NCBI GenBank assembly: GCA_001898415.1
Contig: MKTU01000029.1
Coordinates: forward strand, 1 to 64,000
DNA: 64,000 bases
Direction of reading: 5' to 3'
DNA from: Rhodanobacter sp. 67-28
GTDB taxonomy: Bacteria; Pseudomonadota; Gammaproteobacteria; Xanthomonadales; Rhodanobacteraceae
The notes beneath the pieces are model-generated. The model was given only the letters and a program-made list of their open reading frames with translations, made no database searches and was not told the origin of the DNA. Both the position numbers and the translations under genes were made by a program. Of this stretch, positions 1 to 64,000 are shown piece by piece (position 1 is the stretch's first letter; every line of letters starts with the position of its first letter).

Positions 1-734
1 CTGTGTTCCAGCGGCAGCGCCGCGCCGATGAAGCTGGGATCGTTCCACGGCGCGTGCATCTTGACGTCGGTGCTGCGCGCCAGCGGCAGCAGTTGCAGCG
101 CTTCGGTACCGGCCAGCTTGAGATCGATCTGCACGTCGATCGGCTGGTCGCCCAGTGCATCCAGGTCGATCGGTACCACCACGTTCGACCAGTGGCCGAG
201 CCGGTCGGCGGACGATTCGAACCGCGCCGGCTGCCCGTTGATGCGCAAGTCGCCGACCTCCTGCAGGCCGCGCAGGTCACCGACCGGCAGCCGCAGTTCT
301 GCCTTGCCGCCCTGCCATCGTGCATCGCTGGCCTGGCGATACTGGGCGATGTCCTGCGCCCGGAACTGCGCGCCGAGTTTCACCGTGGCAACAAACACCG
401 GCGCGCTGTAGATGCCGTAGCTGCGGGTGGTCACCGCCATCGCCACGTCCAGTTTCAGCGCGTCGGCCAGCATGCTCTCGCTGCCCGCCTGCCAGCGCGG
501 CGCCGCCTGGCCTTCCGCCGTCACCAGCCGCTGCGTCGGCACCACCAGCACCGGACCGCCCAGCACCTGCCTGCCGCCCCAGCCCTGCGCGATCTGGCTG
601 ATCGCGCTGGTGCGCAACTGCTGGCGCTCGCGCACCAGCCCGCGCACCTGCAGCAACGGTATCGTCATCAGCAACGCCAGCACCCCGACCCCAAGCACCT
701 TGGCGGTGATGGTCTGCGTCCACGAAGTATTCAT
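1..734 (-). CDS. creD: CreD-family inner membrane protein (C-terminus outside window)
   Basis: Only the first 244 residues are inside the window; the stop lies beyond the left edge. The ATG at 734 is preceded by GGGGAG. A membrane segment covers residues about 11-29. It is followed by the CreD-type motif IAQGWGG (48-54) and a GGPVLVVP stretch, then a periplasmic region containing SFIGAALPL. In enterobacteria CreD belongs to the CreBC regulon and affects envelope integrity and beta-lactam tolerance; the same role here is inferred from family membership. The CreBC regulators are not visible. Family assignment is fairly sure. Confidence 0.85.
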   Translation of the reverse strand, partial: MNTSWTQTITAKVLGVGVLALLMTIPLLQVRGLVRERQQLRTSAISQIAQGWGGRQVLGGPVLVVPTQRLVTAEGQAAPRWQAGSESMLADALKLDVAMAVTTRSYGIYSAPVFVATVKLGAQFRAQDIAQYRQASDARWQGGKAELRLPVGDLRGLQEVGDLRINGQPARFESSADRLGHWSNVVVPIDLDALGDQPIDVQIDLKLAGTEALQLLPLARSTDVKMHAPWNDPSFIGAALPLEH

Positions 735-855
735 GCGTCCGCGCTCCCCGGATGGAGCGGGCATCAGAGCAGACGCAACGGGCCGCAACGCGTCGCAAAC
801 GGGCCGTTCGGGGGCAGCCAGGTGGCGGGAACGAGGCGCGCAGCGGTCGTCCTCT

Positions 856-1098
856 TCAGTCGCGCGCACCACTGCATACGGCTTCGAGAAAGCGCATCAC
901 CTCAGCCGCCCGCCCGCACGCCACCAGTTGCGCAGCCGTGAGATCGTCGAGCTCCGCAATGCGGGTGTGCAGATACCAGCCTGTCGCCTCCCGGGGATCA
1001 CGCTCGATGCGCAATGCGGCCCGGAACACCGCTTGCCTTTCATCGGCGGGCAGCGATGGAATGGCCTCGTCCCGCCTCGATTCGATCGACGAACCCAT
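856..1098 (-). CDS. Small protein with a possible MbcA/ParS/Xre antitoxin-type C-terminus
   Basis: 80 residues. ATG 1098 was chosen because GGGAG lies six bases upstream. The C-terminal half (WYLHTRIAELDDLTAAQLVACG) has the W...T.I..L...TA..LV..GR..EV...L spacing typical of the toxin-binding segment of MbcA/ParS/Xre antitoxins. The usual N-terminal helix-turn-helix is too short to be present, and no RES or other toxin partner adjoins. It follows the alpha/beta hydrolase on the same strand with an 80-base gap and could be the last gene of the Ohr operon. The antitoxin likeness is weak; unknown small protein is the safe reading. Confidence 0.5.
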   Translation of the reverse strand: MGSSIESRRDEAIPSLPADERQAVFRAALRIERDPREATGWYLHTRIAELDDLTAAQLVACGRAAEVMRFLEAVCSGARD

Positions 1099-1177
1099 GG
1101 CATTCTCCCGAAGTGATCCAGCCGCAGGGCGTGCGTCCATCACGGCAGGGTCCCGTGGCGGCACCCATCACATGCGG

Positions 1178-1990
1178 TTACTTCGCCCGGGCGGCCTGTT
1201 CGATCAGCGCCGCGACTTCGGCCGGGTGCGACACCATCACCACATGCGACGCGCCCTCGATCACCACGGTCCTGCGCGAGTGGGCGCGTTTCGCCATGAA
1301 GGCCTGGGCTGCCGGCGGAATGTTGAGGTCCGCGCTGCCGTAGATGAACCATGACGGGATGCTCTTCCACGCCGCCGACGTGCTCGCCTCGTGCAAGGCG
1401 GCGTCGGTGACGGGGCGCTGCCCGACGGCCATCAGCGACGCCTGCGCGGCGGGAACGTCTGCAGCGAACTGGGCGTGGAACTTGTCCTGTTCGATGTACA
1501 GATCCTTGCCGCCATCGGCCAGTGCCACCGGCGGCGCCAGCGCCGAGCCCAGCGAACTGCCCGGGAAGCGGCCGGACAGTTCGGCGGCGTTCTCGCCCAC
1601 GTCGGGCGCAAACGCCGCCACGTAGACCAGCGCCTTGACGTTGGCCAGTCCGCTGGCCGCCTCGCTGATCACCGGGCCGCCATACGAATGGCCAACCAGC
1701 ACCACCGGCCCATGGATGGACTTGACCAGGCTGCTGACCGCCGCCGCGTCACCCTTGACGCTGCGCAACTCGTTGGCCGCCGCGATCACCGTATAGCCCT
1801 TGTCGTGCAGGCGCTTGATCACGCCATTCCAGCTGGACGCATCGGCGAAGGCGCCATGCACGAGCACCACCGTGGGTTTGGGCAGCGGCGTGTTCCGCGC
1901 CGAGGCAACCAACGGCATCGCCAGCGTGAGGGCACCCAGCACCAGCCATCCGGCAAGTGAAGTGATGAGACGTAAGGACAGGAGTTTCAT
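1178..1990 (-). CDS. Exported alpha/beta hydrolase
   Basis: 270 residues with a hydrophobic signal peptide ending near residue 31 (VASA). The mature part is an alpha/beta-hydrolase fold. It has the HG oxyanion motif in LVHGAF (residues 43-48), a nucleophile Ser102 in GHSYGG, an acid in YGSAD and a catalytic His about 249 in EGASHV. It resembles the small salicylate-esterase or EstC-type hydrolases of bacteria; the substrate is unknown. It lies 52 bases after the Ohr/OsmC gene on the same strand, so the two are probably co-transcribed from the conserved promoter at 2540-2584. Family is sure, substrate is not. Confidence 0.85.
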   Translation of the reverse strand: MKLLSLRLITSLAGWLVLGALTLAMPLVASARNTPLPKPTVVLVHGAFADASSWNGVIKRLHDKGYTVIAAANELRSVKGDAAAVSSLVKSIHGPVVLVGHSYGGPVISEAASGLANVKALVYVAAFAPDVGENAAELSGRFPGSSLGSALAPPVALADGGKDLYIEQDKFHAQFAADVPAAQASLMAVGQRPVTDAALHEASTSAAWKSIPSWFIYGSADLNIPPAAQAFMAKRAHSRRTVVIEGASHVVMVSHPAEVAALIEQAARAK

Positions 1991-2042
1991 GAGCTTGCTT
2001 CCAATGGCAGGGGAGGAACGTCAGCCAGGCTGACGCGGGAGG

Positions 2043-2468
2043 TCAAACCAGCTCGATCGTCACCACGATGTTGCCGCGCGTGGCATGCGAGTACGGGCAC
2101 GCCTGATGCGCGCCGTCGACCAGCAACTGCGCCTGCGCGCGATCCATCCCTGGCAGCGAAACCGACAAGGTCACCGCGAGCCCGTAGGCCGTGTCGTTCT
2201 CCGTGCGCCCCAGCGATACGCTGGCGTCCACCGCGGTCGCCGCCGGCAGTCTGATCTTCTGCGCGGCACCGACGATCTGCATCGCTCCCATGAAGCAGGC
2301 GGAATAACCGACACCGAACAACTGCTCCGGGTTGGTGCCCGGCTTGCCCGAGCCGGGCGGGCTGAGCGTGACATCGAGCGCGCCATCGCTGGACTTGCCC
2401 GCGCCGTCACGACCGCCCGTGGTGTGGGTATGCGCGGTGTACAGGATTTTTTCGAGTGGTCTGGTCAT
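2043..2468 (-). CDS. ohr: Organic hydroperoxide resistance protein, Ohr/OsmC family
   Basis: 141 residues. ATG 2468 follows a GAGGA ribosome site. Ohr is a cytoplasmic thiol peroxidase that reduces organic and fatty-acid hydroperoxides using lipoyl-type reductants. The two redox cysteines are visible as Cys58 (GYSACF) and Cys124 (ACPYSHATRGN), with the supporting Arg20 (GGRDG) and Glu48 (NPEQLF). Length is typical. It is first in a probable operon with the downstream hydrolase. No MarR-type OhrR gene is adjacent; instead the conserved box at 2566-2584 lies upstream, suggesting control by another regulator. Confidence 0.93.
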   Translation of the reverse strand: MTRPLEKILYTAHTHTTGGRDGAGKSSDGALDVTLSPPGSGKPGTNPEQLFGVGYSACFMGAMQIVGAAQKIRLPAATAVDASVSLGRTENDTAYGLAVTLSVSLPGMDRAQAQLLVDGAHQACPYSHATRGNIVVTIELV

Positions 2469-2539
2469 GGTGAGTCCTCTTGCGGAAGGGGTGATTCGCC
2501 CCCGCACCCCGCGAAGGCGATGCACAGGGCATGCAGGGA

Positions 2540-2584
2540 ATCACACCAGAGCGGCCTGGCCACCTCCATTGCACGAAGGTGTCG
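2540..2584 (-). promoter_or_regulatory. Conserved activator-type promoter of the ohr/hydrolase operon
   Basis: On the minus strand the box CGACACCTTCGTGCAATGG (2566-2584) is followed, after exactly 20 bases, by TGTGAT (2540-2545) within CTGGTGTGAT. The same layout occurs upstream of the epoxide-hydrolase operon (9232-9276) and the SDR at 14351 (15197-15241). TGTGAT is a plausible -10 element. There is no good -35 and the box covers that area, as in activator-dependent promoters. The regulator is inferred to be the FixJ-type protein at 18931. Confidence 0.6.
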
Positions 2585-2615
2585 ATCGATACCAAAGCAT
2601 CACGGCGCCACACGA

Positions 2616-4244
2616 TCAGCGCCGGATGTCTTCCACCAGTTGCCCGTCGGAAAGCTCGAGCCAGCGCTCCACATCGATCTCTTCCAGGAACGCCGGATCG
2701 TGGCTGACCACGACCAGCGCGCCCTCATACGCGCGTAGCGCCTGCGCCAGCAGATCGACGGAAGCGAGGTCGAGATTGTTGCCGGGCTCGTCCAGCAGCA
2801 GCAGTTGCGGTGCCGGCGTGGCATGCAGCACGCAGGCCAGCACCGCACGCAGGCGCTCGCCACCGGACAGCGCGGCGGCCGGCAGATGCATGCGCGCCCC
2901 TTGGAATTGCAGGCGGGCAAGCAGGTTCGCCCGCTCCTGCACCGGCATGTCGGGTGCGGCCAACGCCAGGTTTTCGGTCACCGTGCGGGCGGGATCGAGC
3001 CGGTCCAGTCGTTGCGTCAGGAAAGCCACGCGACCCGCGCCGCGTCGCAGCTTGCCTGCGTCCGGCGGCAGCTCGCCGGCGATCACCCGCAGCAGGCTGG
3101 ATTTCCCCGCGCCATTGCGGCCACCCAGCGCGATGCGTTGCGCCCCCCGGATGCTCAGCGCCAGCCCCTGCGTGCCGAACAGCTCGCGGCCACCCTGCCG
3201 CACGCGCAAACCTTCGGCGGCGAACAGCACGCGATCGGTTGGCACCCGCGTGGCCGGCAACGAGAGCTCCAGCGGCGCGCTTTCGCGCAGCGCGCGTGAC
3301 GCATCGCGCAGGTGCACTCGCGCCTGCTCCAACCGCGCCGCGTGCGTCGCGTCTGCCTTCGCCGCCGCCACCTGCGCCGCGCTCTTGCGCTTGCCTGCCA
3401 CGATCCGCGGCAGCCCCGCATCGGCCAGGCCGCGCGCGGCGCTGCCCGCCCGTCGCGCGGTGCGTTCGCGTGCCTGCTGCATCGCGCGCTGTTCGCGCTT
3501 CACCTCGCTGCGCAGGTTGCGTGCCTGCTGCTCGGCCGCATTCCGCGCCGTTGCCAGCGCATCGCGATAGAACGAAAAGCCGCCGCCGTAGACACACAGG
3601 CCAGTCGGTGCCAGCTCGGCGATCTGCTCCATCGGTTCCAGCAATTCCCGATCGTGGCTCGCCACCAGCAGGCAGCCCTTCCAGTCCTGCAGCACCGATG
3701 CGAGCCGCTGGCGCGCCGCCCGATCCAGGTTGTTGCTCGGCTCATCCAGCAGCAGCACGTCAGGACGCCGCAGCAGTTGCGCGGCGAGCCCTAGCGACAC
3801 GGTCTCGCCGCCGCTGAACGTGGCCAGCCGGCGCTCCAGCGCCACCCCGCCGAGGCCCAGCCGGGCCAGCGTGGCCATGCTGCGCTCGCGCAGGTTCCAG
3901 TCGCCGCCCACCGCATCGAAATGCGCGGGATCGGCATCGCCCCCGGCGATCGCCTCCAGCGCACGCAGCTTCGCCGCGATGCCCAGCACCTCGGCGACCG
4001 TGGCTTCGCCATCCATCACCAGGTCCTGCGGCAGGTAGCCGACGACGCCGGACACTTCGATCCGGCCTGCCTGCGGTTGCAGTTCGCCGGCCAGCAGTTT
4101 CAGCAAGCTGCTCTTGCCCGCGCCGTTCGGCGCGACCAGACCGGTGCGCGAGGCACCCAGGGCGAAGGAAAGCCCCTCAAGCAGCGGCGTGCCGTCGGGC
4201 CATGAAAAAACGAGATTGGAAACGCGAATGCGTGGATTCGACAT
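2616..4244 (-). CDS. ABC-F family ATPase
   Basis: 542 residues, soluble, with two ABC domains and no membrane segments. ATG 4244 is preceded by GGGAGG. Domain 1 has Walker [10 protein letters not shown] (38-46), signature FSGGE and Walker [12 protein letters not shown]. Domain 2 has [17 protein letters not shown] and [11 protein letters not shown]. The linker is highly charged and Arg/Ala-rich ([17 protein letters not shown]). ABC-F proteins act on the ribosome (translation factors or antibiotic protection). Which subgroup this is cannot be told by eye; Uup/YheS-like or a small uncharacterised branch are possible. It is followed by a large gap on the same strand and is probably transcribed alone. 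Confidence 0.88.
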
Positions 4245-4406
4245 GCGGAACCTCCCATAGTGCGCCGCCACCGGGCGGGCGCGGCTGAAGCCGGGCGGCA
4301 GGCTTTCGGCATGCCGTCAGATGCTATGGATGGACCGTGTGGCTCACATGGGGATCGCGATCTCCTGCAGGGGCACGCATTCTATGCTGCTGTGGCTGCA
4401 CGTGGG

Positions 4407-5240
4407 CTAGACGACCGGAAAATCCGTCGACGCGCTCAACGCGCGCCATCGCTCCAGTTCTTCCAGCTTCGCGCGATCGGCTTGCTCGATGATCTTCAAC
4501 GCATCGCTGCCCAGCGGCAGGCGAAACGGCGGTTGCTCCAGCGCGGCCAGTTTGAGGATGGCTTGCGCAGCCCGCACCGGATCGCCCGGTTGCTTGCCGT
4601 CGTAGGCGCGTTGCGCCCGCGCGGTCGCGCCGACCACCGCATCGTATTCCGCACGCCCCTCGTTCAAACGGGTCGACGCGCCGGCGAAGTCGGTGCGGAA
4701 GCCACCGGGCTCGACCACGCTGACGTGCACGCCGATCAACGCCATCTCGCGCGCCAGCGATTCGGAGAAACCCTCGATCGCCCATTTGGCCGCCGAATAC
4801 GGCGCGCGCCCCGGCGCACCGATCCTTCCGCCCACCGACGAGAACTGGATGATGTGGCCGCTGCGCTGCCCGCGCATCAGCGGGATCGCGGCCTTGGTCA
4901 TGATGATGGTGCCGAACAGGTTGGTATCGATCTCGCGGTGGAAGTCCTCCAGCGAGGTGTCTTCCACCGCATCGACATTGCCGTAGCCGGCCACGTTGGC
5001 CAGCACGTCGAGCCCGCCGAACTCCTGGAGCGCCGTGGCCACGGCATGGCTGGCAGCCGCCGGATCGGTCACGTCGAGCGCCACCAGCCGCACCGCGTCG
5101 CCATGGCACTGCTTCAAGTCGTCGAGCGTCGACGGATCGCGCGCGGTGGCGACCAGTCGGTGCCCAGCCGCAAGCACTGCCTCGGCCAGTGCACGGCCGA
5201 TGCCGCGCGAACTGCCGGTGATGAGCCATCGTTGTGACAT
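4407..5240 (-). CDS. Short-chain dehydrogenase/reductase
   Basis: 277 residues. ATG 5240 follows GAGAGGAA. It has the classical SDR cofactor motif TGSSRGIG near the N-terminus, the acid after beta-2/3 (LDVTD), NVAG in place of NNAG, and the active site Ser (SSVGG) with YSAAK as the Tyr-x-x-x-Lys. It is NAD(P)-dependent; an Arg at the end of beta-2 (ATARDP) favours NADP. The length and the extended C-terminus (ILKLAALEQPPFRLPLGSDA) match the oxidoreductases often annotated as DltE/YusZ-like. The substrate is unknown. The conserved 19-bp box seen upstream of neighbouring stress genes is absent here. Confidence 0.85.
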   Translation of the reverse strand: MSQRWLITGSSRGIGRALAEAVLAAGHRLVATARDPSTLDDLKQCHGDAVRLVALDVTDPAAASHAVATALQEFGGLDVLANVAGYGNVDAVEDTSLEDFHREIDTNLFGTIIMTKAAIPLMRGQRSGHIIQFSSVGGRIGAPGRAPYSAAKWAIEGFSESLAREMALIGVHVSVVEPGGFRTDFAGASTRLNEGRAEYDAVVGATARAQRAYDGKQPGDPVRAAQAILKLAALEQPPFRLPLGSDALKIIEQADRAKLEELERWRALSASTDFPVV

Positions 5241-5441
5241 GTCGATTCCTCTCTGTGATTTTCCCATTGCCATCGGAGTCGACCACCTCCGTTCGCCCCC
5301 GGATCAGGTCCGGGGCAGGCTCTGGGCGAAAGCCGAAGGCCGGAGTCGAAGGGCTCGCCCGACATGAACTCCAGTAACTGGCGGCGCTTCGACTCCGCCC
5401 GCTACGCGGGCTACGCTCAGCGGGAACGGTTGGAGTTGGGG

Positions 5442-5951
5442 TCAGGGCGCGAAGCGCGTGAAGACGAGGTCGTGGTTCTTCACCCGCGCCTGGTGGCAGG
5501 CGTAACAGCTGCGATGCTGCGCCTCGTCGGTCGGCTTGCCGTCGACGAAGCGGCCGAAGCCCCAACCGCCGGTGGCCGCGTATTTCTTCGAATCCTTCAC
5601 CATGAACTGCACCGTGGTCGCCGCGCCGGGGATGGAGGCCGGCTCGAACTCGAGCGACGGCACGTGTCTCCACGCCAGCTTGGCCAGCACCGTGCCATCG
5701 GGGAACGGCAGCGTGCCATCACGATAAGCCTTGATCGCGATGGCGTTGCCCAACACCGCGCGCAGCTCGTCCAGCGGCGCCGCCTCCTGTGCCGGGGCGA
5801 TCAACTGCCATTGCCGGTAACCGTCGGGGATGGTGACGCCGTAGATCGGCGAGGCAGGTTTGCCGGCGGAGCTGGCGTGGGCGACGGATGCCATTGCCAG
5901 CGCGAATGATGCAGCGACAGCCGCAATGATGACGAGTTGTATCAGTTTCAT
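5442..5951 (-). CDS. Cytochrome P460 family haem protein
   Basis: 169 residues with a cleavable signal peptide (hydrophobic 6-25, cut near AHA). The mature protein has the cytochrome P460/c'-beta fold signature: IPDGYRQWQLIAP near the N-terminus, FMVKDSKKYAATGGWGFGRF centrally, and the haem-binding CYACH near the C-terminus, followed by VKNHDLVF. These periplasmic haem proteins bind or oxidise small nitrogen compounds such as NO or hydroxylamine. A detoxification role is inferred. It is transcribed in the same direction as the epoxide-hydrolase operon, but an inverted pair of dispersed repeats (5991-6068) separates them. Confidence 0.85.
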   Translation of the reverse strand: MKLIQLVIIAAVAASFALAMASVAHASSAGKPASPIYGVTIPDGYRQWQLIAPAQEAAPLDELRAVLGNAIAIKAYRDGTLPFPDGTVLAKLAWRHVPSLEFEPASIPGAATTVQFMVKDSKKYAATGGWGFGRFVDGKPTDEAQHRSCYACHQARVKNHDLVFTRFAP

Positions 5952-5990
5952 CGGGGTGCTCCCTCGCGAAAAACCTCACCTTCTGCATGC

Positions 5991-6068
5991 CGTCATTCCC
6001 GCGAAAGCGGGAATCCAGGTTGCTTTCCTGCAAGATCAAAATGGATTCCCGCTTTCGCGGGAATGACG
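5991..6068. repeat. Inverted pair of REP-like dispersed repeats
   Basis: Two 27-base copies face each other: one at 5991-6017, beginning CGTCATTCCCGCGAAAGCGG, and its exact reverse complement at 6042-6068, separated by 24 bases. Each copy is itself a hairpin (CCCGC/GCGGG), so the pair can form a large cruciform. It sits between the P460 gene and the hydrolase operon and could end transcripts or stabilise RNA. Related copies occur at 15363-15500. REP-like elements are usually moved by RAYT transposases; none is in this window. Confidence 0.85.
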
Positions 6069-6093
6069 AGCAAGGAGGACGGCTTTCCTGGGG

Positions 6094-7146
6094 TCAAAGA
6101 TGGCCCGCGTCGACTACCGCCTTCGTAAACGCCTGCGGCGCTTCCTGCGGCAGGTTGTGGCCGATGCCGCCGGTGATCAGGCGGTATTCGTACTTGCCGG
6201 TGAAGTGCTTGCGATAGGCCTCGGCCGGCGGATGCGGTGCGCCGTTGGCGTCGCCTTCCATGGTGATGGTCGGCACGCTGATGGCCGGGAACGCGGCGAG
6301 CTTCTTTTCCAGCGCCGCGTACTTCGCCTCGCCCTTGGCCAGGTCCAGCCGCCAGCGATAGTTGTGGATCACGATGGCGACGTGGTCAGGATTGTCCATC
6401 GCCACCGCGCTGCGCTCGAAGGTGGCGTCGTCGAACTTCCACTGCGGCGAGGCCAGCTGCCAGATCAGCTTGGCAAAATCGCGGCGATTCTGTTCATAGC
6501 CGATGCGACCGCGCTCGGTCGCGAAGTAGTACTGATACCACCACGGCAGTTCGGCCTTCGGCGGCAGCGGATGCTTGCCCGACTCCTGGCTGCCGATCAG
6601 GTAGCCGCTCACCGACACCAGCGCCGTGACCCGCTGCGGCCACAAGGCCGCGACAATGTCGGCCGAACGCGCGCCCCAGTCAAAGCCGGCCAACTCGGCA
6701 CGCTGGATTTTCAGCGCATCCATGAAATCGATCACGTCCTGCGCCAGTGCCGCGGGCTCGGCGTTGCGCATGGTTTTCGCGGACAGGAAATGCGTGCTGC
6801 CATAACCGCGTGCGTATGGCACCAACACGCGATAACCCTTCGCCGCCAGCGCCGGGGCGACATCGGCGAAGGCGTCGATGTCGTAAGGCCAGCCATGCAG
6901 CAGGATCACCACGGGACCGTCGGCCGGGCCCCGTTCCGCGTAGGCCACATTCAGCACGCCGGCCTTGATGTGTTTCAGCGGGCCCAGCGTGGCGTGGGCC
7001 GCCGCGGATTGCATCGACACCGGCTCGATCGTTTGCGCATGGGCCACGCCCAGCAGGCCCAGAGGCGCCATGGCCAGCGCAAGCAGCGATGAACCGACAA
7101 AGCGCCGGGTCGTCTGGCCGGCTCCGTTCAACACGTTCACGTTCAT
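6094..7146 (-). CDS. Exported epoxide-hydrolase-like alpha/beta hydrolase
   Basis: 350 residues. ATG 7146 follows GGAG. The N-terminus TTRRFVGSSLLALA has a twin-arginine-like signal ending near AHA (about residue 37), so Tat export is possible. The core has LLHGWPYD (HGxP motif), the nucleophile Asp in AGFDWGARSAD where esterases have Ser, and a late His in GGIGHNLPQEAP. This is the active-site arrangement of soluble epoxide hydrolases and haloalkane dehalogenases. It is the distal gene of a run 7804-9153, 7202-7807, 6094-7146. The substrate is unknown. Confidence 0.85.
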   Translation of the reverse strand: MNVNVLNGAGQTTRRFVGSSLLALAMAPLGLLGVAHAQTIEPVSMQSAAAHATLGPLKHIKAGVLNVAYAERGPADGPVVILLHGWPYDIDAFADVAPALAAKGYRVLVPYARGYGSTHFLSAKTMRNAEPAALAQDVIDFMDALKIQRAELAGFDWGARSADIVAALWPQRVTALVSVSGYLIGSQESGKHPLPPKAELPWWYQYYFATERGRIGYEQNRRDFAKLIWQLASPQWKFDDATFERSAVAMDNPDHVAIVIHNYRWRLDLAKGEAKYAALEKKLAAFPAISVPTITMEGDANGAPHPPAEAYRKHFTGKYEYRLITGGIGHNLPQEAPQAFTKAVVDAGHL

Positions 7147-7201
7147 GGGGGTCTCCGTGACAGGCGCCTGGCCCGCCGTTCTGGTTCAGGTGGTGGAGCA
7201 A

Positions 7202-7807
7202 TCAGCTCGCGACGTATCGCCGCTGGTGCGAACGCCAAGCCAGCAGCAAGGCCTGGACGATGAAGAACACGCCGCCGCCGGTGGCGTAGACGGCCAGCGC
7301 GTCGAGCGAGGGTCGATCGCCGGCGGCCCGGACGACGTAAGAGACACCGACGAGGAAGGACAGCCCGCCCGCGATCAGCATCGGCCACTGCCGGCCCAGC
7401 TCGGGGCCGCGCCGGCGCAGGCCGACGATCAGCTGTGCCGCACCGGAGACGACAGCCCAAGTGCCGAACACCGCCAGCGCTGCCGGCACCCCGGCACCGC
7501 CCGCCGCACCCATGGCGATGGCGGCGAAGGTACTCAGCACCCAGTTGAACGCAGTGACCCGGCGTGCCGATCCGTTCGGCATGCTGCGGTAGTCGATCAG
7601 TGACGACACCGCATCGATCAAGGGATAGGCGGCCAGCAACGCGATCGCCAGGGCGTCCAGCGTGGCGTGGGCACCGGTGAAGACCACCGCCCATGCCACC
7701 GCCAGCAAGCCGCGGATCAAATACAGCTTCAGCAACGAGGCACGCCCGCCGTTCGGCGCGGGCACGCGCGTGGCCGGCGCGTTTTCATGGAGCAGGGTCG
7801 CATTCAT
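7202..7807 (-). CDS. DUF308-like integral membrane protein
   Basis: 201 residues with six likely membrane helices (LYLIRGLLAVAWAVVF, LDALAIALLAAYPLID, FNWVLSTFAAIAMGAAGG, AALAVFGTWAVVSGAAQLIV, WPMLIAGGLSFLVGVSYVV, VYATGGGVFFIVQALLLAW). The fold and RG/GAxxL spacing resemble DUF308/HdeD-like proteins, small membrane proteins with stress links but no known reaction. Its ATG overlaps the stop of the preceding epoxide hydrolase by four bases, so the two are translationally coupled. The role in the operon is unknown. Confidence 0.7.
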   Translation of the reverse strand: MNATLLHENAPATRVPAPNGGRASLLKLYLIRGLLAVAWAVVFTGAHATLDALAIALLAAYPLIDAVSSLIDYRSMPNGSARRVTAFNWVLSTFAAIAMGAAGGAGVPAALAVFGTWAVVSGAAQLIVGLRRRGPELGRQWPMLIAGGLSFLVGVSYVVRAAGDRPSLDALAVYATGGGVFFIVQALLLAWRSHQRRYVAS

Positions 7808-9153
7808 CGCCGCGCTCCATCACGGTTGCGCAACGGCCGGAAGGCCTCGCGCAATTCCTCGCTGAACAACTGCGGCTGCTCCCAGGCCGCGAAGTGGCCG
7901 CCCTTGCCCGCCTCGTGGAAGTAATAGAGCGTGGGGTAAGCCAGCTTCGTCCAGCTCTTCGGCGCGCGATAGATCTCGCCGGGAAACACCGTCACCGCCA
8001 CCGGCACCTTGATGGTGGCGGTCTTCTGCGCCGCGGCGCTGAAGTTGTTGTTGTTGTTTTCCCAGTAGAAGCGCGACGACGCGGCACCGGTGTTGGTCAC
8101 CCAGTACAAGGTCAGGTCGTCGAGGATCTGGTCGCGGCTGAGCACGCGCTCGGGGTGGCCATCACTGTCAGTCCACTCGGCGATCTTCTCGTAGGTAAAG
8201 GCGGCCAGGCCGGCGGGCGAATCGGACAGCGAATAGCCGATAGTCTGCGGCCGCGTCACCATCATCGCGCCGTACGCCGCGTTGCGGCCGAAGAACGTGC
8301 TGAGCTGGTGGTACGCGCGGCGTTCGTCGGCAGAGAGGTTCGCCGGCGCCGGCGCGCCGGTATTGATGCCCGCCACCAGGTTCGCCGGTATCGTCGCCGG
8401 CATGTTGAGGTGGATGCCGAGCAGCCCCTTCGGCGCCTGGCGCGCCAGCGCATCGGAAATCACCGAGCCGTGGTCACCACCCTGCGACACGTAATGCGTG
8501 TAGCCCAGGCGCTTCATCAGCACGTCCCAGGCCTTCGCCACCCGATCCGGATTCCAGCCCAGCTCGGTCGGCTTGCCCGAAAAGCCGTAGCCGGAGATCG
8601 CCGGAATCACCACGTCGAACGCATCCGTGGCGCGACCGCCGTAGGCCACCGGATCGGTCAGCGGCCCGATCGTATTGATGAACTCCAGCGGCGAACCCGG
8701 CCAGCCGTGGGTGAGGATCAGCGGCATCGCGTTCGGCTCGCGCGAACGCACATGGATGAACTGGATATCGACACCGTCGATCGTGGTGACGAACTCCGGC
8801 AGCGCATTCAACTTCGCCTCCACCTTGCGCCAGTCGTAGCCGTCGCCCCAGTACCTCAGCAGCGCCTGCACCGTCGCCAACTGCACGCCTTGCGACGTGT
8901 CGCCCACGGTTTCCCGGTCGGGCCAGCGCGTGTCGGCGATGCGCTTGCGCAGATCGGCCAGCTCGGATTCCGGCACGTGGATCCTGAAAGGACGAATGCT
9001 CGTGTCGCCCTTGCCGGCAGTCGACGCCGCACCGGCGACCGAAGCGGCCTGGGCGAAATGGCAAGGCACCGACAAGGCCACCGCACTGGCCATGACCAGG
9101 AACGAAGCGACCAACGGACGCCGACGAGGCAACGCGGGGAAGGCTGAAGACAT
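7804..9153 (-). CDS. Exported epoxide hydrolase, microsomal type
   Basis: 449 residues. ATG 9153 was chosen because it has GGAG upstream and opens a signal peptide (hydrophobic 15-35, cut near AQA); longer readings are not signal-like. It has the N-terminal epoxide-hydrolase domain (IRPFRIHVPESELADLRKRI), typical of the microsomal/juvenile-hormone class, then LTHGWPGSPLEF (HGWP oxyanion motif), nucleophile Asp in SQGGDHGSVIS and a catalytic His in GKGGHFAAWEQP. The enzyme opens epoxides to diols through an Asp ester; the natural substrate is unknown. It is the first gene of a three-gene operon under the conserved promoter at 9232-9276. Confidence 0.88.
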   Translation of the reverse strand: MSSAFPALPRRRPLVASFLVMASAVALSVPCHFAQAASVAGAASTAGKGDTSIRPFRIHVPESELADLRKRIADTRWPDRETVGDTSQGVQLATVQALLRYWGDGYDWRKVEAKLNALPEFVTTIDGVDIQFIHVRSREPNAMPLILTHGWPGSPLEFINTIGPLTDPVAYGGRATDAFDVVIPAISGYGFSGKPTELGWNPDRVAKAWDVLMKRLGYTHYVSQGGDHGSVISDALARQAPKGLLGIHLNMPATIPANLVAGINTGAPAPANLSADERRAYHQLSTFFGRNAAYGAMMVTRPQTIGYSLSDSPAGLAAFTYEKIAEWTDSDGHPERVLSRDQILDDLTLYWVTNTGAASSRFYWENNNNNFSAAAQKTATIKVPVAVTVFPGEIYRAPKSWTKLAYPTLYYFHEAGKGGHFAAWEQPQLFSEELREAFRPLRNRDGARR

Positions 9154-9668
9154 GACCGATCTCCGGGGGGCGGAAGCACCGCAGCGCACGATGCGTAGCG
9201 GTGAGCTGCCCAAGGGCAACTCGCAGAACCGATCACACCAGATGACCCGGAGACGCACGATTGCACGATGGTGTCGGTCGATACCTTGGTATCGGTGGGT
9301 TTGCGCGCTTCTCTCTTTCCGTGAGGGTGCAGCGAGCTGGTCAAGTTTTTGGCTCGCCCTCACGGGTATAAAACGAACCCGCCGCTAGCCGGCATCCACC
9401 ACGAACGAATCAGCGGGTGGATGAGGTGTTGGAATTCGGGGCATTTGTGGCGATGGGAGGCTCGCTATACGAGCTCGACCCGGATGCGGCGAAAAGTCAC
9501 CGATCCAATGGCAGAAATCTGCCAGAAGCAGCCAATCAGAGCGCATTCTTGACTCGCCGCTTCAGGCAGGCACTAGGTCACTTGGGGCCACCAAACGTCA
9601 ATCACCATCCGACCGATGCAGCTGATTCAATTATTCCGGTGCCACGGAGTGGCCGACAGGTACCTGCC
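9154..9668. other. Intergenic region with promoter and probable island junction
   Basis: This holds the promoter of the epoxide-hydrolase operon (9232-9276). From about 9330 to 9668 I find no convincing gene. This part is less GC-rich and has several short open stretches without ribosome sites. It separates the minus-strand hydrolase operon from the AT-richer Gabija-like pair, so it may be the left edge of an inserted block. No direct repeat, tRNA or integrase was seen. Confidence 0.5.
9232..9276 (-). promoter_or_regulatory. Conserved activator-type promoter of the epoxide-hydrolase operon
   Basis: On the minus strand the box CGACACCATCGTGCAATCG (9258-9276) is followed 20 bases later by TGTGAT (9232-9237) within CTGGTGTGAT. 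The box is identical to that at 15223-15241 and differs at two positions from that at 2566-2584. On its upstream side lies a further inverted repeat, CGATACC-TT-GGTATCG (9279-9294), which may be a second binding site. Confidence 0.65.
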
Positions 9669-10700
9669 CTAGGATCGCTTGTAGGCTTTCAGCAAGGACT
9701 CGGGAATGAATGTCAGATTACCCCTCGCCCGAGAACATGCGACATACAGCTTATTGCGCGTCTTCGCGTTGATGCCCCGGAAGCCACCACCATGCCAAGC
9801 TTTTACGCTGCCGGGGTTCAGGACCACGCATACATCTTGGTATCGGTCGATGCCCTTCGAGGCCCCCCAGTTCTGGGAAAAACAGCCGTACTTGTGATGC
9901 TCATCGTAGAAAAGCTTGACGGTACCGGGATCATCGTAGATGGCGGCCACCGCCGCCGCATCATCCTCAAAACGAACTACGCTGGGCCGATCATCATGCG
10001 CCTCGATCTCGATGCCGATCCTCTGTGTGATGAAATCGCAGACGCTCTTACTGCAGCGGCGGCTCTTCTTGAGGCTGTCGGTGTCGACCTCCAGCTTGGC
10101 CCGCTTAAACCGCTCCTTATAGGTGCGGTAGTCGTTATGAAGGCTAGCATTGACGTTCCCATCACGGCTTGTGTCAAACGTGTGTTGGTAGAAGTCGCCG
10201 ACGAAGGTCATGTTCATGCGGGCCGCGCTGATGGCCATCAGAAAATTGAAGTCGTGACCGGCGAAATCTTGGACCTCATCCACGAAGAAGACGTCGAAGT
10301 ACTTTTCCATTCGGGCCACAACTGCGTCGATCAGGCCAGACTGCTCGATGAACTTGGCTAGGCGATTCGCATAGAGCCGGCGGTCGGACGACATGTAACG
10401 CCGGTCATCCGTCAGGCCATATCTCGGGAATGTTGGGGGGAGGCGAAACATCACCCCTCGAGTGTCCATCTTCGATCGCAGAAAGGGTCGGTAGCAGAAG
10501 CTATGCAGGAATCTGAAGTAGGTGTAGAGCGCAATGTTGGGCGGTAGGTAGCCGAAACGCTCGATTACCTTAGTGCGCAGGTTGTGGTGATTAGCATCGG
10601 TGTAAGTGACCAGCAGAAAGCGCCGTGTCTCGTCCAGTGCGGCCACCAGTCGGGACGTCTTGCCCGACCCGGCGACGGCAAACATCACTCTCTTATCCAT
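9669..10700 (-). CDS. Short UvrD/Rep-like helicase, Gabija GajB-like
   Basis: 343 residues. It has a superfamily 1 helicase motif I, AVAGSGKTS (8-16), motif II DEVQD (141-145), motif III-like FVGDFYQH and a C-terminal VACSRARG like motif VI. Known GajB proteins are longer (roughly 500 residues); here the 1B/2B insertions seem reduced. Its ATG overlaps the end of the OLD-type nuclease gene by 16 bases, the gene order of class 2 OLD/Gabija systems, where GajB partners the GajA nuclease in phage defence. The helicase-like family is sure; the Gabija assignment is likely but rests on neighbourhood. Confidence 0.75.
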   Translation of the reverse strand: MDKRVMFAVAGSGKTSRLVAALDETRRFLLVTYTDANHHNLRTKVIERFGYLPPNIALYTYFRFLHSFCYRPFLRSKMDTRGVMFRLPPTFPRYGLTDDRRYMSSDRRLYANRLAKFIEQSGLIDAVVARMEKYFDVFFVDEVQDFAGHDFNFLMAISAARMNMTFVGDFYQHTFDTSRDGNVNASLHNDYRTYKERFKRAKLEVDTDSLKKSRRCSKSVCDFITQRIGIEIEAHDDRPSVVRFEDDAAAVAAIYDDPGTVKLFYDEHHKYGCFSQNWGASKGIDRYQDVCVVLNPGSVKAWHGGGFRGINAKTRNKLYVACSRARGNLTFIPESLLKAYKRS

Positions 10701-12253
10701 GCGACCGCCTGCTGGATGTATTCCGGCGCGACAAGCGCGGCGCCATCATGCTGCAGCAGCGCAAAAGCGGCGTCAGTCTTGTTCTTTAGCATGTATTCCT
10801 CGACGCCCAGGCTCTTGCGCCCCGCCGCAAAGAGCGCTTCGCACGTGGCCTTGTTGTCCTGGTATATGCAGACTTCGAAGGTATGCCGGGCATTGTCGGT
10901 GTCCGCGAAAACCTGGATGGACGGCGACACGTGGCCTGCATAGTTCGCAACGCAATTGGTCGCATGATCGTGATCGTTGTCGCGGATTACCGCCACTTTT
11001 ATGCCAAGCAGCCTCGCGAGTTCGAGATAGCGCTTGAAGCTCGTGCCATCGACGGAAATCACATGGACGCCGTCCGCATCGAGGGTTCTCCCGGGCGCAC
11101 TTAGCCTGTAGAGCTTTTCCACCAGGATAAACTCGGCGTCCCCTTCGACTAGGATGGCCTTCTTGCACAGGGCCAGTTCTAGGACGTTGTTGTCTGGCGC
11201 CTTCATGAAAAATTCGGCGGTACCCTGACTGAGATCCTTCAGGTTCGCCGGTCGCGATGGGTTCTCCTCGCTCAGGATGATTACCTTCTTGAGATTAAGG
11301 CGCGTCGTGATGAAGCTACTGTGCGTGGCCACAAAAAGCTGCTTCTTGACAGAGGCCCGGATGCGCTCGATCAGCATACGCATGTGGACATGGCTGAGGT
11401 GGTTCTCCGGTTCCTCCAGCAACAGTACGTTGAGCGCGTGCTCGCGGTTGCGCAGTGCGAACTCCGTCTTGATGAAGCACTGACGGCCCTTACCCTTGCT
11501 GTCGACCGGGATGTCGTCTTCGGTGATGATGATGTCGGTCTCGATGCTGGCCTTCGGGCTGGTACGGACATCGAACTTGTAGCTGTCCAGCGCATCGTTC
11601 ATCACCTTGAAGGTGTCGTCCTTGAACTTCGCCTTGGCCTTGCGGTATTCGAAGGCATGCAGATTGCGCTGCGCGACGGTCGCATGCGCCGCGTACATCG
11701 AACGCGTGTACTCACGCATGGCGTACTCGTTGTTGATGAGGGAACTGTCGATCAACAAGTGCCCCAGCGGCTTCTTGTAGGGAAAAACGGCCTCGTCTGT
11801 GAAGGTTAGGAAATGCACGCCGTAGTATTCGAAGGGAAAGTTCTCATGCTTCTCGGCGAGGATGGCCTGGATCTGCTTCGTGTACTCGTCCACCGGTTTG
11901 CACACCATCTTGATGCCCAGGTGATCGATTCCCTTGCTGTTATTGCGGCCGTCCAGCTCGTGGTGGCCCGCCAAGCCATCGAAGTAGACCTCGACTAGTA
12001 ACTCGGGGAGTTCGGCAACCTTCCTGCTGCCACGCAGGAAAGCCGCTATGCAGTCGACGTTGAACAGGGCTTCAATCCCGATGGCCTCCACCTTGCTGCG
12101 GCTGGCGCTCAGCGCTATGTCCAACGCTTGAAGCACTGAACTTTTGCCTGCTTCATTGCCGCCAACCAGGATGTTCAGTTCAGGATCGAATTCTAGTTCA
12201 AGCGCCTTGAAGCGCTTGAAATTCTTAAGTATCAATCGCCGTATAGTCCCCAC
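10685..12253 (-). CDS. OLD-family ATPase/TOPRIM endonuclease, Gabija GajA-like
   Basis: 522 residues from GTG 12253, chosen because GGGGGAAAG precedes it and the product then starts with the typical IRRLILKNFKRF; an ATG at 12313 is the longer alternative. N-terminal ABC-type ATPase: Walker A GGNEAGKSS (31-39), Walker B LLLEEPENHLS near 277 and ATHSS as H-loop. C-terminal TOPRIM: ILVEGDAE with Glu near 370 and RDNDHD near 425 as metal-binding acids. In Gabija, GajA cuts DNA when nucleotide levels fall during phage infection. Base composition is visibly AT-richer than the flanks, which suggests transfer. Confidence 0.82.
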   Translation of the reverse strand: MGTIRRLILKNFKRFKALELEFDPELNILVGGNEAGKSSVLQALDIALSASRSKVEAIGIEALFNVDCIAAFLRGSRKVAELPELLVEVYFDGLAGHHELDGRNNSKGIDHLGIKMVCKPVDEYTKQIQAILAEKHENFPFEYYGVHFLTFTDEAVFPYKKPLGHLLIDSSLINNEYAMREYTRSMYAAHATVAQRNLHAFEYRKAKAKFKDDTFKVMNDALDSYKFDVRTSPKASIETDIIITEDDIPVDSKGKGRQCFIKTEFALRNREHALNVLLLEEPENHLSHVHMRMLIERIRASVKKQLFVATHSSFITTRLNLKKVIILSEENPSRPANLKDLSQGTAEFFMKAPDNNVLELALCKKAILVEGDAEFILVEKLYRLSAPGRTLDADGVHVISVDGTSFKRYLELARLLGIKVAVIRDNDHDHATNCVANYAGHVSPSIQVFADTDNARHTFEVCIYQDNKATCEALFAAGRKSLGVEEYMLKNKTDAAFALLQHDGAALVAPEYIQQAVAWIRE

Positions 12254-12570
12254 GTACGTCTTTCCCCCATTCGAAATTGACCTTCTGATCTGTAATACCG
12301 GCATCACCGCCATGAGCGGCGCGAGCTATACCGATTCAGTCAGACCGACATACTTCGAGATGATAGCCAGAACCTCACGTCCAGTCGTTGCGTTAGGACG
12401 CTCAGGGATGCAGGCTCGCGCAAACGGTCTGTAACAAAGGGGACGAAGGCAATTAATGCCTTTTAACTACCTCCGTCACTTTCGATTGCTTTTGAGCGGT
12501 GCCAGCAGGATACGGTCTCGGGCGGTGAGACGCCTCGGCGTAAGCTGCTCACTGGAACAGGGAGCACGAC
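12254..12570. other. Divergent intergenic region between two defence genes
   Basis: Non-coding by eye. It must hold the divergent promoters for the OLD/helicase pair and the HNH gene. It contains a perfect hairpin AAGGCA-ATTAA-TGCCTT at 12446-12462 followed by TT, which could be a small terminator or an operator. No gene or repeat with matches elsewhere in the window was seen. Confidence 0.4.
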
Positions 12571-13872
12571 ATGGCGTATTACGTTCACAACGTGGGAAAG
12601 CCGGCCAACGACGCGTGGTGGCACCAGCTCTTGCATCGCGGGGTGATCACCACGGGCTTCGAAGGCGAGCCGGGCGATCGGGGCGCCCTCACCCTCGCTC
12701 GGTTGGAGCAAGGGGATTGGGTCATCGCTTGGGCGAATGGCGCCGGCTACGTGGGCGCGGGCCAGGTGCGGGGCGCGGACACATATCGGTATCACCCCAC
12801 CTCGCCCTTGGGTTCGCGCTCGGACCATCAACACGAGCGCGGCGTCACGTGGTCCGTGGCCCTTCCCTCGCTCGCCCAAGCCGTGAGCGAAACCGAAGCG
12901 GGGCGCCGGCATCCGCGCAACACCTTGGAAGCGGTCAGCGACCCTATGGTGGGTGAGCGCTTGATTGAGCGGCTGCGTGAACGCGGCGCACTGGATCTTT
13001 CGTCAGGGCTGCGCGTCAGTGGCTCCGACAATTTTTGGCTGGCCGGGGACGCCGTGTTGACCCTGTTTGCGCGCGAGGGGCATCCAGTGTCGGTGGCGGA
13101 AGCCAAGGCCTACATCGAGCAGCGTGTGCCCGGCTACAAGCTGACCAACACGGCGCCCGATCTCTGCCTGCTCTCCGTCAACGATCGCAGCCGAGGCCAC
13201 CACGCCCGCGTTCGCCAGGGGGTGAAGCTGCGCTCGGATCAGGACCATCCCCATGACGTGCTCTACAAGCACTATGTGCCAGGCGAGCCCCGGTACGAGT
13301 CCTACCGGCTCGCCGATCATGGTGTATGGCGCTTGGAGCCTGACCACAAGGGCGTGCCGCGACTGGTGGAGCCTGGCCGTGAGGTTTCGCTGGTGGACGC
13401 GGCGATGCTTGCAGCCCAGGAGGACCTGGACGACACCGTGGCAGCAGAAGGCGCATTGAGCTCCGAGCAGCAGGCGCGTGAATGGAACTTGCGCGCCGTC
13501 GCTCGGCGACGGGGCCAGTCCAAGTTCCGACATCAGCTCCTGGCCGCTTACGGCCACCGTTGCGCGATGACCGGTTGCGCGGTGGTGGATCTGCTCGAAG
13601 CCGCCCACATCCTGCCCCACCGGTTGGTGGGCGACGGCGGGCACCAGGTCAACAACGGTTTCCCCCTGCGCGCCGATCTGCACACCCTCTTCGACCTCGG
13701 GCACGTCTGGGTAGATGAAGCCGAGCGCATCCAGCTCAGCGCCGCCCTGGACGGCTCCGAATATGAGCCGCTCCGCGGCCAGCCCCTGATCAAACCCCAG
13801 CGGGCGGAACACGCCCCACACCCGGAGCACCTGGCGCATCATCGGGTGCGCGTGGCGGGCCAGCCAGCTTAG
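12571..13872 (+). CDS. EVE-like domain/HNH endonuclease, probable modified-DNA restriction enzyme
   Basis: 433 residues. The ATG at 12571 is preceded by an AGGGAG site. The N-terminal 80 residues (YYVHNVGK....WWHQLL..GVITTGF....GDWVIAWANGAGYVGAGQV) look like a PUA/EVE-type reader domain. The middle part has a winged-helix-like segment. The C-terminus (about 319-395) is an HNH nuclease: FRHQLLAAYGHRCAMTGC, EAAHILPH, N-NGFPLRADLHTLFD. Reader-plus-HNH enzymes are modification-dependent restriction nucleases; this role is inferred. The gene is more GC-rich than the adjacent Gabija-like pair, so the two may have different origins. Confidence 0.75.
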   Translation: MAYYVHNVGKPANDAWWHQLLHRGVITTGFEGEPGDRGALTLARLEQGDWVIAWANGAGYVGAGQVRGADTYRYHPTSPLGSRSDHQHERGVTWSVALPSLAQAVSETEAGRRHPRNTLEAVSDPMVGERLIERLRERGALDLSSGLRVSGSDNFWLAGDAVLTLFAREGHPVSVAEAKAYIEQRVPGYKLTNTAPDLCLLSVNDRSRGHHARVRQGVKLRSDQDHPHDVLYKHYVPGEPRYESYRLADHGVWRLEPDHKGVPRLVEPGREVSLVDAAMLAAQEDLDDTVAAEGALSSEQQAREWNLRAVARRRGQSKFRHQLLAAYGHRCAMTGCAVVDLLEAAHILPHRLVGDGGHQVNNGFPLRADLHTLFDLGHVWVDEAERIQLSAALDGSEYEPLRGQPLIKPQRAEHAPHPEHLAHHRVRVAGQPA

Positions 13873-13882
13873 GAAAGTTTGC

Positions 13883-14293
13883 ATGACGGAACAGGATTTC
13901 CACGCGGCGGTCGACGCGGCGGTGGCCCGATGGCACCAAGATCACCACGGAGAGCCGCTGACTTCCGTGGTCTTCGCTGAGGCCCAGCCCGCGCAGTGCC
14001 ACGCCAACGCAGCCGCCTACGCCACGCGGCATGGCGGTGAGGTGTTGCACGGTTTTCTCGTGCAATACCCGCACGCCTGGCCGCAAGTGTGGGTCATGCC
14101 CCACTCCGTGGTTCGCACTGGTCAAGGGCTGATAGACGTCACGCTCAGCCCGGATGAGCTCCGGGGCCTGGGGTTCTTCGCCATGGAAACTGCGATGACG
14201 AATTTCGTGGACATGGCGAAGCGGTTTCCACGCGAAATCCGGCCGGTTGCGGCGGCGCTGCTCATCCGCATGGGGCCTGACAACCGCCTCTGA
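13883..14293 (+). CDS. Unknown small protein paired with the HNH nuclease gene
   Basis: 136 residues, starting 10 bases after the HNH gene, with AGGAAAG ahead of ATG 13883, so probably co-transcribed. Not recognised. A possible active-site series is Cys (QCHANAAAYA), then HAWPQVWV, then Asp in LIDVTL. This C...H...D order is that of papain-like and transglutaminase-like folds, but here it is only a pattern. No signal or membrane segment. It could be an accessory or immunity partner of the nuclease, or unrelated. Confidence 0.7.
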   Translation: MTEQDFHAAVDAAVARWHQDHHGEPLTSVVFAEAQPAQCHANAAAYATRHGGEVLHGFLVQYPHAWPQVWVMPHSVVRTGQGLIDVTLSPDELRGLGFFAMETAMTNFVDMAKRFPREIRPVAAALLIRMGPDNRL

Positions 14294-14350
14294 CGAACGG
14301 CGTCAGCACAGCAGTATACGAAGTGGCTGCGCAGGGATACCCGCCGCCTC

Positions 14351-15097
14351 TCACGCCAGATAACCACCATCAACCGTCAGCGCCGCGCCGGTGATGTAGC
14401 TGGCCTCAGGCCGAGCCAGGTAGGCGACCAGGCTGGCTACTTCGTCGCCGCTGCCCATGCGTCCCAGCGCCATCAGCGGGCGTAGCCGTTCGCGCACGGC
14501 TTCGTCGCTGACGATGTCGGTTTCGGTGGGGCCGGGTTGCACCACGTTGACGGTGATGCCGCGGGGGCCGAGGTCGCGGGCCATGCCGCGGGTCAGGCCG
14601 GCGACGGCGGCCTTGCTCATGCTGTAGGCGGACGAGCCGGCAACTGCGGTGCGGTCCGCGGCCACGCTGCCGGTGGTGATGATGCGGCCGCCCTCGCCCA
14701 TGTGCGCCAGCGCCGCCTGCACGGCCACGAACACGGCGCGCACGTTCACCGCCACGATGCGATCGAAATCGGCCAGCGCGTAGTGGTCGACGCTGCCGTT
14801 GCTGATGATGCCGGCGTTGTTGACCAGGATGTCCAGATGGCCAAACCGCTGCGCCGCCTGCGCCACAGCCGCCTGCACTTCGGCGGGTTCGGCGCTGTCG
14901 GCCCTGATCGCGAAGGCCTTGCCGCCGCTGGCCCCGACCTGCGCCGCCAACTGGTCGGCCGCCGCGGATGCGGCGGCGTAGGTGAACGCCACGGACGCGC
15001 CCTCGCTGGCGAGCCGGCGCACGATGGCCGCACCGATGCCGCGCGATCCGCCGGTGACCAGCGCGGCCTTGCCGGCGAGACTTTTTGTGTCATGCAT
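14351..15097 (-). CDS. Short-chain dehydrogenase/reductase, FabG-like
   Basis: 248 residues. ATG 15097 follows GGAGGAA. Classical SDR: TGGSRGIG cofactor motif, NNAG, catalytic Ser in TTGSVA, YSMSK as Tyr-x-x-x-Lys, and the C-terminal VDGGYLA. It resembles glucose dehydrogenase or 3-oxoacyl-ACP reductase-like enzymes, NADP likely; the substrate is not deducible. It is transcribed away from the kinase operon and carries the strongest copy of the conserved promoter (15197-15241), tying it to the ohr and epoxide-hydrolase operons on the far side of the defence block. Confidence 0.88.
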   Translation of the reverse strand: MHDTKSLAGKAALVTGGSRGIGAAIVRRLASEGASVAFTYAAASAAADQLAAQVGASGGKAFAIRADSAEPAEVQAAVAQAAQRFGHLDILVNNAGIISNGSVDHYALADFDRIVAVNVRAVFVAVQAALAHMGEGGRIITTGSVAADRTAVAGSSAYSMSKAAVAGLTRGMARDLGPRGITVNVVQPGPTETDIVSDEAVRERLRPLMALGRMGSGDEVASLVAYLARPEASYITGAALTVDGGYLA

Positions 15098-15196
15098 GGG
15101 GTGGCTTCCTCCGGATGGGTTTCGCGCGCGGGCTGCGCGCGAAGGGCTCTTCGGACCTGCGCGGAAACGCGCGGGACTCGGGTGGACCTCGCACCC

Positions 15197-15241
15197 ATCA
15201 CAGCAAACCCCGCCAGTCCATGCGATTGCACGATGGTGTCG
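15197..15241 (-). promoter_or_regulatory. Conserved activator-type promoter of the SDR gene
   Basis: On the minus strand CGACACCATCGTGCAATCG (15223-15241) is followed 20 bases later by TGTGAT (15197-15202). The box is identical over all 19 bases to that of the epoxide-hydrolase operon, 6 kb away, and the spacing to TGTGAT is the same, although the sequence between them differs. Conservation of box and spacing but not of the filler points to function rather than recent duplication. Confidence 0.65.
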
Positions 15242-15362
15242 CTTGGATTGTCGCCGCACGCCACCATGGCGCGGCACACGCTGAACCCGGCGAAGAACGG
15301 TGGCGCGCTTCGGCCATCGGCGCGGCCTTTCTCAACGATCCTTGGGGAAGGTTGGAACAAGT

Positions 15363-15500
15363 CGTCATCCCAGCGAGACGCCTTTCAACGGCCGAAGGGC
15401 CGGGCACGCTGGGATCCAGTGCCTCGGCAACTGCTTGGAGACGCTGGATGACCAGCCTTCGGCTGTTGTAAAGCTCTTCCCGCTTTCGCGGGAATGACGG
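15363..15500. repeat. REP-like repeat cluster
   Basis: It contains a hairpin with arms CGTCATCCCAGCG (15363-15375) and CGCTGGGATCCAG (15407-15419), and a second element, TTCCCGCTTTCGCGGGAATG (from 15478), ending GACG, matching the 5991-6068 family. These are dispersed palindromic repeats of the host genome, here between two divergent genes. Confidence 0.75.
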
Positions 15501-15618
15501 CCGGGAGGGTTGCAGGAATGATGGTCCTCGGACGCAGGGCGTGGATCTATTCCGGACAGCAGTGAGCTTTCGCTGGAATGACGAGCAAGAGCATTCCTGG
15601 CACCGACGAAGCGCCAAC

Positions 15619-15637
15619 CGACACCAAAGTATGATGG
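15619..15637 (+). promoter_or_regulatory. Weak copy of the regulatory box upstream of the histidine kinase
   Basis: CGACACCAAAGTATGATGG on the plus strand, 13 of 19 bases identical to the box at 9258 and 15223, in the same orientation relative to its downstream gene, 57 bases before the kinase ATG. The TGTGAT seen 20 bases downstream in the other three sites is absent here. It could allow autoregulation of the two-component operon; it may also be chance. Confidence 0.35.
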
Positions 15638-15693
15638 GCAGGCGCCCGCCGGTGACGCATCCTGCGAGACGGCGACCGCATGAGAGGGCCGGC

Positions 15694-18528
15694 ATGAACA
15701 ACGCATTCAGCCGTATCGTCGATGTGCTCCCCGGCCTGGTCCTGACGGCGTTTCCCGACGGACGCGTCGACTTCGTCAATGCACGCTGGCGCGAATACAC
15801 CGGCGACGGCATGGCCGAGGCCACCGGTGATGGATGGCTGCGTGCGATTCATCCCGACGACCTCGCCCTGGTTCGCGATGGCTGGCGCGACATGCGCGAA
15901 TCCGGCCAGGCGACCGATCTGCAGGCGCGGTTGCGCCGCTTCGACGGCCACTGGCGCTGGTTCCTGTTGCGGGCCAGGCCGATGGATGACGACGGCGGGT
16001 CGGCTGTTCGCTGGTGCGCCATGCTGGTGGACATCGACGATCAGCGCCGGGCCATCAACGAGGGGTCTGCGCTTCATGTCGAATTCTCCGCCATCGCCGA
16101 CGTGATTCCCGCGTCCCTGCTGCTGATGACGACGGATGGCGAGGTCGAGTTCGCCAATCGCCAGGCGCGGGAATTCCGTGGCGCGTCGCTGGAGCAACAG
16201 AAAGGCTGGAGGACGGCCAACCTCATCCATCCGGACGACTTGCCTGCGGCCATCGCGCAGTGGGATCACTGCGTCGCGACCGGTGACCGGTTCGAGATGG
16301 AATTTCGCGTGCGGCGAGCCGATGGCGTGTATCGCTGGTTCCACGTGCGCACGCTGCCGGTGCGCGACGCGCAGGGACGCATTACGCGCTGGTGCACGCT
16401 GGACGAGGACATCGACGACCGCAAGCGCAGCGAGGCGTTGCTGTCCGCCACGCTGGGCGAGCTAACCGCCTCGGAAGACCGCCTGCGCACCATCGTCGAT
16501 GCGATCCCGGGCTTTGTCTGGAGTGCCGGCCCGGACGGCGGCGTGGACTTTCTCAACCAGCGCTGGTGCGACTACACCGGCGTAGCGATGCGCGACGCCC
16601 TTGGCAATTGCTGGGCGTCGACGATCCATCCGGAAGATTCCGGCGGTATCCAGGCATGTTGGCGATCGCTGCTGGAATCCGGGCAGGCGGGCGAGTTCGA
16701 AGCCCGGCTGCGGCGCTTCGATGGCAGCTTCCGCTGGTTCCTGATCCGCGCCGTGCCGCTGCGCAATGCGGATGGCCAGGTGATCCGCTGGTACGGGCAG
16801 AACACCGATATCGAGGACCGCAAGCGGGACGAACGCCTGCTGGAGGGCGAGAAGCACCTGCTGGGCCTGATGGCCAGCGGCACGCCGCTGGCGCAGGTGC
16901 TCACCGCGCTGTGCGCCCTGGTGCAGGCCGCGATGGCCGGGGCGCTTTGCGGTGTCACGCTGGTCGACCCCCGCTGCACGCGTTCATGGCAGCAAGCCCT
17001 GCCGCGCGTGCGCCTGCAGCCGGGCGCCGCACCGGATGTTCCCGGCGACCTGTTGCAGGACACGGGCGGGCAATCGCTGGCACCGGAAACCGGCCCGATC
17101 GCGACATCGGCAACGCAGGGCGAGCCGATCATCGCCACCGACCTGGCGACCGAAAACCGCTGGAACGCGTGGACCGCGGCTGCGCTCGCGCATGGCATCC
17201 GTGCTCACTGGTCGACGCCGATCAGGTCCAGCGGCGGCGAGCTGATGGGCGTTTTTTCGCTGCTGTGGCGGGAGCCGGCCGCATCCACGCCGGCCCACCA
17301 CAACCTGATCGCCCAGTTCACCCACCTGGCCAGCATCGCGATCGAACGCGCGCGCAGCGAAGCCGCGCTGCGGCAGAGCGAGGCATTCCTGGCCCGGACC
17401 CAGCGCCTGACGCTTACCGGCACGGTCGCCTGGCGCGTCGACAGCGACGAAATCCTGTGGTCGGACGAGCTGTACCGGATCTACGAATTCGCGCCCGGCG
17501 TGACGCTGACGCACGACCTGATCAACACGCGGATCCACCCCGAAGACATCCCCGCACACGACGAGATGCTGCGACGGCGGCGCCACGACGCCAGGGATTT
17601 CGAGAGCGAGCACCGCCTGCTCATGCCGGATGGCAAGGTGAAGTTCCTGCATCTGGTCGCCCACGCGACGCGCGACGAAGAAGGCGGGCTGGCCTACATC
17701 TCCGCCGTGCAGGACGTCACCCAACGCCGGCTGGCGGAAGAGGCGCTGGGCAAGGCGCGCGCCGAACTGGCCCACGTGGCCCGCGTGGCCACCCTGGGCG
17801 CGTTGACCGCCTCGATCGCGCACGAGGTGAACCAGCCGCTGGCGGGCATCATCACCAATGCCAACACCTGCCTGCGCATGCTCGGCGCCGATCCGCCGAA
17901 CGTGGATGGCGCGCGCGAAACCGCGCGCCGCACGATCCGCGACGGCAACCGCGCGTCGGACGTGATCAAGCGGCTGCGCGCGCTGTTCGCCAAGAAGAAG
18001 GCCGTGGCCGAGCCGCTGGACCTCAACGAGGCGGCGCGGGAGGTCGTAGCCATGCTGCTGGGCGAACTCCAGCGCAACGGCGTCACTCTTCATCCCGACT
18101 TTGCCGACGACCTTCCGCCCGTGGTGGGCGACCGCGTGCAGCTGCAACAGGTGATCCTCAACCTGATTCTCAACGCGTCCGACGCGATGACCGGCATCAC
18201 GGATCGCCCACGGTACATGACGATCCGGACCGTTCACGACGAAAGCGGCTGCGTCTGCCTGTCGGTGCGCGACGTCGGCGCGGGGTTCGACCCGCAGGAC
18301 GCGGGCTCGCTGTTCAACGCATTCTTCACCACCAAGGCCGACGGCATGGGCATCGGCTTGTCCGTCAGCCGTTCCATCATCGAAGGGCACGATGGGCGGT
18401 TGTGGGCGGAGGCGAACGAGGGACCGGGCGCCACGTTCACGTTTTCCATCCCCTGCCTGCCCGCGAAAGCCGCCGTTGCCGGCCCAGGCGCCCCCGCCGA
18501 TTCAAACCGCACCACGGAGAGTTCCTGA
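15694..18528 (+). CDS. Multi-PAS/GAF hybrid-free sensor histidine kinase
   Basis: 944 residues. ATG 15694 follows GAGAGGG. Domain order by eye: three similar PAS/PAC units (about 1-125, 130-255, 265-390, each ending with a WFL-R..P..D..G.W-type PAC), a GAF-like domain (about 395-565), a fourth PAS (570-680), HisKA with His710 in IAHEVNQPL, and an HATPase with NLILNASDAM and GMGIGLSVSRSI. No membrane segment, so a cytoplasmic sensor; the stacked PAS domains suggest redox, aromatic or small-ligand sensing. The C-terminal kinase type resembles FixL/TodS-like kinases that pair with FixJ-type regulators. Its stop overlaps the start of the receiver gene. Confidence 0.92.
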   Translation: MNNAFSRIVDVLPGLVLTAFPDGRVDFVNARWREYTGDGMAEATGDGWLRAIHPDDLALVRDGWRDMRESGQATDLQARLRRFDGHWRWFLLRARPMDDDGGSAVRWCAMLVDIDDQRRAINEGSALHVEFSAIADVIPASLLLMTTDGEVEFANRQAREFRGASLEQQKGWRTANLIHPDDLPAAIAQWDHCVATGDRFEMEFRVRRADGVYRWFHVRTLPVRDAQGRITRWCTLDEDIDDRKRSEALLSATLGELTASEDRLRTIVDAIPGFVWSAGPDGGVDFLNQRWCDYTGVAMRDALGNCWASTIHPEDSGGIQACWRSLLESGQAGEFEARLRRFDGSFRWFLIRAVPLRNADGQVIRWYGQNTDIEDRKRDERLLEGEKHLLGLMASGTPLAQVLTALCALVQAAMAGALCGVTLVDPRCTRSWQQALPRVRLQPGAAPDVPGDLLQDTGGQSLAPETGPIATSATQGEPIIATDLATENRWNAWTAAALAHGIRAHWSTPIRSSGGELMGVFSLLWREPAASTPAHHNLIAQFTHLASIAIERARSEAALRQSEAFLARTQRLTLTGTVAWRVDSDEILWSDELYRIYEFAPGVTLTHDLINTRIHPEDIPAHDEMLRRRRHDARDFESEHRLLMPDGKVKFLHLVAHATRDEEGGLAYISAVQDVTQRRLAEEALGKARAELAHVARVATLGALTASIAHEVNQPLAGIITNANTCLRMLGADPPNVDGARETARRTIRDGNRASDVIKRLRALFAKKKAVAEPLDLNEAAREVVAMLLGELQRNGVTLHPDFADDLPPVVGDRVQLQQVILNLILNASDAMTGITDRPRYMTIRTVHDESGCVCLSVRDVGAGFDPQDAGSLFNAFFTTKADGMGIGLSVSRSIIEGHDGRLWAEANEGPGATFTFSIPCLPAKAAVAGPGAPADSNRTTESS

Positions 18529-18899
18529 TGGTCATGCCCTTGCTCGTGTCGGTCGTCGATGACGACGAATCCGTGCGCGAGTCGTTACCCGATCTGCTGC
18601 GGGAATTCGGCTATGCGGTACAGGCGTTCTCGTCGGCAGAGGATTTTCTCGCCTCGGGCCAGCTCGACGCGACGCGCTGCCTGATCCTCGACATCGCCAT
18701 GCCGGGCATGTCCGGCCCCGACCTGCAGCAGGAACTGGCGCGACAGGAGCGGTCGATCCCGATCATCTTCATCACCGCCCACGGCGACGCCGCCGACCGC
18801 CCGCGGCTGATTGGGCAAGGCGCGGTGGATTGCCTGTTCAAGCCGTTCGGCGAAGCGGCTCTGCTGAAGGCGCTGGAGGCGGCGCTGCCCGGGCGTTGA
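18528..18899 (+). CDS. Single-domain response regulator (receiver only)
   Basis: 123 residues. The ATG at 18528 shares a base with the kinase stop (TGATG), so translation is coupled. A complete CheY-like receiver: acid cluster DDD (11-13), phospho-acceptor Asp55 in LILDIAMPG, Thr in FITAHG and Lys105 in LFKPF. No output domain follows. It may act as a phosphate sink, or as a competing or relay partner between the kinase and the FixJ-type regulator downstream. Confidence 0.9.
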   Translation: MVMPLLVSVVDDDESVRESLPDLLREFGYAVQAFSSAEDFLASGQLDATRCLILDIAMPGMSGPDLQQELARQERSIPIIFITAHGDAADRPRLIGQGAVDCLFKPFGEAALLKALEAALPGR

Positions 18900-18930
18900 G
18901 CGCAATTCCCATCCTCGTGGAGGTCGTAGC

Positions 18931-19608
18931 ATGTACAGCCAATCCAGCGTATTCACCGATCAATCGAGACCCACCGCCATGTCGCCAGCCACCCCCGTCG
19001 TGTTCGTGGTCGACGACGACATATCGGTGCGCGAATCGCTGCAATTGCTGCTGCATGCCGCCGGCTGGCAGGCGAGGATATTTCCCACTGCCCAGGCGTT
19101 CCTCGACCATCCCTCCGCCATGGTGCCGAGCTGCCTGATCCTCGACGTCAACCTTCCCGGCCTCAACGGCCTGGACCTGCAACAACGCATCGCCGCCGAG
19201 CGGCCACACATGCCGATCATCTTCATCACCGGCTTCGGCGACGTACCCATCACGGTCCGGGCGATGAAGGCTGGTGCGGTGGAATTCCTCACCAAGCCTT
19301 TTGATGACGTCGTGCTGCTGCAGGCCATCGACAGCGCCATCGACCGCAGTCGCGATGCCTTGGGCCGCGAAAGGAACCTGCAGGCACTGCGAACTGCCTA
19401 TGCCACGCTGACCCCGCGCGAGCAGCAGGTGCTGGCGATGGTGGTGGCCGGTCGCCTGAACAAGCAGATCGGCGCCGACCTGGAAATCAGCGAAATCACG
19501 GTCAAGGCCCATCGCGGCAAGGTCATGCGCAAGATGAAGGCGCACTCGCTCGCCGACCTGGTGAAGATGGCCACCGCACTCTCCGCAGCGCCACCGGGGC
19601 AGGACTGA
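18931..19608 (+). CDS. FixJ/NarL-type response regulator
   Basis: 225 residues. ATG 18931 has GGAGG eight bases upstream; a later ATG (18979) starts nearer the receiver. Receiver about 22-135 with DDD (28-30), phospho-acceptor Asp72 in LILDVNLPG and Lys in LTKPF. LuxR-type helix-turn-helix about 158-212 (LTPREQQVLAMVVAGRLNKQ, SEITVKAHRGKVMRKM). This family activates transcription on phosphorylation. It is the obvious candidate to bind the 19-bp box found upstream of nearby stress genes. It is last in the kinase/receiver/regulator operon. Confidence 0.92.
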   Translation: MYSQSSVFTDQSRPTAMSPATPVVFVVDDDISVRESLQLLLHAAGWQARIFPTAQAFLDHPSAMVPSCLILDVNLPGLNGLDLQQRIAAERPHMPIIFITGFGDVPITVRAMKAGAVEFLTKPFDDVVLLQAIDSAIDRSRDALGRERNLQALRTAYATLTPREQQVLAMVVAGRLNKQIGADLEISEITVKAHRGKVMRKMKAHSLADLVKMATALSAAPPGQD

Positions 19609-19640
19609 CGTTCCATGCCGCGACAACGCGGCCCGCGCCG

Positions 19641-20426
19641 TCATGCTCCCGCTGGATCGCCAGCCGCCGCGATGGCGGCGCGCAGTTGCCGGTAGCCTTC
19701 GACCAGCCGCGGGCCGGGCCGGCCGAGGAATGCCTCGCTGATCGCGTGGATGCGGTCGTGGCGCACGGCAGGCACGTCGGCCCAGTCCGGGCGCGCGCGT
19801 ACCTTGTCGGCGCGATAGTTCTCCACCTTCACGCCGCACCAGCTCATCACCACGATGTCGGGGCGCGCGGCCGCCGCGTCGGCATAGTGCAGCGGCACGC
19901 TGCGGGCATCCACCTCGCCCCACGGGTTGATGCCGCCGGCAAGGTGGATGATGTCGTTCACCCACGACTGCCGGGCCACCGCGATCACCGGCTTGGGCCA
20001 CCATTCCACCAGCACGCGCGGACGCGCGCCGGGCACCTCCGCCGCCGGCATCGCCGCACGCATCGACGCCACCAGCGAGGCGCCGCGTTCGACCACGCCC
20101 AACGCGGCGGCGATGCGCCGGATGTCGTCGTACACGTCATCCAGTGATTGCGGATCGCACACCAGGGTGGCCAGCCCCGCCGCATGCAGCTCGGCGACCA
20201 CCTGCTCGTGCCCCGGCACGGTCAGCGAACTCAGCACCATATCCGGTTCCAGCGCCTGCACCGCCTCCACGTCCAGATCCAGATCGCGCCCGGTACTGGG
20301 CAACCGCGCCACCACGTCGGGCGGGTAATCGGAATTGGCATCCACGCCAACCAGCTGGTCGGCGCAGCCCAGCGCGCAGACGATCTCGGTGTTGGAGCAG
20401 GTGTGGGAGAAGATGCGCATCGGCAT
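19641..20426 (-). CDS. Cobalamin-binding (BtuF-like) ABC substrate-binding-fold protein
   Basis: 261 residues. ATG 20426 has GAGG upstream; ATG 20420 is equally possible. It resembles periplasmic B12/iron-complex-binding proteins: IFSHTCSNTEIVCALG at the start, LVGVDANSDYPPDV, the lobe-linking LEPDMVLSS and IIHLAGGINPWG. No signal peptide is present, as in several xanthomonad cobalamin-binding proteins, so it may be cytoplasmic. No BtuC/BtuD genes are adjacent. Fold is fairly sure, ligand less so. Confidence 0.75.
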   Translation of the reverse strand: MPMRIFSHTCSNTEIVCALGCADQLVGVDANSDYPPDVVARLPSTGRDLDLDVEAVQALEPDMVLSSLTVPGHEQVVAELHAAGLATLVCDPQSLDDVYDDIRRIAAALGVVERGASLVASMRAAMPAAEVPGARPRVLVEWWPKPVIAVARQSWVNDIIHLAGGINPWGEVDARSVPLHYADAAAARPDIVVMSWCGVKVENYRADKVRARPDWADVPAVRHDRIHAISEAFLGRPGPRLVEGYRQLRAAIAAAGDPAGA

Positions 20427-20576
20427 GCCGGCCTCGGGAACTGCCGCAGTGTGGCGCAATGCCTGCTTGCGAGCCAAGGCGTGCCTGCCGGCCTTGCTCG
20501 GGCCGGGCTGGCTTCCGGCAGGCCGAAGGCGAACGAATCCATCGACAGGTCATCCCGCCTTCTGCGCCGCGGCAAT

Positions 20577-20720
20577 CGGGTCGAACTGCCGCCGGGCTGG
20601 CGCGCGATGACGCACGGCATCCACGCGGCGTATCCCTCGCGCAAGCATCTGCCGATCAAGACGCGGCGCCTGGTGGATTTTCTGGTGCAGGGGTCTGCGG
20701 TGCCGGGGGGCCTGCGGTGA
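20577..20720 (+). pseudogene. C-terminal remnant of a LysR-type regulator
   Basis: The plus-strand frame ending at TGA 20718-20720 reads ELPPGWRAMTHGIHAAYPSR and then KHLPIKTRRLVDFLV. This is the usual end of LysR effector domains (W....GIHAVYPSRRHLPPKVRAFIDFL). Nothing upstream encodes the rest of such a protein: the preceding DNA is the start region of the BtuF-like gene on the other strand. It is a decayed fragment. Confidence 0.6.
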
Positions 20721-20858
20721 TCGCGCCTGCCTGCGGCAACCGAGTCATCTTTCCTGCAGGGGCGCATCCTGTGCGCGATGCTTTTGCATTCTCTTGTTCC
20801 ATTCAAAAGCAAGAGCGGTCGATCGCCTTCGGCGACCGAATCACTTCTCGCACCGGGC

Positions 20859-21101
20859 GAGGTTCCGGAAGGGCAGGATGCGGCGAACCCCGAAGGCGAG
20901 GTTCAACCGGTCGGCACGGACGTGGACGGGCTTGCCGAGGGGTGCCGGAACCCCGGCGGGGACGTGATCAGCCTCGGCGAGAAAGTCGAGAACCTCGTCG
21001 GGGACGTGGCGAAGCTCGGTGAGGAGGTCGGGAGCCCCGGCGGGGGCGTTTGCGGCGCAGGCGTCGAGGGGGTGACTCCCGGCGTCAACGGGGTGCAGGT
21101 C
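20859..21101. repeat. Degenerate 21-bp tandem repeat tract
   Basis: About eleven 21-base units. In the plus-strand frame they read as heptads with Val at a fixed place: DVISLGE, KVENLVG, DVAKLGE, EVGSPGG, GVCGAGV, EGVTPGV. The minus strand also has an open frame of Pro/Ser/Thr-rich heptads, in frame with the conserved gene 21161-21646 after its stop codon. Which strand, if any, is translated is unclear. Units vary too much for a CRISPR array and there are no spacers. Confidence 0.75.
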
Positions 21102-21160
21102 CCGATGAACCCGCAAAGACCCGGCGGCGCGGTCGTCGACCGCCCCGCCGGGGTCGCGGA

Positions 21161-21646
21161 TCAGGCGGCGGCCGGCTCCGGCACCGTGCGGGTGCCGCGC
21201 GGGCCGGGGAAACGCTGGCGCAGGTCGTCGTACACGTCCTGCGCACCGTCGCGGCCGCGGTGGGCCGCCTCGCGCACGCTCTGGTAGTAGGCCAGGTCGG
21301 CCATCCACACCTCGCTGGAAACGAGTTGCAAGGTATCGCCCACGCTGCTGGCCAGCGTCTGCAGCTCCGTCGCAAAGCGCATCAACTGGCTGCGCAGGCT
21401 GCGATCCTTCTGCACCTCGGCCTGGTCGAGAAAGCCCGGCACGAACTGCGCGCGGTTCGCCATGTAAGTCACGCATTTTTCGTCGAAACCCACCGACTTC
21501 GGCCCCAGCCGTGGCAACTCCTTCCTCTCCTGCGCCGACAGCGTGGCCAGAAACGGCAGCGCCCCGCGGATCGTCGCCAGTGCCGCCTGCACGGCCGCCA
21601 CGTCCTCATCCGAAAGCACCGCCGAAATACGATTGTCGTTGGACAT
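21161..21646 (-). CDS. Conserved protein of unknown function
   Basis: 161 residues. ATG 21646 follows AAGGAG. All-helical and hydrophilic, beginning MSNDNRISAVLSDEDVAAV and followed by ATIRGALPFLATLSAQERKE. I know this type (NRISA.L....V..A...I...LPFL..L...ER..LP..G.KS) as a widespread unknown family in several bacterial phyla. No signal or membrane segment. After the TGA stop the frame stays open across the 21-bp repeats, so a longer ancestral or read-through form is possible. No function can be assigned. Confidence 0.8.
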   Translation of the reverse strand: MSNDNRISAVLSDEDVAAVQAALATIRGALPFLATLSAQERKELPRLGPKSVGFDEKCVTYMANRAQFVPGFLDQAEVQKDRSLRSQLMRFATELQTLASSVGDTLQLVSSEVWMADLAYYQSVREAAHRGRDGAQDVYDDLRQRFPGPRGTRTVPEPAAA

Positions 21647-21847
21647 GCAAACACTCCTTGTAGATCGCAAGCCGCCGGTTTGGCGGCGCGGCGAGGGTAG
21701 CAATCAGTTCCTGCGGGCTTGGGGCGCGACGTGTTGTAGGGAATGGATGATGCGGATGTATCCGTCTTGCGGCGACTCTGCGCGCACAAGACGATTGCCC
21801 CGGACAGGCGCGATCGGATCGCCTTCACCAAGCTCAGGAGGGCTCCC

Positions 21848-22435
21848 ATGACCGCTATCAACCCGCAAAGGATCGAAGGCAGGTGGCTGGCCGGTATCGC
21901 CCTGGACTTCCATACGACCCGCAGCACACCGATCGGACCCAATGCGCAGGGTCACATGCAGTTCGAGACCCTGCGCCCTGAAATCGCCGAACTCCTGTAT
22001 CGCCTCAAGTACAGGCAGGACCGCAGCGCGGCGCAAGCTATCATCACAACAGCTGCCAACTTCCTGAAACCATATCGGCCGAAATTCGACGTGATCATCC
22101 CCGTCCCTCCTTCCACGCCACGCGCCCTGCAGCCGGTCATCCTGTTGGCGAATGGCATCGGAGCCGCCGTTGGCTTGCCGGTGATCAACTGTGTCGGCAC
22201 CACGCGGACACCAGCGCAGCTCAAGGGCGTCGAAGATCCCGTCCGGCGCGAGCAGTTGTTGAACGGGCTCTACACCGTGGACACGCGCCACACGGCGCGC
22301 AGGAGAGTGCTGTTGTTCGACGACCTGTTCCGCTCGGGATCAACCATGAATGCCATCACCGACGTGCTGGTGCAGACAGGCCAGGCCGCCAGCGTCTGCA
22401 CACTCACCATCACCCGCACGCGGAGCCGTCATTGA
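21848..22435 (+). CDS. ComF-like phosphoribosyltransferase
   Basis: 195 residues. ATG 21848 has AGGAGGG upstream. Type I PRTase fold: FDVIIPVPPSTPRALQPV, then the PRPP-binding loop VLLFDDLFRSGSTM near residue 160. It lacks the N-terminal zinc fingers of ComF. Its stop overlaps the TTG start of the SLOG gene, so the two are coupled. PRTases of this kind occur in nucleotide-linked conflict systems; the substrate here is unknown. It opens the run that leads into the type III-like restriction genes. Confidence 0.8.
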   Translation: MTAINPQRIEGRWLAGIALDFHTTRSTPIGPNAQGHMQFETLRPEIAELLYRLKYRQDRSAAQAIITTAANFLKPYRPKFDVIIPVPPSTPRALQPVILLANGIGAAVGLPVINCVGTTRTPAQLKGVEDPVRREQLLNGLYTVDTRHTARRRVLLFDDLFRSGSTMNAITDVLVQTGQAASVCTLTITRTRSRH

Positions 22436-23091
22436 GCACGATCTTCATCGGGGGTTCGCGCCACGTTTCGTACCTGTCCAGCCAGGCCAGGGAGCGGATC
22501 AACAACGTCATGAACAAGGATCATGACGTTGTCGTCGGCGATGCCAACGGTGCCGACAAGGCGGTGCAGAAATTTCTGCATGAAGCGGACTACCGCAAGG
22601 TCACCGTGTACTGCTCGGGCCCTCGCCCGCGCAACAACCTCGGGCAATGGAACCTGCATGCCATCACGCCGCCCAAGACAGCCAAGGGCTTCCAGTTCTA
22701 CGCCGCCAAGGATCGCGAAATGGCCCGTGCAGCCGACTTCGGCCTGATGATCTGGGACGGCAAGAGCCCCGGCACCGTGCTGAATGTCCTGCGCCTGGTG
22801 CGTGCCGGCAAGGCCGCCGTGTTGATCCATGGTTCCGCCGCGCCGACGACCCTGAAATCGGCGCACGACTGGGATGCGTTCCTCGCCGCCTGCAGTGACG
22901 AATTGCGCGCCGGCCTGCAAGAACGCGCCACCTCTGACGAATGGGAGCCGAACTCGAACATCCCGCAACGCGGCCTGTTCAGCGCGACAATTGCCACCTC
23001 GCACGTGGCCGAACAGCCGGCCGAACACCTCGCCGATGGCCCAAACGCTCCGCCGGTGGCGCCCGGTCAACCAAAGCAGACTTGCGACTGA
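22432..23091 (+). CDS. SLOG/YspA-like nucleotide-sensing protein
   Basis: 219 residues. The start is TTG 22432, overlapping the previous stop; no later start keeps the first strand. A Rossmann-like SLOG fold: FIGGSRHVSYL, VVVGDANGADKAVQKFL (GxxxGAD loop), DREMARAADFGLMIWDG and KSPGTVLNVLRL. These motifs match DUF2493/YspA-type SLOG domains, thought to bind or process nucleotide signals. The last 60 residues are low-complexity. Coupling to a ComF-like PRTase suggests a two-protein nucleotide-metabolism or sensing unit. Confidence 0.8.
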   Translation: MSTIFIGGSRHVSYLSSQARERINNVMNKDHDVVVGDANGADKAVQKFLHEADYRKVTVYCSGPRPRNNLGQWNLHAITPPKTAKGFQFYAAKDREMARAADFGLMIWDGKSPGTVLNVLRLVRAGKAAVLIHGSAAPTTLKSAHDWDAFLAACSDELRAGLQERATSDEWEPNSNIPQRGLFSATIATSHVAEQPAEHLADGPNAPPVAPGQPKQTCD

Positions 23092-23219
23092 ACCCGCCCC
23101 GCTTTTGAACGGCGATCAGCCCGTGCGCAGCACGCCTTGATGCGGTCCGGGATGCGCGTTCGTGGTCACATCTGGTTCAATGCAAGAATCGAATCAGCGC
23201 CGCGGCGGCCAAGGGAAGT

Positions 23220-24856
23220 GTGGAGTGTCGAAGTAAGACCACCTGGACAAGGACGCGCTGGTACGCCTGCTGACCCGTCGCGATACCGAGCGTCAACTCG
23301 GCCTGGTGTGGGAAAGGGACGACATCGACCCCGACGCCGCGATCAACGACGACTACGTGGCGCTGGATCTCGACCCGGCGCTCAGCCACGGCGATGCGCC
23401 CTGGCGTAACCTGATCATCGAGGGCGACAACTACGACGCCCTGCGCGCCCTGCGCATGAGCCACGCCGGCCGCATCCGCTGCATCTACATCGACCCGCCA
23501 TACAACACCGGCAACCGCGACTTCGTCTACAACGACCGCTTCGTCGACAAGAGCCACCGCTTCCGCCACTCGCTATGGCTGGAGTTCATGTACAAGCGCC
23601 TGCGCCTGGCCAAGGACCTGCTCGCCGACGACGGCGTGATCTTCGTCAGCATCGACGACAACGAGCTGTTCCGGCTGGGGATGCTGATGGATGAGGTGTT
23701 TGGCGGAGGCAACTTCGTCGCGCAGTTCATCTGGAAGAAGGTCGACAGCCCGAACGATAACAAGGTCGCGGTAACGCCCGACCATGAATACCTGCTGCGC
23801 TTTGCACATGATACCAACACACTGCGGCTCGTCCAGAAAGAGGCGCCGGAAATCATCGCTGCCTACGGTCAAGTGGACGAAAACGGCAACCGTTACCGCG
23901 ACAGGCTCTTGAAGAAGAACGGCAAAAATAGTCTCCGTCGAGACCGGCCATCCATGTTCTTTCCCATCCCCGGCCCCGACGGCATCGGCGTCTACCCGAT
24001 CCACGACAACGGCGAGGAGGCGTGCTGGGCCAAAGGCAAGGAAGGCGTGGCTCGATACTTGGCCGACGACAGCTTGGTCTGGAAACAACGCGAAAAGCTC
24101 GGGCGTACCGTGTGGGAACCCTATACCCGCGAGTGGGCACCCGAAACTCCAACGCGACCGTGGCCGACCATATGGTCGGACTTGCCAACCATGCGGCAAG
24201 CCAAGGCCATGCTGCGCGATGTGTTTCAGACCTCCGACCTGTTCAGCACACCGAAACCCGTGGAGCTGATCGAGCGAGTGTTGCGCATCATGGGAGATTC
24301 AAGCGCCACCGTCCTCGACTTCTTCGCCGGCTCCGGCACCACCGCCCACGCCGTCGCCAAGCTCAACGCCGAAGACGGCGGCGAGCGCCGCTTCATCCTG
24401 GTCTCCAGCACTGAGGCCACCGACGTCGAGCCGGACAAGAACCTGTGCCGCGACGTCTGCGCCGAGCGCGTACGCCGGGTGATGGGCGGCTACACCAACG
24501 CCAAAGGTGAAGCGGTCGAAGGGCTGGGTGGCGGCTTCGCCTACCTGCGCGTGCGGCGCATTGCGCCGCACCGGCTGAGCGTGAAGCTGCAGCACGCCGA
24601 GGTGTGGCACGCGCTGCAACTGCTGCACGAACGAGCGCTGTCGCCGTGGCCCGATGCCGGCTTTGCCGCCGACGGCGCGCTGGCCTACCTGGCCGACTTC
24701 CGCGAGGCGCATGTGGCGCACCTGCGCGACTGGCTGGCCACGGCCGGCCATGCCGTCACCATCTATTGCTGGTCACCCGAGCGCGTGCGCGAACTGGCGC
24801 CGGACGCCGACTGGCAACCCATCCCGCAGGCCCTGCGGGCACGTTTCGGACGCTGA
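23220..24856 (+). CDS. Type III-like DNA methyltransferase (Mod), N-terminus apparently frameshifted
   Basis: The intact frame runs from GTG 23306 to 24856 (516 residues). DPPYNTG (63-69) comes before FAGSGTT, about residue 340: the beta-class N6-adenine or N4-cytosine order of type III Mod enzymes. Upstream DNA encodes LDKDALVRLLTRRDTERQLG, typical of Mod N-termini, but in this frame it is cut off by TAA at 23234. Reading GTG 23220 in the next frame gives ECRSKTT and would join it if one C were restored near 23243. So the start is either GTG 23306 or a gene damaged by a 1-base deletion. Confidence 0.85.
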
Positions 24857-24857
24857 C

Positions 24858-27368
24858 ATGCCGTTGAACCTCAAACCCTTCCAGGAAGAAGTGTGCGCAG
24901 GCATCGTGGCCCGCTTCGACAACGTGCGCGCGCTGTATGACGACCCGCGCCTCACCGACGACGCCGAGGTGGATGCGGTGCGCCAGCGCGACGGCGCGGT
25001 GGTGCTGCAGGCACCGACCGGCGCCGGCAAGACGATCATCGCGGTGGAGGCGCTGGCGCGCTTCAGCCGCGAGCGCTGCGTGCTGTGGTTCTGGTTTGCA
25101 CCGTTCGCCGGGCTGGTGGAGCAGTCGCGCGCGGTGATCGCCGCGCATGCGCCATCGCTGCGCCTGCTGGATCTGGACAGCGACCGCCGCCTGGGCGCGG
25201 TGGACGGTGGCGGCGTGTTCGTCACCACCTGGGGCTCGGTGGCCGCGCGCAACGCGGACAGCCGCCGCGCGCGCAGCAAGGGCGACGACGGCCAATCGCT
25301 GGATGCGCTGATCGTGCAGGCGCGCTTGGATGGCGTGCGCATCGGCTGCGTGGTGGACGAGGCACACCACGGCTTCCACAAGGCCGCGCAGGCGCGCGCC
25401 TTCTTCAGCGAGGTGCTGAAGCCGGACTACGCGCTGATGATGACCGCCACCCCGCGCGATGCGGACGCGCTGGCGTTCGAGCGCGACACCGGTTATCGCA
25501 TCGGCGAGCCGGCCGATTGGGCTTCGGTGAGCCGGCATGACGCGGTGGAAGCGGGCCTGCTCAAGCGCGGCGTGCGCATCGTGCGCTTCCTGGCGCGCGA
25601 CGGCGATGCAGCGCAGCTGATCGACTTCGAGCATCTGGCGCTGCGCGAATGCGCGGCGATGCACCGGCACATCCACGACGAGCTGCGCACGGCCGGCATC
25701 GCGCTGACGCCGCTGATGCTGGTACAGGTGCCCGACGGCGCGCAGGCGCAGAAGGACGCCCATCGATACCTAGTCGACGTGCTCGGCTTCGCCGACAGCG
25801 CCGTGCGCGTGCACACCGCCGCGGAACCCGACCCCGACCTGATCGCGCTGGCCAGCGACCCGACCGTCGAGGTGCTGATCTTCAAGATGGCGGTGGCGCT
25901 GGGCTTCGATGCGCCGCGCGCGTTCACCCTCGCCGCGCTGCGCGGTGCGCGCGACAAGGCGTTCGGCGTGCAGGTGATCGGCCGCATCGTGCGCCGGCAT
26001 GCACTGCTGCAGGAACGCGACGACCTGCCGGAGATGCTGAGCCAGGGCTACGTGTTTCTCGCCAACGCCGAATCACAGGAAGGCCTGCTCGACGCCGGCG
26101 CGCAGATCAACGCGCTGACCACGCACGCGCCGGAGGTGGGCACGCAGACCGTCATCACGGTGATCGGCGACACGGCGCAGGTACAGGTGGCGCGCAGCGG
26201 CGAGCCGCTGGCGCTGCTGGTGTCGCCGCAGGGCGTGCAGACGCAGGCCGCGCAGGCGCTGGAAGGATCGGTACAAAACGTCGATGCCACCGGCGGCGAC
26301 GTGGCCGGCGGCGAACGCGAACTGTGGGTGCCGGCAGCGCACGACCTGCTGCAACTGGCCGGCGTCGCCGGCACCGCCCCGACGGTGACACCGGATGCGC
26401 AGCGGCCGCTGCTGACCCTGGCCCGCGCCAGCGTGCACCGCTACCCGCGCCGGTTGGATGCCCCGACGGTGTTGCGCAGCGAACGGCTGCCACCGGCGCC
26501 GTCCGACTTCGAGGCACGGCTGGTCGACTTCGTGAACTTCAGCGGCGAGGTGCTGAACAGCCGCACCCGCACGCGCGAGCGGGTCAGCCGCGACGAGCGC
26601 GACCTGTTCCAGGGCAACCACGTCGGCGACGACGGCAAGGATCTGTTCGCCGACCTCGCCCCCGAAGCCGTGGCCGAGCGCGCCGAGCAGATCCGGCTGC
26701 GGCTGAAGGAATCCAACGACCGCGAGTTGCATCTGCGCTTGCTGGAGCGCTTCCGCCGCGCGATCGAACTGGCCGGCGCCGAAGCACCGGCCGACGAAGA
26801 GACCTTGATGCAGCAGCTGGACTTCGTGCTGGTGCGCCACCCGACCTTGCTGACCGCCGCCTACAAGCGCGCACGACACGATCAGGTCGTCGACGTGGAC
26901 GCGCCGCTGCGGGCCGAACTGCAAAGTGATTTGCGCCTGCCCAGCGCGCGACGCGCGCTGTACGGTGTGATGCCTGCGGGCCTGAACGAAGACGAGCAGG
27001 CCGTGGCCCGGCTGCTGGACGACAGCCCGCTGGTGCGCTGGTGGCACCGCAACGCTTCGGACTACCGATACCCCGATGCGCTGGGCCTGTACCGCTGGGA
27101 CGATGGCGACGGCTTCTATCCCGACTTCGTGGTGAGCCTGGCCGAGCGCGAAACGCCCGGCGGCATCGCCCTGTTGGAAGTCAAAGGCAACCAGTTCTGG
27201 GGCAAGACGGAAGAGGTGGAAAAAGCCACCGCCCGCCACACCGACTACGGCCCGGTGTTCATGGTCGGTCGCGAACGCGGCCAAGCCACCTTCAACCACC
27301 TGCGCAAGCTGGGCGAAAGGCTCGACACCGACGGCGCGTTTGCGGTGGAGCGGTTGCGCTATGTGTGA
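24858..27368 (+). CDS. Type III-like restriction helicase-nuclease (Res)
   Basis: 836 residues, starting one base after the Mod stop. Superfamily 2 helicase: Walker A QAPTGAGKTI, DEAH-type VVDEAHHGF, motif III TATPRD and motif VI QVIGRIVRRH. The C-terminus carries a PD-(D/E)xK nuclease: FYPDFVVSLAE followed by ALLEVKGNQF. Together with Mod it should form an ATP-dependent restriction complex cutting unmethylated or invading DNA. Slightly shorter than classical Res (about 950); type ISP-like or other helicase-nuclease systems are alternatives. Confidence 0.88.
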   Translation: MPLNLKPFQEEVCAGIVARFDNVRALYDDPRLTDDAEVDAVRQRDGAVVLQAPTGAGKTIIAVEALARFSRERCVLWFWFAPFAGLVEQSRAVIAAHAPSLRLLDLDSDRRLGAVDGGGVFVTTWGSVAARNADSRRARSKGDDGQSLDALIVQARLDGVRIGCVVDEAHHGFHKAAQARAFFSEVLKPDYALMMTATPRDADALAFERDTGYRIGEPADWASVSRHDAVEAGLLKRGVRIVRFLARDGDAAQLIDFEHLALRECAAMHRHIHDELRTAGIALTPLMLVQVPDGAQAQKDAHRYLVDVLGFADSAVRVHTAAEPDPDLIALASDPTVEVLIFKMAVALGFDAPRAFTLAALRGARDKAFGVQVIGRIVRRHALLQERDDLPEMLSQGYVFLANAESQEGLLDAGAQINALTTHAPEVGTQTVITVIGDTAQVQVARSGEPLALLVSPQGVQTQAAQALEGSVQNVDATGGDVAGGERELWVPAAHDLLQLAGVAGTAPTVTPDAQRPLLTLARASVHRYPRRLDAPTVLRSERLPPAPSDFEARLVDFVNFSGEVLNSRTRTRERVSRDERDLFQGNHVGDDGKDLFADLAPEAVAERAEQIRLRLKESNDRELHLRLLERFRRAIELAGAEAPADEETLMQQLDFVLVRHPTLLTAAYKRARHDQVVDVDAPLRAELQSDLRLPSARRALYGVMPAGLNEDEQAVARLLDDSPLVRWWHRNASDYRYPDALGLYRWDDGDGFYPDFVVSLAERETPGGIALLEVKGNQFWGKTEEVEKATARHTDYGPVFMVGRERGQATFNHLRKLGERLDTDGAFAVERLRYV

Positions 27369-27506
27369 ATATTCACGCGACCACCGTGAGTAACGAACCG
27401 GCAAGCAACGCGTGAAGTTACGACATCCCGGAACACAATCGGCAGAAGATAGGTAGGCAAGAATCGTTTGGACTGAATGGTAGGAACAACCCGGGGGAAA
27501 ACTGCG

Positions 27507-28337
27507 ATGGCGCTTTCAAGGATTGAACGCATCTTGATCTTGGCAAAGACTTACCCGTCTCCGAGCGCCCAGCACGTCGAGACATCCTGCGTCGCCGGGA
27601 TAACCGAGCACGGATGCATGCGCAGGCTCTATCCGGTGCCGTTCCGGCTCATCAAAGAAAGCCAGAAATTCAAAAAATGGCAGTGGGTCAAGCTGCGCGT
27701 CGAAAAGGCGACCAGGGATCACCGCCCGGAAAGCCACAAGGTCTATGTCGACGACATCGTCTGCGGCGAACAGATCGACACCAGACGCGACTGGGCGGAG
27801 AGACGGCTGTGGCTGGAAAAAATACCAACGTTCGACAGCCCCGAAGCGATGGACGCAGCACGCCTCAGTGAAGGGATATCCCTGGCGCTGCTACGGCCTC
27901 GCCAGGTTCTTGGACTGGACATCATCTCCGCCCGTCACGCGGACTGGACCACTGAAGAAAGAGAAAAGCTGACGCGCGAACTGATGCAGGGCGATCTGTT
28001 TTCGGAAGCGGAAGTTCAACGGGAAATGCACCAGTTGCGCAAGGTTCCCTTCGACTTCTACTACCGGTGCATCTACAGCACGCCCGACGGTGAACGCGAA
28101 TACAAGCAGAAGATCATCGACTGGGAGGCAGGTGCCCTCTTCTGGAATTGCCGCATGAGCCATGGCGACAACTGGGAGCAGCCTTTCCGCGCAATGCTGG
28201 AAGGCAACCTGACCGGAAAGGACCTGATGTTTCTGATGGGCAACCTGCACCGGTTTCAGGATCAGTGGGTCATCGTCAGCCTCATCTATCCACCTAAGCT
28301 GCCGCCGCAAGCGGGCGGCCAGGCTTTCCTTTTTTAG
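27507..28337 (+). CDS. Unknown conserved protein in the defence block
   Basis: 276 residues. ATG 27507 has GGGGGAAA upstream. Soluble, basic N-terminal half beginning MALSRIERILILAKTYP, with paired Cys at SCVAG and HGCMRRLYPVPFR, then a charged linker and an acidic C-terminal half with Trp/Tyr-rich segments (FDFYYRCIYSTPDG, DNWEQPFRAML). I do not recognise a catalytic motif. It follows the Res-like gene by about 140 bases, and its 3' end overlaps the convergent DUF488 gene by 44 bases, which suggests the pair has moved together. Confidence 0.75.
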   Translation: MALSRIERILILAKTYPSPSAQHVETSCVAGITEHGCMRRLYPVPFRLIKESQKFKKWQWVKLRVEKATRDHRPESHKVYVDDIVCGEQIDTRRDWAERRLWLEKIPTFDSPEAMDAARLSEGISLALLRPRQVLGLDIISARHADWTTEEREKLTRELMQGDLFSEAEVQREMHQLRKVPFDFYYRCIYSTPDGEREYKQKIIDWEAGALFWNCRMSHGDNWEQPFRAMLEGNLTGKDLMFLMGNLHRFQDQWVIVSLIYPPKLPPQAGGQAFLF

Positions 28338-28776
28338 CCTCGGCCACATCGATGTGCTGTACGTCGATGTCGAACCGTTCATGCAGTGCGTCCGCCACGA
28401 ACGATCGATGGCAGCGGGTGTAATCGGCCTCAAAGCACAAAAGCGCGCATCGCGACTCTGCGGCTGCCGCCGCAAGCTCTTCAAGCGCGTCGCCTTGCTC
28501 GTCCAGGTACTGGAGAAAGCCTTTAGTGTACTGCTTCCAGCTTCCGTTTTTCTTGTAGCGATCTCTCACTTCTTTCGGGCAACCAAGCTGGACCATGTGG
28601 ACATAGTCGAGTCCAGAATCAGCAAGGATGTCCGACAACCCTCGCTTGGAAAAACCCGGCTTGCGGGACAGTGGCAGCTCGCGTATGTCGACGACGGTAC
28701 GAACGCCATGCTTGATGAGCAGCGACAAAAAGGCCTGGATATCGAGCCCCTCGTATCCGATGGTGCAAATGGTCAT
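28294..28776 (-). CDS. DUF488 family protein
   Basis: 160 residues. The family signatures are clear: TICTIGYEGLDIQAFLSLL at the start, VVDIRELPLSRKPGFSK, then CALLCFEADYTRCHRSFVAD with the conserved Cys...CHR. DUF488 proteins are small cytosolic proteins without an established reaction; several are found beside restriction or nucleic-acid genes. The stop overlaps the convergent upstream gene by 44 bases. Family sure, function unknown. Confidence 0.88.
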   Translation of the reverse strand: MTICTIGYEGLDIQAFLSLLIKHGVRTVVDIRELPLSRKPGFSKRGLSDILADSGLDYVHMVQLGCPKEVRDRYKKNGSWKQYTKGFLQYLDEQGDALEELAAAAAESRCALLCFEADYTRCHRSFVADALHERFDIDVQHIDVAEAKKGKPGRPLAAAA

Positions 28777-29209
28777 GGTGAAGCCTCCAAGATGGCGGAA
28801 TGGTAGTTGATGGGAGGATCACCAAGGATGAAACGGATCACCATTGCTGCATGGCTATCACGAATTGCTGATGATGGCGCGCTCCATTGATGAAGGGCCG
28901 GAGTCTCCGATGCCCACGACTATCGAGGAAATGCATCGGCATCTGGGCGCCAGCGAGCCCCGCCTGCTGACCATACCGCCTGGGTCGATTGCCGTTGCTC
29001 CCGACAAGAACGTCGGCAAGAAGGTGGCATGGTTGTTCGGCGGGCTGCTCGCGACGAGTGTGTGATCTGCGCGTACCCGCTCCGGCGGGCGTGAAGCGCT
29101 CCGCCGGAAGCCAAGCGGTGCAGGTTGGACAGCACTCACCGCAACGTGATGCCCGCACGGCTCCGGACGTGTTCCGGAGCCGCCTGATTCTTCCATCCCC
29201 AAGGCGGGT
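28777..29209. other. Intergenic region at the right edge of the defence block
   Basis: I find no convincing gene. A TTG-initiated 73-codon frame (28844-29065) lacks a ribosome site. A perfect 10-bp hairpin, CGGCTCCGGA-CGTGT-TCCGGAGCCG, lies at 29158-29182, just past the stop of the minus-strand methyltransferase; it lacks a T tract and may be a weak or factor-assisted terminator. Confidence 0.45.
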
Positions 29210-29971
29210 TCACACGATCCCCGTGCGCATGTTGATGGGCCAGGTCACCGGCCGTCGCGTTTCCGGATCGCCCCAGCGCGCGGCCAGCTCCGTGGAGAAG
29301 CGCTCGATCAGCTGGCCATGGCCTTCCTTCACGGCATGTTTCACGGCCGACCAGGTCGCGATGTAGCCCATGAGCTCGCCGAGCGACCACGTTTTCCGTA
29401 TCGCCATCGCGGGCGGCGGGAACTCCGCGAATGGAAAGTCGAGGTCCGCGTAGCCGCGGTCGACCAGCTGCCGTTCCGGCGGCCAGAAGCGGCCGATGCC
29501 CTCGCGGTAGAAGCGCAGGAAGCACGCATCCAGCTCCTCGTCCAGTTTCGGCACGCCGTAACTGACCAACGCCAGCAGGGCGCCGGGCCGGGCGATGCGC
29601 CGGACCTCGGCATGGAACGCGGCGAGGTCGAACCAATGGGCGGCTTGCGCGGCAGTCACCAGGCTTGCGCTGCGATCGGGCACGGGCAGGTGTTCGGCGG
29701 GGGCCTGGGCATACCGCACGCGTTCGGTGGCGGGCGCATGCGCGAGCTGGTCGGCGCTGGGGTCGAGGCCGAGCACGGCGTCGAAGTGCGCGCCGAGCTG
29801 CACCGTCAACTGGCCGGTGCCACAGCCGACATCGACGGCGAAGCGGGTGTCGGGCGCGGTTTGCGCCAGGAAGGCGGCCAGTGCCGGAGGGTACTCCGGG
29901 CGGAATGTGGCGTAGTTCTGTCCACCAGCCTGGAACCAGTTGGCGGCGTGATCACCTCGTTCAACGGACAT
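29210..29971 (-). CDS. Class I SAM-dependent methyltransferase
   Basis: 253 residues. SAM-binding motif I DVGCGTGQLTVQL, motif II GLDPSADQL, and a post-I region AEHLPVPDRSASLVTAAQAAHWFD. The start resembles the UbiE/Tam-like family of trans-aconitate or methyltransferase-11 enzymes (YATFRPEYPPAL..FL). The substrate is unknown. It has no close neighbours on its strand and appears monocistronic. Confidence 0.85.
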   Translation of the reverse strand: MSVERGDHAANWFQAGGQNYATFRPEYPPALAAFLAQTAPDTRFAVDVGCGTGQLTVQLGAHFDAVLGLDPSADQLAHAPATERVRYAQAPAEHLPVPDRSASLVTAAQAAHWFDLAAFHAEVRRIARPGALLALVSYGVPKLDEELDACFLRFYREGIGRFWPPERQLVDRGYADLDFPFAEFPPPAMAIRKTWSLGELMGYIATWSAVKHAVKEGHGQLIERFSTELAARWGDPETRRPVTWPINMRTGIV

Positions 29972-30416
29972 GCGTTTCTTCCGGGTTAGTGCATGGGCCT
30001 CGGCAGGCGACTCGCAAATCCATGCTGCTCCAGCGCGTGCGCCACGTCTTCGCGCACGCGCAACCTAGGGTAGACGGTTTGTGTTTCCAGCGCGTGGATG
30101 ACGTGCCTGAAGCCGAACCCGCGGGGCACAACCCCGTGCAGTCATCGCGCGTACCGCGCGGGTGACGCGCCACCCAGCGCATATCGAAACCGGGTCACCC
30201 CTGCCCCATGCGCCCGCGCCGTGCGGCGTCGTGGCGCAGGCGCGGCACGCCCGCGCGGCATGCAAGGCCGTGGCACACGGCTTGCTCATCCATCGTCATG
30301 GCGGCATCGCGAATCCGATGCCGGCCATCGCCGTTCCGCGCGTCGCGATCGCACCGATGCCGCGGGACGGGCGCCACCACACACCTGTCTTCAGCCAAGG
30401 CTTCACGGAGATCACG
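29972..30416. other. Intergenic region without a supported gene
   Basis: Divergent spacer between the methyltransferase and the Cys-rich protein. The frames that cross it are Arg/Ala-rich, lack ribosome sites and look like GC-driven noise. It must contain the promoter of the gene at 30417, but no clear -35/-10 pair was found. Confidence 0.4.
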
Positions 30417-32630
30417 ATGGCCAGTCGCAACGAAAAGGAAAAACCGCTGGATCTGACAGTCACCTTTGTCGGACTCGATGATGGACAGCAGCCGCCGCGC
30501 TTTGCGGCGTACAAGGTGGACGTCAGCGGCCGCCCGATCAGGAAGCTGGGCAGTTACGACGGCAAGCTGTTGCGGCTGGACCCGGGCGAGGCCAGCGCGA
30601 TCGCGTTCGGACCGGACGTCGAGGATTTCAGGACGCTGCCGACGGACAGCCTGGCGCGCTACCGCGTGGCGCAGCAGGTCGACCTGTGGCGCAAGCAGGG
30701 ACTGGTGCTGGGGCCGGATATCTGGAACCGCTTCCACTTCCGTTTCCAGTGCGTCAGCGGCACCGTGAGCAAATGCCGGCCGTGGTTCTGGGACCTGCTC
30801 GACGATATCCGGCTGCAGCCGATGTATGCGCTGGCCCAGGTCGCGCGCATCAAGCCGATCACTGCGGAGCTGCGCCCGCATCTGCGCTTCCCGCTGCGTT
30901 GCGAGACACTGTGCGACGGCGTCGTGGAGGTCTACGAACGCGAATGCTGTTGCCGCTGGTTCCGCATCCCGGACCTGCTGGACCGGTTGCGCGAGATTCT
31001 CGCGGTGCTGCCGATACCGCTGCCGGACCCGATCCCCGACCCGATCCCCGGGCCGGACCCGGCGCCCTTCGACCCGCGCTCGCTGCGTGCCGCGGCGCGC
31101 GACATCCAGCAGCGCAAGGCGGCGTTCGATCTTGCCGCCACGCCACCGGAAAACCTGCACCAGGATTTCCTGGCGCTGCGTGCGATGCCGGAAGATGCGG
31201 CGCGCGAGTACGTGCTGGCGCGCCCGTACCTGTACCCGATCTTCTGCCACTGTTCGGTGCGCAAGGTCGGCGAGACGATGATCCAGCCCGGTGGCCGTTT
31301 CGACCTCTGCTACCTGCGCCCGCCGTTCCACCTGGCGCACGAGCATTGCGTCACGACCTACGCCTACCGCGTGCGGCAGATGATCAACGGCGCCTGGCAC
31401 GTCGTCTACGACGGGCTGGCCGCACACCAGTATTTCGCCGCCGGCAGCACGGCGGACATCCACAGCTACGATCCGCAGGCGCGCGTCTGCGCCGACGGCC
31501 CGGGCGAGCCGCCGCCGAACGGCAACCTGCCGTTCGTGATGCTGGAGCACGTCGGCAGCTATGGCAGCTTCCACTTCAACTTCCCGGTGCAGACCGGGGT
31601 GTCGCAAGTCGGCGCGCTGGATGCCGACGACGGCACCTTCACCACCTCGTACGCGCCGGACTGCCCGTGGGGCGGCGGGCTGGGCCTGCGCCTGTGGTTC
31701 TCGCCGGAGCTGGAGCCGCTCGTGAAGTACTACCGCCTGAAGGTGTTTGCGCTAAGCGATGCCGGCACGCCGGTCGGTGCGCCGATCGTGCTGAACGACT
31801 CGGTCACCTGGGACAAGCTGGTGGACATTCCCGGCGACGTGGTGCGCGCACCGGAACTGCTGGGCCCGGCCACCGTCGGCGCGGAAAGCGACCTGTTCAA
31901 GGTGCCGTACTGGAGCTCTCCCGACCACCGCTACCTGAGCGGGCAGTTTCACCAGGGCTGGAACACGGCGCAAAGCCAGTTCCCCGACGGCAAGTACATG
32001 CTGGTCATCGAAGTGTTCGATGCCGCCGGCAACCGGGTGAAGCCGAACGGCGCAAGCGGGCCGGGCACGGCGCAACCGTTCGAATTCCGCCGCTGGATGT
32101 CCGCGGTGGATACCGACCCGGTGCCGTTCGCCGACGCGGCGCACGTGTTCTGGGTGGACAACACGCCGGTGGGCGGCGATATCGTCGACCTGCGCAAGAA
32201 CGGCGTCGCCAACACCAGCCAGTGCCAGTTCATGACGGGCCCGGCGGCGAGCACCTTCGCCATCGGCTTCCGCGCCTACCACCTGCACGGCGTCGAGCAC
32301 GCCGGCAACGGCGACGGCAATTCGTTCATGTGGCACTACGGCATCGGCTGGCAGCGAGGCCTGAACGGCAACAGCGGTGCGCTCGGCCCGGCACCGTCGG
32401 GCGGCAACAACCATACCGACGTCGGCGAGACCGGCGGCGCGGTGTCCTCCGGCAGCGAGACGTTCCAGACCATGCTGACCGACACCACGCAGGTGCCCAG
32501 CGTCGTGCTGAGCAAGTGCACCTTCAGCGTGACCCTGCACGTGTACGCCAAGCACTTCACCGGCAGCGGCCGCATCCAGGGTTACGACTATGCGGAGACG
32601 GCCTCGTTCGCACTGGAGATCACCAGCTGA
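30417..32630 (+). CDS. Large cysteine-rich protein of unknown function
   Basis: 737 residues. ATG 30417 follows GGAG. No signal peptide or membrane helix. Residues 1-190 are beta-rich and hold several Cys pairs, including RCETLCDG and ECCCRWFRIPD. A proline/aspartate linker follows (LPDPIPDPIPGPDP, near 205-218), then a helical segment, then a long beta-rich part with CHCSV, and a C-terminal half like secreted or surface carbohydrate-type sheets (HLHGVEHAGNGDGNSFMWHYG). I recall similar CCC-plus-PDPDP proteins near contractile-injection or secretion loci, but none is visible here. Function unknown. Confidence 0.75.
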   Translation: MASRNEKEKPLDLTVTFVGLDDGQQPPRFAAYKVDVSGRPIRKLGSYDGKLLRLDPGEASAIAFGPDVEDFRTLPTDSLARYRVAQQVDLWRKQGLVLGPDIWNRFHFRFQCVSGTVSKCRPWFWDLLDDIRLQPMYALAQVARIKPITAELRPHLRFPLRCETLCDGVVEVYERECCCRWFRIPDLLDRLREILAVLPIPLPDPIPDPIPGPDPAPFDPRSLRAAARDIQQRKAAFDLAATPPENLHQDFLALRAMPEDAAREYVLARPYLYPIFCHCSVRKVGETMIQPGGRFDLCYLRPPFHLAHEHCVTTYAYRVRQMINGAWHVVYDGLAAHQYFAAGSTADIHSYDPQARVCADGPGEPPPNGNLPFVMLEHVGSYGSFHFNFPVQTGVSQVGALDADDGTFTTSYAPDCPWGGGLGLRLWFSPELEPLVKYYRLKVFALSDAGTPVGAPIVLNDSVTWDKLVDIPGDVVRAPELLGPATVGAESDLFKVPYWSSPDHRYLSGQFHQGWNTAQSQFPDGKYMLVIEVFDAAGNRVKPNGASGPGTAQPFEFRRWMSAVDTDPVPFADAAHVFWVDNTPVGGDIVDLRKNGVANTSQCQFMTGPAASTFAIGFRAYHLHGVEHAGNGDGNSFMWHYGIGWQRGLNGNSGALGPAPSGGNNHTDVGETGGAVSSGSETFQTMLTDTTQVPSVVLSKCTFSVTLHVYAKHFTGSGRIQGYDYAETASFALEITS

Positions 32631-32972
32631 CGGCAGGCCAAATGGAGGCAACGGCATGGATGCCGCCGTTGTGGCTGCGCACAAGGTACTTGCGCGATAT
32701 CGGCAAGCGCCTGGCGCGCAGCCTTCTTTTCGCTCCAGACGTCCGGCCCGCCACCCTTCAGGCCGGCTTTGCCATTTCGCGCCGCTGCCGCGACGCGACG
32801 GCAACCTCTCCCGGCCATACCGGATAGAAGGCGACCCGGCCGCCCCTGCAGACGAAAACCCTTGCCTGCGGACCGCGAGCCTCGGCTTGGCAAGCACGGC
32901 CACGCTTTCGGCTATACCCTGCCCGGGCGTCGGGCGGCTTGAGCTGCCCGCGAGTTCCCAGGAGGCGCCGCG
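32631..32972. other. Intergenic region without a supported gene
   Basis: 342 bases between two plus-strand genes. Several frames stay open on both strands, but none has a ribosome site or a recognisable product. The ribosome site of the MFS gene (AGGAGG) is at its right end. Nothing else was identified. Confidence 0.4.
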
Positions 32973-34217
32973 ATGAGCCTGCAGCCGGAAGCACCCCGCC
33001 ACGCCGCGGCGAAGACGCCGTCCGCGCTGCGCCGGATTCCGGCCGGCATCTGGGCGCTGGGCATGGTCTCCATGCTGATGGACACCTCCTCGGAGATGAT
33101 CCACGCGCTGCTGCCGGTGTACCTGGTCGGCGCGCTTGGTGCCTCGGCGCTCGCGGTCGGCGTGATCGAGGGCATCGCCGAATCCACCGCGGCGATCACC
33201 AAGGTGTTCTCCGGCGCGCTGTCGGACTGGCTCGGCCGGCGCAAGCTGCTGGTGGCGATCGGCTACGGGCTGGCCGCGTGCACCAAGCCGGTCTTTCCGC
33301 TGGCGAGCACGCTCGGCTGGGTGGTCGCGGCGCGTTTCGTGGATCGTGTCGGCAAGGGTATTCGTGGCGCGCCGCGCGATGCGCTGATCGCCGACCTGGC
33401 ACCGGCCGAGTTGCGTGGCGCCTCGTTCGGTCTGCGCCAGTCGCTCGACACCACCGGCGCGTTCCTCGGCCCGGGGCTGGCGATCGCGTTGATGTGGCTG
33501 ACCGCCGACAACATCCCGCTGGTGTTCTGGTTCGCGGTGGTGCCGGGCTTTGCCGCGTTCGCGCTGGTGGTATTCGGCGTGCGCGACGCGCCGGGCGGCC
33601 GGGAAAGCAGGCGGGCGCGTTCGCCGTTGTCGCGCACCGAGCTGGCACGTCTGCCGCCGCTGTACTGGGGCGTGGTGACGATCGCCGCGGTGTTCACCCT
33701 GGCCCGTTTCAGCGAGGCCTTCCTGGTGCTGCGCGCGCAGGAGCTGGGGCTGGGACTGGTGCTGATCCCGCTGGTGCTGGTGGTGTTGAACGTGGTGTAT
33801 GCGCTCTCGTCCTATCCGGTCGGCGTGCTGGCCGACCGTTTCGACCACGGCACGCTGCTCGCGCTGGGCGTGCTGGTGCTGGTGTTGGCCGATCTCGCGC
33901 TGGCCTTCGTCGGCGGGTTGGCGGGGCTGGCGCTGGGCGTGGCGTTGTGGGGACTGCACATGGGCATGACCCAGGGCCTGCTGGCGGCGATGGTTGCCGA
34001 CGCCGCGCCGGCCGATCTGCGCGGCACGGCGTACGGCATGTTCAACCTGGTCGGCGGGCTGGCCCTGCTGGCAGCCAGCGTGGTGGCCGGCGCGCTGTGG
34101 GACGCGTTCGGCTCGCGCGCCACCTTCCTCGCCGGTGCCGGTTTTGCCGTGGTGGCGTTGCTGGCGCTGGTGCCGGTGGCGCGGCAGGTGCACAGGCATC
34201 GCCCGGCATCGCACTGA
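32973..34217 (+). CDS. MFS transporter
   Basis: 414 residues, twelve likely membrane helices. ATG 32973 is preceded by AGGAGG. The inter-helix 2-3 motif SDWLGRRK fits the MFS signature, with a second copy in the other half (ADRFDHG). The segment RVGKGIRGAPRDALIAD is typical of the group of small drug or multidrug-type MFS proteins seen in many proteobacteria. Substrate not predictable. No co-transcribed partner is evident. Confidence 0.9.
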   Translation: MSLQPEAPRHAAAKTPSALRRIPAGIWALGMVSMLMDTSSEMIHALLPVYLVGALGASALAVGVIEGIAESTAAITKVFSGALSDWLGRRKLLVAIGYGLAACTKPVFPLASTLGWVVAARFVDRVGKGIRGAPRDALIADLAPAELRGASFGLRQSLDTTGAFLGPGLAIALMWLTADNIPLVFWFAVVPGFAAFALVVFGVRDAPGGRESRRARSPLSRTELARLPPLYWGVVTIAAVFTLARFSEAFLVLRAQELGLGLVLIPLVLVVLNVVYALSSYPVGVLADRFDHGTLLALGVLVLVLADLALAFVGGLAGLALGVALWGLHMGMTQGLLAAMVADAAPADLRGTAYGMFNLVGGLALLAASVVAGALWDAFGSRATFLAGAGFAVVALLALVPVARQVHRHRPASH

Positions 34218-34424
34218 GCGACGCGCCAGCAGCGGGGTCCCTGCTCATGGAAGCTGCACCCGGACGCTCAACGAGCGCCGCCGGACGGATGCTCCGCGGG
34301 ACGGCCGCGCAGCGCATGTCGCGTGCGCACCGAACTCGCATCGGCGTACCATCGCCGGGCTGATTGGGGGGCCGGCCGCGCCACGCGGGGATGGCCGTTT
34401 CGTCACTTGACCCGGGGAAATTCC

Positions 34425-35591
34425 ATGAGCGGAGAATGGCGCAGTGCTGCGGCACAAACCTTTGTGGGCGGTCGAATCACGCAGGTGGACAGCTACTGGC
34501 CGGCGAATACATTGGCCGCCGACGTCTTCCAGCTCATCGACGACTGGGATCTGTGGGGCGAAGCGTTCGGCGGCAAGGCAAAGAAGATCAAGGATCGCTG
34601 GCGCACGATGCTGGTGCTGCGCAACGGCGTGAAGTCCGCCGGTGGCCTGGTGCGCAAGGTCGGCGGCGTGCTTGGCGGCAAGAGCGAGGCCGGGTTGGGA
34701 ACGGACCTGCTCCAGGAGCTCAAGGCCAACGTGGTGACCCCGTTGCAGAACCTGGCCAACCAGGCGCCGCTGACGATCAATTTCAGCGCAACCGGCTGGT
34801 TCGGCACGGGGCCCGGCTTCGACGAATACATCACCATGTGGGATCGGCATACCACCGATGCGGCGCTGACCGCCAACCAGGACCCGAAAAACCCGGCCCA
34901 TGTGCGGGCCAAGGCGGACCGTCACGCGCTGTACGGCCAGTTCGCCGACGGCAAGACCCAGGTGGGCGCTGCCGGCCTGGTGCTGCCGCACGTGAAGAAA
35001 CAGGGCGGCACCACGGCGCCGGCCACCATGCATTACTCCCCCAACCATGTGCGTGCGCCCGGGGCGGCGGCGGACTCCCAGGTATTTGCGGCGCTGAACT
35101 ACGGCCGCCGAGTGCATGGCTCCAATACCGAGTACGGCAAAAGCGTGTTCGAGCTGGACGACGGCTTCAAGAAGGACGCGATCTACTTTGCGATGGACAC
35201 CTTCACACCGGTCTCCAACGGCAGCGGCTTCAAGGCGAAGGGCGATCGCGGCAAGCTTTACCAGGTGAGCTTCAACACGTTCGGCGGCGCCATCCTGCTG
35301 GCGACCCGATCGCAGTACCAGGCCAACCCCAGCGCGACCCACCTGGCCAACGCCAAAGCCCTGGTGGCCGACTTGCTGGCCTCCGCACACAACGGCAATC
35401 CGCGGCCCGACAGCGCGGAGAACCACCTGCTGATCGAGGCACACATCTTCCGGCGGGTACGCATGGTCCCGGCGCAAGTGCGAGCCGTGCACATATCGCG
35501 CGGGGAATGCGGCGCCAACCTCAACGCCGTCCAGACCAACGCCGCGCAGTTCAGCCGGCGCACCGGGGTTCAGGTGGATTACATCGACTGA
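34425..35591 (+). CDS. DUF3626-like protein, possible toxin or modifying enzyme
   Basis: 388 residues. ATG 34425 has GGGGAAA upstream. The second half (VFAALNYGRRVHGSNTEYG, DAIYFAMDTF, ENHLLIEAHIFRRVRM, PAQVRAVHI) resembles the core of DUF3626, a family with an ADP-ribosyltransferase-like fold. The first half is helical with a Lys/Gly-rich turn (VRKVGGVLGGKSEAG). No signal peptide, and no T6SS or immunity gene is recognisable beside it. The resemblance is by pattern only; confidence in a toxin role is low. Confidence 0.65.
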   Translation: MSGEWRSAAAQTFVGGRITQVDSYWPANTLAADVFQLIDDWDLWGEAFGGKAKKIKDRWRTMLVLRNGVKSAGGLVRKVGGVLGGKSEAGLGTDLLQELKANVVTPLQNLANQAPLTINFSATGWFGTGPGFDEYITMWDRHTTDAALTANQDPKNPAHVRAKADRHALYGQFADGKTQVGAAGLVLPHVKKQGGTTAPATMHYSPNHVRAPGAAADSQVFAALNYGRRVHGSNTEYGKSVFELDDGFKKDAIYFAMDTFTPVSNGSGFKAKGDRGKLYQVSFNTFGGAILLATRSQYQANPSATHLANAKALVADLLASAHNGNPRPDSAENHLLIEAHIFRRVRMVPAQVRAVHISRGECGANLNAVQTNAAQFSRRTGVQVDYID

Positions 35592-35696
35592 GTTGCCGCA
35601 GGCGAGCGAGTGCTCCTGCCCTCGAATGCAAAAACATCCCGACGCGACGAGGGCGCCCGCCTCCCGGCGAACGCCCTCGCAGGTGCCTCGCGGAAC

Positions 35697-37328
35697 TTAC
35701 AGGGCCGTGTTCAGCGCACTCACGATGCCGCTGCCGAAGCCGCTGGCGTAGTCCCAGCCGACCGTCGCCGTCTCACCGCCATTGCTGCCGGAGGTGACGT
35801 CGTGATAGCTGGCGGTGGATACGCTGTACAGGTGCGGCCCGGCGAAGCCCAGCGTCGGATGCGCCGCGAGCATGCGGGCCCAGGTGGCCGCGAACAGCGG
35901 TGCCGCCAGGCTGGTGCCGCCGTACTGCGCATTGCTGCCATTGACGATGATGATCGCACCAGAGTTGGGATCGGCGTCGAAGGCCACATCCGCCACGTCG
36001 CGGGTAGTGCCGCCGCCCTGGGTCTGCCAGCTCGGTTTCGGTTCGACCGTACTCGGGCTGCCGCCCGCGCCGCTCCACAGTGTCTCGCTCACCCAGCTGT
36101 TCGACGCGCCGGTGCTCAGCGACGTACCGCTCACCGCCACCACGTACGGCGAACTGGCCGGGTAGCTCGGCGTGGTGCCGGTCGGCTTCTTGGTGCATTC
36201 GTTCGAGCCGGAGTCGCCGGTCGAGATGGAGAACGTCTGGCCCTGCGCCACGCCCAGCGCGAGGATCTGGTCATCCGCCGCCATCGAGCCGTCCTGGTAG
36301 GCGCTGGTTTCGCATTCGCCGAGCGAGACGTTGACGACCTGTGCCTGGTTGTCGCTCACCGCCTTGTTGAACGCGGCGGTGAGATCGCTGTTGGAGAGCG
36401 AGTTGGCCGCGTAGAAGATCAGCTTGCCGACCCCGCCGGACATCGCGACGATGTCCTGGCTGTCCAGATCCCACTCGGGCGTGCCGCTGGTGTCGGTACC
36501 CGGCGTGCTCACCGTCACCACCTGCGTGTTCACTGCCGGCAGGCCGTTGGTGCTGGTGAACTGGTTGAGATCCTTCAGCGGCTGGGTCATGTCGCCATCG
36601 CTGATGATGCCCACCGTGACCGTGGAAGCGGTCGGGGTGCCGCCCACGTTGTAGATGGTCGGAAACGCGGTGGGGTTGTGGCCGACCAGGGTCGCGCCGC
36701 CACCACCGCCCGGCCGGCCCTTCTCCACGCGCCCCTGCGTCGAAGCCTTGGCCAGCATGGTGTGCGGATGCGTCACCGTCTGCAGGCCGCTCACCGACAG
36801 CACGACGTCGGCCAGTGCCGCCGGCACCTTGGCGTCGTCGATGTTGGCGAAGGCGGCGCGACCGTGCTCGTCAGTGACCTTGACGAAGCGCGTGCCGAAC
36901 GCGGCCCCCGCATTGCCGGCGGTACCGTCCGCCGAAACCAGCAGGCGGTTGGCCGATATGCTGACGTGACTGAAGCCGGCCTGGCTCAGGTAATCGGCCA
37001 CGGCCTGCGCCTGCGCCTGGCTCGGCAGGAAGTTCGCGGCCACGTCGCTCGACTGCAACCTGGCGCGGAACAGCGGGCTGGCCGGGTTGTGTGCGGCGGC
37101 GATGAAATCGTCGAGCGCACCCTTGTTCCGGATCTTCAGCGTCACCTGCACGTGCAGCGGCATGCTGGATGCCACCAGGCTGCTCATGTTCACCGACGCG
37201 GCCGGCACGTGCGCATGCGTGGCCGTCGTCTTCCACGTCGAGTCGACGCCGGCCGCCGCTGCGACCGTGGACGCCAGCGCCCAGATTGCCCCCATTGCCA
37301 GACACAGCGAAGTCTTCTTCATCTGCAT
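35697..37328 (-). CDS. Secreted S53 peptidase (sedolisin/xanthomonalisin family)
   Basis: 543 residues with a signal peptide (to about residue 26). An N-terminal pro-domain covers about 45-190. The catalytic set is complete: Glu285 and Asp289 in EWDLD, oxyanion Asp372 in STGDSGS and Ser473 in GGTSLAAP. The C-terminal DYASGFGSG is like the Ca-binding end. Sedolisins are acid-active, pepstatin-insensitive proteases matured by loss of the pro-domain; secreted protein degradation at low pH is inferred. It lies downstream of the RcnR-like gene on the same strand but far enough for its own promoter. Confidence 0.93.
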   Translation of the reverse strand: MQMKKTSLCLAMGAIWALASTVAAAAGVDSTWKTTATHAHVPAASVNMSSLVASSMPLHVQVTLKIRNKGALDDFIAAAHNPASPLFRARLQSSDVAANFLPSQAQAQAVADYLSQAGFSHVSISANRLLVSADGTAGNAGAAFGTRFVKVTDEHGRAAFANIDDAKVPAALADVVLSVSGLQTVTHPHTMLAKASTQGRVEKGRPGGGGGATLVGHNPTAFPTIYNVGGTPTASTVTVGIISDGDMTQPLKDLNQFTSTNGLPAVNTQVVTVSTPGTDTSGTPEWDLDSQDIVAMSGGVGKLIFYAANSLSNSDLTAAFNKAVSDNQAQVVNVSLGECETSAYQDGSMAADDQILALGVAQGQTFSISTGDSGSNECTKKPTGTTPSYPASSPYVVAVSGTSLSTGASNSWVSETLWSGAGGSPSTVEPKPSWQTQGGGTTRDVADVAFDADPNSGAIIIVNGSNAQYGGTSLAAPLFAATWARMLAAHPTLGFAGPHLYSVSTASYHDVTSGSNGGETATVGWDYASGFGSGIVSALNTAL

Positions 37329-37645
37329 GGTTGATCCCCGAGGTTGATGGTGCGAACAGAAAAATTCCGGTCATTGACGAATCGGAATCCCGTGGCGCGG
37401 CCCCGGTCCCACCCAACAAATCCATGGCCTCGCCAGTCCCCGACGCTAGCACGCGAGGGCGGCAAACAATCCGTGCATCCATCAAAAAAACGCACACAAG
37501 TGGTTGATTCGCAAAAGTTTGCGAAAACGCATGAAATCGCGACAGGCTGCGGGGCGTTCGAATCCGGCTCGCCGCAGCTGACCATCAGCCCCGTCGACGG
37601 CGGTCTGTTGCCCGGTCGCCGCAGACGCCCTCGCGGGCACCGCCG
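37329..37645. other. Promoter region of the sedolisin gene
   Basis: Non-coding spacer of 317 bases. It is AT-richer than its neighbours and must hold the promoter of the sedolisin gene. A perfect 8-bp inverted repeat lies at 37508-37525 (separate entry). No other gene or repeat was recognised. Confidence 0.5.
37508..37525. promoter_or_regulatory. Palindrome upstream of the sedolisin gene
   Basis: TTCGCAAA-AG-TTTGCGAA: perfect 8-base arms with a 2-base centre, about 180 bases upstream of the sedolisin ATG. Shape and size suit a dimeric regulator. No regulator gene of obvious fit is adjacent, and it is not followed by a T tract, so a terminator is less likely. Confidence 0.45.
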
Positions 37646-37915
37646 CTACTTGAGGTAGCTGCGCAACACCGCCAGTACCGGGATGAGTTCGTCCTGCCGC
37701 TTGCTGCTGCCGCGGCCGGCCACGTGCGAGCGCAGATGGCCCTCCATCACCTGCAGGATCAACCCGTTGACCGCGCCGCGCACGGCTGCCAGCTGCTGCA
37801 GCACGGCGCCACATTCCGTGTCGCCTTCGATGGCGCGTTCGAGCGAGGCCAGCTGGCCGTTGATGCGGCGCACGCGGGCGACCAGCTTCCGGCGGTTTTC
37901 CTGGATGTGCGACAC
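37646..37915 (-). CDS. RcnR/DmeR-like Ni/Co-responsive repressor (CsoR family)
   Basis: 89 residues, the normal CsoR/RcnR length. The RcnR metal ligands are all present at the same positions: His3 (MSHI), Cys35 (ECGAVLQQ), His60 and His64 (EGHLRSHV). Members bind Ni or Co and then release operators built as inverted repeats flanking a G tract. It is divergent from a CDF metal exporter with such an operator between them, so self-regulation plus control of the exporter is expected. DmeR is the equivalent name in other bacteria. Confidence 0.9.
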   Translation of the reverse strand: MSHIQENRRKLVARVRRINGQLASLERAIEGDTECGAVLQQLAAVRGAVNGLILQVMEGHLRSHVAGRGSSKRQDELIPVLAVLRSYLK

Positions 37916-37931
37916 GGCGACTGCCTCCCGT

Positions 37932-37954
37932 CATATACTGCGGGGGAGTATATG
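37932..37954. promoter_or_regulatory. RcnR-type operator between repressor and CDF exporter
   Basis: Arms CATATACT and AGTATATG flank a GCGGGGG centre: an inverted repeat around a G tract, the form known for RcnR (TACT-G6-N-AGTA) and DmeR operators. It lies between the divergent starts and overlaps the ribosome site and ATG of the CDF gene, so repressor binding would block both transcription and the start region of the exporter. Confidence 0.75.
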
Positions 37955-38908
37955 ACCAGAGCACGCAGCATGCCCGCCCCCGACGTCTCCGCATTCACCC
38001 ACAGCCACCAGTTCAACCACGTCGACGCCAAGGCGGAGCGCAACACGCGGCGCGTGGTGTACATCACGGCGGCGATGATGGTGGTGGAGATCGCGGGCGG
38101 CTACTGGCTGAACTCGATGGCCCTGCTGGCCGACGGCTGGCACATGAGTTCGCATGCGCTGGCGATGGGACTTTCGGTGATGGCCTATGCGCTGGCCAGG
38201 CGCTACGCGAAGGACGGCCGCTTCGCCTTCGGCACCTGGAAGATCGAGATACTCGGCGGCTACAGCAGCGCCCTGCTGCTCGCCGTGGTTGCCGCGCTGA
38301 TGATGGTGCAGTCGCTGGAGAGGCTGTTCGTGCCCGCCACGATCCACTACGACGACGCGATCCTGATCGCAGTGCTCGGCCTGGGCGTCAACCTTCTGTG
38401 CGCATGGCTGCTGAAGGGCGAGCACCCCCACGCGCACGGGCACGCGCATGGACACGATCACGGCCACGGGCACGACAACCATCATCATGACGTGAACCTG
38501 CGCGCGGCCTACCTGCATGTCATCGCGGACGCGGCAACTTCCGTGCTGGCCATCGTCGCGCTGGTCGGCGGCAAGCTATACGGTGCTGCCTGGCTCGATC
38601 CGGTGATGGGCATCGTCGGCTCGATCCTGGTCGCGCGCTGGGCGTTCGGCCTGCTGCGCGAGTCCGGCAGGATCCTGCTGGACGCCGAGATGGACCAGCC
38701 GGTGGTCGATGAAATCCGCGAGGTGGTGCGCGATCAGTTCGCCACGGCGGCGGTCAGCGACCTGCACGTCTGGCGCGTCGGCCGCGACAGCTACGCCTGC
38801 ATCCTCGGCCTGGTGGCCACCTCGGCGATCAGCGCCGAGGAAGTCCGCCGGCAGTTGGCCGTGCACGAGGAACTGGTGCACGTGACTGTCGAGGTCGCGG
38901 TGGCCTAG
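37952..38908 (+). CDS. Cation diffusion facilitator, DmeF-like Ni/Co exporter
   Basis: 318 residues. ATG 37952 has GGGGGAG four bases upstream, though that overlaps the operator; ATG 37970 is possible. Six membrane helices; the CDF transport signature LLADGWHMSSHA near 60-69 with Asp61, and a His-rich cytosolic loop between helices 4 and 5 (repeated HGHDH). A C-terminal soluble CDF domain follows. DmeF exports Co and Ni by proton antiport; here it is regulated by the divergent RcnR-like protein. Metal choice is inferred from the regulator. Confidence 0.9.
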   Translation: MTRARSMPAPDVSAFTHSHQFNHVDAKAERNTRRVVYITAAMMVVEIAGGYWLNSMALLADGWHMSSHALAMGLSVMAYALARRYAKDGRFAFGTWKIEILGGYSSALLLAVVAALMMVQSLERLFVPATIHYDDAILIAVLGLGVNLLCAWLLKGEHPHAHGHAHGHDHGHGHDNHHHDVNLRAAYLHVIADAATSVLAIVALVGGKLYGAAWLDPVMGIVGSILVARWAFGLLRESGRILLDAEMDQPVVDEIREVVRDQFATAAVSDLHVWRVGRDSYACILGLVATSAISAEEVRRQLAVHEELVHVTVEVAVA

Positions 38909-39004
38909 GGACGCTCTGATCTCGCATTCGCCACAACGTCGGTATGACGCGCCCGCCTGGGCAGCCGCTACCCGGGCGCGCCGAATCGATGGCGCCGGTC
39001 GCGG

Positions 39005-39421
39005 CTACGCGACCAGCGTCCCCTGGTGAAACACGATGACCCAGTCGTCGCCGTCGCGTCGCCAGATCGTGCTGCGCCGGCTGACGCGCTCGCCCTGTTC
39101 CAGCGTGTAGCTGAGCAGGTAGGTGTGCGCGCCGAGTTCGCGGCAGTGGAAGTCGCGGGTGATCCAGCTGTGTTCGGCGGGATCGGGGGTGCGGTGTTCC
39201 AGCACGTCGAGCACGCTGGCGCGGCTGTAGCACTGGCCGGAGGCGCCGATCTCGAAAAAGTCGGCAGCGGTCATGCGTTCGAAGTCGGCGCGCGTGCGAC
39301 CGAACTCGGGGCGATGGAAGATCGGCTCGCGCTTGCGCAGGGCCTGCAGCACACCCAGCAGTTCCGGCGGCGTGACGGGATCGGGTTCGGGTTCGGGTTC
39401 GGGTTCGGCCGAAGGATGCAT
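39005..39421 (-). CDS. DUF4440/NTF2-like protein
   Basis: 138 residues from ATG 39421. The C-terminal 110 residues have the NTF2-like fold used by DUF4440 proteins: FERMTAADFFEIGASGQCY, then ITRDFHCRELGAHTYLLSYT and TIWRRDGDDWVIVFHQGT. Such proteins are often small-ligand or enzyme-like domains without known reaction. The N-terminus carries EPEPEPEPDP, encoded by a pure GGGTTC hexamer tract. The start is uncertain because only a weak AGGA precedes it. Confidence 0.75.
   Translation of the reverse strand: MHPSAEPEPEPEPDPVTPPELLGVLQALRKREPIFHRPEFGRTRADFERMTAADFFEIGASGQCYSRASVLDVLEHRTPDPAEHSWITRDFHCRELGAHTYLLSYTLEQGERVSRRSTIWRRDGDDWVIVFHQGTLVA
39383..39408. repeat. Hexanucleotide simple repeat GGGTTC
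   Basis: About four uninterrupted GGGTTC units inside the DUF4440 gene, encoding alternating Glu-Pro near its N-terminus. Hexamer slippage would keep the reading frame, changing only the length of an acidic/proline tail, so it is unlikely to be an on/off switch. Confidence 0.7.
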
Positions 39422-39523
39422 CGGCGGACTGTTCCTGCGCGAAGGGTCAGCTGATGGTATCGCCGCCTGCGTCCGCCGTTCCACGGCAAGGTCGCGCGTG
39501 GCGGCCTTGCCGCTGTGGTGCGG

Positions 39524-40147
39524 TCAAGCGTGCGTCTGGTCGAGCTTCTGCATCTTGAGCGCGCGCTGCACGCCGGGGTCGGCGCGCATGCGTCGCTCGA
39601 ATGCCTGCAAGTTGGCGAGGCCGCCAAGGTCGACGTTCACCGCGTGGGTCCAGCGCAGGGTGACGAACAGGTAGGGGTCGGCAATGGAACGCTCGCCGGC
39701 CAGCCAGTCGCGTCCTTCCAGGTGCTTGTCCAGCCGCTCGAACCAGGTGCGCAGCTGCTGGCGCGCGGCGTCCTTGCTCTTCTCGATCATCGCCTCGTCG
39801 CCCAGGTAGCTGGTGGCGCCGAACAGCGGTTTGAACGCCGGGTGCACGTCGGAGTTGATCATTGCCAGCCAGCGGTTCACCTCGGCGCGGCCGCGCGGGG
39901 TGGGTTCGCCGCCCAGCTTCGCGGCGGGGAACTTGTCGGCAAGGTAGTTGAGGATGGCGGCGTTCTCGTTGAGCGCCCAGCCGTCGTCGACGAGGATCGG
40001 CACCTGGCCGTTCGGGTTCAATGCGCGGATCGCCGGGCTCGCCAGATCATTCTTCTGCAGCAGTTGCAATTCGTAGGGCTGGCCGATCCATTCGAGCACG
40101 ATGTTGGCGCCCAGCGCGCACGAGCCGGAAAAACTGTAAAGCTTCAT
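39524..40147 (-). CDS. Glutathione S-transferase, beta-class-like
   Basis: 207 residues. ATG 40147 follows AAGGAG. The thioredoxin-fold N-domain has Cys10 in SGSCALGA, as in bacterial beta-class GSTs, and the glutathione-binding NPNGQVPIL and ENAAIL. The all-helical C-domain follows. It probably detoxifies electrophiles with glutathione. It is 97 bases after the VOC gene on the same strand, so the two are likely co-transcribed. Confidence 0.88.
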   Translation of the reverse strand: MKLYSFSGSCALGANIVLEWIGQPYELQLLQKNDLASPAIRALNPNGQVPILVDDGWALNENAAILNYLADKFPAAKLGGEPTPRGRAEVNRWLAMINSDVHPAFKPLFGATSYLGDEAMIEKSKDAARQQLRTWFERLDKHLEGRDWLAGERSIADPYLFVTLRWTHAVNVDLGGLANLQAFERRMRADPGVQRALKMQKLDQTHA

Positions 40148-40244
40148 GGATGTCTCCTTGGGTGAAGCGGATGCCGCGTGGCAGACGCGGCGGAATGGCG
40201 TGCAGCAGCACGTCCTGTCCAGATGCCGGCGGCAGCGGCGAACT

Positions 40245-40631
40245 TCAAGCCGCCGTCGGGGCCTGGGCCGGCGGTTGCCACAGTTCGATGCGGGTGCCTT
40301 CGGGATCGGTGATCCAGCCGAAGCGGCCGAACTCGCTTTCGTCGACGCGCTCGTCCACCTGGACGCCATCGGCGCGCAATTGCGCCAGCAGCGCGTCGAG
40401 GTCGTCGACGCGGAAGTTGATCATGTACGACTGCGGGCCCGCGCTGAAGTAGCTGGTGTCGGCCGCGAACGGCGACCACAGCGTGTAGCCGGGCCGCTGT
40501 TCGTCCTCGTCGAAGCGCACGCCGCCCCATGCCTCGGCATCCAGGCCGAGATGTTTCGCGTACCACGCCGCGAGCGCGGCGGGATCGCGCGACTTGAAGA
40601 AGATGCCGCCCAGTCCGGTGACCTTGGCCAT
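40245..40631 (-). CDS. VOC-fold protein (glyoxalase/bleomycin-resistance type)
   Basis: 128 residues. ATG 40631 is preceded by AGGA. Typical VOC layout: GIFFKSRDPAALAAWYAKHL, DLDALLAQLRADGVQV and WITDPEGTRIELWQPP with the metal-ligand Glu near the end. These proteins act as metal-dependent lyases, dioxygenases or binding proteins; the substrate is unknown. It is followed by a GST, an arrangement fitting detoxification. Confidence 0.85.
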   Translation of the reverse strand: MAKVTGLGGIFFKSRDPAALAAWYAKHLGLDAEAWGGVRFDEDEQRPGYTLWSPFAADTSYFSAGPQSYMINFRVDDLDALLAQLRADGVQVDERVDESEFGRFGWITDPEGTRIELWQPPAQAPTAA

Positions 40632-40933
40632 GTCGTTGTCCTGTCGCGTCGGATGTTCCGGCCCATCGTATCCCGGCGCGTCACGTGCAGGGCGGGCGCT
40701 GCCCGCCGCTCCCCGGCCATGCAGATAAGGGGGGAGTATCAACAAGGACAGGACAAGGAGCTCTCATTGCCTTCGTCCCCTTGTTCCCTTGTTCCTGTTC
40801 CGGAGAACCTCAAGCCGCCGCCGGCTCAGGCCTGCATCCTGATTGCCGGTTCGCGAAATGCGGGTCAACGAGCCGCGCCCTGTTCCCGTATCATCTGCGC
40901 CGCCCGCCTCGACCTCGGTACGAATGGAATCGG
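40632..40933. other. Divergent intergenic region with a dispersed palindrome
   Basis: Spacer between the VOC gene and the lipoprotein gene. It holds a copy of the GGGCGGGCGCTGCCCGCC palindrome (about 40691-40708), related to the element at 47984-48054, and a partly self-complementary stretch of GGACAGGACAAGGAG and its rough complement (40744-40805). No gene was recognised. Confidence 0.5.
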
Positions 40934-41863
40934 ATGAAACGCAACAAGCTCGTCACGCTGGCAATCCTGCTCGCCGTTCCCCTCGCCGCGTGCATGCAAC
41001 CGCAGGATGCCGGGGAAGCACCACCGGCAAACCCCGCCAACAGCCCTGACCTGTCGGAAGCCTGCAGTTCGGTCGATGCCGAAACCGGTGCGCTTGTTCC
41101 CTTTGCGCGCCTGATCCAGGTGCACGTGGAGTTGCGCTACCGCGTCGACTACCTCAGCGAATTCAACGACAACGACGGCACCGCAAGCAATCGAACCGAA
41201 ATGCACGCGCTCGTCCAAGGCTCCGCAGACCTGCTCGCCTGTACATGGAAGGAGTTCGGCTACAACCAGTACATGTTCCATCCAGCGCGCGAAGACGAAC
41301 TGCCTCCCTTTCCCGCCCCTGCGTCCGGCACGGTGAGCCTGAAGGGCCTGCGCACCGGGCGTGCCGTGGTACACGGCGAAACCATCACCACGAAGGAAAC
41401 CGTGCAGGCCAGCGGCAAGCTGCGGGGGGTCACGCTGTCCGTCCCGACCCGCGATGAAACCATGCCGGACGGCGACGGCACCTGCATTGAAGTGGGTTTT
41501 GATGCGCCGATGTCCGGCAACTGGACTCTCGATGTCGCAAGCACCGATGGCACTCGCAAGCATGAGGAGAGGTCGCCGGAGTCGCTGGAAGGCAGCGTCT
41601 ATTCGGCCTTTGCCATCAGAACCTACGACACCGGCGAATCCGAGTTCATCAATCATTCGCTGACGCTCTGCGATGGCCCGCGCAACCGGCCCGACCAGAT
41701 GACGCAGGGTCTGCCCGCCGGCGGCATGACGATCAGTCCGGACGAGTCCGTGTGGACCCGCAGCGGCGAGTGGGTCGGCCACAACACGGTACCGGCCGAG
41801 CATCGCTACATCGACTTTTCCCTCAAGGTCGTGCCTCGAACCCTGCCATATCCGAATCCGTAG
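40934..41863 (+). CDS. Predicted lipoprotein of unknown function
   Basis: 309 residues. The N-terminus is a lipoprotein signal: MKRNK, a hydrophobic core and the lipobox LAAC with Cys20. The mature protein is beta-rich and acidic with no recognised domain, and four further Cys that may pair. The +2 residue Met does not signal inner-membrane retention, so the outer membrane is likely. ATG 40934 lacks a strong ribosome site. No partner genes nearby. Confidence 0.8.
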   Translation: MKRNKLVTLAILLAVPLAACMQPQDAGEAPPANPANSPDLSEACSSVDAETGALVPFARLIQVHVELRYRVDYLSEFNDNDGTASNRTEMHALVQGSADLLACTWKEFGYNQYMFHPAREDELPPFPAPASGTVSLKGLRTGRAVVHGETITTKETVQASGKLRGVTLSVPTRDETMPDGDGTCIEVGFDAPMSGNWTLDVASTDGTRKHEERSPESLEGSVYSAFAIRTYDTGESEFINHSLTLCDGPRNRPDQMTQGLPAGGMTISPDESVWTRSGEWVGHNTVPAEHRYIDFSLKVVPRTLPYPNP

Positions 41864-41959
41864 CTGCCCGGGGCAACACGACGGCTGTCAGGGCGTGCCG
41901 GCAGCCAGCGCGGGTCTTCGGCCGGGTCTGTGAAGCAAAGGCTGGCGGGCGGCGCAGCC

Positions 41960-43900
41960 CTACGACGGCAGGTCGAAGAAGGCTTGCACGTCAGCCAGCT
42001 CGCGGGTGCGCGGCATCGGCGGGACACTGGCGAGGAACAGCTTGCCGTAGCCCTTGCCGGTGAGGCGCGGGTCGCACAGCACCAGCACGCCGCGGTCGTG
42101 CACGCTGCGGATCAGGCGGCCGGCGCCCTGCTTCAGCGCGATCACGGCGCTGGGCACCTGCCAGCCCATGAACGGATTGATGCCGGATTGTTCCAGCGCG
42201 GCGAGGCGCGCCATCAGCACCGGATCGTCGGGCGCGGCGAACGGCAGCTTGTCGATCACCACCACGCTGAGCGCCTCGCCGACCACGTCGACGCCTTCCC
42301 AGAAACTGGCCGCACCGAGCAGCACGCCGTGCCCGCTGGCGCGGAACTCCTCCAGCAGTCGCGGCCGCGGCGCGCTGCCCTGCACGAACAGCGGCCACGG
42401 CACCTTGTCCTGCAGCAGCTCGGCGGCGCGGCGCAGTGCGCGGTGCGAGGTGAACAGCAGGAAGGCACGGCCGTTGGAGGCCTGCAGCACCGGCAGCACC
42501 GCCTCGATCACCTGCTCGGTGTAGCCGCGTGCGTTCGGGTCGGGAAGGCCAGCGGGCAGGTAGCACAGCGCCTGGTGCGCGTAATCGAACGGGCTGTCCA
42601 GGCACAGTGTCTGCGGCTCGTCCAGGCCGAGCTGGCGCGCGAAGTGGTCGAAGTTGCCGGCCACCGACAGCGTGGCCGAGGTGTGGATCCACGCCGCCTG
42701 GGTGCGTTCGCGCAGGCCGCGCATCGGCGCGGCGAGATCCAGCGGCGTGGCGTACAGCGCGAAGCCGCGCGGGAAGGTTTCGTACCAGCGCACGTCCTGG
42801 TCGCCATGCGTTTCGATGATGCGCTCCAGTCGCCCGCCGAACAGCGCGGCGCGTTCGTGCAGGTTGGCGAAGCCACGCGAGCGCTCGGCCTGCGAGGCGA
42901 GCAGCTCGGCCAGCGTGGCCAGCAGTTCGCCCAGTTCGTGCAGCTCGGCGCGCACCTCGGCGCGATCCTCCAGCAGCGCGAAGGCGCCGCGCGCGGGCAG
43001 CGGCTCCAGCGCCAGGCGCAGCTTGCGCAGCGCGTTCTGCAATGCCTCGACCGGTTCCAGCAGCAGGCCGATCGCGCCGGTGATGCCGCTGCATTCGGTC
43101 AGCGCGTCCTGCGCCATGTCGGTGAGCTGCCGCGCGCTGATGCTCTGCGAGAAGAACTGGCCGGCCAGTTCGGGAATCTGGTGCGCCTCGTCGAGGATAA
43201 AGGCCGTCGCGCCCGGCAGGATCTCGCCGAAACCTTCCTGCTTCAGCGCGAGGTCGGCGAACAGCAGGTGATGGTTGACCACCACCACGTCCGCCTCCAT
43301 CGCCTCGCGGCGTGCCTTGAACACGTGGCAGTCGTCGTAGAACGGGCACTCGACGCCGAGGCAGTTTTCCGCGGTGGAGGTGACGCGTGGCCACAGCGGC
43401 GACTCCTCCGGCACCTCGGCCAGTTCCATGCGGTCGCCACGGCGGGTGCGCGCCGACCAGGCGCGGATCGCGGCCAGCTGCGCGGCCTGCGCCGGCGCCA
43501 GGCTGCCGCCATCGCGCACGGTCTGGTCGAGCCGGTACAGGCAGAGATAATTCGCGCGACCCTTCAGCAGCGCCGTCTTCAGGCGTGCGCCCAGCACCGA
43601 GCGCACCTTCGGCAGGTCACGGAAGTACAGCTGGTCCTGCAGCGACTTGGTGCCGGTGGAGATGATCACGCGCTCGCCCGACAGCAGTGCCGGCACCAGG
43701 TAGGCGTAGGTCTTGCCGGTGCCGGTGCCGGCCTCGGCAACCAGCGTGTCGCGCCCGGCGATGGCCTGCTGCACTGCCCGCGCCATCGCCTGCTGGGCCA
43801 GCCGCGGCGCGAAGTTCGGCAGCTCGCGGGCGAACGGGCCGTCGGCACCGAGCAAGGCGCCGACGTCGTCGTCGGACACGGTGTCGTCGGGAGCGATCAT
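41960..43900 (-). CDS. yoaA: ATP-dependent DNA helicase, YoaA/DinG family
   Basis: 646 residues. ATG 43900 starts the family-like MIAPDDTVSDDDVG. XPD-type superfamily 2 helicase: Walker A EAGTGTGKTYAYL, DEAH box ILDEAHQIPEL, and four Fe-S cluster cysteines (YLCLYR, then ENCLGVECPFYDDC). The C-terminal motifs include QGAGRLIRS. YoaA acts with the HolC subunit of polymerase III in repair of damaged or stalled forks; DinG is the alternative name. Length fits YoaA (about 640). Confidence 0.9.
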   Translation of the reverse strand: MIAPDDTVSDDDVGALLGADGPFARELPNFAPRLAQQAMARAVQQAIAGRDTLVAEAGTGTGKTYAYLVPALLSGERVIISTGTKSLQDQLYFRDLPKVRSVLGARLKTALLKGRANYLCLYRLDQTVRDGGSLAPAQAAQLAAIRAWSARTRRGDRMELAEVPEESPLWPRVTSTAENCLGVECPFYDDCHVFKARREAMEADVVVVNHHLLFADLALKQEGFGEILPGATAFILDEAHQIPELAGQFFSQSISARQLTDMAQDALTECSGITGAIGLLLEPVEALQNALRKLRLALEPLPARGAFALLEDRAEVRAELHELGELLATLAELLASQAERSRGFANLHERAALFGGRLERIIETHGDQDVRWYETFPRGFALYATPLDLAAPMRGLRERTQAAWIHTSATLSVAGNFDHFARQLGLDEPQTLCLDSPFDYAHQALCYLPAGLPDPNARGYTEQVIEAVLPVLQASNGRAFLLFTSHRALRRAAELLQDKVPWPLFVQGSAPRPRLLEEFRASGHGVLLGAASFWEGVDVVGEALSVVVIDKLPFAAPDDPVLMARLAALEQSGINPFMGWQVPSAVIALKQGAGRLIRSVHDRGVLVLCDPRLTGKGYGKLFLASVPPMPRTRELADVQAFFDLPS

Positions 43901-44009
43901 CCGCCGATTATGGCCGAGCGACCGCCGTCGACAAAGCGGCGCGGGAACCGCGACGGTGGCCGGCGCATCCACTGGCATGCCACCCGCCCGCCACTCCAAG
44001 GAGGCAGCC

Positions 44010-44558
44010 GTGAGACTGTTCGCACCCGAAACCGCACCCGTACTCGACCTGGTCGACATCCACGGCCAGGCCATCGCGACCAGCCAACCCGGTCGGCTTA
44101 CCCTGCTCTCGTTTTTCCGTGATGCGGCCTGCCCGTTCTGCAATTTCCGCATCTACGAGCTGACCCAGCGGCACCAGGAATTGTCCGAGCGCGGGCTGGA
44201 CGTGGTGGCAGTGTTCAGCGCCTCGCAAGCCGAGGTGCTGCGCTTCGCCGGCCACCGCCCGCGGCCGTTTCCGCTGGCGGCCGATCCCACCTCGCGTGCG
44301 CACGAGGTCTACGGCATCGAGCGTTCGCTGTGGCGCAAGTTCAAGGCGATCGTGACGCGGGTGCCGACCCTGATCCGCGGCCTGCGCCTGGTCGGTTTCG
44401 CCGGCCTCAACACCGGCAACCTGATGCCGGCGGATTTCCTGATCGACGGCCGCGGCCGCATCGTGGAGGCCTACTACGGCCGCGACGCCGGCGACCGGAT
44501 TCCGCTGCAGCGGGTCGAAAGCCTGCTGCGGCAGGATCGCAGCCGCCGCGCGGCGTAG
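44010..44558 (+). CDS. Peroxiredoxin-like AhpC/TSA-family protein
   Basis: 182 residues. The start is GTG 44010, with AAGGAGG at the right distance; no ATG fits. Thioredoxin fold with CPFC in RDAACPFCNFRIYEL, where two Cys replace the single peroxidatic Cys of most peroxiredoxins. It resembles the redoxin-domain proteins often annotated as peroxiredoxin-like. Probably a thiol reductase or peroxidase. It is divergent from yoaA and precedes a MAPEG gene. Confidence 0.82.
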   Translation: MRLFAPETAPVLDLVDIHGQAIATSQPGRLTLLSFFRDAACPFCNFRIYELTQRHQELSERGLDVVAVFSASQAEVLRFAGHRPRPFPLAADPTSRAHEVYGIERSLWRKFKAIVTRVPTLIRGLRLVGFAGLNTGNLMPADFLIDGRGRIVEAYYGRDAGDRIPLQRVESLLRQDRSRRAA

Positions 44559-44626
44559 CCCGGGGCCACTGGCGAGAAGCCGCGGCTGGATTCACCATGC
44601 GCCCACCATCGCCGGAGGAGTGCGTC

Positions 44627-45016
44627 GTGACGACCGAACTTTGCATGCTGCTGTGGAGTGTGGTGCTGGGGCTGGTGCAGATCGCCCTGGCGGCGAGCTG
44701 TTCGATCGGCCAGCGCGGGCTCGGCTGGATCGCCAGCGCGCGCGACGAGGTGAAGCCGCCGCTGACCGGCGTCGGCGGACGACTCGATCGTGCCCGCGCG
44801 AACTTCCTGGAAACCTTTCCGCTGTTCGCCGCCGCGGTGCTGGCCGCGCAGGTGATGCAGCAGCACGACCCGCTCACCGTGCTCGGTGCGCAACTTTATT
44901 TCTGGGCACGCGTGCTCTACGTGCCGGTGTATGCCGCCGGCATCCCCTACCTGCGCACGCTGGTCTGGGCGGTGAGCCTCGCCGGCATCGTGTTGTTGCT
45001 GGTGGCGCTGCTCTGA
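44627..45016 (+). CDS. MAPEG family membrane protein
   Basis: 129 residues from GTG 44627, which has GGAGGAG upstream; ATG 44597 is a weaker alternative. Four membrane helices. The MAPEG signature is visible: GRLDRARANFLETFPLFAA, then YFWARVLYVPVYAAGIPYLRT. Eukaryotic members are glutathione-dependent membrane enzymes; bacterial ones of this short type are mostly uncharacterised. It lies 68 bases after the peroxiredoxin-like gene on the same strand, so a shared thiol role is possible. Confidence 0.85.
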   Translation: MTTELCMLLWSVVLGLVQIALAASCSIGQRGLGWIASARDEVKPPLTGVGGRLDRARANFLETFPLFAAAVLAAQVMQQHDPLTVLGAQLYFWARVLYVPVYAAGIPYLRTLVWAVSLAGIVLLLVALL

Positions 45017-45037
45017 GCGGCCGGGGCCCCGCCGCTC
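45015..45037. terminator. Possible bidirectional terminator hairpin
   Basis: A near-perfect GC palindrome (arms GAGCGGC and GCCGCTC) spans the gap between the convergent MAPEG and TPR-lipoprotein genes, overlapping both stop codons. There is no T tract on either side, so termination would rely on the hairpin alone. Confidence 0.4.
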
Positions 45038-45566
45038 AATACCGGGGCACACCCGCCTTGCGGCACTGCTGCACCCACTTGCGCGCGGTCGACGCGCCGA
45101 CCGTGTCGTTCGCCTGCAAGCGGGTCTCGACGATGGTCTGCCAGTTGCGCGCGCACAGCGGACCAAGGCGCGGGCCCAGCGTCCACGACTTGTGCGCCAG
45201 CTTTTCGGCGCGCACGAAATTCTTCAGCCGGATCGCGATCTCGGCGCGCTCCTGCAGGAGGTCGGGCGCATCGGGGCTGATCTGCAGCGCCTTGTCCAGC
45301 GTGGCGGCGGCGGCAGTGTAGTTGCCGCTGCGTTCGTCCTGTTCCGCCTGGACCATCAGCGCATCCACGGCCGGGTCGCGCAGCGGCTTCACGTCGATGA
45401 CCGAATCGTCGTGCGCGCCGGCGGCACGGATCGCCGCCACCGCGTCATGCTCCGGCGCGGCCGCCGGCGCTGTTGCCGGCGCGGAACGAAACAAGCTGCA
45501 GCCCGCCAGGGTGGCAAGCAGCGCCGACAGCAGCAGCGGTGCGAGGCGTCGGGAAGTCATGGGCAT
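45036..45566 (-). CDS. TPR-containing lipoprotein downstream of PBP1b
   Basis: 176 residues. Lipoprotein signal with lipobox LAGC (Cys23). A tetratricopeptide-like helical region follows (SGNYTAAAATLDKALQISPD, then DLLQERAEIAIRLKNFVRAE). ATG 45566 lies two bases after the PBP1b stop, so the genes are coupled. Position and type suggest an outer-membrane partner of PBP1b, comparable in role to LpoB or CpoB, but this is inferred from context only. Confidence 0.8.
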   Translation of the reverse strand: MPMTSRRLAPLLLSALLATLAGCSLFRSAPATAPAAAPEHDAVAAIRAAGAHDDSVIDVKPLRDPAVDALMVQAEQDERSGNYTAAAATLDKALQISPDAPDLLQERAEIAIRLKNFVRAEKLAHKSWTLGPRLGPLCARNWQTIVETRLQANDTVGASTARKWVQQCRKAGVPRY

Positions 45567-45568
45567 GG

Positions 45569-47878
45569 TCACGGCGTGGTGGTCGAGGGAGCGGGGGTGG
45601 CGGTGTCGCCGCCGAACAGGCTTTGCCAGAAGCAGCCCTCGGCATCGGCCGGCAGGCTGCCGGCGACCACCGGCACCTGCTGCGCGCCCTGGCATTGCGG
45701 CTCGGTGCGGCGGCCATCGGCGGGGTTGATCCAGGCCATTTCCAGGCCCGGTCCCGGTGCGGCGGACAACGGCGTGGTGGGCAGCTTGGCGAACAGGTCG
45801 CGCCAGGCGCGCAAGCCGCCGCTGGCGCCGAACAGCGTGGTCGGCTTGTTGTCGTCGCGGCCCATCCAGAACACTGCCAGGTGGTCGCCGGTGAAGCCGG
45901 CGAACCAGCTGTCGCGCATGTCGTTGCTGGTGCCGGTCTTGCCGGCGGCGTGCAGCGAGGCCAGCGCGGAGTTGCCGATCGCGCTGGCGGTGCCGTACTC
46001 AGCCACCTGCTGCATTGCCCAGGTGGTCAGCCGCACCGCCTCCTGGTATTCGCCGGGACCGGGCTGCACCTGGTAGCGCTTGATCGTGCGGCCGCTGCCG
46101 TCGAGCACGCCGCGCACCGCCAGCAGCGGCAAGGCGTGACCATCCGCCGCCAGATACTGATAGAGCTGCGCCACCTGCAGCGGAGACAGGTCCAGCGCGC
46201 CGATCAGCAGCGAGGGGCTGGGATTGACGTCGGTGAGCCCGAACGATTCGAGGAACGCACGGATACGCGGCAAGCCCACCGCCATGCCGAGATGGATCGT
46301 GGCGAGGTTCCACGAATGCGCCAGCGCATCGACCATGATCAGCGGGTCATGGCTGCGGTGGTCGTCGTTCTGCGGCGTCCACATGCTGCCGTTGGGCTGG
46401 CGCATGCTGATCGGGCTGTCGTCCATCATGCTGGCCAGGTTCCAGCGCTCGGGCTGGGTCAGCGCGACCAGGTAGACGAACGGCTTGATCGTGGAGCCGA
46501 TCTGCCGGCGGATGTCCAGCGCGCGGTTGAAACCCGGCTCGCCCGGATTGCGGTTGCCGACCACGGCAAGCACGCTGCCGGTGTGCGCATCGGTCACCAC
46601 CGCCGCCGCCTGCACGCCGTCGCCGCGCTTGCCCAGGCCCTTGAGCGAACTGGTGATCGCCTGCTCGGTGTACAGCTGCGCGGCCGGGTCCAGCGTGGTG
46701 AAGATCGACAGGTTGCCTTCGCGCAACGCCTTCTCGTCGAAGTCGGTGGTGATCTGCTTGCGCACCAGATCCATGAACGCGGGGAAGCGGTTGTGCGGCA
46801 GCTGGCCGTTCTTGATCACGTCCAGCGGCGCAGCCTGGCCCGCATTGAGCTGCGCGGCGCTGATCAGGCCGGTGTCGAAGAACTCCTGCAGCACCAGGTT
46901 GCGCCGCGCCAGGGCGCGCTTGGGTGCGCGGCGCGGGTCGTAGTAGCTCGGCCCCTTCACCAGGCCGACCAGCAAGGCGATCTCCTGCGGCCGCAGCTCC
47001 TGCAGCCGGCGCCCGAAATAGAACTCCGACGCGGCGCCGAAACCGTGCACCGCCTGCGCCCCCTGCTGGCCCAGGAACACGTCGTTGACGTAGGCCTCCA
47101 GGATGCGCCCCTTGCTGTAGTGCGCCTCCAGCAGCAGCGACATCAGCGCCTCGTTGATCTTGCGCGTCAAGGTCTGGTCGCGGCTCAGGAACAGGTTGCG
47201 CACCAGCTGCTGGGTCAGCGTGGAACCGCCCTGCACGGTGTGGCCGGCACGCAGGTTGGCCAGCGCCGCGCGCGCGATCGCGCCGAAGTCGATGCCGATG
47301 TTGTTCTTGAAATTGCGGTCCTCGACCGACTGCAGGCCCTTGACCAGCAGCGGCGGCACGTCGCGCAACTGCACGAAGCGTCGCTCCTCCTGGCTGGCGC
47401 CGTACAGCGTGGCGATGCGCGCCGGGTCGAGATGGGTCTGCTTGATCGGCTGCTTGTCCGCCGCGGTGTGCACCGAGGCCACCTCGCCGCCGCCCAGGGT
47501 CACCACGATGCGCTTGGGCAACTCGCCGCCGTCGGGGCCGGCGTAGCCACGCGAGGAGATCGTGTAGCGGCTGCCCTGCTTCATCCAGCTGCCGGGCACC
47601 TGGCCCTTGCCGTCGTGGCTGTAGCCGGCGAAGGTCAGTTCCAGTTCCAGCGCGGCGCTGGTCATCGGCTCGCCGGCCTGCAGCGGCAGCGGCCGCGCAT
47701 ACACCCGCGTGGGCACCGCGAACACCAGGTCGTTGAAACGATCCTGCACGCGCTTATTGAGCACCAGCACGTACGGCAACACGAAACCGACCAGCAGGCC
47801 CAGGCCGATCCAGCACGGAATGCGCAGCCACGGCCAGCTGCGGTGGGCGAGGGAACGGGTACGGTCGAGGAAGCTCAA
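45569..47878 (-). CDS. mrcB: Penicillin-binding protein 1B, bifunctional transglycosylase/transpeptidase
   Basis: About 769 residues if started at TTG 47878. An earlier ATG at 48016 would run through a dispersed palindrome and is judged less likely. One membrane helix (CWIGLGLLVGFVLPYVLVL), a UvrB-like domain 2, a glycosyltransferase domain with VEDRNFKNNIGID and GGSTLTQQLVRNLFLSRDQT, and a transpeptidase with the Ser nucleophile in GSTIKPF, SWN and KTGTSND. It polymerises and cross-links peptidoglycan in the periplasm. It is followed by a coupled TPR lipoprotein. Confidence 0.93.
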   Translation of the reverse strand: MSFLDRTRSLAHRSWPWLRIPCWIGLGLLVGFVLPYVLVLNKRVQDRFNDLVFAVPTRVYARPLPLQAGEPMTSAALELELTFAGYSHDGKGQVPGSWMKQGSRYTISSRGYAGPDGGELPKRIVVTLGGGEVASVHTAADKQPIKQTHLDPARIATLYGASQEERRFVQLRDVPPLLVKGLQSVEDRNFKNNIGIDFGAIARAALANLRAGHTVQGGSTLTQQLVRNLFLSRDQTLTRKINEALMSLLLEAHYSKGRILEAYVNDVFLGQQGAQAVHGFGAASEFYFGRRLQELRPQEIALLVGLVKGPSYYDPRRAPKRALARRNLVLQEFFDTGLISAAQLNAGQAAPLDVIKNGQLPHNRFPAFMDLVRKQITTDFDEKALREGNLSIFTTLDPAAQLYTEQAITSSLKGLGKRGDGVQAAAVVTDAHTGSVLAVVGNRNPGEPGFNRALDIRRQIGSTIKPFVYLVALTQPERWNLASMMDDSPISMRQPNGSMWTPQNDDHRSHDPLIMVDALAHSWNLATIHLGMAVGLPRIRAFLESFGLTDVNPSPSLLIGALDLSPLQVAQLYQYLAADGHALPLLAVRGVLDGSGRTIKRYQVQPGPGEYQEAVRLTTWAMQQVAEYGTASAIGNSALASLHAAGKTGTSNDMRDSWFAGFTGDHLAVFWMGRDDNKPTTLFGASGGLRAWRDLFAKLPTTPLSAAPGPGLEMAWINPADGRRTEPQCQGAQQVPVVAGSLPADAEGCFWQSLFGGDTATPAPSTTTP

Positions 47879-47983
47879 GGGCGGCGGAATCCGGCGATCA
47901 GGTTTCCCGATGATAGGGCGTGCATCCCGGCGCGCCCATGAACGCCGCGGCGGTTTTGCGGGCAATTCCCGGGCATGTGGATG

Positions 47984-48054
47984 GTAGGGCGGGCACTGCC
48001 CGCCGGTTTTGGGCATGCCTTGGCGTTCCGGGCGGCGGGCCATGCCCGCCCTAC
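47984..48054. repeat. Dispersed GGGCGGGC-type inverted repeat
   Basis: Outer arms GTAGGGCGGGCA (47984-47995) and TGCCCGCCCTAC (48043-48054) enclose further palindromes. It covers the last codons of the epimerase-like gene and the region where a long PBP1b start would lie. A related palindrome is at about 40691. It is a host-type intergenic repeat that has grown into a coding end. Confidence 0.75.
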
Positions 48055-48890
48055 GCCGGTGGCTGCCACGTCCCCGCATCCGGCCGAAACGGCCGCGGGT
48101 GAATGCCCAGCAAGCGCTGCAACTCGCCGTTGTCGGCGACCAGATCGCGGTCCAGCCGGCTCAGCGGGCCACGCAGCGGCGGGCACGTGCGAGCAAGCAG
48201 CCGCAACAACCAGGCGGGCAGCGGCACTGTCACGGTGGCGCGCGGCAGGCTGTCGCGCACGCGCGCGAACATCTGCGGATACGGCAGCCGTTCGCCGCCG
48301 CCGATCGGCACGATGCGTCCCGCCGAGGCGGGACAATCCAGCGCGGCCAGCACTGCCTGCGCGACGTCGTCGGCATGCACCGGCTGGCGCAGGCCACGCG
48401 CGGCCGGGATCGGAAACAACCGCGTGCGCAGCGCACGGCGCGCGATCGGGGTGAGGCTGCGATCGAGCCCGGCGCCATACACCAGGGTCGGCCGCAGCAC
48501 GGTCCACGCGCAGCCGTGGCGGGCGCAGGCGGTGGCCAGCGCAGCCTCGCCCTCGCGCAGCTGGCGCGCGATCGCGCGCTCGGCCGGCACCACCGAATCC
48601 CGCTTGCTTTCGGCGCTCATCGAACTGGTGACCACCACCCTCGGCGCGCCGACCAGGCTGGCATGGGCCAGCCATTCGGCCAGCGCCAGCAAGGGACCGA
48701 AACTGATGATTGCCGACAGTTCGGGCAACGTCGGCATGTCGTGCGGCAGGGTTCCGCGCAGCCACTGCACCCCGTCGCGCGCGGGCCGCGGATGCCGGCT
48801 CAGCGCCAGCACCGGCTCACCGGTGGCGCGCAGGTGCGGCAGGAGGAAGTGGCCGATCTGGCTGCTGCCGCCGACGACCAGCACCGTCAT
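48051..48890 (-). CDS. NAD(P)-binding epimerase/reductase-like protein
   Basis: 279 residues. Rossmann start TVLVVGGSSQIGHFLLPHL, then VVVTSSMSAESK and a YGAG/LRPTLVYGAG pattern of extended SDRs (NAD-dependent epimerase/dehydratase group). The usual YxxxK is degenerate, so it may bind nucleotide without classical catalysis. It starts seven bases after the TPR membrane gene stop, so the two are coupled. Substrate unknown. Confidence 0.8.
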   Translation of the reverse strand: MTVLVVGGSSQIGHFLLPHLRATGEPVLALSRHPRPARDGVQWLRGTLPHDMPTLPELSAIISFGPLLALAEWLAHASLVGAPRVVVTSSMSAESKRDSVVPAERAIARQLREGEAALATACARHGCAWTVLRPTLVYGAGLDRSLTPIARRALRTRLFPIPAARGLRQPVHADDVAQAVLAALDCPASAGRIVPIGGGERLPYPQMFARVRDSLPRATVTVPLPAWLLRLLARTCPPLRGPLSRLDRDLVADNGELQRLLGIHPRPFRPDAGTWQPPA

Positions 48891-48897
48891 GCCGGCC

Positions 48898-50604
48898 TCA
48901 CGGATTGCCCTGCAGTCGCGCGGCGAGCTCGGTCACGCGCGGATGGTTGGGCGCCAGCTTGCGCGCGCGCGCAAGCGACTGGCCGGCGCCGATGCGGTCG
49001 CCGCCATCGAGCTGCTGCTGGGCCCGATCGACCCAGGCGCTGGCCAGCTGGTTGCTCAGCCCCAGCTGTGCCGGATCGCCCGGCGCCAATTCGCCCAGGT
49101 TGGCCAGCATGTCGCCGGCCTGCTTCAGCTGGCCGGCCGCGAGGGCCTGCTTGAACAACTGTTCGACCCGGCCCGGCAAGGCCTGCAGGCCCTGCCGCGC
49201 AAGCACGTCGTTGCCGTCGATCGCCAGCGCGCTGCGGTACAGGTCGTACGCGCTGTCGCCGGGCGGCATCATGATGTTGCCGCTGGCGGTGGCCTGCTGC
49301 GCGCGCTGCACCAGTTGGGCCACGGCTGCGCTTTGCTGCGGCGACAACGCGGCGGCGACCACCGGGGCCTCGTCGGCCGCGTGCACCGTCTCGGCGGGTT
49401 CGTCCGCGGGTGGCTTGCTCGCCGGCGGCTTGCTCTGCAGCCGCGCGCGGGCGGCGGCCAGATCGGCCGACTTCGGCGCCAGCGCATTCGCCTGGCCGAG
49501 CAGTTTGGCCGCCTGCGCGCGATCGCCGTCATCCATCGCCGCATTCGCCTGCACGGTCAGCGCCTGCGCCACGTCGCCCAGCCCGGCCTTGGCCTCCTCG
49601 CTGTCCGGATCAAGCGCCAACGCAGCCCTGAAGTGCGCCAGCGCGGTGTCGTCGCCGGAGCCGGCGATGCGGCCGTCGCGCAAGGCCTCACGGCCCTGGG
49701 CAATGGCATCCTTTACCGCGCCATCCTGTTGCTGGCGCCGCTGCGCCTGCAGCGCGCGCAGCGCCGGCAGCGAGCCGTTGTTCGGCCGCAGCGCGGCGAT
49801 CTGCAGCACCAGCGGATCGGCCTTGGCCAGGTCGCCCGCCTCCAGCGCGTCGTGTGCCTGCACCGCCAGCGCGTTGGCGACTTGGTCCAGCCCGTGCGCG
49901 GCCACTGCGTTGTCCGGGTCGGTGCGCAACACGCGCTGGTAGAGCGCGCCGGCGCCGTCGGCACCATCCAGCTTGCCCTGCGCCAATGCCTGCTTGGCCT
50001 GGTCGACCAGGTCGCCGGTGTGCATCTGGCCCGCCTGCGCCTGGCGGATGAGCATGTCGAGGCGATCCACGTCGCGCCCGCCACCGAGCAGTTCGCGGGC
50101 GACCGTGGCGCGCTGGGTGGCCTCATCCAGCCGGCCTGCCTGCAGCGCCGCATCGGCTTGCGACAACTCGGCCTGGCCAACCTGGCGCAGGCCGTCGCGG
50201 GCGCGATCGTTGTCCGGCTCGCTGGCCGCCACCTGCTGGAACAGTTCGCGCGCGCTGGTGCCGTCCTCGCCATCCAGGTGGCCCGCGTCCAGCGCCTGCT
50301 GCGCCTGCGCCAGCACGCTGTTGAGGTCGGTGCGCGGCAACATGCCGCGCAGCCGGTTCTGGCTGAGCCAGAGCGCCGCGCCGAGCGCGACGACCAGCAG
50401 GATCAAGATCGGCAGCAGCCAGCCGCGACGCCCGCGCGATGCCGCGGTGCGAATCCCGCGGGCACGACGCCTTTCCACGGTGACCCGCGGCAGGCCATCG
50501 GCAGCGGACGCGCGCGGCTTGCCCTCCACCTGATCGAGGTCGCCCAGGGTGGGCTCGCTGCGGTTCGGTGGCCGGGCATCATGCGGGTTGCGGCGGCTGC
50601 TCAT
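48898..50604 (-). CDS. Membrane-anchored TPR-repeat protein
   Basis: 568 residues. A basic N-terminal cytosolic tail of about 60 residues, one membrane helix (WLLPILILLVVALGAALWL) and then a long series of degenerate TPR-like helical pairs (ELFQQVAASEPDNDRARDGL, LYQRVLRTDPDNAVAAHGL, HFRAALALDPDSEEAKAGL). A Pro/Lys/Ala linker breaks the array near 400. It is probably a scaffold at the envelope. It sits upstream of the epimerase-like gene and PBP1b, so an envelope role is plausible but not proven. Confidence 0.82.
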   Translation of the reverse strand: MSSRRNPHDARPPNRSEPTLGDLDQVEGKPRASAADGLPRVTVERRRARGIRTAASRGRRGWLLPILILLVVALGAALWLSQNRLRGMLPRTDLNSVLAQAQQALDAGHLDGEDGTSARELFQQVAASEPDNDRARDGLRQVGQAELSQADAALQAGRLDEATQRATVARELLGGGRDVDRLDMLIRQAQAGQMHTGDLVDQAKQALAQGKLDGADGAGALYQRVLRTDPDNAVAAHGLDQVANALAVQAHDALEAGDLAKADPLVLQIAALRPNNGSLPALRALQAQRRQQQDGAVKDAIAQGREALRDGRIAGSGDDTALAHFRAALALDPDSEEAKAGLGDVAQALTVQANAAMDDGDRAQAAKLLGQANALAPKSADLAAARARLQSKPPASKPPADEPAETVHAADEAPVVAAALSPQQSAAVAQLVQRAQQATASGNIMMPPGDSAYDLYRSALAIDGNDVLARQGLQALPGRVEQLFKQALAAGQLKQAGDMLANLGELAPGDPAQLGLSNQLASAWVDRAQQQLDGGDRIGAGQSLARARKLAPNHPRVTELAARLQGNP

Positions 50605-50737
50605 GATTCATGGCACTGGCGATAAGCGGTCGCAGCTTAACATCGCGCGACCGGACGGCCCGGCCTGCGCGATACCGGCGTTCAGCGTCCAGCGCTGCTG
50701 GCGAGGGCGGCGCGGCGCCCGGCACCCCGGCGCCACG

Positions 50738-52867
50738 CTAGGCGCTGATGCGGCGCACTTCAGTGACGTTGGGCAGCGCCAGCAGCTTGCCCAGCAGGGT
50801 GGACAGCTGTTCGAAATCGCGCACGCGCAGGGTGTAGCGCATCTCCACTTCGCCGGTCTGCGGACGCGAGCGGCTGGACGAGGCGATGATGTGGGTGCCG
50901 GCGTTGCTGATGAGGTTGGTGACGTCTTTCTGCAGCTCCTTGCGGTCGTAGCCGCGCAGTTCGATGTCCACCTCGTAAGCCTGGCTGGCGACGTGGCCCC
51001 AGCTCACCTCGATCACCCGGTCCGGGTCGCGCCGCGCGAGCCGCGCCAGGCTGCCGCAATCGGCACGATGCACCGAAACGCCGCGGCCCTTGGTGATGTA
51101 GCCGCGTACCGCGTCGCCCGGCAGCGGCTGGCAGCAGCGCGCCAGCGTGGTAAGCAGGTTGCCGACGCCTTCGATGCTCAGCGCGCCCTGGTCCAGCGTG
51201 GCCGGCCGCGCCGGCGGCGGTGCCGGCGCGGGCGGCGGCGGCTGCGCCGCCTCCTGCAGCACGCGGGCGATCTGGCCGGGCGTGACCTCACCCAGTGCCA
51301 GCGCGATCAGCAGCTCGTCCTGCGTCTGCAGGTGGAATTGGGCGGGCAGCTTGCCGATGTCGGCGGCGGGCAGCGCCAGGCGCTTCAGTTCGCGCTCGAG
51401 CATGGCGCGCCCGACGCCGAGGTTGGCGTCGTGCGCGATGCGGCGGAACCACGCGCGCACCTTGTCCTTCGCCCGCGCGGTGTTGAGGTAGCCATGGTGC
51501 GGCGAGAGCCAGTCGCGGCTGGGTTCGGCGACCTTGGTGGTGAGGATCTCCACGCGGTCGCCGCTCTGCGGCTGGAAGGTCAGCGGCACGATGCGGCCGT
51601 TGACCTTGGCGCCGCGGCAGCGGTGGCCGACCTCGGTGTGCACCAGGTAGGCGAAATCCAGCACGGTGGCGCCACGTGCCAGGTCGAACACCTCGCCCTT
51701 GGGGGTGAGCAGGTAGACGCGGTCTTCCAGCAGCTCGGTCTGCAGCTCGGCGGCGAGGTTGCTGTCGTCGCCGCTGCGCGGCTCCAGCAGCTTGCGCATC
51801 CAGGCGATCTTGGCCTCGAACTCGGCGTCGCTGCCACCGCCCTCCTTGTAGCGCCAGTGCGCGGCCACGCCCAGTTCGTTGGCGCGATGCATCTCGTGGG
51901 TGCGGATCTGCACCTCCAGCGTCTTGCCCTGCGGCCCGACCACCGCGGTGTGCAGCGACTGGTAACCGTTGGGCTTGGGCCGCGCGATGTAGTCGTCGAA
52001 CTCGTTCGGCAGGTGCGGCCACAGCGCGTGCACCACGCCCAGCGCGGCGTAGCAGTCGGTGACGCTGTCGACCAGCACGCGCACCGCGCGGATGTCGTAG
52101 AGGTCGGAAAAATCCAGCGACTTGCGCTGCATCTTTTTCCAGATCGAGTAGATGTGCTTGGGCCGCCCCGCCAGGTCGGCCTGCAGGCCGGAGGCGTCCA
52201 GCGCCTGTTTCAGCTCGTCCAGCGACTGGCGGATGAATGCCTCGCGATCGACGCGGCGCTCGTCGAGCAGCTTGGCGATGCGGCGATAGGTGTCCGGCTG
52301 CAGGTGGCGGAACGCCAGGTCCTCCAGCTCCCATTTCAGTTGCCAGATGCCGAGCCGGTTGGCCAGCGGGGCATGGATGTCGCGGCTCAACCGCGCCAGC
52401 GCGGCGGCCTGCTCCGGCGGCAGCGACGCCGCGGCGCGCATCCGCGCGAGCTGGCGCGCCAGCAGCACGAACACCACGCGCAGGTCGCGCACGATCGCCA
52501 GCAACAGCCGGCGCAGGCCTTCGGTCGCCCCGCCGGGTGCGCGCTGCGCGTGCAAGGTCCACACCTGTTCGGCCGCCTGCTGGCCGGCGACCAGGCGCTG
52601 CACGTCCGCCGGCAGGCCCGGGCCGCGCGCAGCCCACAACGCCGGATCGACGCGCGCCAGCTCGAACCACAACGCCGCCGCCTGGGTCGACGCGTCACAA
52701 CCGAGCATGCCGAGCAGGTCGAGGGTGTCGCCGCACTCGGCCTGGTCGACCGGATGCTCGCCGCAGGCCTCCAGCGCATCGGCCAGATCGGGTGACAGCG
52801 TGTCGGCGCGCTTGCGCCATGCGGCGAGGCTGCCTGAATGAGTGCGCGGGGCCATGATGGCGGCCAT
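50738..52867 (-). CDS. relA: GTP pyrophosphokinase RelA
   Basis: 709 residues from ATG 52867 (ATG 52855 is equally possible; neither has a strong ribosome site). The N-terminal hydrolase-like domain lacks the HD pair, as in RelA. The synthetase has YDIRAVRVLVDS and EFDDYIARPKPNGYQSLHT, with the EFDD (ExDD) of RelA rather than the RxKD of SpoT. TGS (VYLLTPKGEVFDL), CCQPLPGD and a C-terminal ACT domain follow. It makes (p)ppGpp on the ribosome during amino-acid starvation. Confidence 0.95.
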   Translation of the reverse strand: MAAIMAPRTHSGSLAAWRKRADTLSPDLADALEACGEHPVDQAECGDTLDLLGMLGCDASTQAAALWFELARVDPALWAARGPGLPADVQRLVAGQQAAEQVWTLHAQRAPGGATEGLRRLLLAIVRDLRVVFVLLARQLARMRAAASLPPEQAAALARLSRDIHAPLANRLGIWQLKWELEDLAFRHLQPDTYRRIAKLLDERRVDREAFIRQSLDELKQALDASGLQADLAGRPKHIYSIWKKMQRKSLDFSDLYDIRAVRVLVDSVTDCYAALGVVHALWPHLPNEFDDYIARPKPNGYQSLHTAVVGPQGKTLEVQIRTHEMHRANELGVAAHWRYKEGGGSDAEFEAKIAWMRKLLEPRSGDDSNLAAELQTELLEDRVYLLTPKGEVFDLARGATVLDFAYLVHTEVGHRCRGAKVNGRIVPLTFQPQSGDRVEILTTKVAEPSRDWLSPHHGYLNTARAKDKVRAWFRRIAHDANLGVGRAMLERELKRLALPAADIGKLPAQFHLQTQDELLIALALGEVTPGQIARVLQEAAQPPPPAPAPPPARPATLDQGALSIEGVGNLLTTLARCCQPLPGDAVRGYITKGRGVSVHRADCGSLARLARRDPDRVIEVSWGHVASQAYEVDIELRGYDRKELQKDVTNLISNAGTHIIASSSRSRPQTGEVEMRYTLRVRDFEQLSTLLGKLLALPNVTEVRRISA

Positions 52868-52966
52868 TGTAGTGGCATGGTCGCGGCGGGCGGCCTGCGG
52901 CGCTTGGCCTCGGGCCGCTTGGCGGGCAGAATCGGGATTCGCCATTCCGGCTTCGAGGAAATCCCC

Positions 52967-53437
52967 ATGTCCTTCCGCGCACGCTGTCTCCCGCTGTTGC
53001 TGGCCCTCCCGTGCTGCGCCGTGTACGCGCAGCAGACGTCCGGCGACCTGCAGCAACGCATGAGTCCTTCCGAGTTCAAGGCCGCTGGCCTGGACAAACT
53101 CTCGCCGCAGGAACTGCAGAATCTCGACGCCTGGCTGCGCACGCACGCCAAGACCACCACCAAGATGGTCAGTGCCAGCGGCAAGCCGGTGTTCTACGCG
53201 AGCGATGCCAAGCGCGAGAAGATCGAGACCCGCATCAAGGGCCACTTCGACGGCTGGAGCGGCAACAACGAGTACACCCTGGACAACGGACAGGTCTGGC
53301 GGCAGATCGGCTCGGACAATGTGTCGTGCATGACTGCCGACAATCCCTCGACCAAGGTCAAACCCTCGATGATGGGCAACTGGCTGATGTACGTGTCCGG
53401 CTGCAACGGCAGCGTGCACGTGGAACGCGTGCGCTGA
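52967..53437 (+). CDS. Periplasmic protein of unknown function
   Basis: 156 residues. ATG 52967 follows GAGGAAA. Signal peptide to about AVYAQ (residue 22). The mature part has a short helical region (MSPSEFKAAGLDKLSPQELQ) and a beta part with GWSGNNEYTLDNGQVWRQIG and two Cys (SCMTAD, SGCNG) likely bonded. It is divergent from relA and convergent with hrpA. I do not know a function; similar small exported proteins are common in Rhodanobacteraceae. Confidence 0.8.
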   Translation: MSFRARCLPLLLALPCCAVYAQQTSGDLQQRMSPSEFKAAGLDKLSPQELQNLDAWLRTHAKTTTKMVSASGKPVFYASDAKREKIETRIKGHFDGWSGNNEYTLDNGQVWRQIGSDNVSCMTADNPSTKVKPSMMGNWLMYVSGCNGSVHVERVR

Positions 53438-53446
53438 TCCGGCCGC

Positions 53447-56400
53447 TCACGCGAGCGCGGCCAGCGCCTTCGCCAGCCGCTTGGCCGACACCGGCTCGGC
53501 GGTCTTCAGCTCCTGCGCGAACAGCGACACGCGCCATTCCTCGATCAGCCAGCGCAACTCGGCCAGTTCGGCCGGGTCCCCGCCGGCGGCGCGGTGTTGC
53601 AGGTACGCGCGCCAGTACGGCAGCACCTGCAGCATGCGTTGCTGGTCCTTCGCCGGGTCCTGGCGCAAGCGTTCGCCACGCAGGCGCATCGCCTTGAGGT
53701 AGCGTGGATAATGCGCCAGCCGTGAAGGCGGCAGCTCGCGCAGGAAACCGGGCACGAGCAGCGCGTCGAATTGTTCGCGCAGATCGTCGTAGCTGGCGCG
53801 GGCGAAGCCGAGCAGCGGCGGCTCGAGCCAGGGCTTTGCCTCGGCCTGCGCCTCGATGATCGGCTCGGCCAGCTTGAGCCGCTCGACGCCGGCACCGAAC
53901 AGTTCGCGCGAACACTGCGTGCGCAGCGCCTCGAACGCGCCGGCGGTACGCACGTCCAGTGCGTGGCGTTCCAGCAGATCGGTGAAGCCGCCTTCGAGCA
54001 GGTCTTCGCGCAGGCCGTCGACGCCGCCGAGCGGCGCGTATTTCAACGCCAGCGCGTTGCCGATCGGCAATCTCCGGCGCGCCTGCTTCGCCTCGCTGGC
54101 CAGTGCGTTGCGCAGCAGCCGCACCACGCCGGCGGCATGCGCCGCGCGCGATTCGTCGCTGCGCTCGAATACGCGCAGCGCCACCGTCTCGCCCAGGTCG
54201 ACCAGGGCCGGAAACGCGGTGAGGCCGGCGTCCGAACGCACCTGCGCAGGGATCGCCTCGAAATCCCAGCTGGCCACGTCTTCGCGAGTCAGCTCGATAT
54301 CGGTCTTGCGCGAGAACGCCTCACGCGCCTGGCCTTCCCACTGCCCACGCAGCGCAGCCAGGTCGCGGCCACTGGCCAGCGTCTTGCCGCGCTCGTCATG
54401 CAGGCGGTAGCGCATCAGGAAATGCGGCGGCAATTCGATGCTGGCGAACTCGCCGGCGCCGATGTCGACGCCGGTGGCGCGTTTCAGGAAGGCGGCCAGC
54501 GCCTTGACCAGCGACTCGTCGCGGGGCGATTCCGCCTCGGTGAAGGCGCGCGCGAAATCCGGCGCCGGCACGAAGTTGCGGCGCAACGCCCTGGGCAGGC
54601 CGCGGATCAGTTCGGCCACCTTGTCCGCCAGCAGGCCCGGCACCAGCCACTCGCAGCGCGCCGCGGGCAGCGCATTCAACATTGCCAGCGGCAGTTGCAG
54701 GGTCACGCCATCGGCCTCGTCACCCGGTACGAAGCGGTATTCCAGTTTGTATCTCTGCGGCACCTCGATGGCGGCGGGAAACGCCTTCGCATCCAGCGCG
54801 GCACCAGCGCCCATCACGTCATCCAGCGACCAGCGCAGCGCGGCCTGTTCGGCCGGACGGGCCTTGCGATACCACGCGTCGAGCGCACGCGAGCTGGCGA
54901 TCTCTTCGGGCAGCTTGCCCTCGAAGAACGCGACCAGTTCGTCCTCGTGACGGATCAATCCTTCGCGGCGCTGCCTTGCCTCGATGCCCAGCGCCTCTTC
55001 CAGCACGCGCTGGTTCGCGCGCACGAAATCCGCGGCCGCTCCTGCGCGTCCTGCGCCCGCGGCACTTGACCGTCCATGATCGGCGCCGTCGATGTCGCCG
55101 CGCACCAGCGCCTCGCGCAGGAAGATCGCGTGCGCCAGCGCCGGGTCCTGCTGCTGGAAGGTGACCGGCCGCTTCTCCACCAGCACCAGGCCGAACAGGC
55201 TGACCTGTTCGTACGCCACCACGCAGCCGCGCTTCTTCGACCAGTGCGCATCGCGGCAATGGATGCGCAACAGATGCGCCGCCTGCTGCTCGATCCACAA
55301 CGGCTCCACCCGCGCATTCGCCATGCCCCACACGCGGCCGCCCACGTCGAGGATCTGCGCGGAGAAGATCCAGTTGGGTGGTGCCTTCGACAGGACCGAG
55401 CCGGGAAACACCTGGAACTTGCGCTCGCGCGTGCTCTGGTAGATGCCCTTCTCGTCCTTGCGGCCGACCTGGGTGGGCAGGCCGGCCAACAGGCTGCGAT
55501 GGACCGCTTCGAAGAGGCGATCCATCGCAGCTTGCTGATCAATAACTCGTTCTTCGCGTTCGCCTCCTCTCCCCTCCGGGGAGAGGATTGCGACCGCAGG
55601 AAGTCCCCTTTTCGGGAAGGTGAGGGGCGGGTGCTCGCGCGAAGCCTCCCTGCCTTTGCTTTTCTTTCCGAGCTTTGATGCACCAGCCTGTGAAGTCTTC
55701 CGCGACCCCGCTCCCTCACCCCAACCCTCTCCCCGCAGGGGAGAGGGAGCAAGGCGCCAGCCCAGCTCTTCAACGACCAGCAGCAACTGCCGATGCAGCT
55801 CGCGCCATTCGCGCATGCGCATGAAGCTGAGGAAGTGCCGCGAGCACCAGTCGCGCAGCTTCGACTGGGTCAGTTCCTCGTGGGCGTCGTGATAGGCCCG
55901 CCACAGGTTCAGCACGCCGATGAAGTCGGACTTCGGGTCGGCGAACACGGCGTGCGCGGCATCGGCCTGCTGGCGTGCATCGCCGGGCCGCTCGCGCGGG
56001 TCCTGGATGCTGAGGAAGGCGACGATGACCAGCAGCTCGCGCAACGCATGCAGTTTCTCGCCTTCGACCAGCATGCGCGCCAGCTGCACGTCGATCGGCA
56101 GCCGCGCCAGCGTGCGGCCGATCGCGGTGAGCCTGCGCGCCTCGTCGATCGCGGAAATCTCGGTGAGCCGGCGGAAGCCGTCGGCGATCACGCGCGGGTC
56201 GGGCGCTTCCAGGAACGGGAACTCATCGACCTCGCCCAGCTTCAGCGCCAGCATGCGCAGGATCACGTTGGCCAGCGACGAGCGCAGCAGCTCCGGATCG
56301 GTGAACGCGGCGCGGCCGGCGAAATCGGCTTCGTCGTAGAGGCGATAGCAGACGCCAGGTCCGACGCGGCCGCAGCGGCCCTTGCGCTGGTCGGCGGCGG

Positions 56401-57586
56401 CCTGCGAGATCGGTTCGACATGCAGCCGCTCGAGCTGGCTGCGCTGGCTGTAGCGCTTGACCCGCGCGGTGCCGGTGTCGATCACGTAGCGGATGCGCGG
56501 CACCGTGAGCGAGGTCTCGGCGACGTTGGTGGCCAGCACCACGCGGCGCTTCACGCCGGGCTTGAACACGCGGTCCTGGTCGCCGGCGGAAAGCCGCGCG
56601 TACAGCGGCATGATCTCGGTCTCGCGGTATTGCCGGCGCGACAGCAGCTGGTGCGCGTCGCGGATCTCGCGCTCGCCGGGCAGGAACACCAGCACGTCGC
56701 CGCGCGGATCGTCGCGGGTGATTTCGTCGAGCACGGCGGCGATGTGTTCGGCGCTGCCCTGCTGCATGCCCTTGCCTGCGGCTTCCACCGGCCGCCAGCG
56801 CAACTCCACCGGGTACGCCCGTCCTTCCACCTCGACCACCGGCGCGCCGCCGAAGTGTTCGGCGAACCTTGCGGTGTCGATGGTCGCCGAGGTGACGATG
56901 ATCTTCAGCTCCGGCCGCTTCAGCGCCAGACGCTTGAGGTAGCCGAGCAGGAAGTCGATGTTGAGGCTGCGCTCGTGCGCCTCGTCGATGATGATGGTGT
57001 CGTAGGCACTCAGCCACGGATCGCCCTGGGTCTCGGCGAGCAGGATGCCGTCGGTCATGAACTTGATCAGGCTGCGCTCGGACACCTGGTCGTTGAAGCG
57101 CACCTGGAAACCCACGACCTCGCCCAGCGGCGTGCCCAGCTCCTCCGCCACGCGGCGCGCCACCGAGCGCGCGGCCAGCCGACGCGGCTGGGTGCAGCCG
57201 ATCATGCCCGCTTCGCCGCGGCCGGCGGCCAGGCACAGCTTCGGCAGCTGGGTGGTCTTGCCCGAACCGGTCTCGCCGGCGATCACCACCACCTGGTGTT
57301 CGCGGATCAGCTTGACGATGTCCTCGCCGCGCGCGCTGATCGGCAGCGACTCGTCCAGCCGGATTTCGGGCTTGGCCGCGGCACGGTCGCGGCGTCTGGC
57401 CGCGGAGCGCTCGATATCGGCGGCCAGCGCCCCCATCTTCTTTTCGTCGGGTCGGCGCGACAGCGTGCGCCAACGTCCCAGCAGGCGACCGAAGTCGCGA
57501 CTGCACACCGCATCCAGCTGCCGGCGCAAGGTGCGCAAGCCTGGATCGGCAGCGGGATCGGATGCGGGCGCGCAGTGGTCGTTCAT
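53447..57586 (-). CDS. hrpA: ATP-dependent RNA helicase HrpA
   Basis: About 1379 residues from ATG 57586 (ATG 57598 possible). DEAH-box helicase: Walker [16 protein letters not shown] in [22 protein letters not shown] and motif [10 protein letters not shown], followed by HA2/OB-fold and the long C-terminal DUF3418 region found in HrpA. Longer than the E. coli protein (about 1300), mainly because of a roughly 75-residue in-frame insertion near DNA 55540-55765 made of palindromic repeat sequence. HrpA acts on mRNA processing and stalled ribosomes. Confidence 0.93.
55566..55747. repeat. Palindromic repeat inserted in frame in hrpA
   Basis: Two hairpins of the same type bound this stretch: CCTCTCCCC-TCC-GGGGAGAGG (55566-55586) and CCCTCTCCCC-GCA-GGGGAGAGGG (55725-55747), with CCCTTTTCGGGAAGG between them. 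Such CTCTCCCC/GGGGAGAG elements are usually intergenic. Here they are translated ([24 protein letters not shown]) within the HrpA protein. Confidence 0.75.
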
Positions 57587-57725
57587 CGAACTGCGCATGA
57601 TAGCCGGTGGCACGCCTCGACCCGATAGTCGGCGACTATCGCCAACATCCGAAGGATTCATTTCCCGCGCGAGCGCCGAGCCACTACTGTTGATTCATTG
57701 CATCCACCCCCCAAAGGAGCACGCC

Positions 57726-58193
57726 ATGGCCATTTCCATCGGTATCGCCAAGAAGGATCGCGAAGCGGTCGCCAAGCACCTGTCCAAGCTGCTGGCCGAC
57801 ACCTACTCGCTGTACCTGAAGACGCACAGCTTCCACTGGAACGTCACCGGCCCGCAGTTCAACAGCCTGCACCTGATGTTCGAGACTCAGTACAACGCGC
57901 TGTGGCTGGCCGCCGACGAGGTCGCCGAGCGCATCCGCACACTGGACGTGTTCGCGCCCGGTTCCTATAGCCAGTTCGCCAAGCTCAGCTCGATCAAGGA
58001 CGAGCCCGGCGTGCCGGACTGGCAGGAAATGGTCGGCCAGCTGGTCGAAGGCCACGAGATCGTCGCCGCCACCGCCCGCGACGCCCTCAAGGCCGCCAAC
58101 GCCGCCGGCGACGACGGCACCGCCGACATGGTCACCGGGCGCCTGAAGGAACACGAGAAGACCGCCTGGATGCTGCGCTCGCTGCTGCGGTAG
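57726..58193 (+). CDS. dps: Dps-family ferritin-like DNA-protection protein
   Basis: 155 residues. ATG 57726 follows AAAGGAG. Four-helix Dps/ferritin fold with the ferroxidase ligands in the usual places: His37 (HSFHWNVTG), His49 and Glu53 (LHLMFETQY), and Asp64/Glu68 (ADEVAERI). Dps forms 12-mers that oxidise and store iron and protect DNA under starvation and oxidative stress. It is a single gene, closed by the terminator at 58212-58239. Confidence 0.93.
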
Positions 58194-58211
58194 TCTCCGT
58201 AGCCTGGAAGG

Positions 58212-58239
58212 AAAAGCCCGTCGACGACGGGCCTTTTCT
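58212..58239 (+). terminator. Rho-independent terminator after dps
   Basis: Stem GCCCGTC-GAC-GACGGGC (58216-58232) preceded by AAAA and followed by CTTTTCTT. It lies 20 bases after the dps stop. The flanking A run could let it serve the convergent M16 protease transcript as well. Confidence 0.85.
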
Positions 58240-58259
58240 TCGGCGACGTGTTGCCTGCC

Positions 58260-60926
58260 TCAGCCCTTCGGCGCCGGACCCTTCACCGCGGTGACGAAGT
58301 CATCCGGCCGGATATGTTTGGCATACGCCTGCTGCACGTCCTGGGCGGAGAGCTTGAGGTAGTGTTCGCCGGCGATCGTCATGGCGTCCAGCGGTTTGCC
58401 TTCCAGCGACAGCGTGAGCAACTGGTTGCCGATCGCGCCGAAGCTCGATTCGCCCAGCGGGATCTGCCGCAGCAGGATGCCCTTGGCGCGCTTGAGCTCG
58501 GTGTCACTCACCGGCGTGCGCTGCATCTGCTTGAGATCCTGCCGCACGATCGCGCTGGCCGCGGCGACCTTGTCCGGGTCGGCGCCGAAGGACACGGTGT
58601 AGGTGCCGCGATGCGCGTCGAGATCGAAGCGGGTGGACACGTTGTAGACCAGCCCGCGCGTATCACGCAGATCGTGATACAGCCGCGAAGCGTAGAAACC
58701 GCCGCCGAGCACCTCGTTGCCGAGGTTCAACGCGTAGCGCGCCGGATCGTTGCGGGTGACGTCGATGGTCTGCGCCAGTTGCACGCTGTCCTGGCTGGCG
58801 CTGGCATCAGGCACGTGGAGCTGACCCGGCTGGTTCGCCGGCACCGCGGCGTAGTCGACAGTCGGCTTGGCACCCGTCGCCTTCCAGCCGCCGAACGCCT
58901 GCGCCACCACCTGCGTGACCTGCGCCGGATCGACCTTGCCGACGATCACGAGCGTGGTCATGTCCGGACGGAAGGTCTGCGCGTAATACTGCTTCACCTG
59001 CTCCAGGCTCAGGCCCATCACGTTCTGCGGGGTGGCGTGACGCAGTTGCGGATCGTTGGCGGGCAGCAGCGCCTTGTCCAGGCCCAGTGCGGTGAGGAAG
59101 GCCGGCGACTGCAGCTGCCCGGCCACCACGCCGGCGGTCTGCTTCTGCACCACCGCGAACGCGCGTGCCGGCAGCGCCGGATGCAGCTCGTTGTCAGCCA
59201 GCAGCTTGATGCCTTCGGCGAAGTGCGCCGAGGGCACCGCCAGCGAGAAGCTGGAGCCGGCGCTGACGCGCGCGCTGATCTGGTCCAGCGCCTGCTGAAA
59301 CTGCAGCCGGTTCATGTCGACGGTACCGAACGGGAACAAGCCTTCGAGTACCGACGCGACACCCTCCTCACCCTTGCCCGCCTGCAGATCCTGGTTGGTC
59401 TTGATCTTGCCGAATACGGCCACCGTGTCGCTGATGGTTTCGGGCTGCACGATCACGCGCAGGCCGTTGGGCAAGATGGTCGACACCGGCGCTAGGCTGG
59501 AGTGCGGCACCTCGAGTTTGGCGAATGCCTGCGCCGCCCAGTCCGGCAGGGTCACCGGCTTGTCCGGGCTGGAGGCGAAGCTCTCGGCGCCGCTGAAGCC
59601 CTTGCCGGCCACCGGCTTGCCCGAACTTTGCGGGGTCAGGATCGCGGTGACCGCGCGGGCCGGGTCAAACGTCTGCTTTGCCAGCGCGTTCACCGCGGCC
59701 GGCGTCACCGCCTCTATCGCCTGCTTCATCGCATCAGGGGATTCCAGCCCCTGCATCGACAGCGCACTGGACCAGGCATTGGCCACCCCGTCGACCGAGT
59801 TCTTCTTGAACTCCAGCGCCGCGATCGCGTTGCGCTTGGCCGCCTCCACCAGCGCCGGGTCGACGCCCTTGGCGGCGGCATCGGCCAGGATGCCCTGCAT
59901 GCGCTTGAGGATCGGCTGCGGATCGCCGCCCTTCGGGAAGGCCGCGACCGCATAGTCGATGCCGGCGTGCGGGAATGCATTGCCAGCGAACCCGCCGTAC
60001 AGCGCCGTACCGTCGAAGCGCATGCCGGCCAGCGCCGCGCGCTGCGAACCCAGCGCCTCGCTCAGCACCAGCGAAGTGGCGTAATCAGCCGAACGCGAGC
60101 CGGCCGCTCGATAGGCGATCGCCACCAGGCCGTAGGGGCTGTCGGTGGGCAGCGCAATGGTCTTCGCCGCCACCGGCTGGAAATCGAACGCAGGCCGCGC
60201 CGGCAGCGTCTTGTGTGCGATGTCGCCAAACTCGCGCTTCACCTTGGCCAGCGTGGCGACCGGGTCGACATCACCGGCGATCACCAGGATCGCGTTGTTG
60301 GGCACATACCAGCTGTCGTGGAATTGCTTGAGCATCGCCGCGGTGGTCTGGTCGAACGATTCGCGCGTGCCCAGCGCGGTGTGCGCATACGGCGTGCCGG
60401 CAAACAGCTGCGCCATCAGCTGGGTCTGGAACTTGTAGGTGGGGCTGGACATGTCGCGCGACACCTCCTGCTCGATCGCGCCCCGCTCCTTCGCCCACGC
60501 CGCCTGATCCATGTCCACGCCGCGCATGCGCAGCGATTGCACGTGCAGCGCCACATCCAGGTCCTGCGCCGGCGCCACGAAGTAATACTGGGTCACGCCC
60601 TGGGTAGTGTCGGCGTTGAACGCGCCGCCCATGTTCGCCGCGATCGCCGCCAGCTGGTCCTTGCTCAGTCCCGGGCTGCCGCGGAACATCATGTGCTCCA
60701 CCGCATGCGCCGTGCCCGGAAAGCCCCTCGGCACTTCGTTCGACCCGGCCAGATAATTCATCTCGGTGGCCACCACCGGCGCCAGCGTGTCACGCACGAT
60801 CACCACACGCATGCCGTTGTCGAGCGTGGCACGGGTGACGTTGGCGTCGCTGGTGGTGGCCATGGAGGCGGTGGCGGCCAGGGCCAGGCTGATCGCCGCA
60901 GCCAATTGCAGTGCTCGCTTCTTCAT
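58260..60926 (-). CDS. Periplasmic M16-family metallopeptidase (pitrilysin type)
   Basis: 888 residues with a signal peptide (to about residue 23). The inverted zinc motif HAVEH (His74, Glu77, His78) and the distal Glu in ERGAIEQEVS are present in the first half; the second half is the inactive M16 repeat with an intact R/Y pair for substrate. A full-length fused M16 of this kind degrades peptides in the periplasm. It is convergent with dps and, further on, next to small membrane genes on the same strand. Confidence 0.92.
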   Translation of the reverse strand: MKKRALQLAAAISLALAATASMATTSDANVTRATLDNGMRVVIVRDTLAPVVATEMNYLAGSNEVPRGFPGTAHAVEHMMFRGSPGLSKDQLAAIAANMGGAFNADTTQGVTQYYFVAPAQDLDVALHVQSLRMRGVDMDQAAWAKERGAIEQEVSRDMSSPTYKFQTQLMAQLFAGTPYAHTALGTRESFDQTTAAMLKQFHDSWYVPNNAILVIAGDVDPVATLAKVKREFGDIAHKTLPARPAFDFQPVAAKTIALPTDSPYGLVAIAYRAAGSRSADYATSLVLSEALGSQRAALAGMRFDGTALYGGFAGNAFPHAGIDYAVAAFPKGGDPQPILKRMQGILADAAAKGVDPALVEAAKRNAIAALEFKKNSVDGVANAWSSALSMQGLESPDAMKQAIEAVTPAAVNALAKQTFDPARAVTAILTPQSSGKPVAGKGFSGAESFASSPDKPVTLPDWAAQAFAKLEVPHSSLAPVSTILPNGLRVIVQPETISDTVAVFGKIKTNQDLQAGKGEEGVASVLEGLFPFGTVDMNRLQFQQALDQISARVSAGSSFSLAVPSAHFAEGIKLLADNELHPALPARAFAVVQKQTAGVVAGQLQSPAFLTALGLDKALLPANDPQLRHATPQNVMGLSLEQVKQYYAQTFRPDMTTLVIVGKVDPAQVTQVVAQAFGGWKATGAKPTVDYAAVPANQPGQLHVPDASASQDSVQLAQTIDVTRNDPARYALNLGNEVLGGGFYASRLYHDLRDTRGLVYNVSTRFDLDAHRGTYTVSFGADPDKVAAASAIVRQDLKQMQRTPVSDTELKRAKGILLRQIPLGESSFGAIGNQLLTLSLEGKPLDAMTIAGEHYLKLSAQDVQQAYAKHIRPDDFVTAVKGPAPKG

Positions 60927-61002
60927 CGTTCGATCCTTGTGTGGTTTGAGAAAGCGGACGCGAAACCCCGCGCCCCGAGGTTGGCAATAAAGTGTGCGCA
61001 GG

Positions 61003-61311
61003 TCAGTCGATGCGCGTGACCCGACGTCGATGCACCGGCATGCCGGGCCGCATCGCTGCCCAGACGAGGCCGAAACTGATACCGGTTACTACGCTGTGCC
61101 ATGGCACCAGAGCGGGCCACAGCAGGGGCAGGCCCTGGCTGACGAGTACGCCGAGCAAGGCGAACCACACGATATGCACCAGTCTTTCGACCGCGGTGCC
61201 GCCGTATCGGCGCGCCAGCCAGCGCAAGCCGGCGACTGGCATGGCCGCCAACAGCGCGGCCAGCACGCACAACGCCGTGCCACCCATGGTGCCCAGGACA
61301 TGACTCGTCAT
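61003..61311 (-). CDS. Small membrane protein of unknown function
   Basis: 102 residues, three likely membrane helices (LCVLAALLAAMPVAGLRWL, VHIVWFALLGVLVSQGLPLLW, VVTGISFGLVWAAMR). It starts eight bases after the stop of the large membrane protein at 61320, so it is the last gene of the same operon. No family recognised. Confidence 0.7.
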   Translation of the reverse strand: MTSHVLGTMGGTALCVLAALLAAMPVAGLRWLARRYGGTAVERLVHIVWFALLGVLVSQGLPLLWPALVPWHSVVTGISFGLVWAAMRPGMPVHRRRVTRID

Positions 61312-61319
61312 TTATCCGT

Positions 61320-62831
61320 TCAATCCATCAGAAAGGGATGCTGGCGGCGCTGCAGACCGCGCCAGCCATGCCGCCCCAGCCAGAACAACACGGCGGCGGC
61401 GACGCTCCACCCCACGAGCAACCCGACACCAACGCCTTTGCCCAGCGGGTAGGGATGACGCGCCAGTGTGGCGAACATCGGCACGAAGGTACTTGCGATG
61501 ACCAGCAAGATCATGCCGCCCAGCATCACGCCCACTCCCCAACCCGGCAGCGGCAAGCCGCCAAAGACGCTCAAGGTCAGCGCAACGATGGTGGCGGCGC
61601 AGCCAAGCTGGGCCAGCGTGGCGAACAACAGCATCTGTGGGCCCGCATGCATGGCAAACGCTGCAGCCAGCACCAACGCCAGCAGCAGCGCCTGCACCGC
61701 CAGCGGCCGGGCCAACGCGGCGCGCAGCAGGTCGATGCGCAACGCGCCTGCATCGCCCAGGCCAGGCAACAAAGCCAACAACGGCAACTCGGCCTTTGTG
61801 CGCCGCCAGCGCGTCCACGGCAACAAGCTGCCGCTTGCCATCAACACCACCCCGCCAAATGCGCCCAGCCAACCCATCACGCTGACGCCCACTCCCAGCA
61901 TCACCTTGTGCAGCACCTGGCCATGCGCCTCGCCGGCCTGCATGACCGCCATCAACGGAATGAACAACAGGAGCGGCAGGCCACGGCGAACGAACCGGCG
62001 CCAATGACCACGCAGGCCCAGTGGCGCATAGCCGTCACCCAAAGCCACCCGCAGCGCGCGTACCGGCGACTGCGGACCGACCCCGTCCAGACGCACCAGC
62101 GGGCGTGCTGCGTCCTTCCCTCCCCGCCCGGCCACGGCATCGTCTGGCCGCACCATGCTGCCCCAGCCAACGATGGCGCCACGACGGTGGTACTGCATCA
62201 CCATGGCCCCACCCAACCCGGTCTCGTCCGTTGCATCGGCCAGCAGCAATTGCCGCCAACGGACCAGATTCGCGACCAGCAACACGACCAGCGCCACCGC
62301 GCCCCAGGCGAGAAAGCCGGGCTCGCCCGGAAAAGGGATGGAGAGCGCACGCCGCAGGCCGATGGCCAACGCGGGCAGAAAGGCAATCAGCATGGTGGCG
62401 TAACGCGGCAGCAGCGCCACCGCCAAGCCGGCGGCGGCGGCAAGCGCAGCCACCAACGCAAAGGTGGGTGCGTCACCGCCCATCGGCGCAAACATCGCCA
62501 CCGGCAAAGCGACCGTGGCGATGGCATACAGCAGCACGCTGGCGGCCACCACACGCACGATGCCGGGCAGGCGCAACTGCCGCGCAGCCATGCACACCAG
62601 CACCAGGCCGGCCATCACGCACATCCAGAAGTAGGCTGCACCGAAGGCGTAGATCGTCAGGCCGAGCTGCACACCCTGCCGACCAGGCACAAACAGGCTG
62701 CAAGCTGGCGCGGCGAGGCAGAGCAACAACGCAACGCCGCCGCCCAACCAGCATAACGCGCGATGGGTGGTGACCCAGGGCGTGGCGAACAGGCTTGCCA
62801 ACGACTGGCCGGGATGTCGTGCATGCGTCAT
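61320..62831 (-). CDS. Polytopic membrane protein, paralogue of the next gene upstream
   Basis: 503 residues; ATG 62831 is preferred to the GTG at 62840 that overlaps the preceding stop. About ten membrane helices. The C-terminal part shares clear blocks with the upstream gene: ELPLLALLPGLGDA followed by an Arg-containing helix, and the ending WRGLQRRQHPFLMD against WRAFHRRPHPFLPNA. No transporter signature is recognised. Tandem duplicates in one operon suggest subunits of one membrane complex. Confidence 0.75.
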   Translation of the reverse strand: MTHARHPGQSLASLFATPWVTTHRALCWLGGGVALLLCLAAPACSLFVPGRQGVQLGLTIYAFGAAYFWMCVMAGLVLVCMAARQLRLPGIVRVVAASVLLYAIATVALPVAMFAPMGGDAPTFALVAALAAAAGLAVALLPRYATMLIAFLPALAIGLRRALSIPFPGEPGFLAWGAVALVVLLVANLVRWRQLLLADATDETGLGGAMVMQYHRRGAIVGWGSMVRPDDAVAGRGGKDAARPLVRLDGVGPQSPVRALRVALGDGYAPLGLRGHWRRFVRRGLPLLLFIPLMAVMQAGEAHGQVLHKVMLGVGVSVMGWLGAFGGVVLMASGSLLPWTRWRRTKAELPLLALLPGLGDAGALRIDLLRAALARPLAVQALLLALVLAAAFAMHAGPQMLLFATLAQLGCAATIVALTLSVFGGLPLPGWGVGVMLGGMILLVIASTFVPMFATLARHPYPLGKGVGVGLLVGWSVAAAVLFWLGRHGWRGLQRRQHPFLMD

Positions 62832-62840
62832 GGCTGCCAC

Positions 62841-64000
62841 TCAGGCGTTCGGCAGGAAGGGATGGGGCCGTCGATGAAACGCGCGCCAGCCGCGCACGCC
62901 GATCCGCACCAAGGGAGCGAAAAATCCCGCCCACAGCATCGCGAGGGTCAGCGCCACGCCGGGATGGCACACCAGCGACTGGCCATCGAACGCCAGCAGC
63001 GCCAGTACGCAGTTGACGCCGATGAGCAGGATGCCGCAGATGCAAAGCACCCCCAGCCAACCGCGGTGGATGGAGAGCCCGCCGAGCATCGCGAGGCTCA
63101 GCGCCACCGACATGCCGGCACCGGCGAATTGGCCGAGCAGCAGCAAGGCGTAACCCGCTGCGTCCATCTGCAGCCGCTCGCCGAGCACCAGCAGCAACAG
63201 CGTCAATACCAACTGGATGCCGACCGGGTAGAGCAAGGCGGCACCCAACAAGGCTCGACGCAGGCTGGTGGCGTCACCCAAGCCCGGCAGCAGCGCCAAC
63301 AAAGGCAGTTCGGCGTTCTGACGGGCCCAGCGCAGGCGCAAGCGCTCGACGGGCTGCAGGACCAGGATCGCACCGATGACGACAAGCAGGAACATCGTCA
63401 ACCCGGTGCCATTGAGACCGGACAGCACCTGCCGCGGGTCGTCATCACTACCCAGCATCAGCAGCAGACCCACCGCGGCCGGCAGCATGCTCACCAAGCC
63501 GACGGCGACCTGCCTGGCGCGGCTCGCCGGTGTCAGCGGCACGCCCAGGCCGCCCATGGCTACGCGCAGGTTGAACAGAGTGCGACCGGGCCCGCAGCGG
63601 TGCAGATCGACCACGGGCTGCAACCAGCGCCAGCGTCGGCGGATCGACTCGATCTCCGGATAATTGCCCCGATCCAGGCCATGCCATGCATAGCTGCGCA
63701 GGTTCAGCAGGATCGGTTTGCGCGCACGATTGAGCCCGTCATCGCGTCGCACGGCACCACGCCAGAAAGCGCCGATCAACAGCCACACCGCGGCAGCGCA
63801 AGGCACCGCCCACGCCAGGAATCCGCTCGGCGACGCGGCAGGCATCGGCAACCAGCGCGCGGCGTGGTCGCTGAATATGGGCACAAAGCCCGCCCACACG
63901 CCAAGCCAGGAGGGCAGGCAGGCATAGGCCATGCCCACACCCGCGCCCAGCACGATCTCGGTCAGCGCCACTGCGCCATCGCCACCCAGCCATATCAGCA
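62841..64000 (-). CDS. Polytopic membrane protein (start outside window)
   Basis: Partial: the frame is open to the right edge (LIWLGGDGAVALTEIVLGAG precedes an internal Met), so the true start lies beyond 64000. The visible 386 residues hold about nine membrane helices and a cytosolic loop RWARQNAELPLLALLPGLGD shared with the gene at 61320. Not recognised as a known family. The two genes and the small membrane gene at 61003 form one operon. Confidence 0.7.
   Translation of the reverse strand, partial: LIWLGGDGAVALTEIVLGAGVGMAYACLPSWLGVWAGFVPIFSDHAARWLPMPAASPSGFLAWAVPCAAAVWLLIGAFWRGAVRRDDGLNRARKPILLNLRSYAWHGLDRGNYPEIESIRRRWRWLQPVVDLHRCGPGRTLFNLRVAMGGLGVPLTPASRARQVAVGLVSMLPAAVGLLLMLGSDDDPRQVLSGLNGTGLTMFLLVVIGAILVLQPVERLRLRWARQNAELPLLALLPGLGDATSLRRALLGAALLYPVGIQLVLTLLLLVLGERLQMDAAGYALLLLGQFAGAGMSVALSLAMLGGLSIHRGWLGVLCICGILLIGVNCVLALLAFDGQSLVCHPGVALTLAMLWAGFFAPLVRIGVRGWRAFHRRPHPFLPNA

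Follow-up and report, generated by a model that had tools for sequence, protein, structure and literature searches.

A 64-kb stretch of the genome of Rhodanobacter sp. 67-28 (64,000 nucleotides, here called the window) carries three copies of a 19-base box, each upstream of a gene for a stress or detoxification enzyme. This raises the question of whether the boxes define a regulon and, if so, which protein binds them. The comparisons reported here support a real regulon motif, with a FixJ/StyR-type two-component system as its likely controller.

Sites and served genes in the window

The box sequence, CGACACCATCGTGCAATCG, is found at 9258-9276 and 15223-15241 and, with two differences, at 2566-2584. 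All three copies are on the minus strand and upstream of genes, and TGTGAT lies exactly 20 bases downstream of each, as was stated in the initial annotation. These are the only box matches in the 64 kb at up to three mismatches, where 0.06 would be expected. None of 100 shuffles reached three matches, and 200 letter-shuffled queries gave a mean of 0.02 matches and a maximum of 1. Chance is excluded within the window as the source of the three boxes. A weaker copy (13 of 19 positions) that had been reported ahead of the kinase gene does exist, at 15619-15637 on the plus strand, but is at chance level and was discarded because the 64 kb contain 22 stretches with 13 matches and this one lacks TGTGAT at +20.

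The conserved site is longer than first noted. In two of the three copies, the box is preceded by GGTATCG-NN, a left arm that is the inverted repeat of CGAYACC, and the minus-strand layout of these copies is GGTATCG-NN-CGACACC(A/T)TCGTGCAAT(C/G)G, 17 bases, then TGGTGTGAT. One of them (2540-2593, box at 2566-2584) serves the ohr-hydrolase unit and the other (9232-9285, box at 9258-9276) serves an epoxide-hydrolase operon. The third site (15197-15241, box at 15223-15241) serves a gene for an SDR oxidoreductase, ends in TGCTGTGAT and has no left arm. TGN precedes TGTGAT, resembling an extended -10 element, and the hexamer is 71 bases from the start codon of ohr (ATG at 2468), 78 bases from that of the epoxide hydrolase gene (ATG at 9153) and 99 bases from that of the SDR gene (ATG at 15097). 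The left-arm inverted repeat was considered as an essential element and rejected, as it is missing from one of the three window sites and from 15 of 38 sites that were collected without requiring it (its spacing is 2 in 17 of these and 1 in 6).

The served genes are all on the minus strand. Those behind the first site encode an Ohr-type peroxiredoxin of 141 aa (2043-2468; TIGR03561, 160.4 bits, above the cut-off of 88.85) and an alpha/beta hydrolase (1178-1990) with an N-terminus that is signal-like by eye. The apparent operon behind the second site consists of genes for a 449 aa epoxide hydrolase with EHN and Abhydrolase_1 domains (7804-9153; N-terminus signal-like by eye), a protein that matches DUF308 weakly (7202-7807; 23.4 bits, cut-off 25), an alpha/beta hydrolase with an N-terminus that is Tat-like by eye (6094-7146), a Cytochrome P460 family protein (5442-5951) and, as a probable operon member on the same strand, an SDR oxidoreductase (4407-5273). 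An ABC-F gene is next. The third site precedes the gene for a 248 aa SDR oxidoreductase (14351-15097). This content fits the stress or detoxification role first proposed for the served genes.

Three regulatory genes are on the opposite strand. They encode a sensor kinase with PAS domains, GAF, HisKA and HATPase (15694-18528), a single-domain receiver protein (18528-18899) and a FixJ/StyR-type response regulator with a receiver and a LuxR HTH (18931-19608), which is the proposed activator. The last belongs to the NarL/FixJ family (Response_reg, 92.5 bits; GerE, 77.9 bits).

Distribution of the box and of the regulator

A genome-wide search for the 19-mer with TGTGAT, of the kind suggested in the initial annotation, was run on the 4,077,861 bases (82 contigs) of the strain. 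At up to three mismatches, the box followed by N20 and TGTGAT was found in this 4.08 Mb genome at the three window sites only, and a looser form of the motif returned the same three; the motif is not at other positions. As the motif with its spacing is confined to these sites, the regulon in this strain, as defined by the motif, comprises three units. The box alone, at up to three mismatches, is found at 10 places, versus 1 for the reversed pattern, and none of the seven places beyond the window has TGTGAT at +20. Our impression is that most of these seven look coding by context, and one seems to be inside a CRISPR-like repeat array.

Among 233 genomes of one family, which we take to be the Rhodanobacteraceae, the full motif with fixed spacing was found in 10 (16 places, 7 of 26 genera), and the reversed pattern was found in none. 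Several genes of the window cluster recur in the relatives with the motif, often in a rearranged order. The environmental species Rhodanobacter glycinis also has the cluster. Searching the same family with the regulator returned matches in 37 of the 233 genomes at E ≤1e-50, with a step in the scores: 18 genomes are at 248 bits or above and the others at 221 bits or below. All ten motif genomes are among these 18, an overlap with a probability of 4e-13 if the two features were independent and kinship is ignored. In the loci around the regulator in the 18 genomes (20-40 kb each, 24 kb from our own window), the box is present at up to one mismatch in 16 and at up to two in 17, whereas the reversed control gave 0 and 1, respectively. 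The exceptions are G078, which has the regulator and no box at up to two mismatches, and G187, where the boxes have two mismatches. Three paralogue loci, at 54-55 % identity, contain no box.

In a class-wide sample of 369 genomes, the motif was found in our own genome only and was absent from the 368 others, and no regulator match above 199 bits was found outside our own genome. The protein searches scored the best few first-look candidates in each genome (7 in the class sample, 12 in the Rhodanobacteraceae and 16 in the Pseudomonas citronellolis family), and a regulator may have been missed.

Further afield, the box and its spacing recur in Pseudomonas and Burkholderiales as well as in the relatives, and the box alone is found on rhizobial plasmids. 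An exact motif scan of one genome per species (84,980 species) matched 31 genomes in 38 stretches; Variovorax, Pseudomonas and other Burkholderiales account for most of them. Exclusion of three genomes already in the family test and of L112 reduced this set to 27, and the regulator is present at 251 bits or more in 22 of them. Three box-bearing genomes (G657, G658 and G676) have only weaker relatives of the regulator (172, 175 and 215 bits), and two of the 27, from Rhodobacteraceae (L096) and Harrisonbacteria (L117), have no regulator match at E ≤1e-40; the motif matches in these two are probably due to chance. The 27 genomes contain 59 copies of the degenerate 19-base box alone, and the long fetched loci (703,662 bases in total) contain 52 copies of the box with at most one mismatch; the reversed pattern was not found in either. 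In the P. citronellolis family, 9 of 178 genomes carry the motif and the identical nine carry the regulator at 292 bits or more, while a tenth regulator match, at 226 bits, is without the motif. Five of the nine are also in the set of 27, and the two tests therefore overlap.

On box-bearing plasmids of S. fredii, R. leguminosarum and R. indicum, genes for the kinase, the receiver, the regulator and epoxide hydrolases are annotated together. Two plasmid regions of S. meliloti that carry no annotation are also among the fetched loci. Where a plasmid locus has a relative of the regulator, the box is present with at most one mismatch in nine out of 12 cases; the loci of M. ciceri, Microvirga and B. 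stagnalis contain none at that threshold. Caballeronia and Paraburkholderia have one weak box each.

Omission of the two probable chance matches (L096 and L117) from the 88 sites collected left 86. The downstream ORF could be picked for 80 of these with a length-times-GC3 heuristic, for which some starts or frames will be wrong. The Pfam families behind the boxes are led by Abhydrolase_1 (37) and EHN (30), and include OsmC (5), creatininase (4), LuxR-type HTH (4), catalase, short-chain dehydrogenase, AhpC/TSA and Thioredoxin_10 (3 each), cytochrome P460 and RidA-like (2 each) and ferritin (1), where 25 of 40 families were listed and one protein may count in several. Linkage of the clusters to the kinase makes these counts non-independent. 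The set served by the box is mostly one of oxidant and electrophile defence. Across genomes, the box precedes genes for epoxide hydrolases, Ohr, catalase, Dps and SDRs, and genes for a PAS kinase, a receiver and a FixJ-type regulator are usually close by.

The three window boxes might also be recent duplicates of a single promoter that have no shared control, and the identity of two copies across all 19 bases would agree with this. However, their 17-base spacers differ, the columns conserved across the 86 sites are mainly those of the box and the -10, and the served genes belong to different families. We consider duplication extremely improbable.

Promoter structure and the candidate regulator

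Apart from positions near both of its ends, the 17-base spacer holds little information in the 86 sites. Position 38 is G in 88 % of them, which places TG ahead of the hexamer, and most collected sites have the extended -10 form TGNTBWGAT. There is no conserved -35 in the collected sites. The box itself contains a short, imperfect dyad, ACC-WW-SGT, at its positions 5-12, centred approximately 31.5 bases before the hexamer, and this centre would be near -43 from the predicted start; class II activation of the StyR/TodT type would call for a palindrome with its centre near -41.

The second base of the hexamer is A in none of the 86 sites, which is odd for a sigma-70 promoter, and the spacing is rigid. 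Both properties would suit an alternative in which the two blocks form the promoter of another sigma factor, for example of the ECF type, rather than an activator site and a -10, and GGTCTGAT-like versions resemble sigma-E -10 elements. The activator reading is further weakened by the way most sites were collected, with patterns in which several of the -10 bases are fixed, and by 46 of 128 distinct boxes that lack the form T-N-W-N-AT at the usual place. TAANNT-like hexamers that are not preceded by TG stand in the same register behind some other boxes, which supports TGTGAT as a -10 and counts against the alternative sigma factor. The upstream conserved block, at 19-28 bases, exceeds a -35, and a 20-base gap is long for ECF promoters. 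The only sigma-type matches among the cluster proteins scanned are Sigma70_r4 matches, below the cut-off, to the HTH of the FixJ-type protein itself. An alternative sigma factor is, in our judgement, distinctly improbable.

An activator site that acts with an extended -10 leaves the identity of the activator to be considered. EITVKAHRG is the recognition helix of most box-linked regulators; among FixJ relatives from the class sample, KTVEAHRA-like helices prevail. Changed helices are found in the box-bearing G220 (EITIKAHRG), G668 (EITVKTHRG) and G672 (EITVKVHRG), and G192 is an exception of another kind, with EITVKAHRG and yet no box in the 20 kb taken. Boxes are also found ahead of the regulator's own gene in R. 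leguminosarum, R. indicum, an S. meliloti plasmid and G682. In G669, which is metagenome-assembled, three boxes do not share a contig with the closest regulator, and this placement is consistent with action in trans. The co-occurrence, the helix and the boxes ahead of the regulator's own gene all lend indirect support to the suggestion, made in the initial annotation, that the FixJ-type protein at 18931 is the natural candidate to bind the box. It is quite probable, judging from these comparisons, that the box is the operator of this regulator (18931-19608) and that the three units are subject to StyR-like activation.

Box and regulator are usually in one cluster, and co-inheritance alone would therefore give the co-occurrence and could mimic a functional link. 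Some other DNA-binding protein might then bind the box, with the FixJ-type protein merely inherited alongside. The three box-bearing genomes that lack a close regulator agree with this, as do the presence of a pseudo-receiver LuxR protein behind a box in Burkholderiales and of a LysR gene adjoining the regulator in R. leguminosarum and R. indicum. However, a search of the window with the pseudo-receiver protein returned nothing at E ≤1e-3, and the matches of this protein in the loci of relatives are weak (at most 50 % over the HTH) and overlap FixJ genes in the loci compared. Of the cluster ORFs that were scanned in the window, only the FixJ-type gene encodes a DNA-binding regulator, and in several genomes it is the FixJ-type gene that boxes precede. 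A different binder is thus improbable.

With the FixJ-type protein as the activator, we infer a course of events in which the kinase at 15694 would sense a stress and phosphorylate the regulator, the small receiver perhaps serving as a relay or sink in phosphotransfer. A dimer of the regulator would bind the box and, from a class II position near -43, would recruit RNA polymerase to an extended -10 promoter that has no conserved -35. In this strain, the ohr-hydrolase unit, the epoxide-hydrolase operon and the SDR gene would be switched on, a set that would be suited to clearing organic peroxides, epoxides and reactive carbonyls.

Relation to known systems

The kind of system is already known. 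However, no description of this regulon and its operator was found in the open-access literature, which omits most subscription journals, and the widespread detoxification switch is apparently undescribed. The present analysis supplies a stress response, recurrent in many environmental proteobacteria, with an operator sequence, a gene set and a candidate for its regulator. With the box as a search pattern, members of the regulon can be picked out in new genomes, and a reporter strain could answer what the sensory input is. A broader proposal, which we advance only tentatively and think rather unlikely to hold in full, is that the regulon has spread laterally among alpha-, beta- and gamma-proteobacteria, a good number of them from soil and roots, and that in it the PAS kinase responds to oxidised lipids or comparable electrophiles, such as plant oxylipins, and one StyR-like activator, acting through the box and a deliberately poor -10, governs Ohr, epoxide hydrolases, SDRs, catalase and Dps.

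Like FixJ of the FixL/FixJ system, the regulator combines a receiver with a LuxR HTH, and its best NCBIfam match is the FixJ model. However, both window proteins score below the equivalog cut-offs (NF006900 for FixJ, 218.5 bits against 255; NF041777 for FixL, 260.3 bits against 850), the box serves neither nitrogen-fixation genes nor respiration genes, and the recognition helix differs from that seen in FixJ relatives from the class sample. The effector enzyme is of the same family as in OhrR-controlled ohr systems, but here ohr is behind a two-component-type box, and no MarR-family match was found among the neighbouring proteins scanned.

StyS/StyR of styrene-degrading Pseudomonas, and likewise TodS/TodT, also pair a sensor kinase with a FixJ-type regulator, and the nearest solved structure to the window regulator is 1yio/1zn2, which we take to be StyR. 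The StyR palindrome presumably shares its ACC-AT-GGT centre with the box, and the outer bases differ. The targets are also different, being styrene catabolism in StyS/StyR and stress hydrolases and peroxidases here. StyR-P is reported to activate from a high-affinity site at about -40 and to have three sites at PstyA (PMC2442086), whereas one site was found per promoter here.

Gene order in the regulon cluster

In the window, two genes resembling those of the Gabija anti-phage system, one GajB-like and one GajA-like (9669-12313, minus strand; PADLOC scores of 163 bits for GajB and 374 bits for GajA), separate the epoxide-hydrolase operon from the SDR-kinase part of the regulon. Comparison of the loci revealed that the kinase directly adjoins the epoxide-hydrolase operon in R. 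glycinis, and this adjacency suggests that the Gabija-like pair was inserted between the two parts in the window. The pair is adjoined by a gene for a protein with an HNH endonuclease domain (12571-13872, plus strand). An ABC-F family gene (2616-4271, minus strand), located between the epoxide-hydrolase operon and ohr, is also kept in R. glycinis.

Divergence of the kinase

When the kinase (window 15694-18528) was compared with several more distant relatives, the transmitter half was approximately 54-60 % identical, whereas the PAS half was only approximately 24-45 % identical. This disparity suggests that kinase inputs may have been swapped while one output was kept.

Boxes and promoters outside the window

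A second promoter form was seen in L045, L066, L087 and other loci. The box is the same, the TG is absent, and a TAANNT-like hexamer occupies exactly the position of TGTGAT in the main form. The R. glycinis locus (L021) includes an additional perfect 19-base box (L021:10102-10120, plus strand). The match to the kinase begins approximately 85 bases from this box, which is directed away from the kinase and lacks TGTGAT.

In Burkholderiales, the box is found upstream of a gene for a LuxR-type regulator whose receiver is degenerate (L092:6461-7153, L111:2638-3330 and L127:1231-1968), possibly a second layer of the regulon circuit.

Elsewhere in the genome of the window strain (G000), contig C17 (locus L007) includes a CRISPR-like repeat array, unit GTTCGCTGCCGCGCAGGCAGCTCAGAAA, near position 50649, and one chance match to the box, with 3 mismatches, lies within it.
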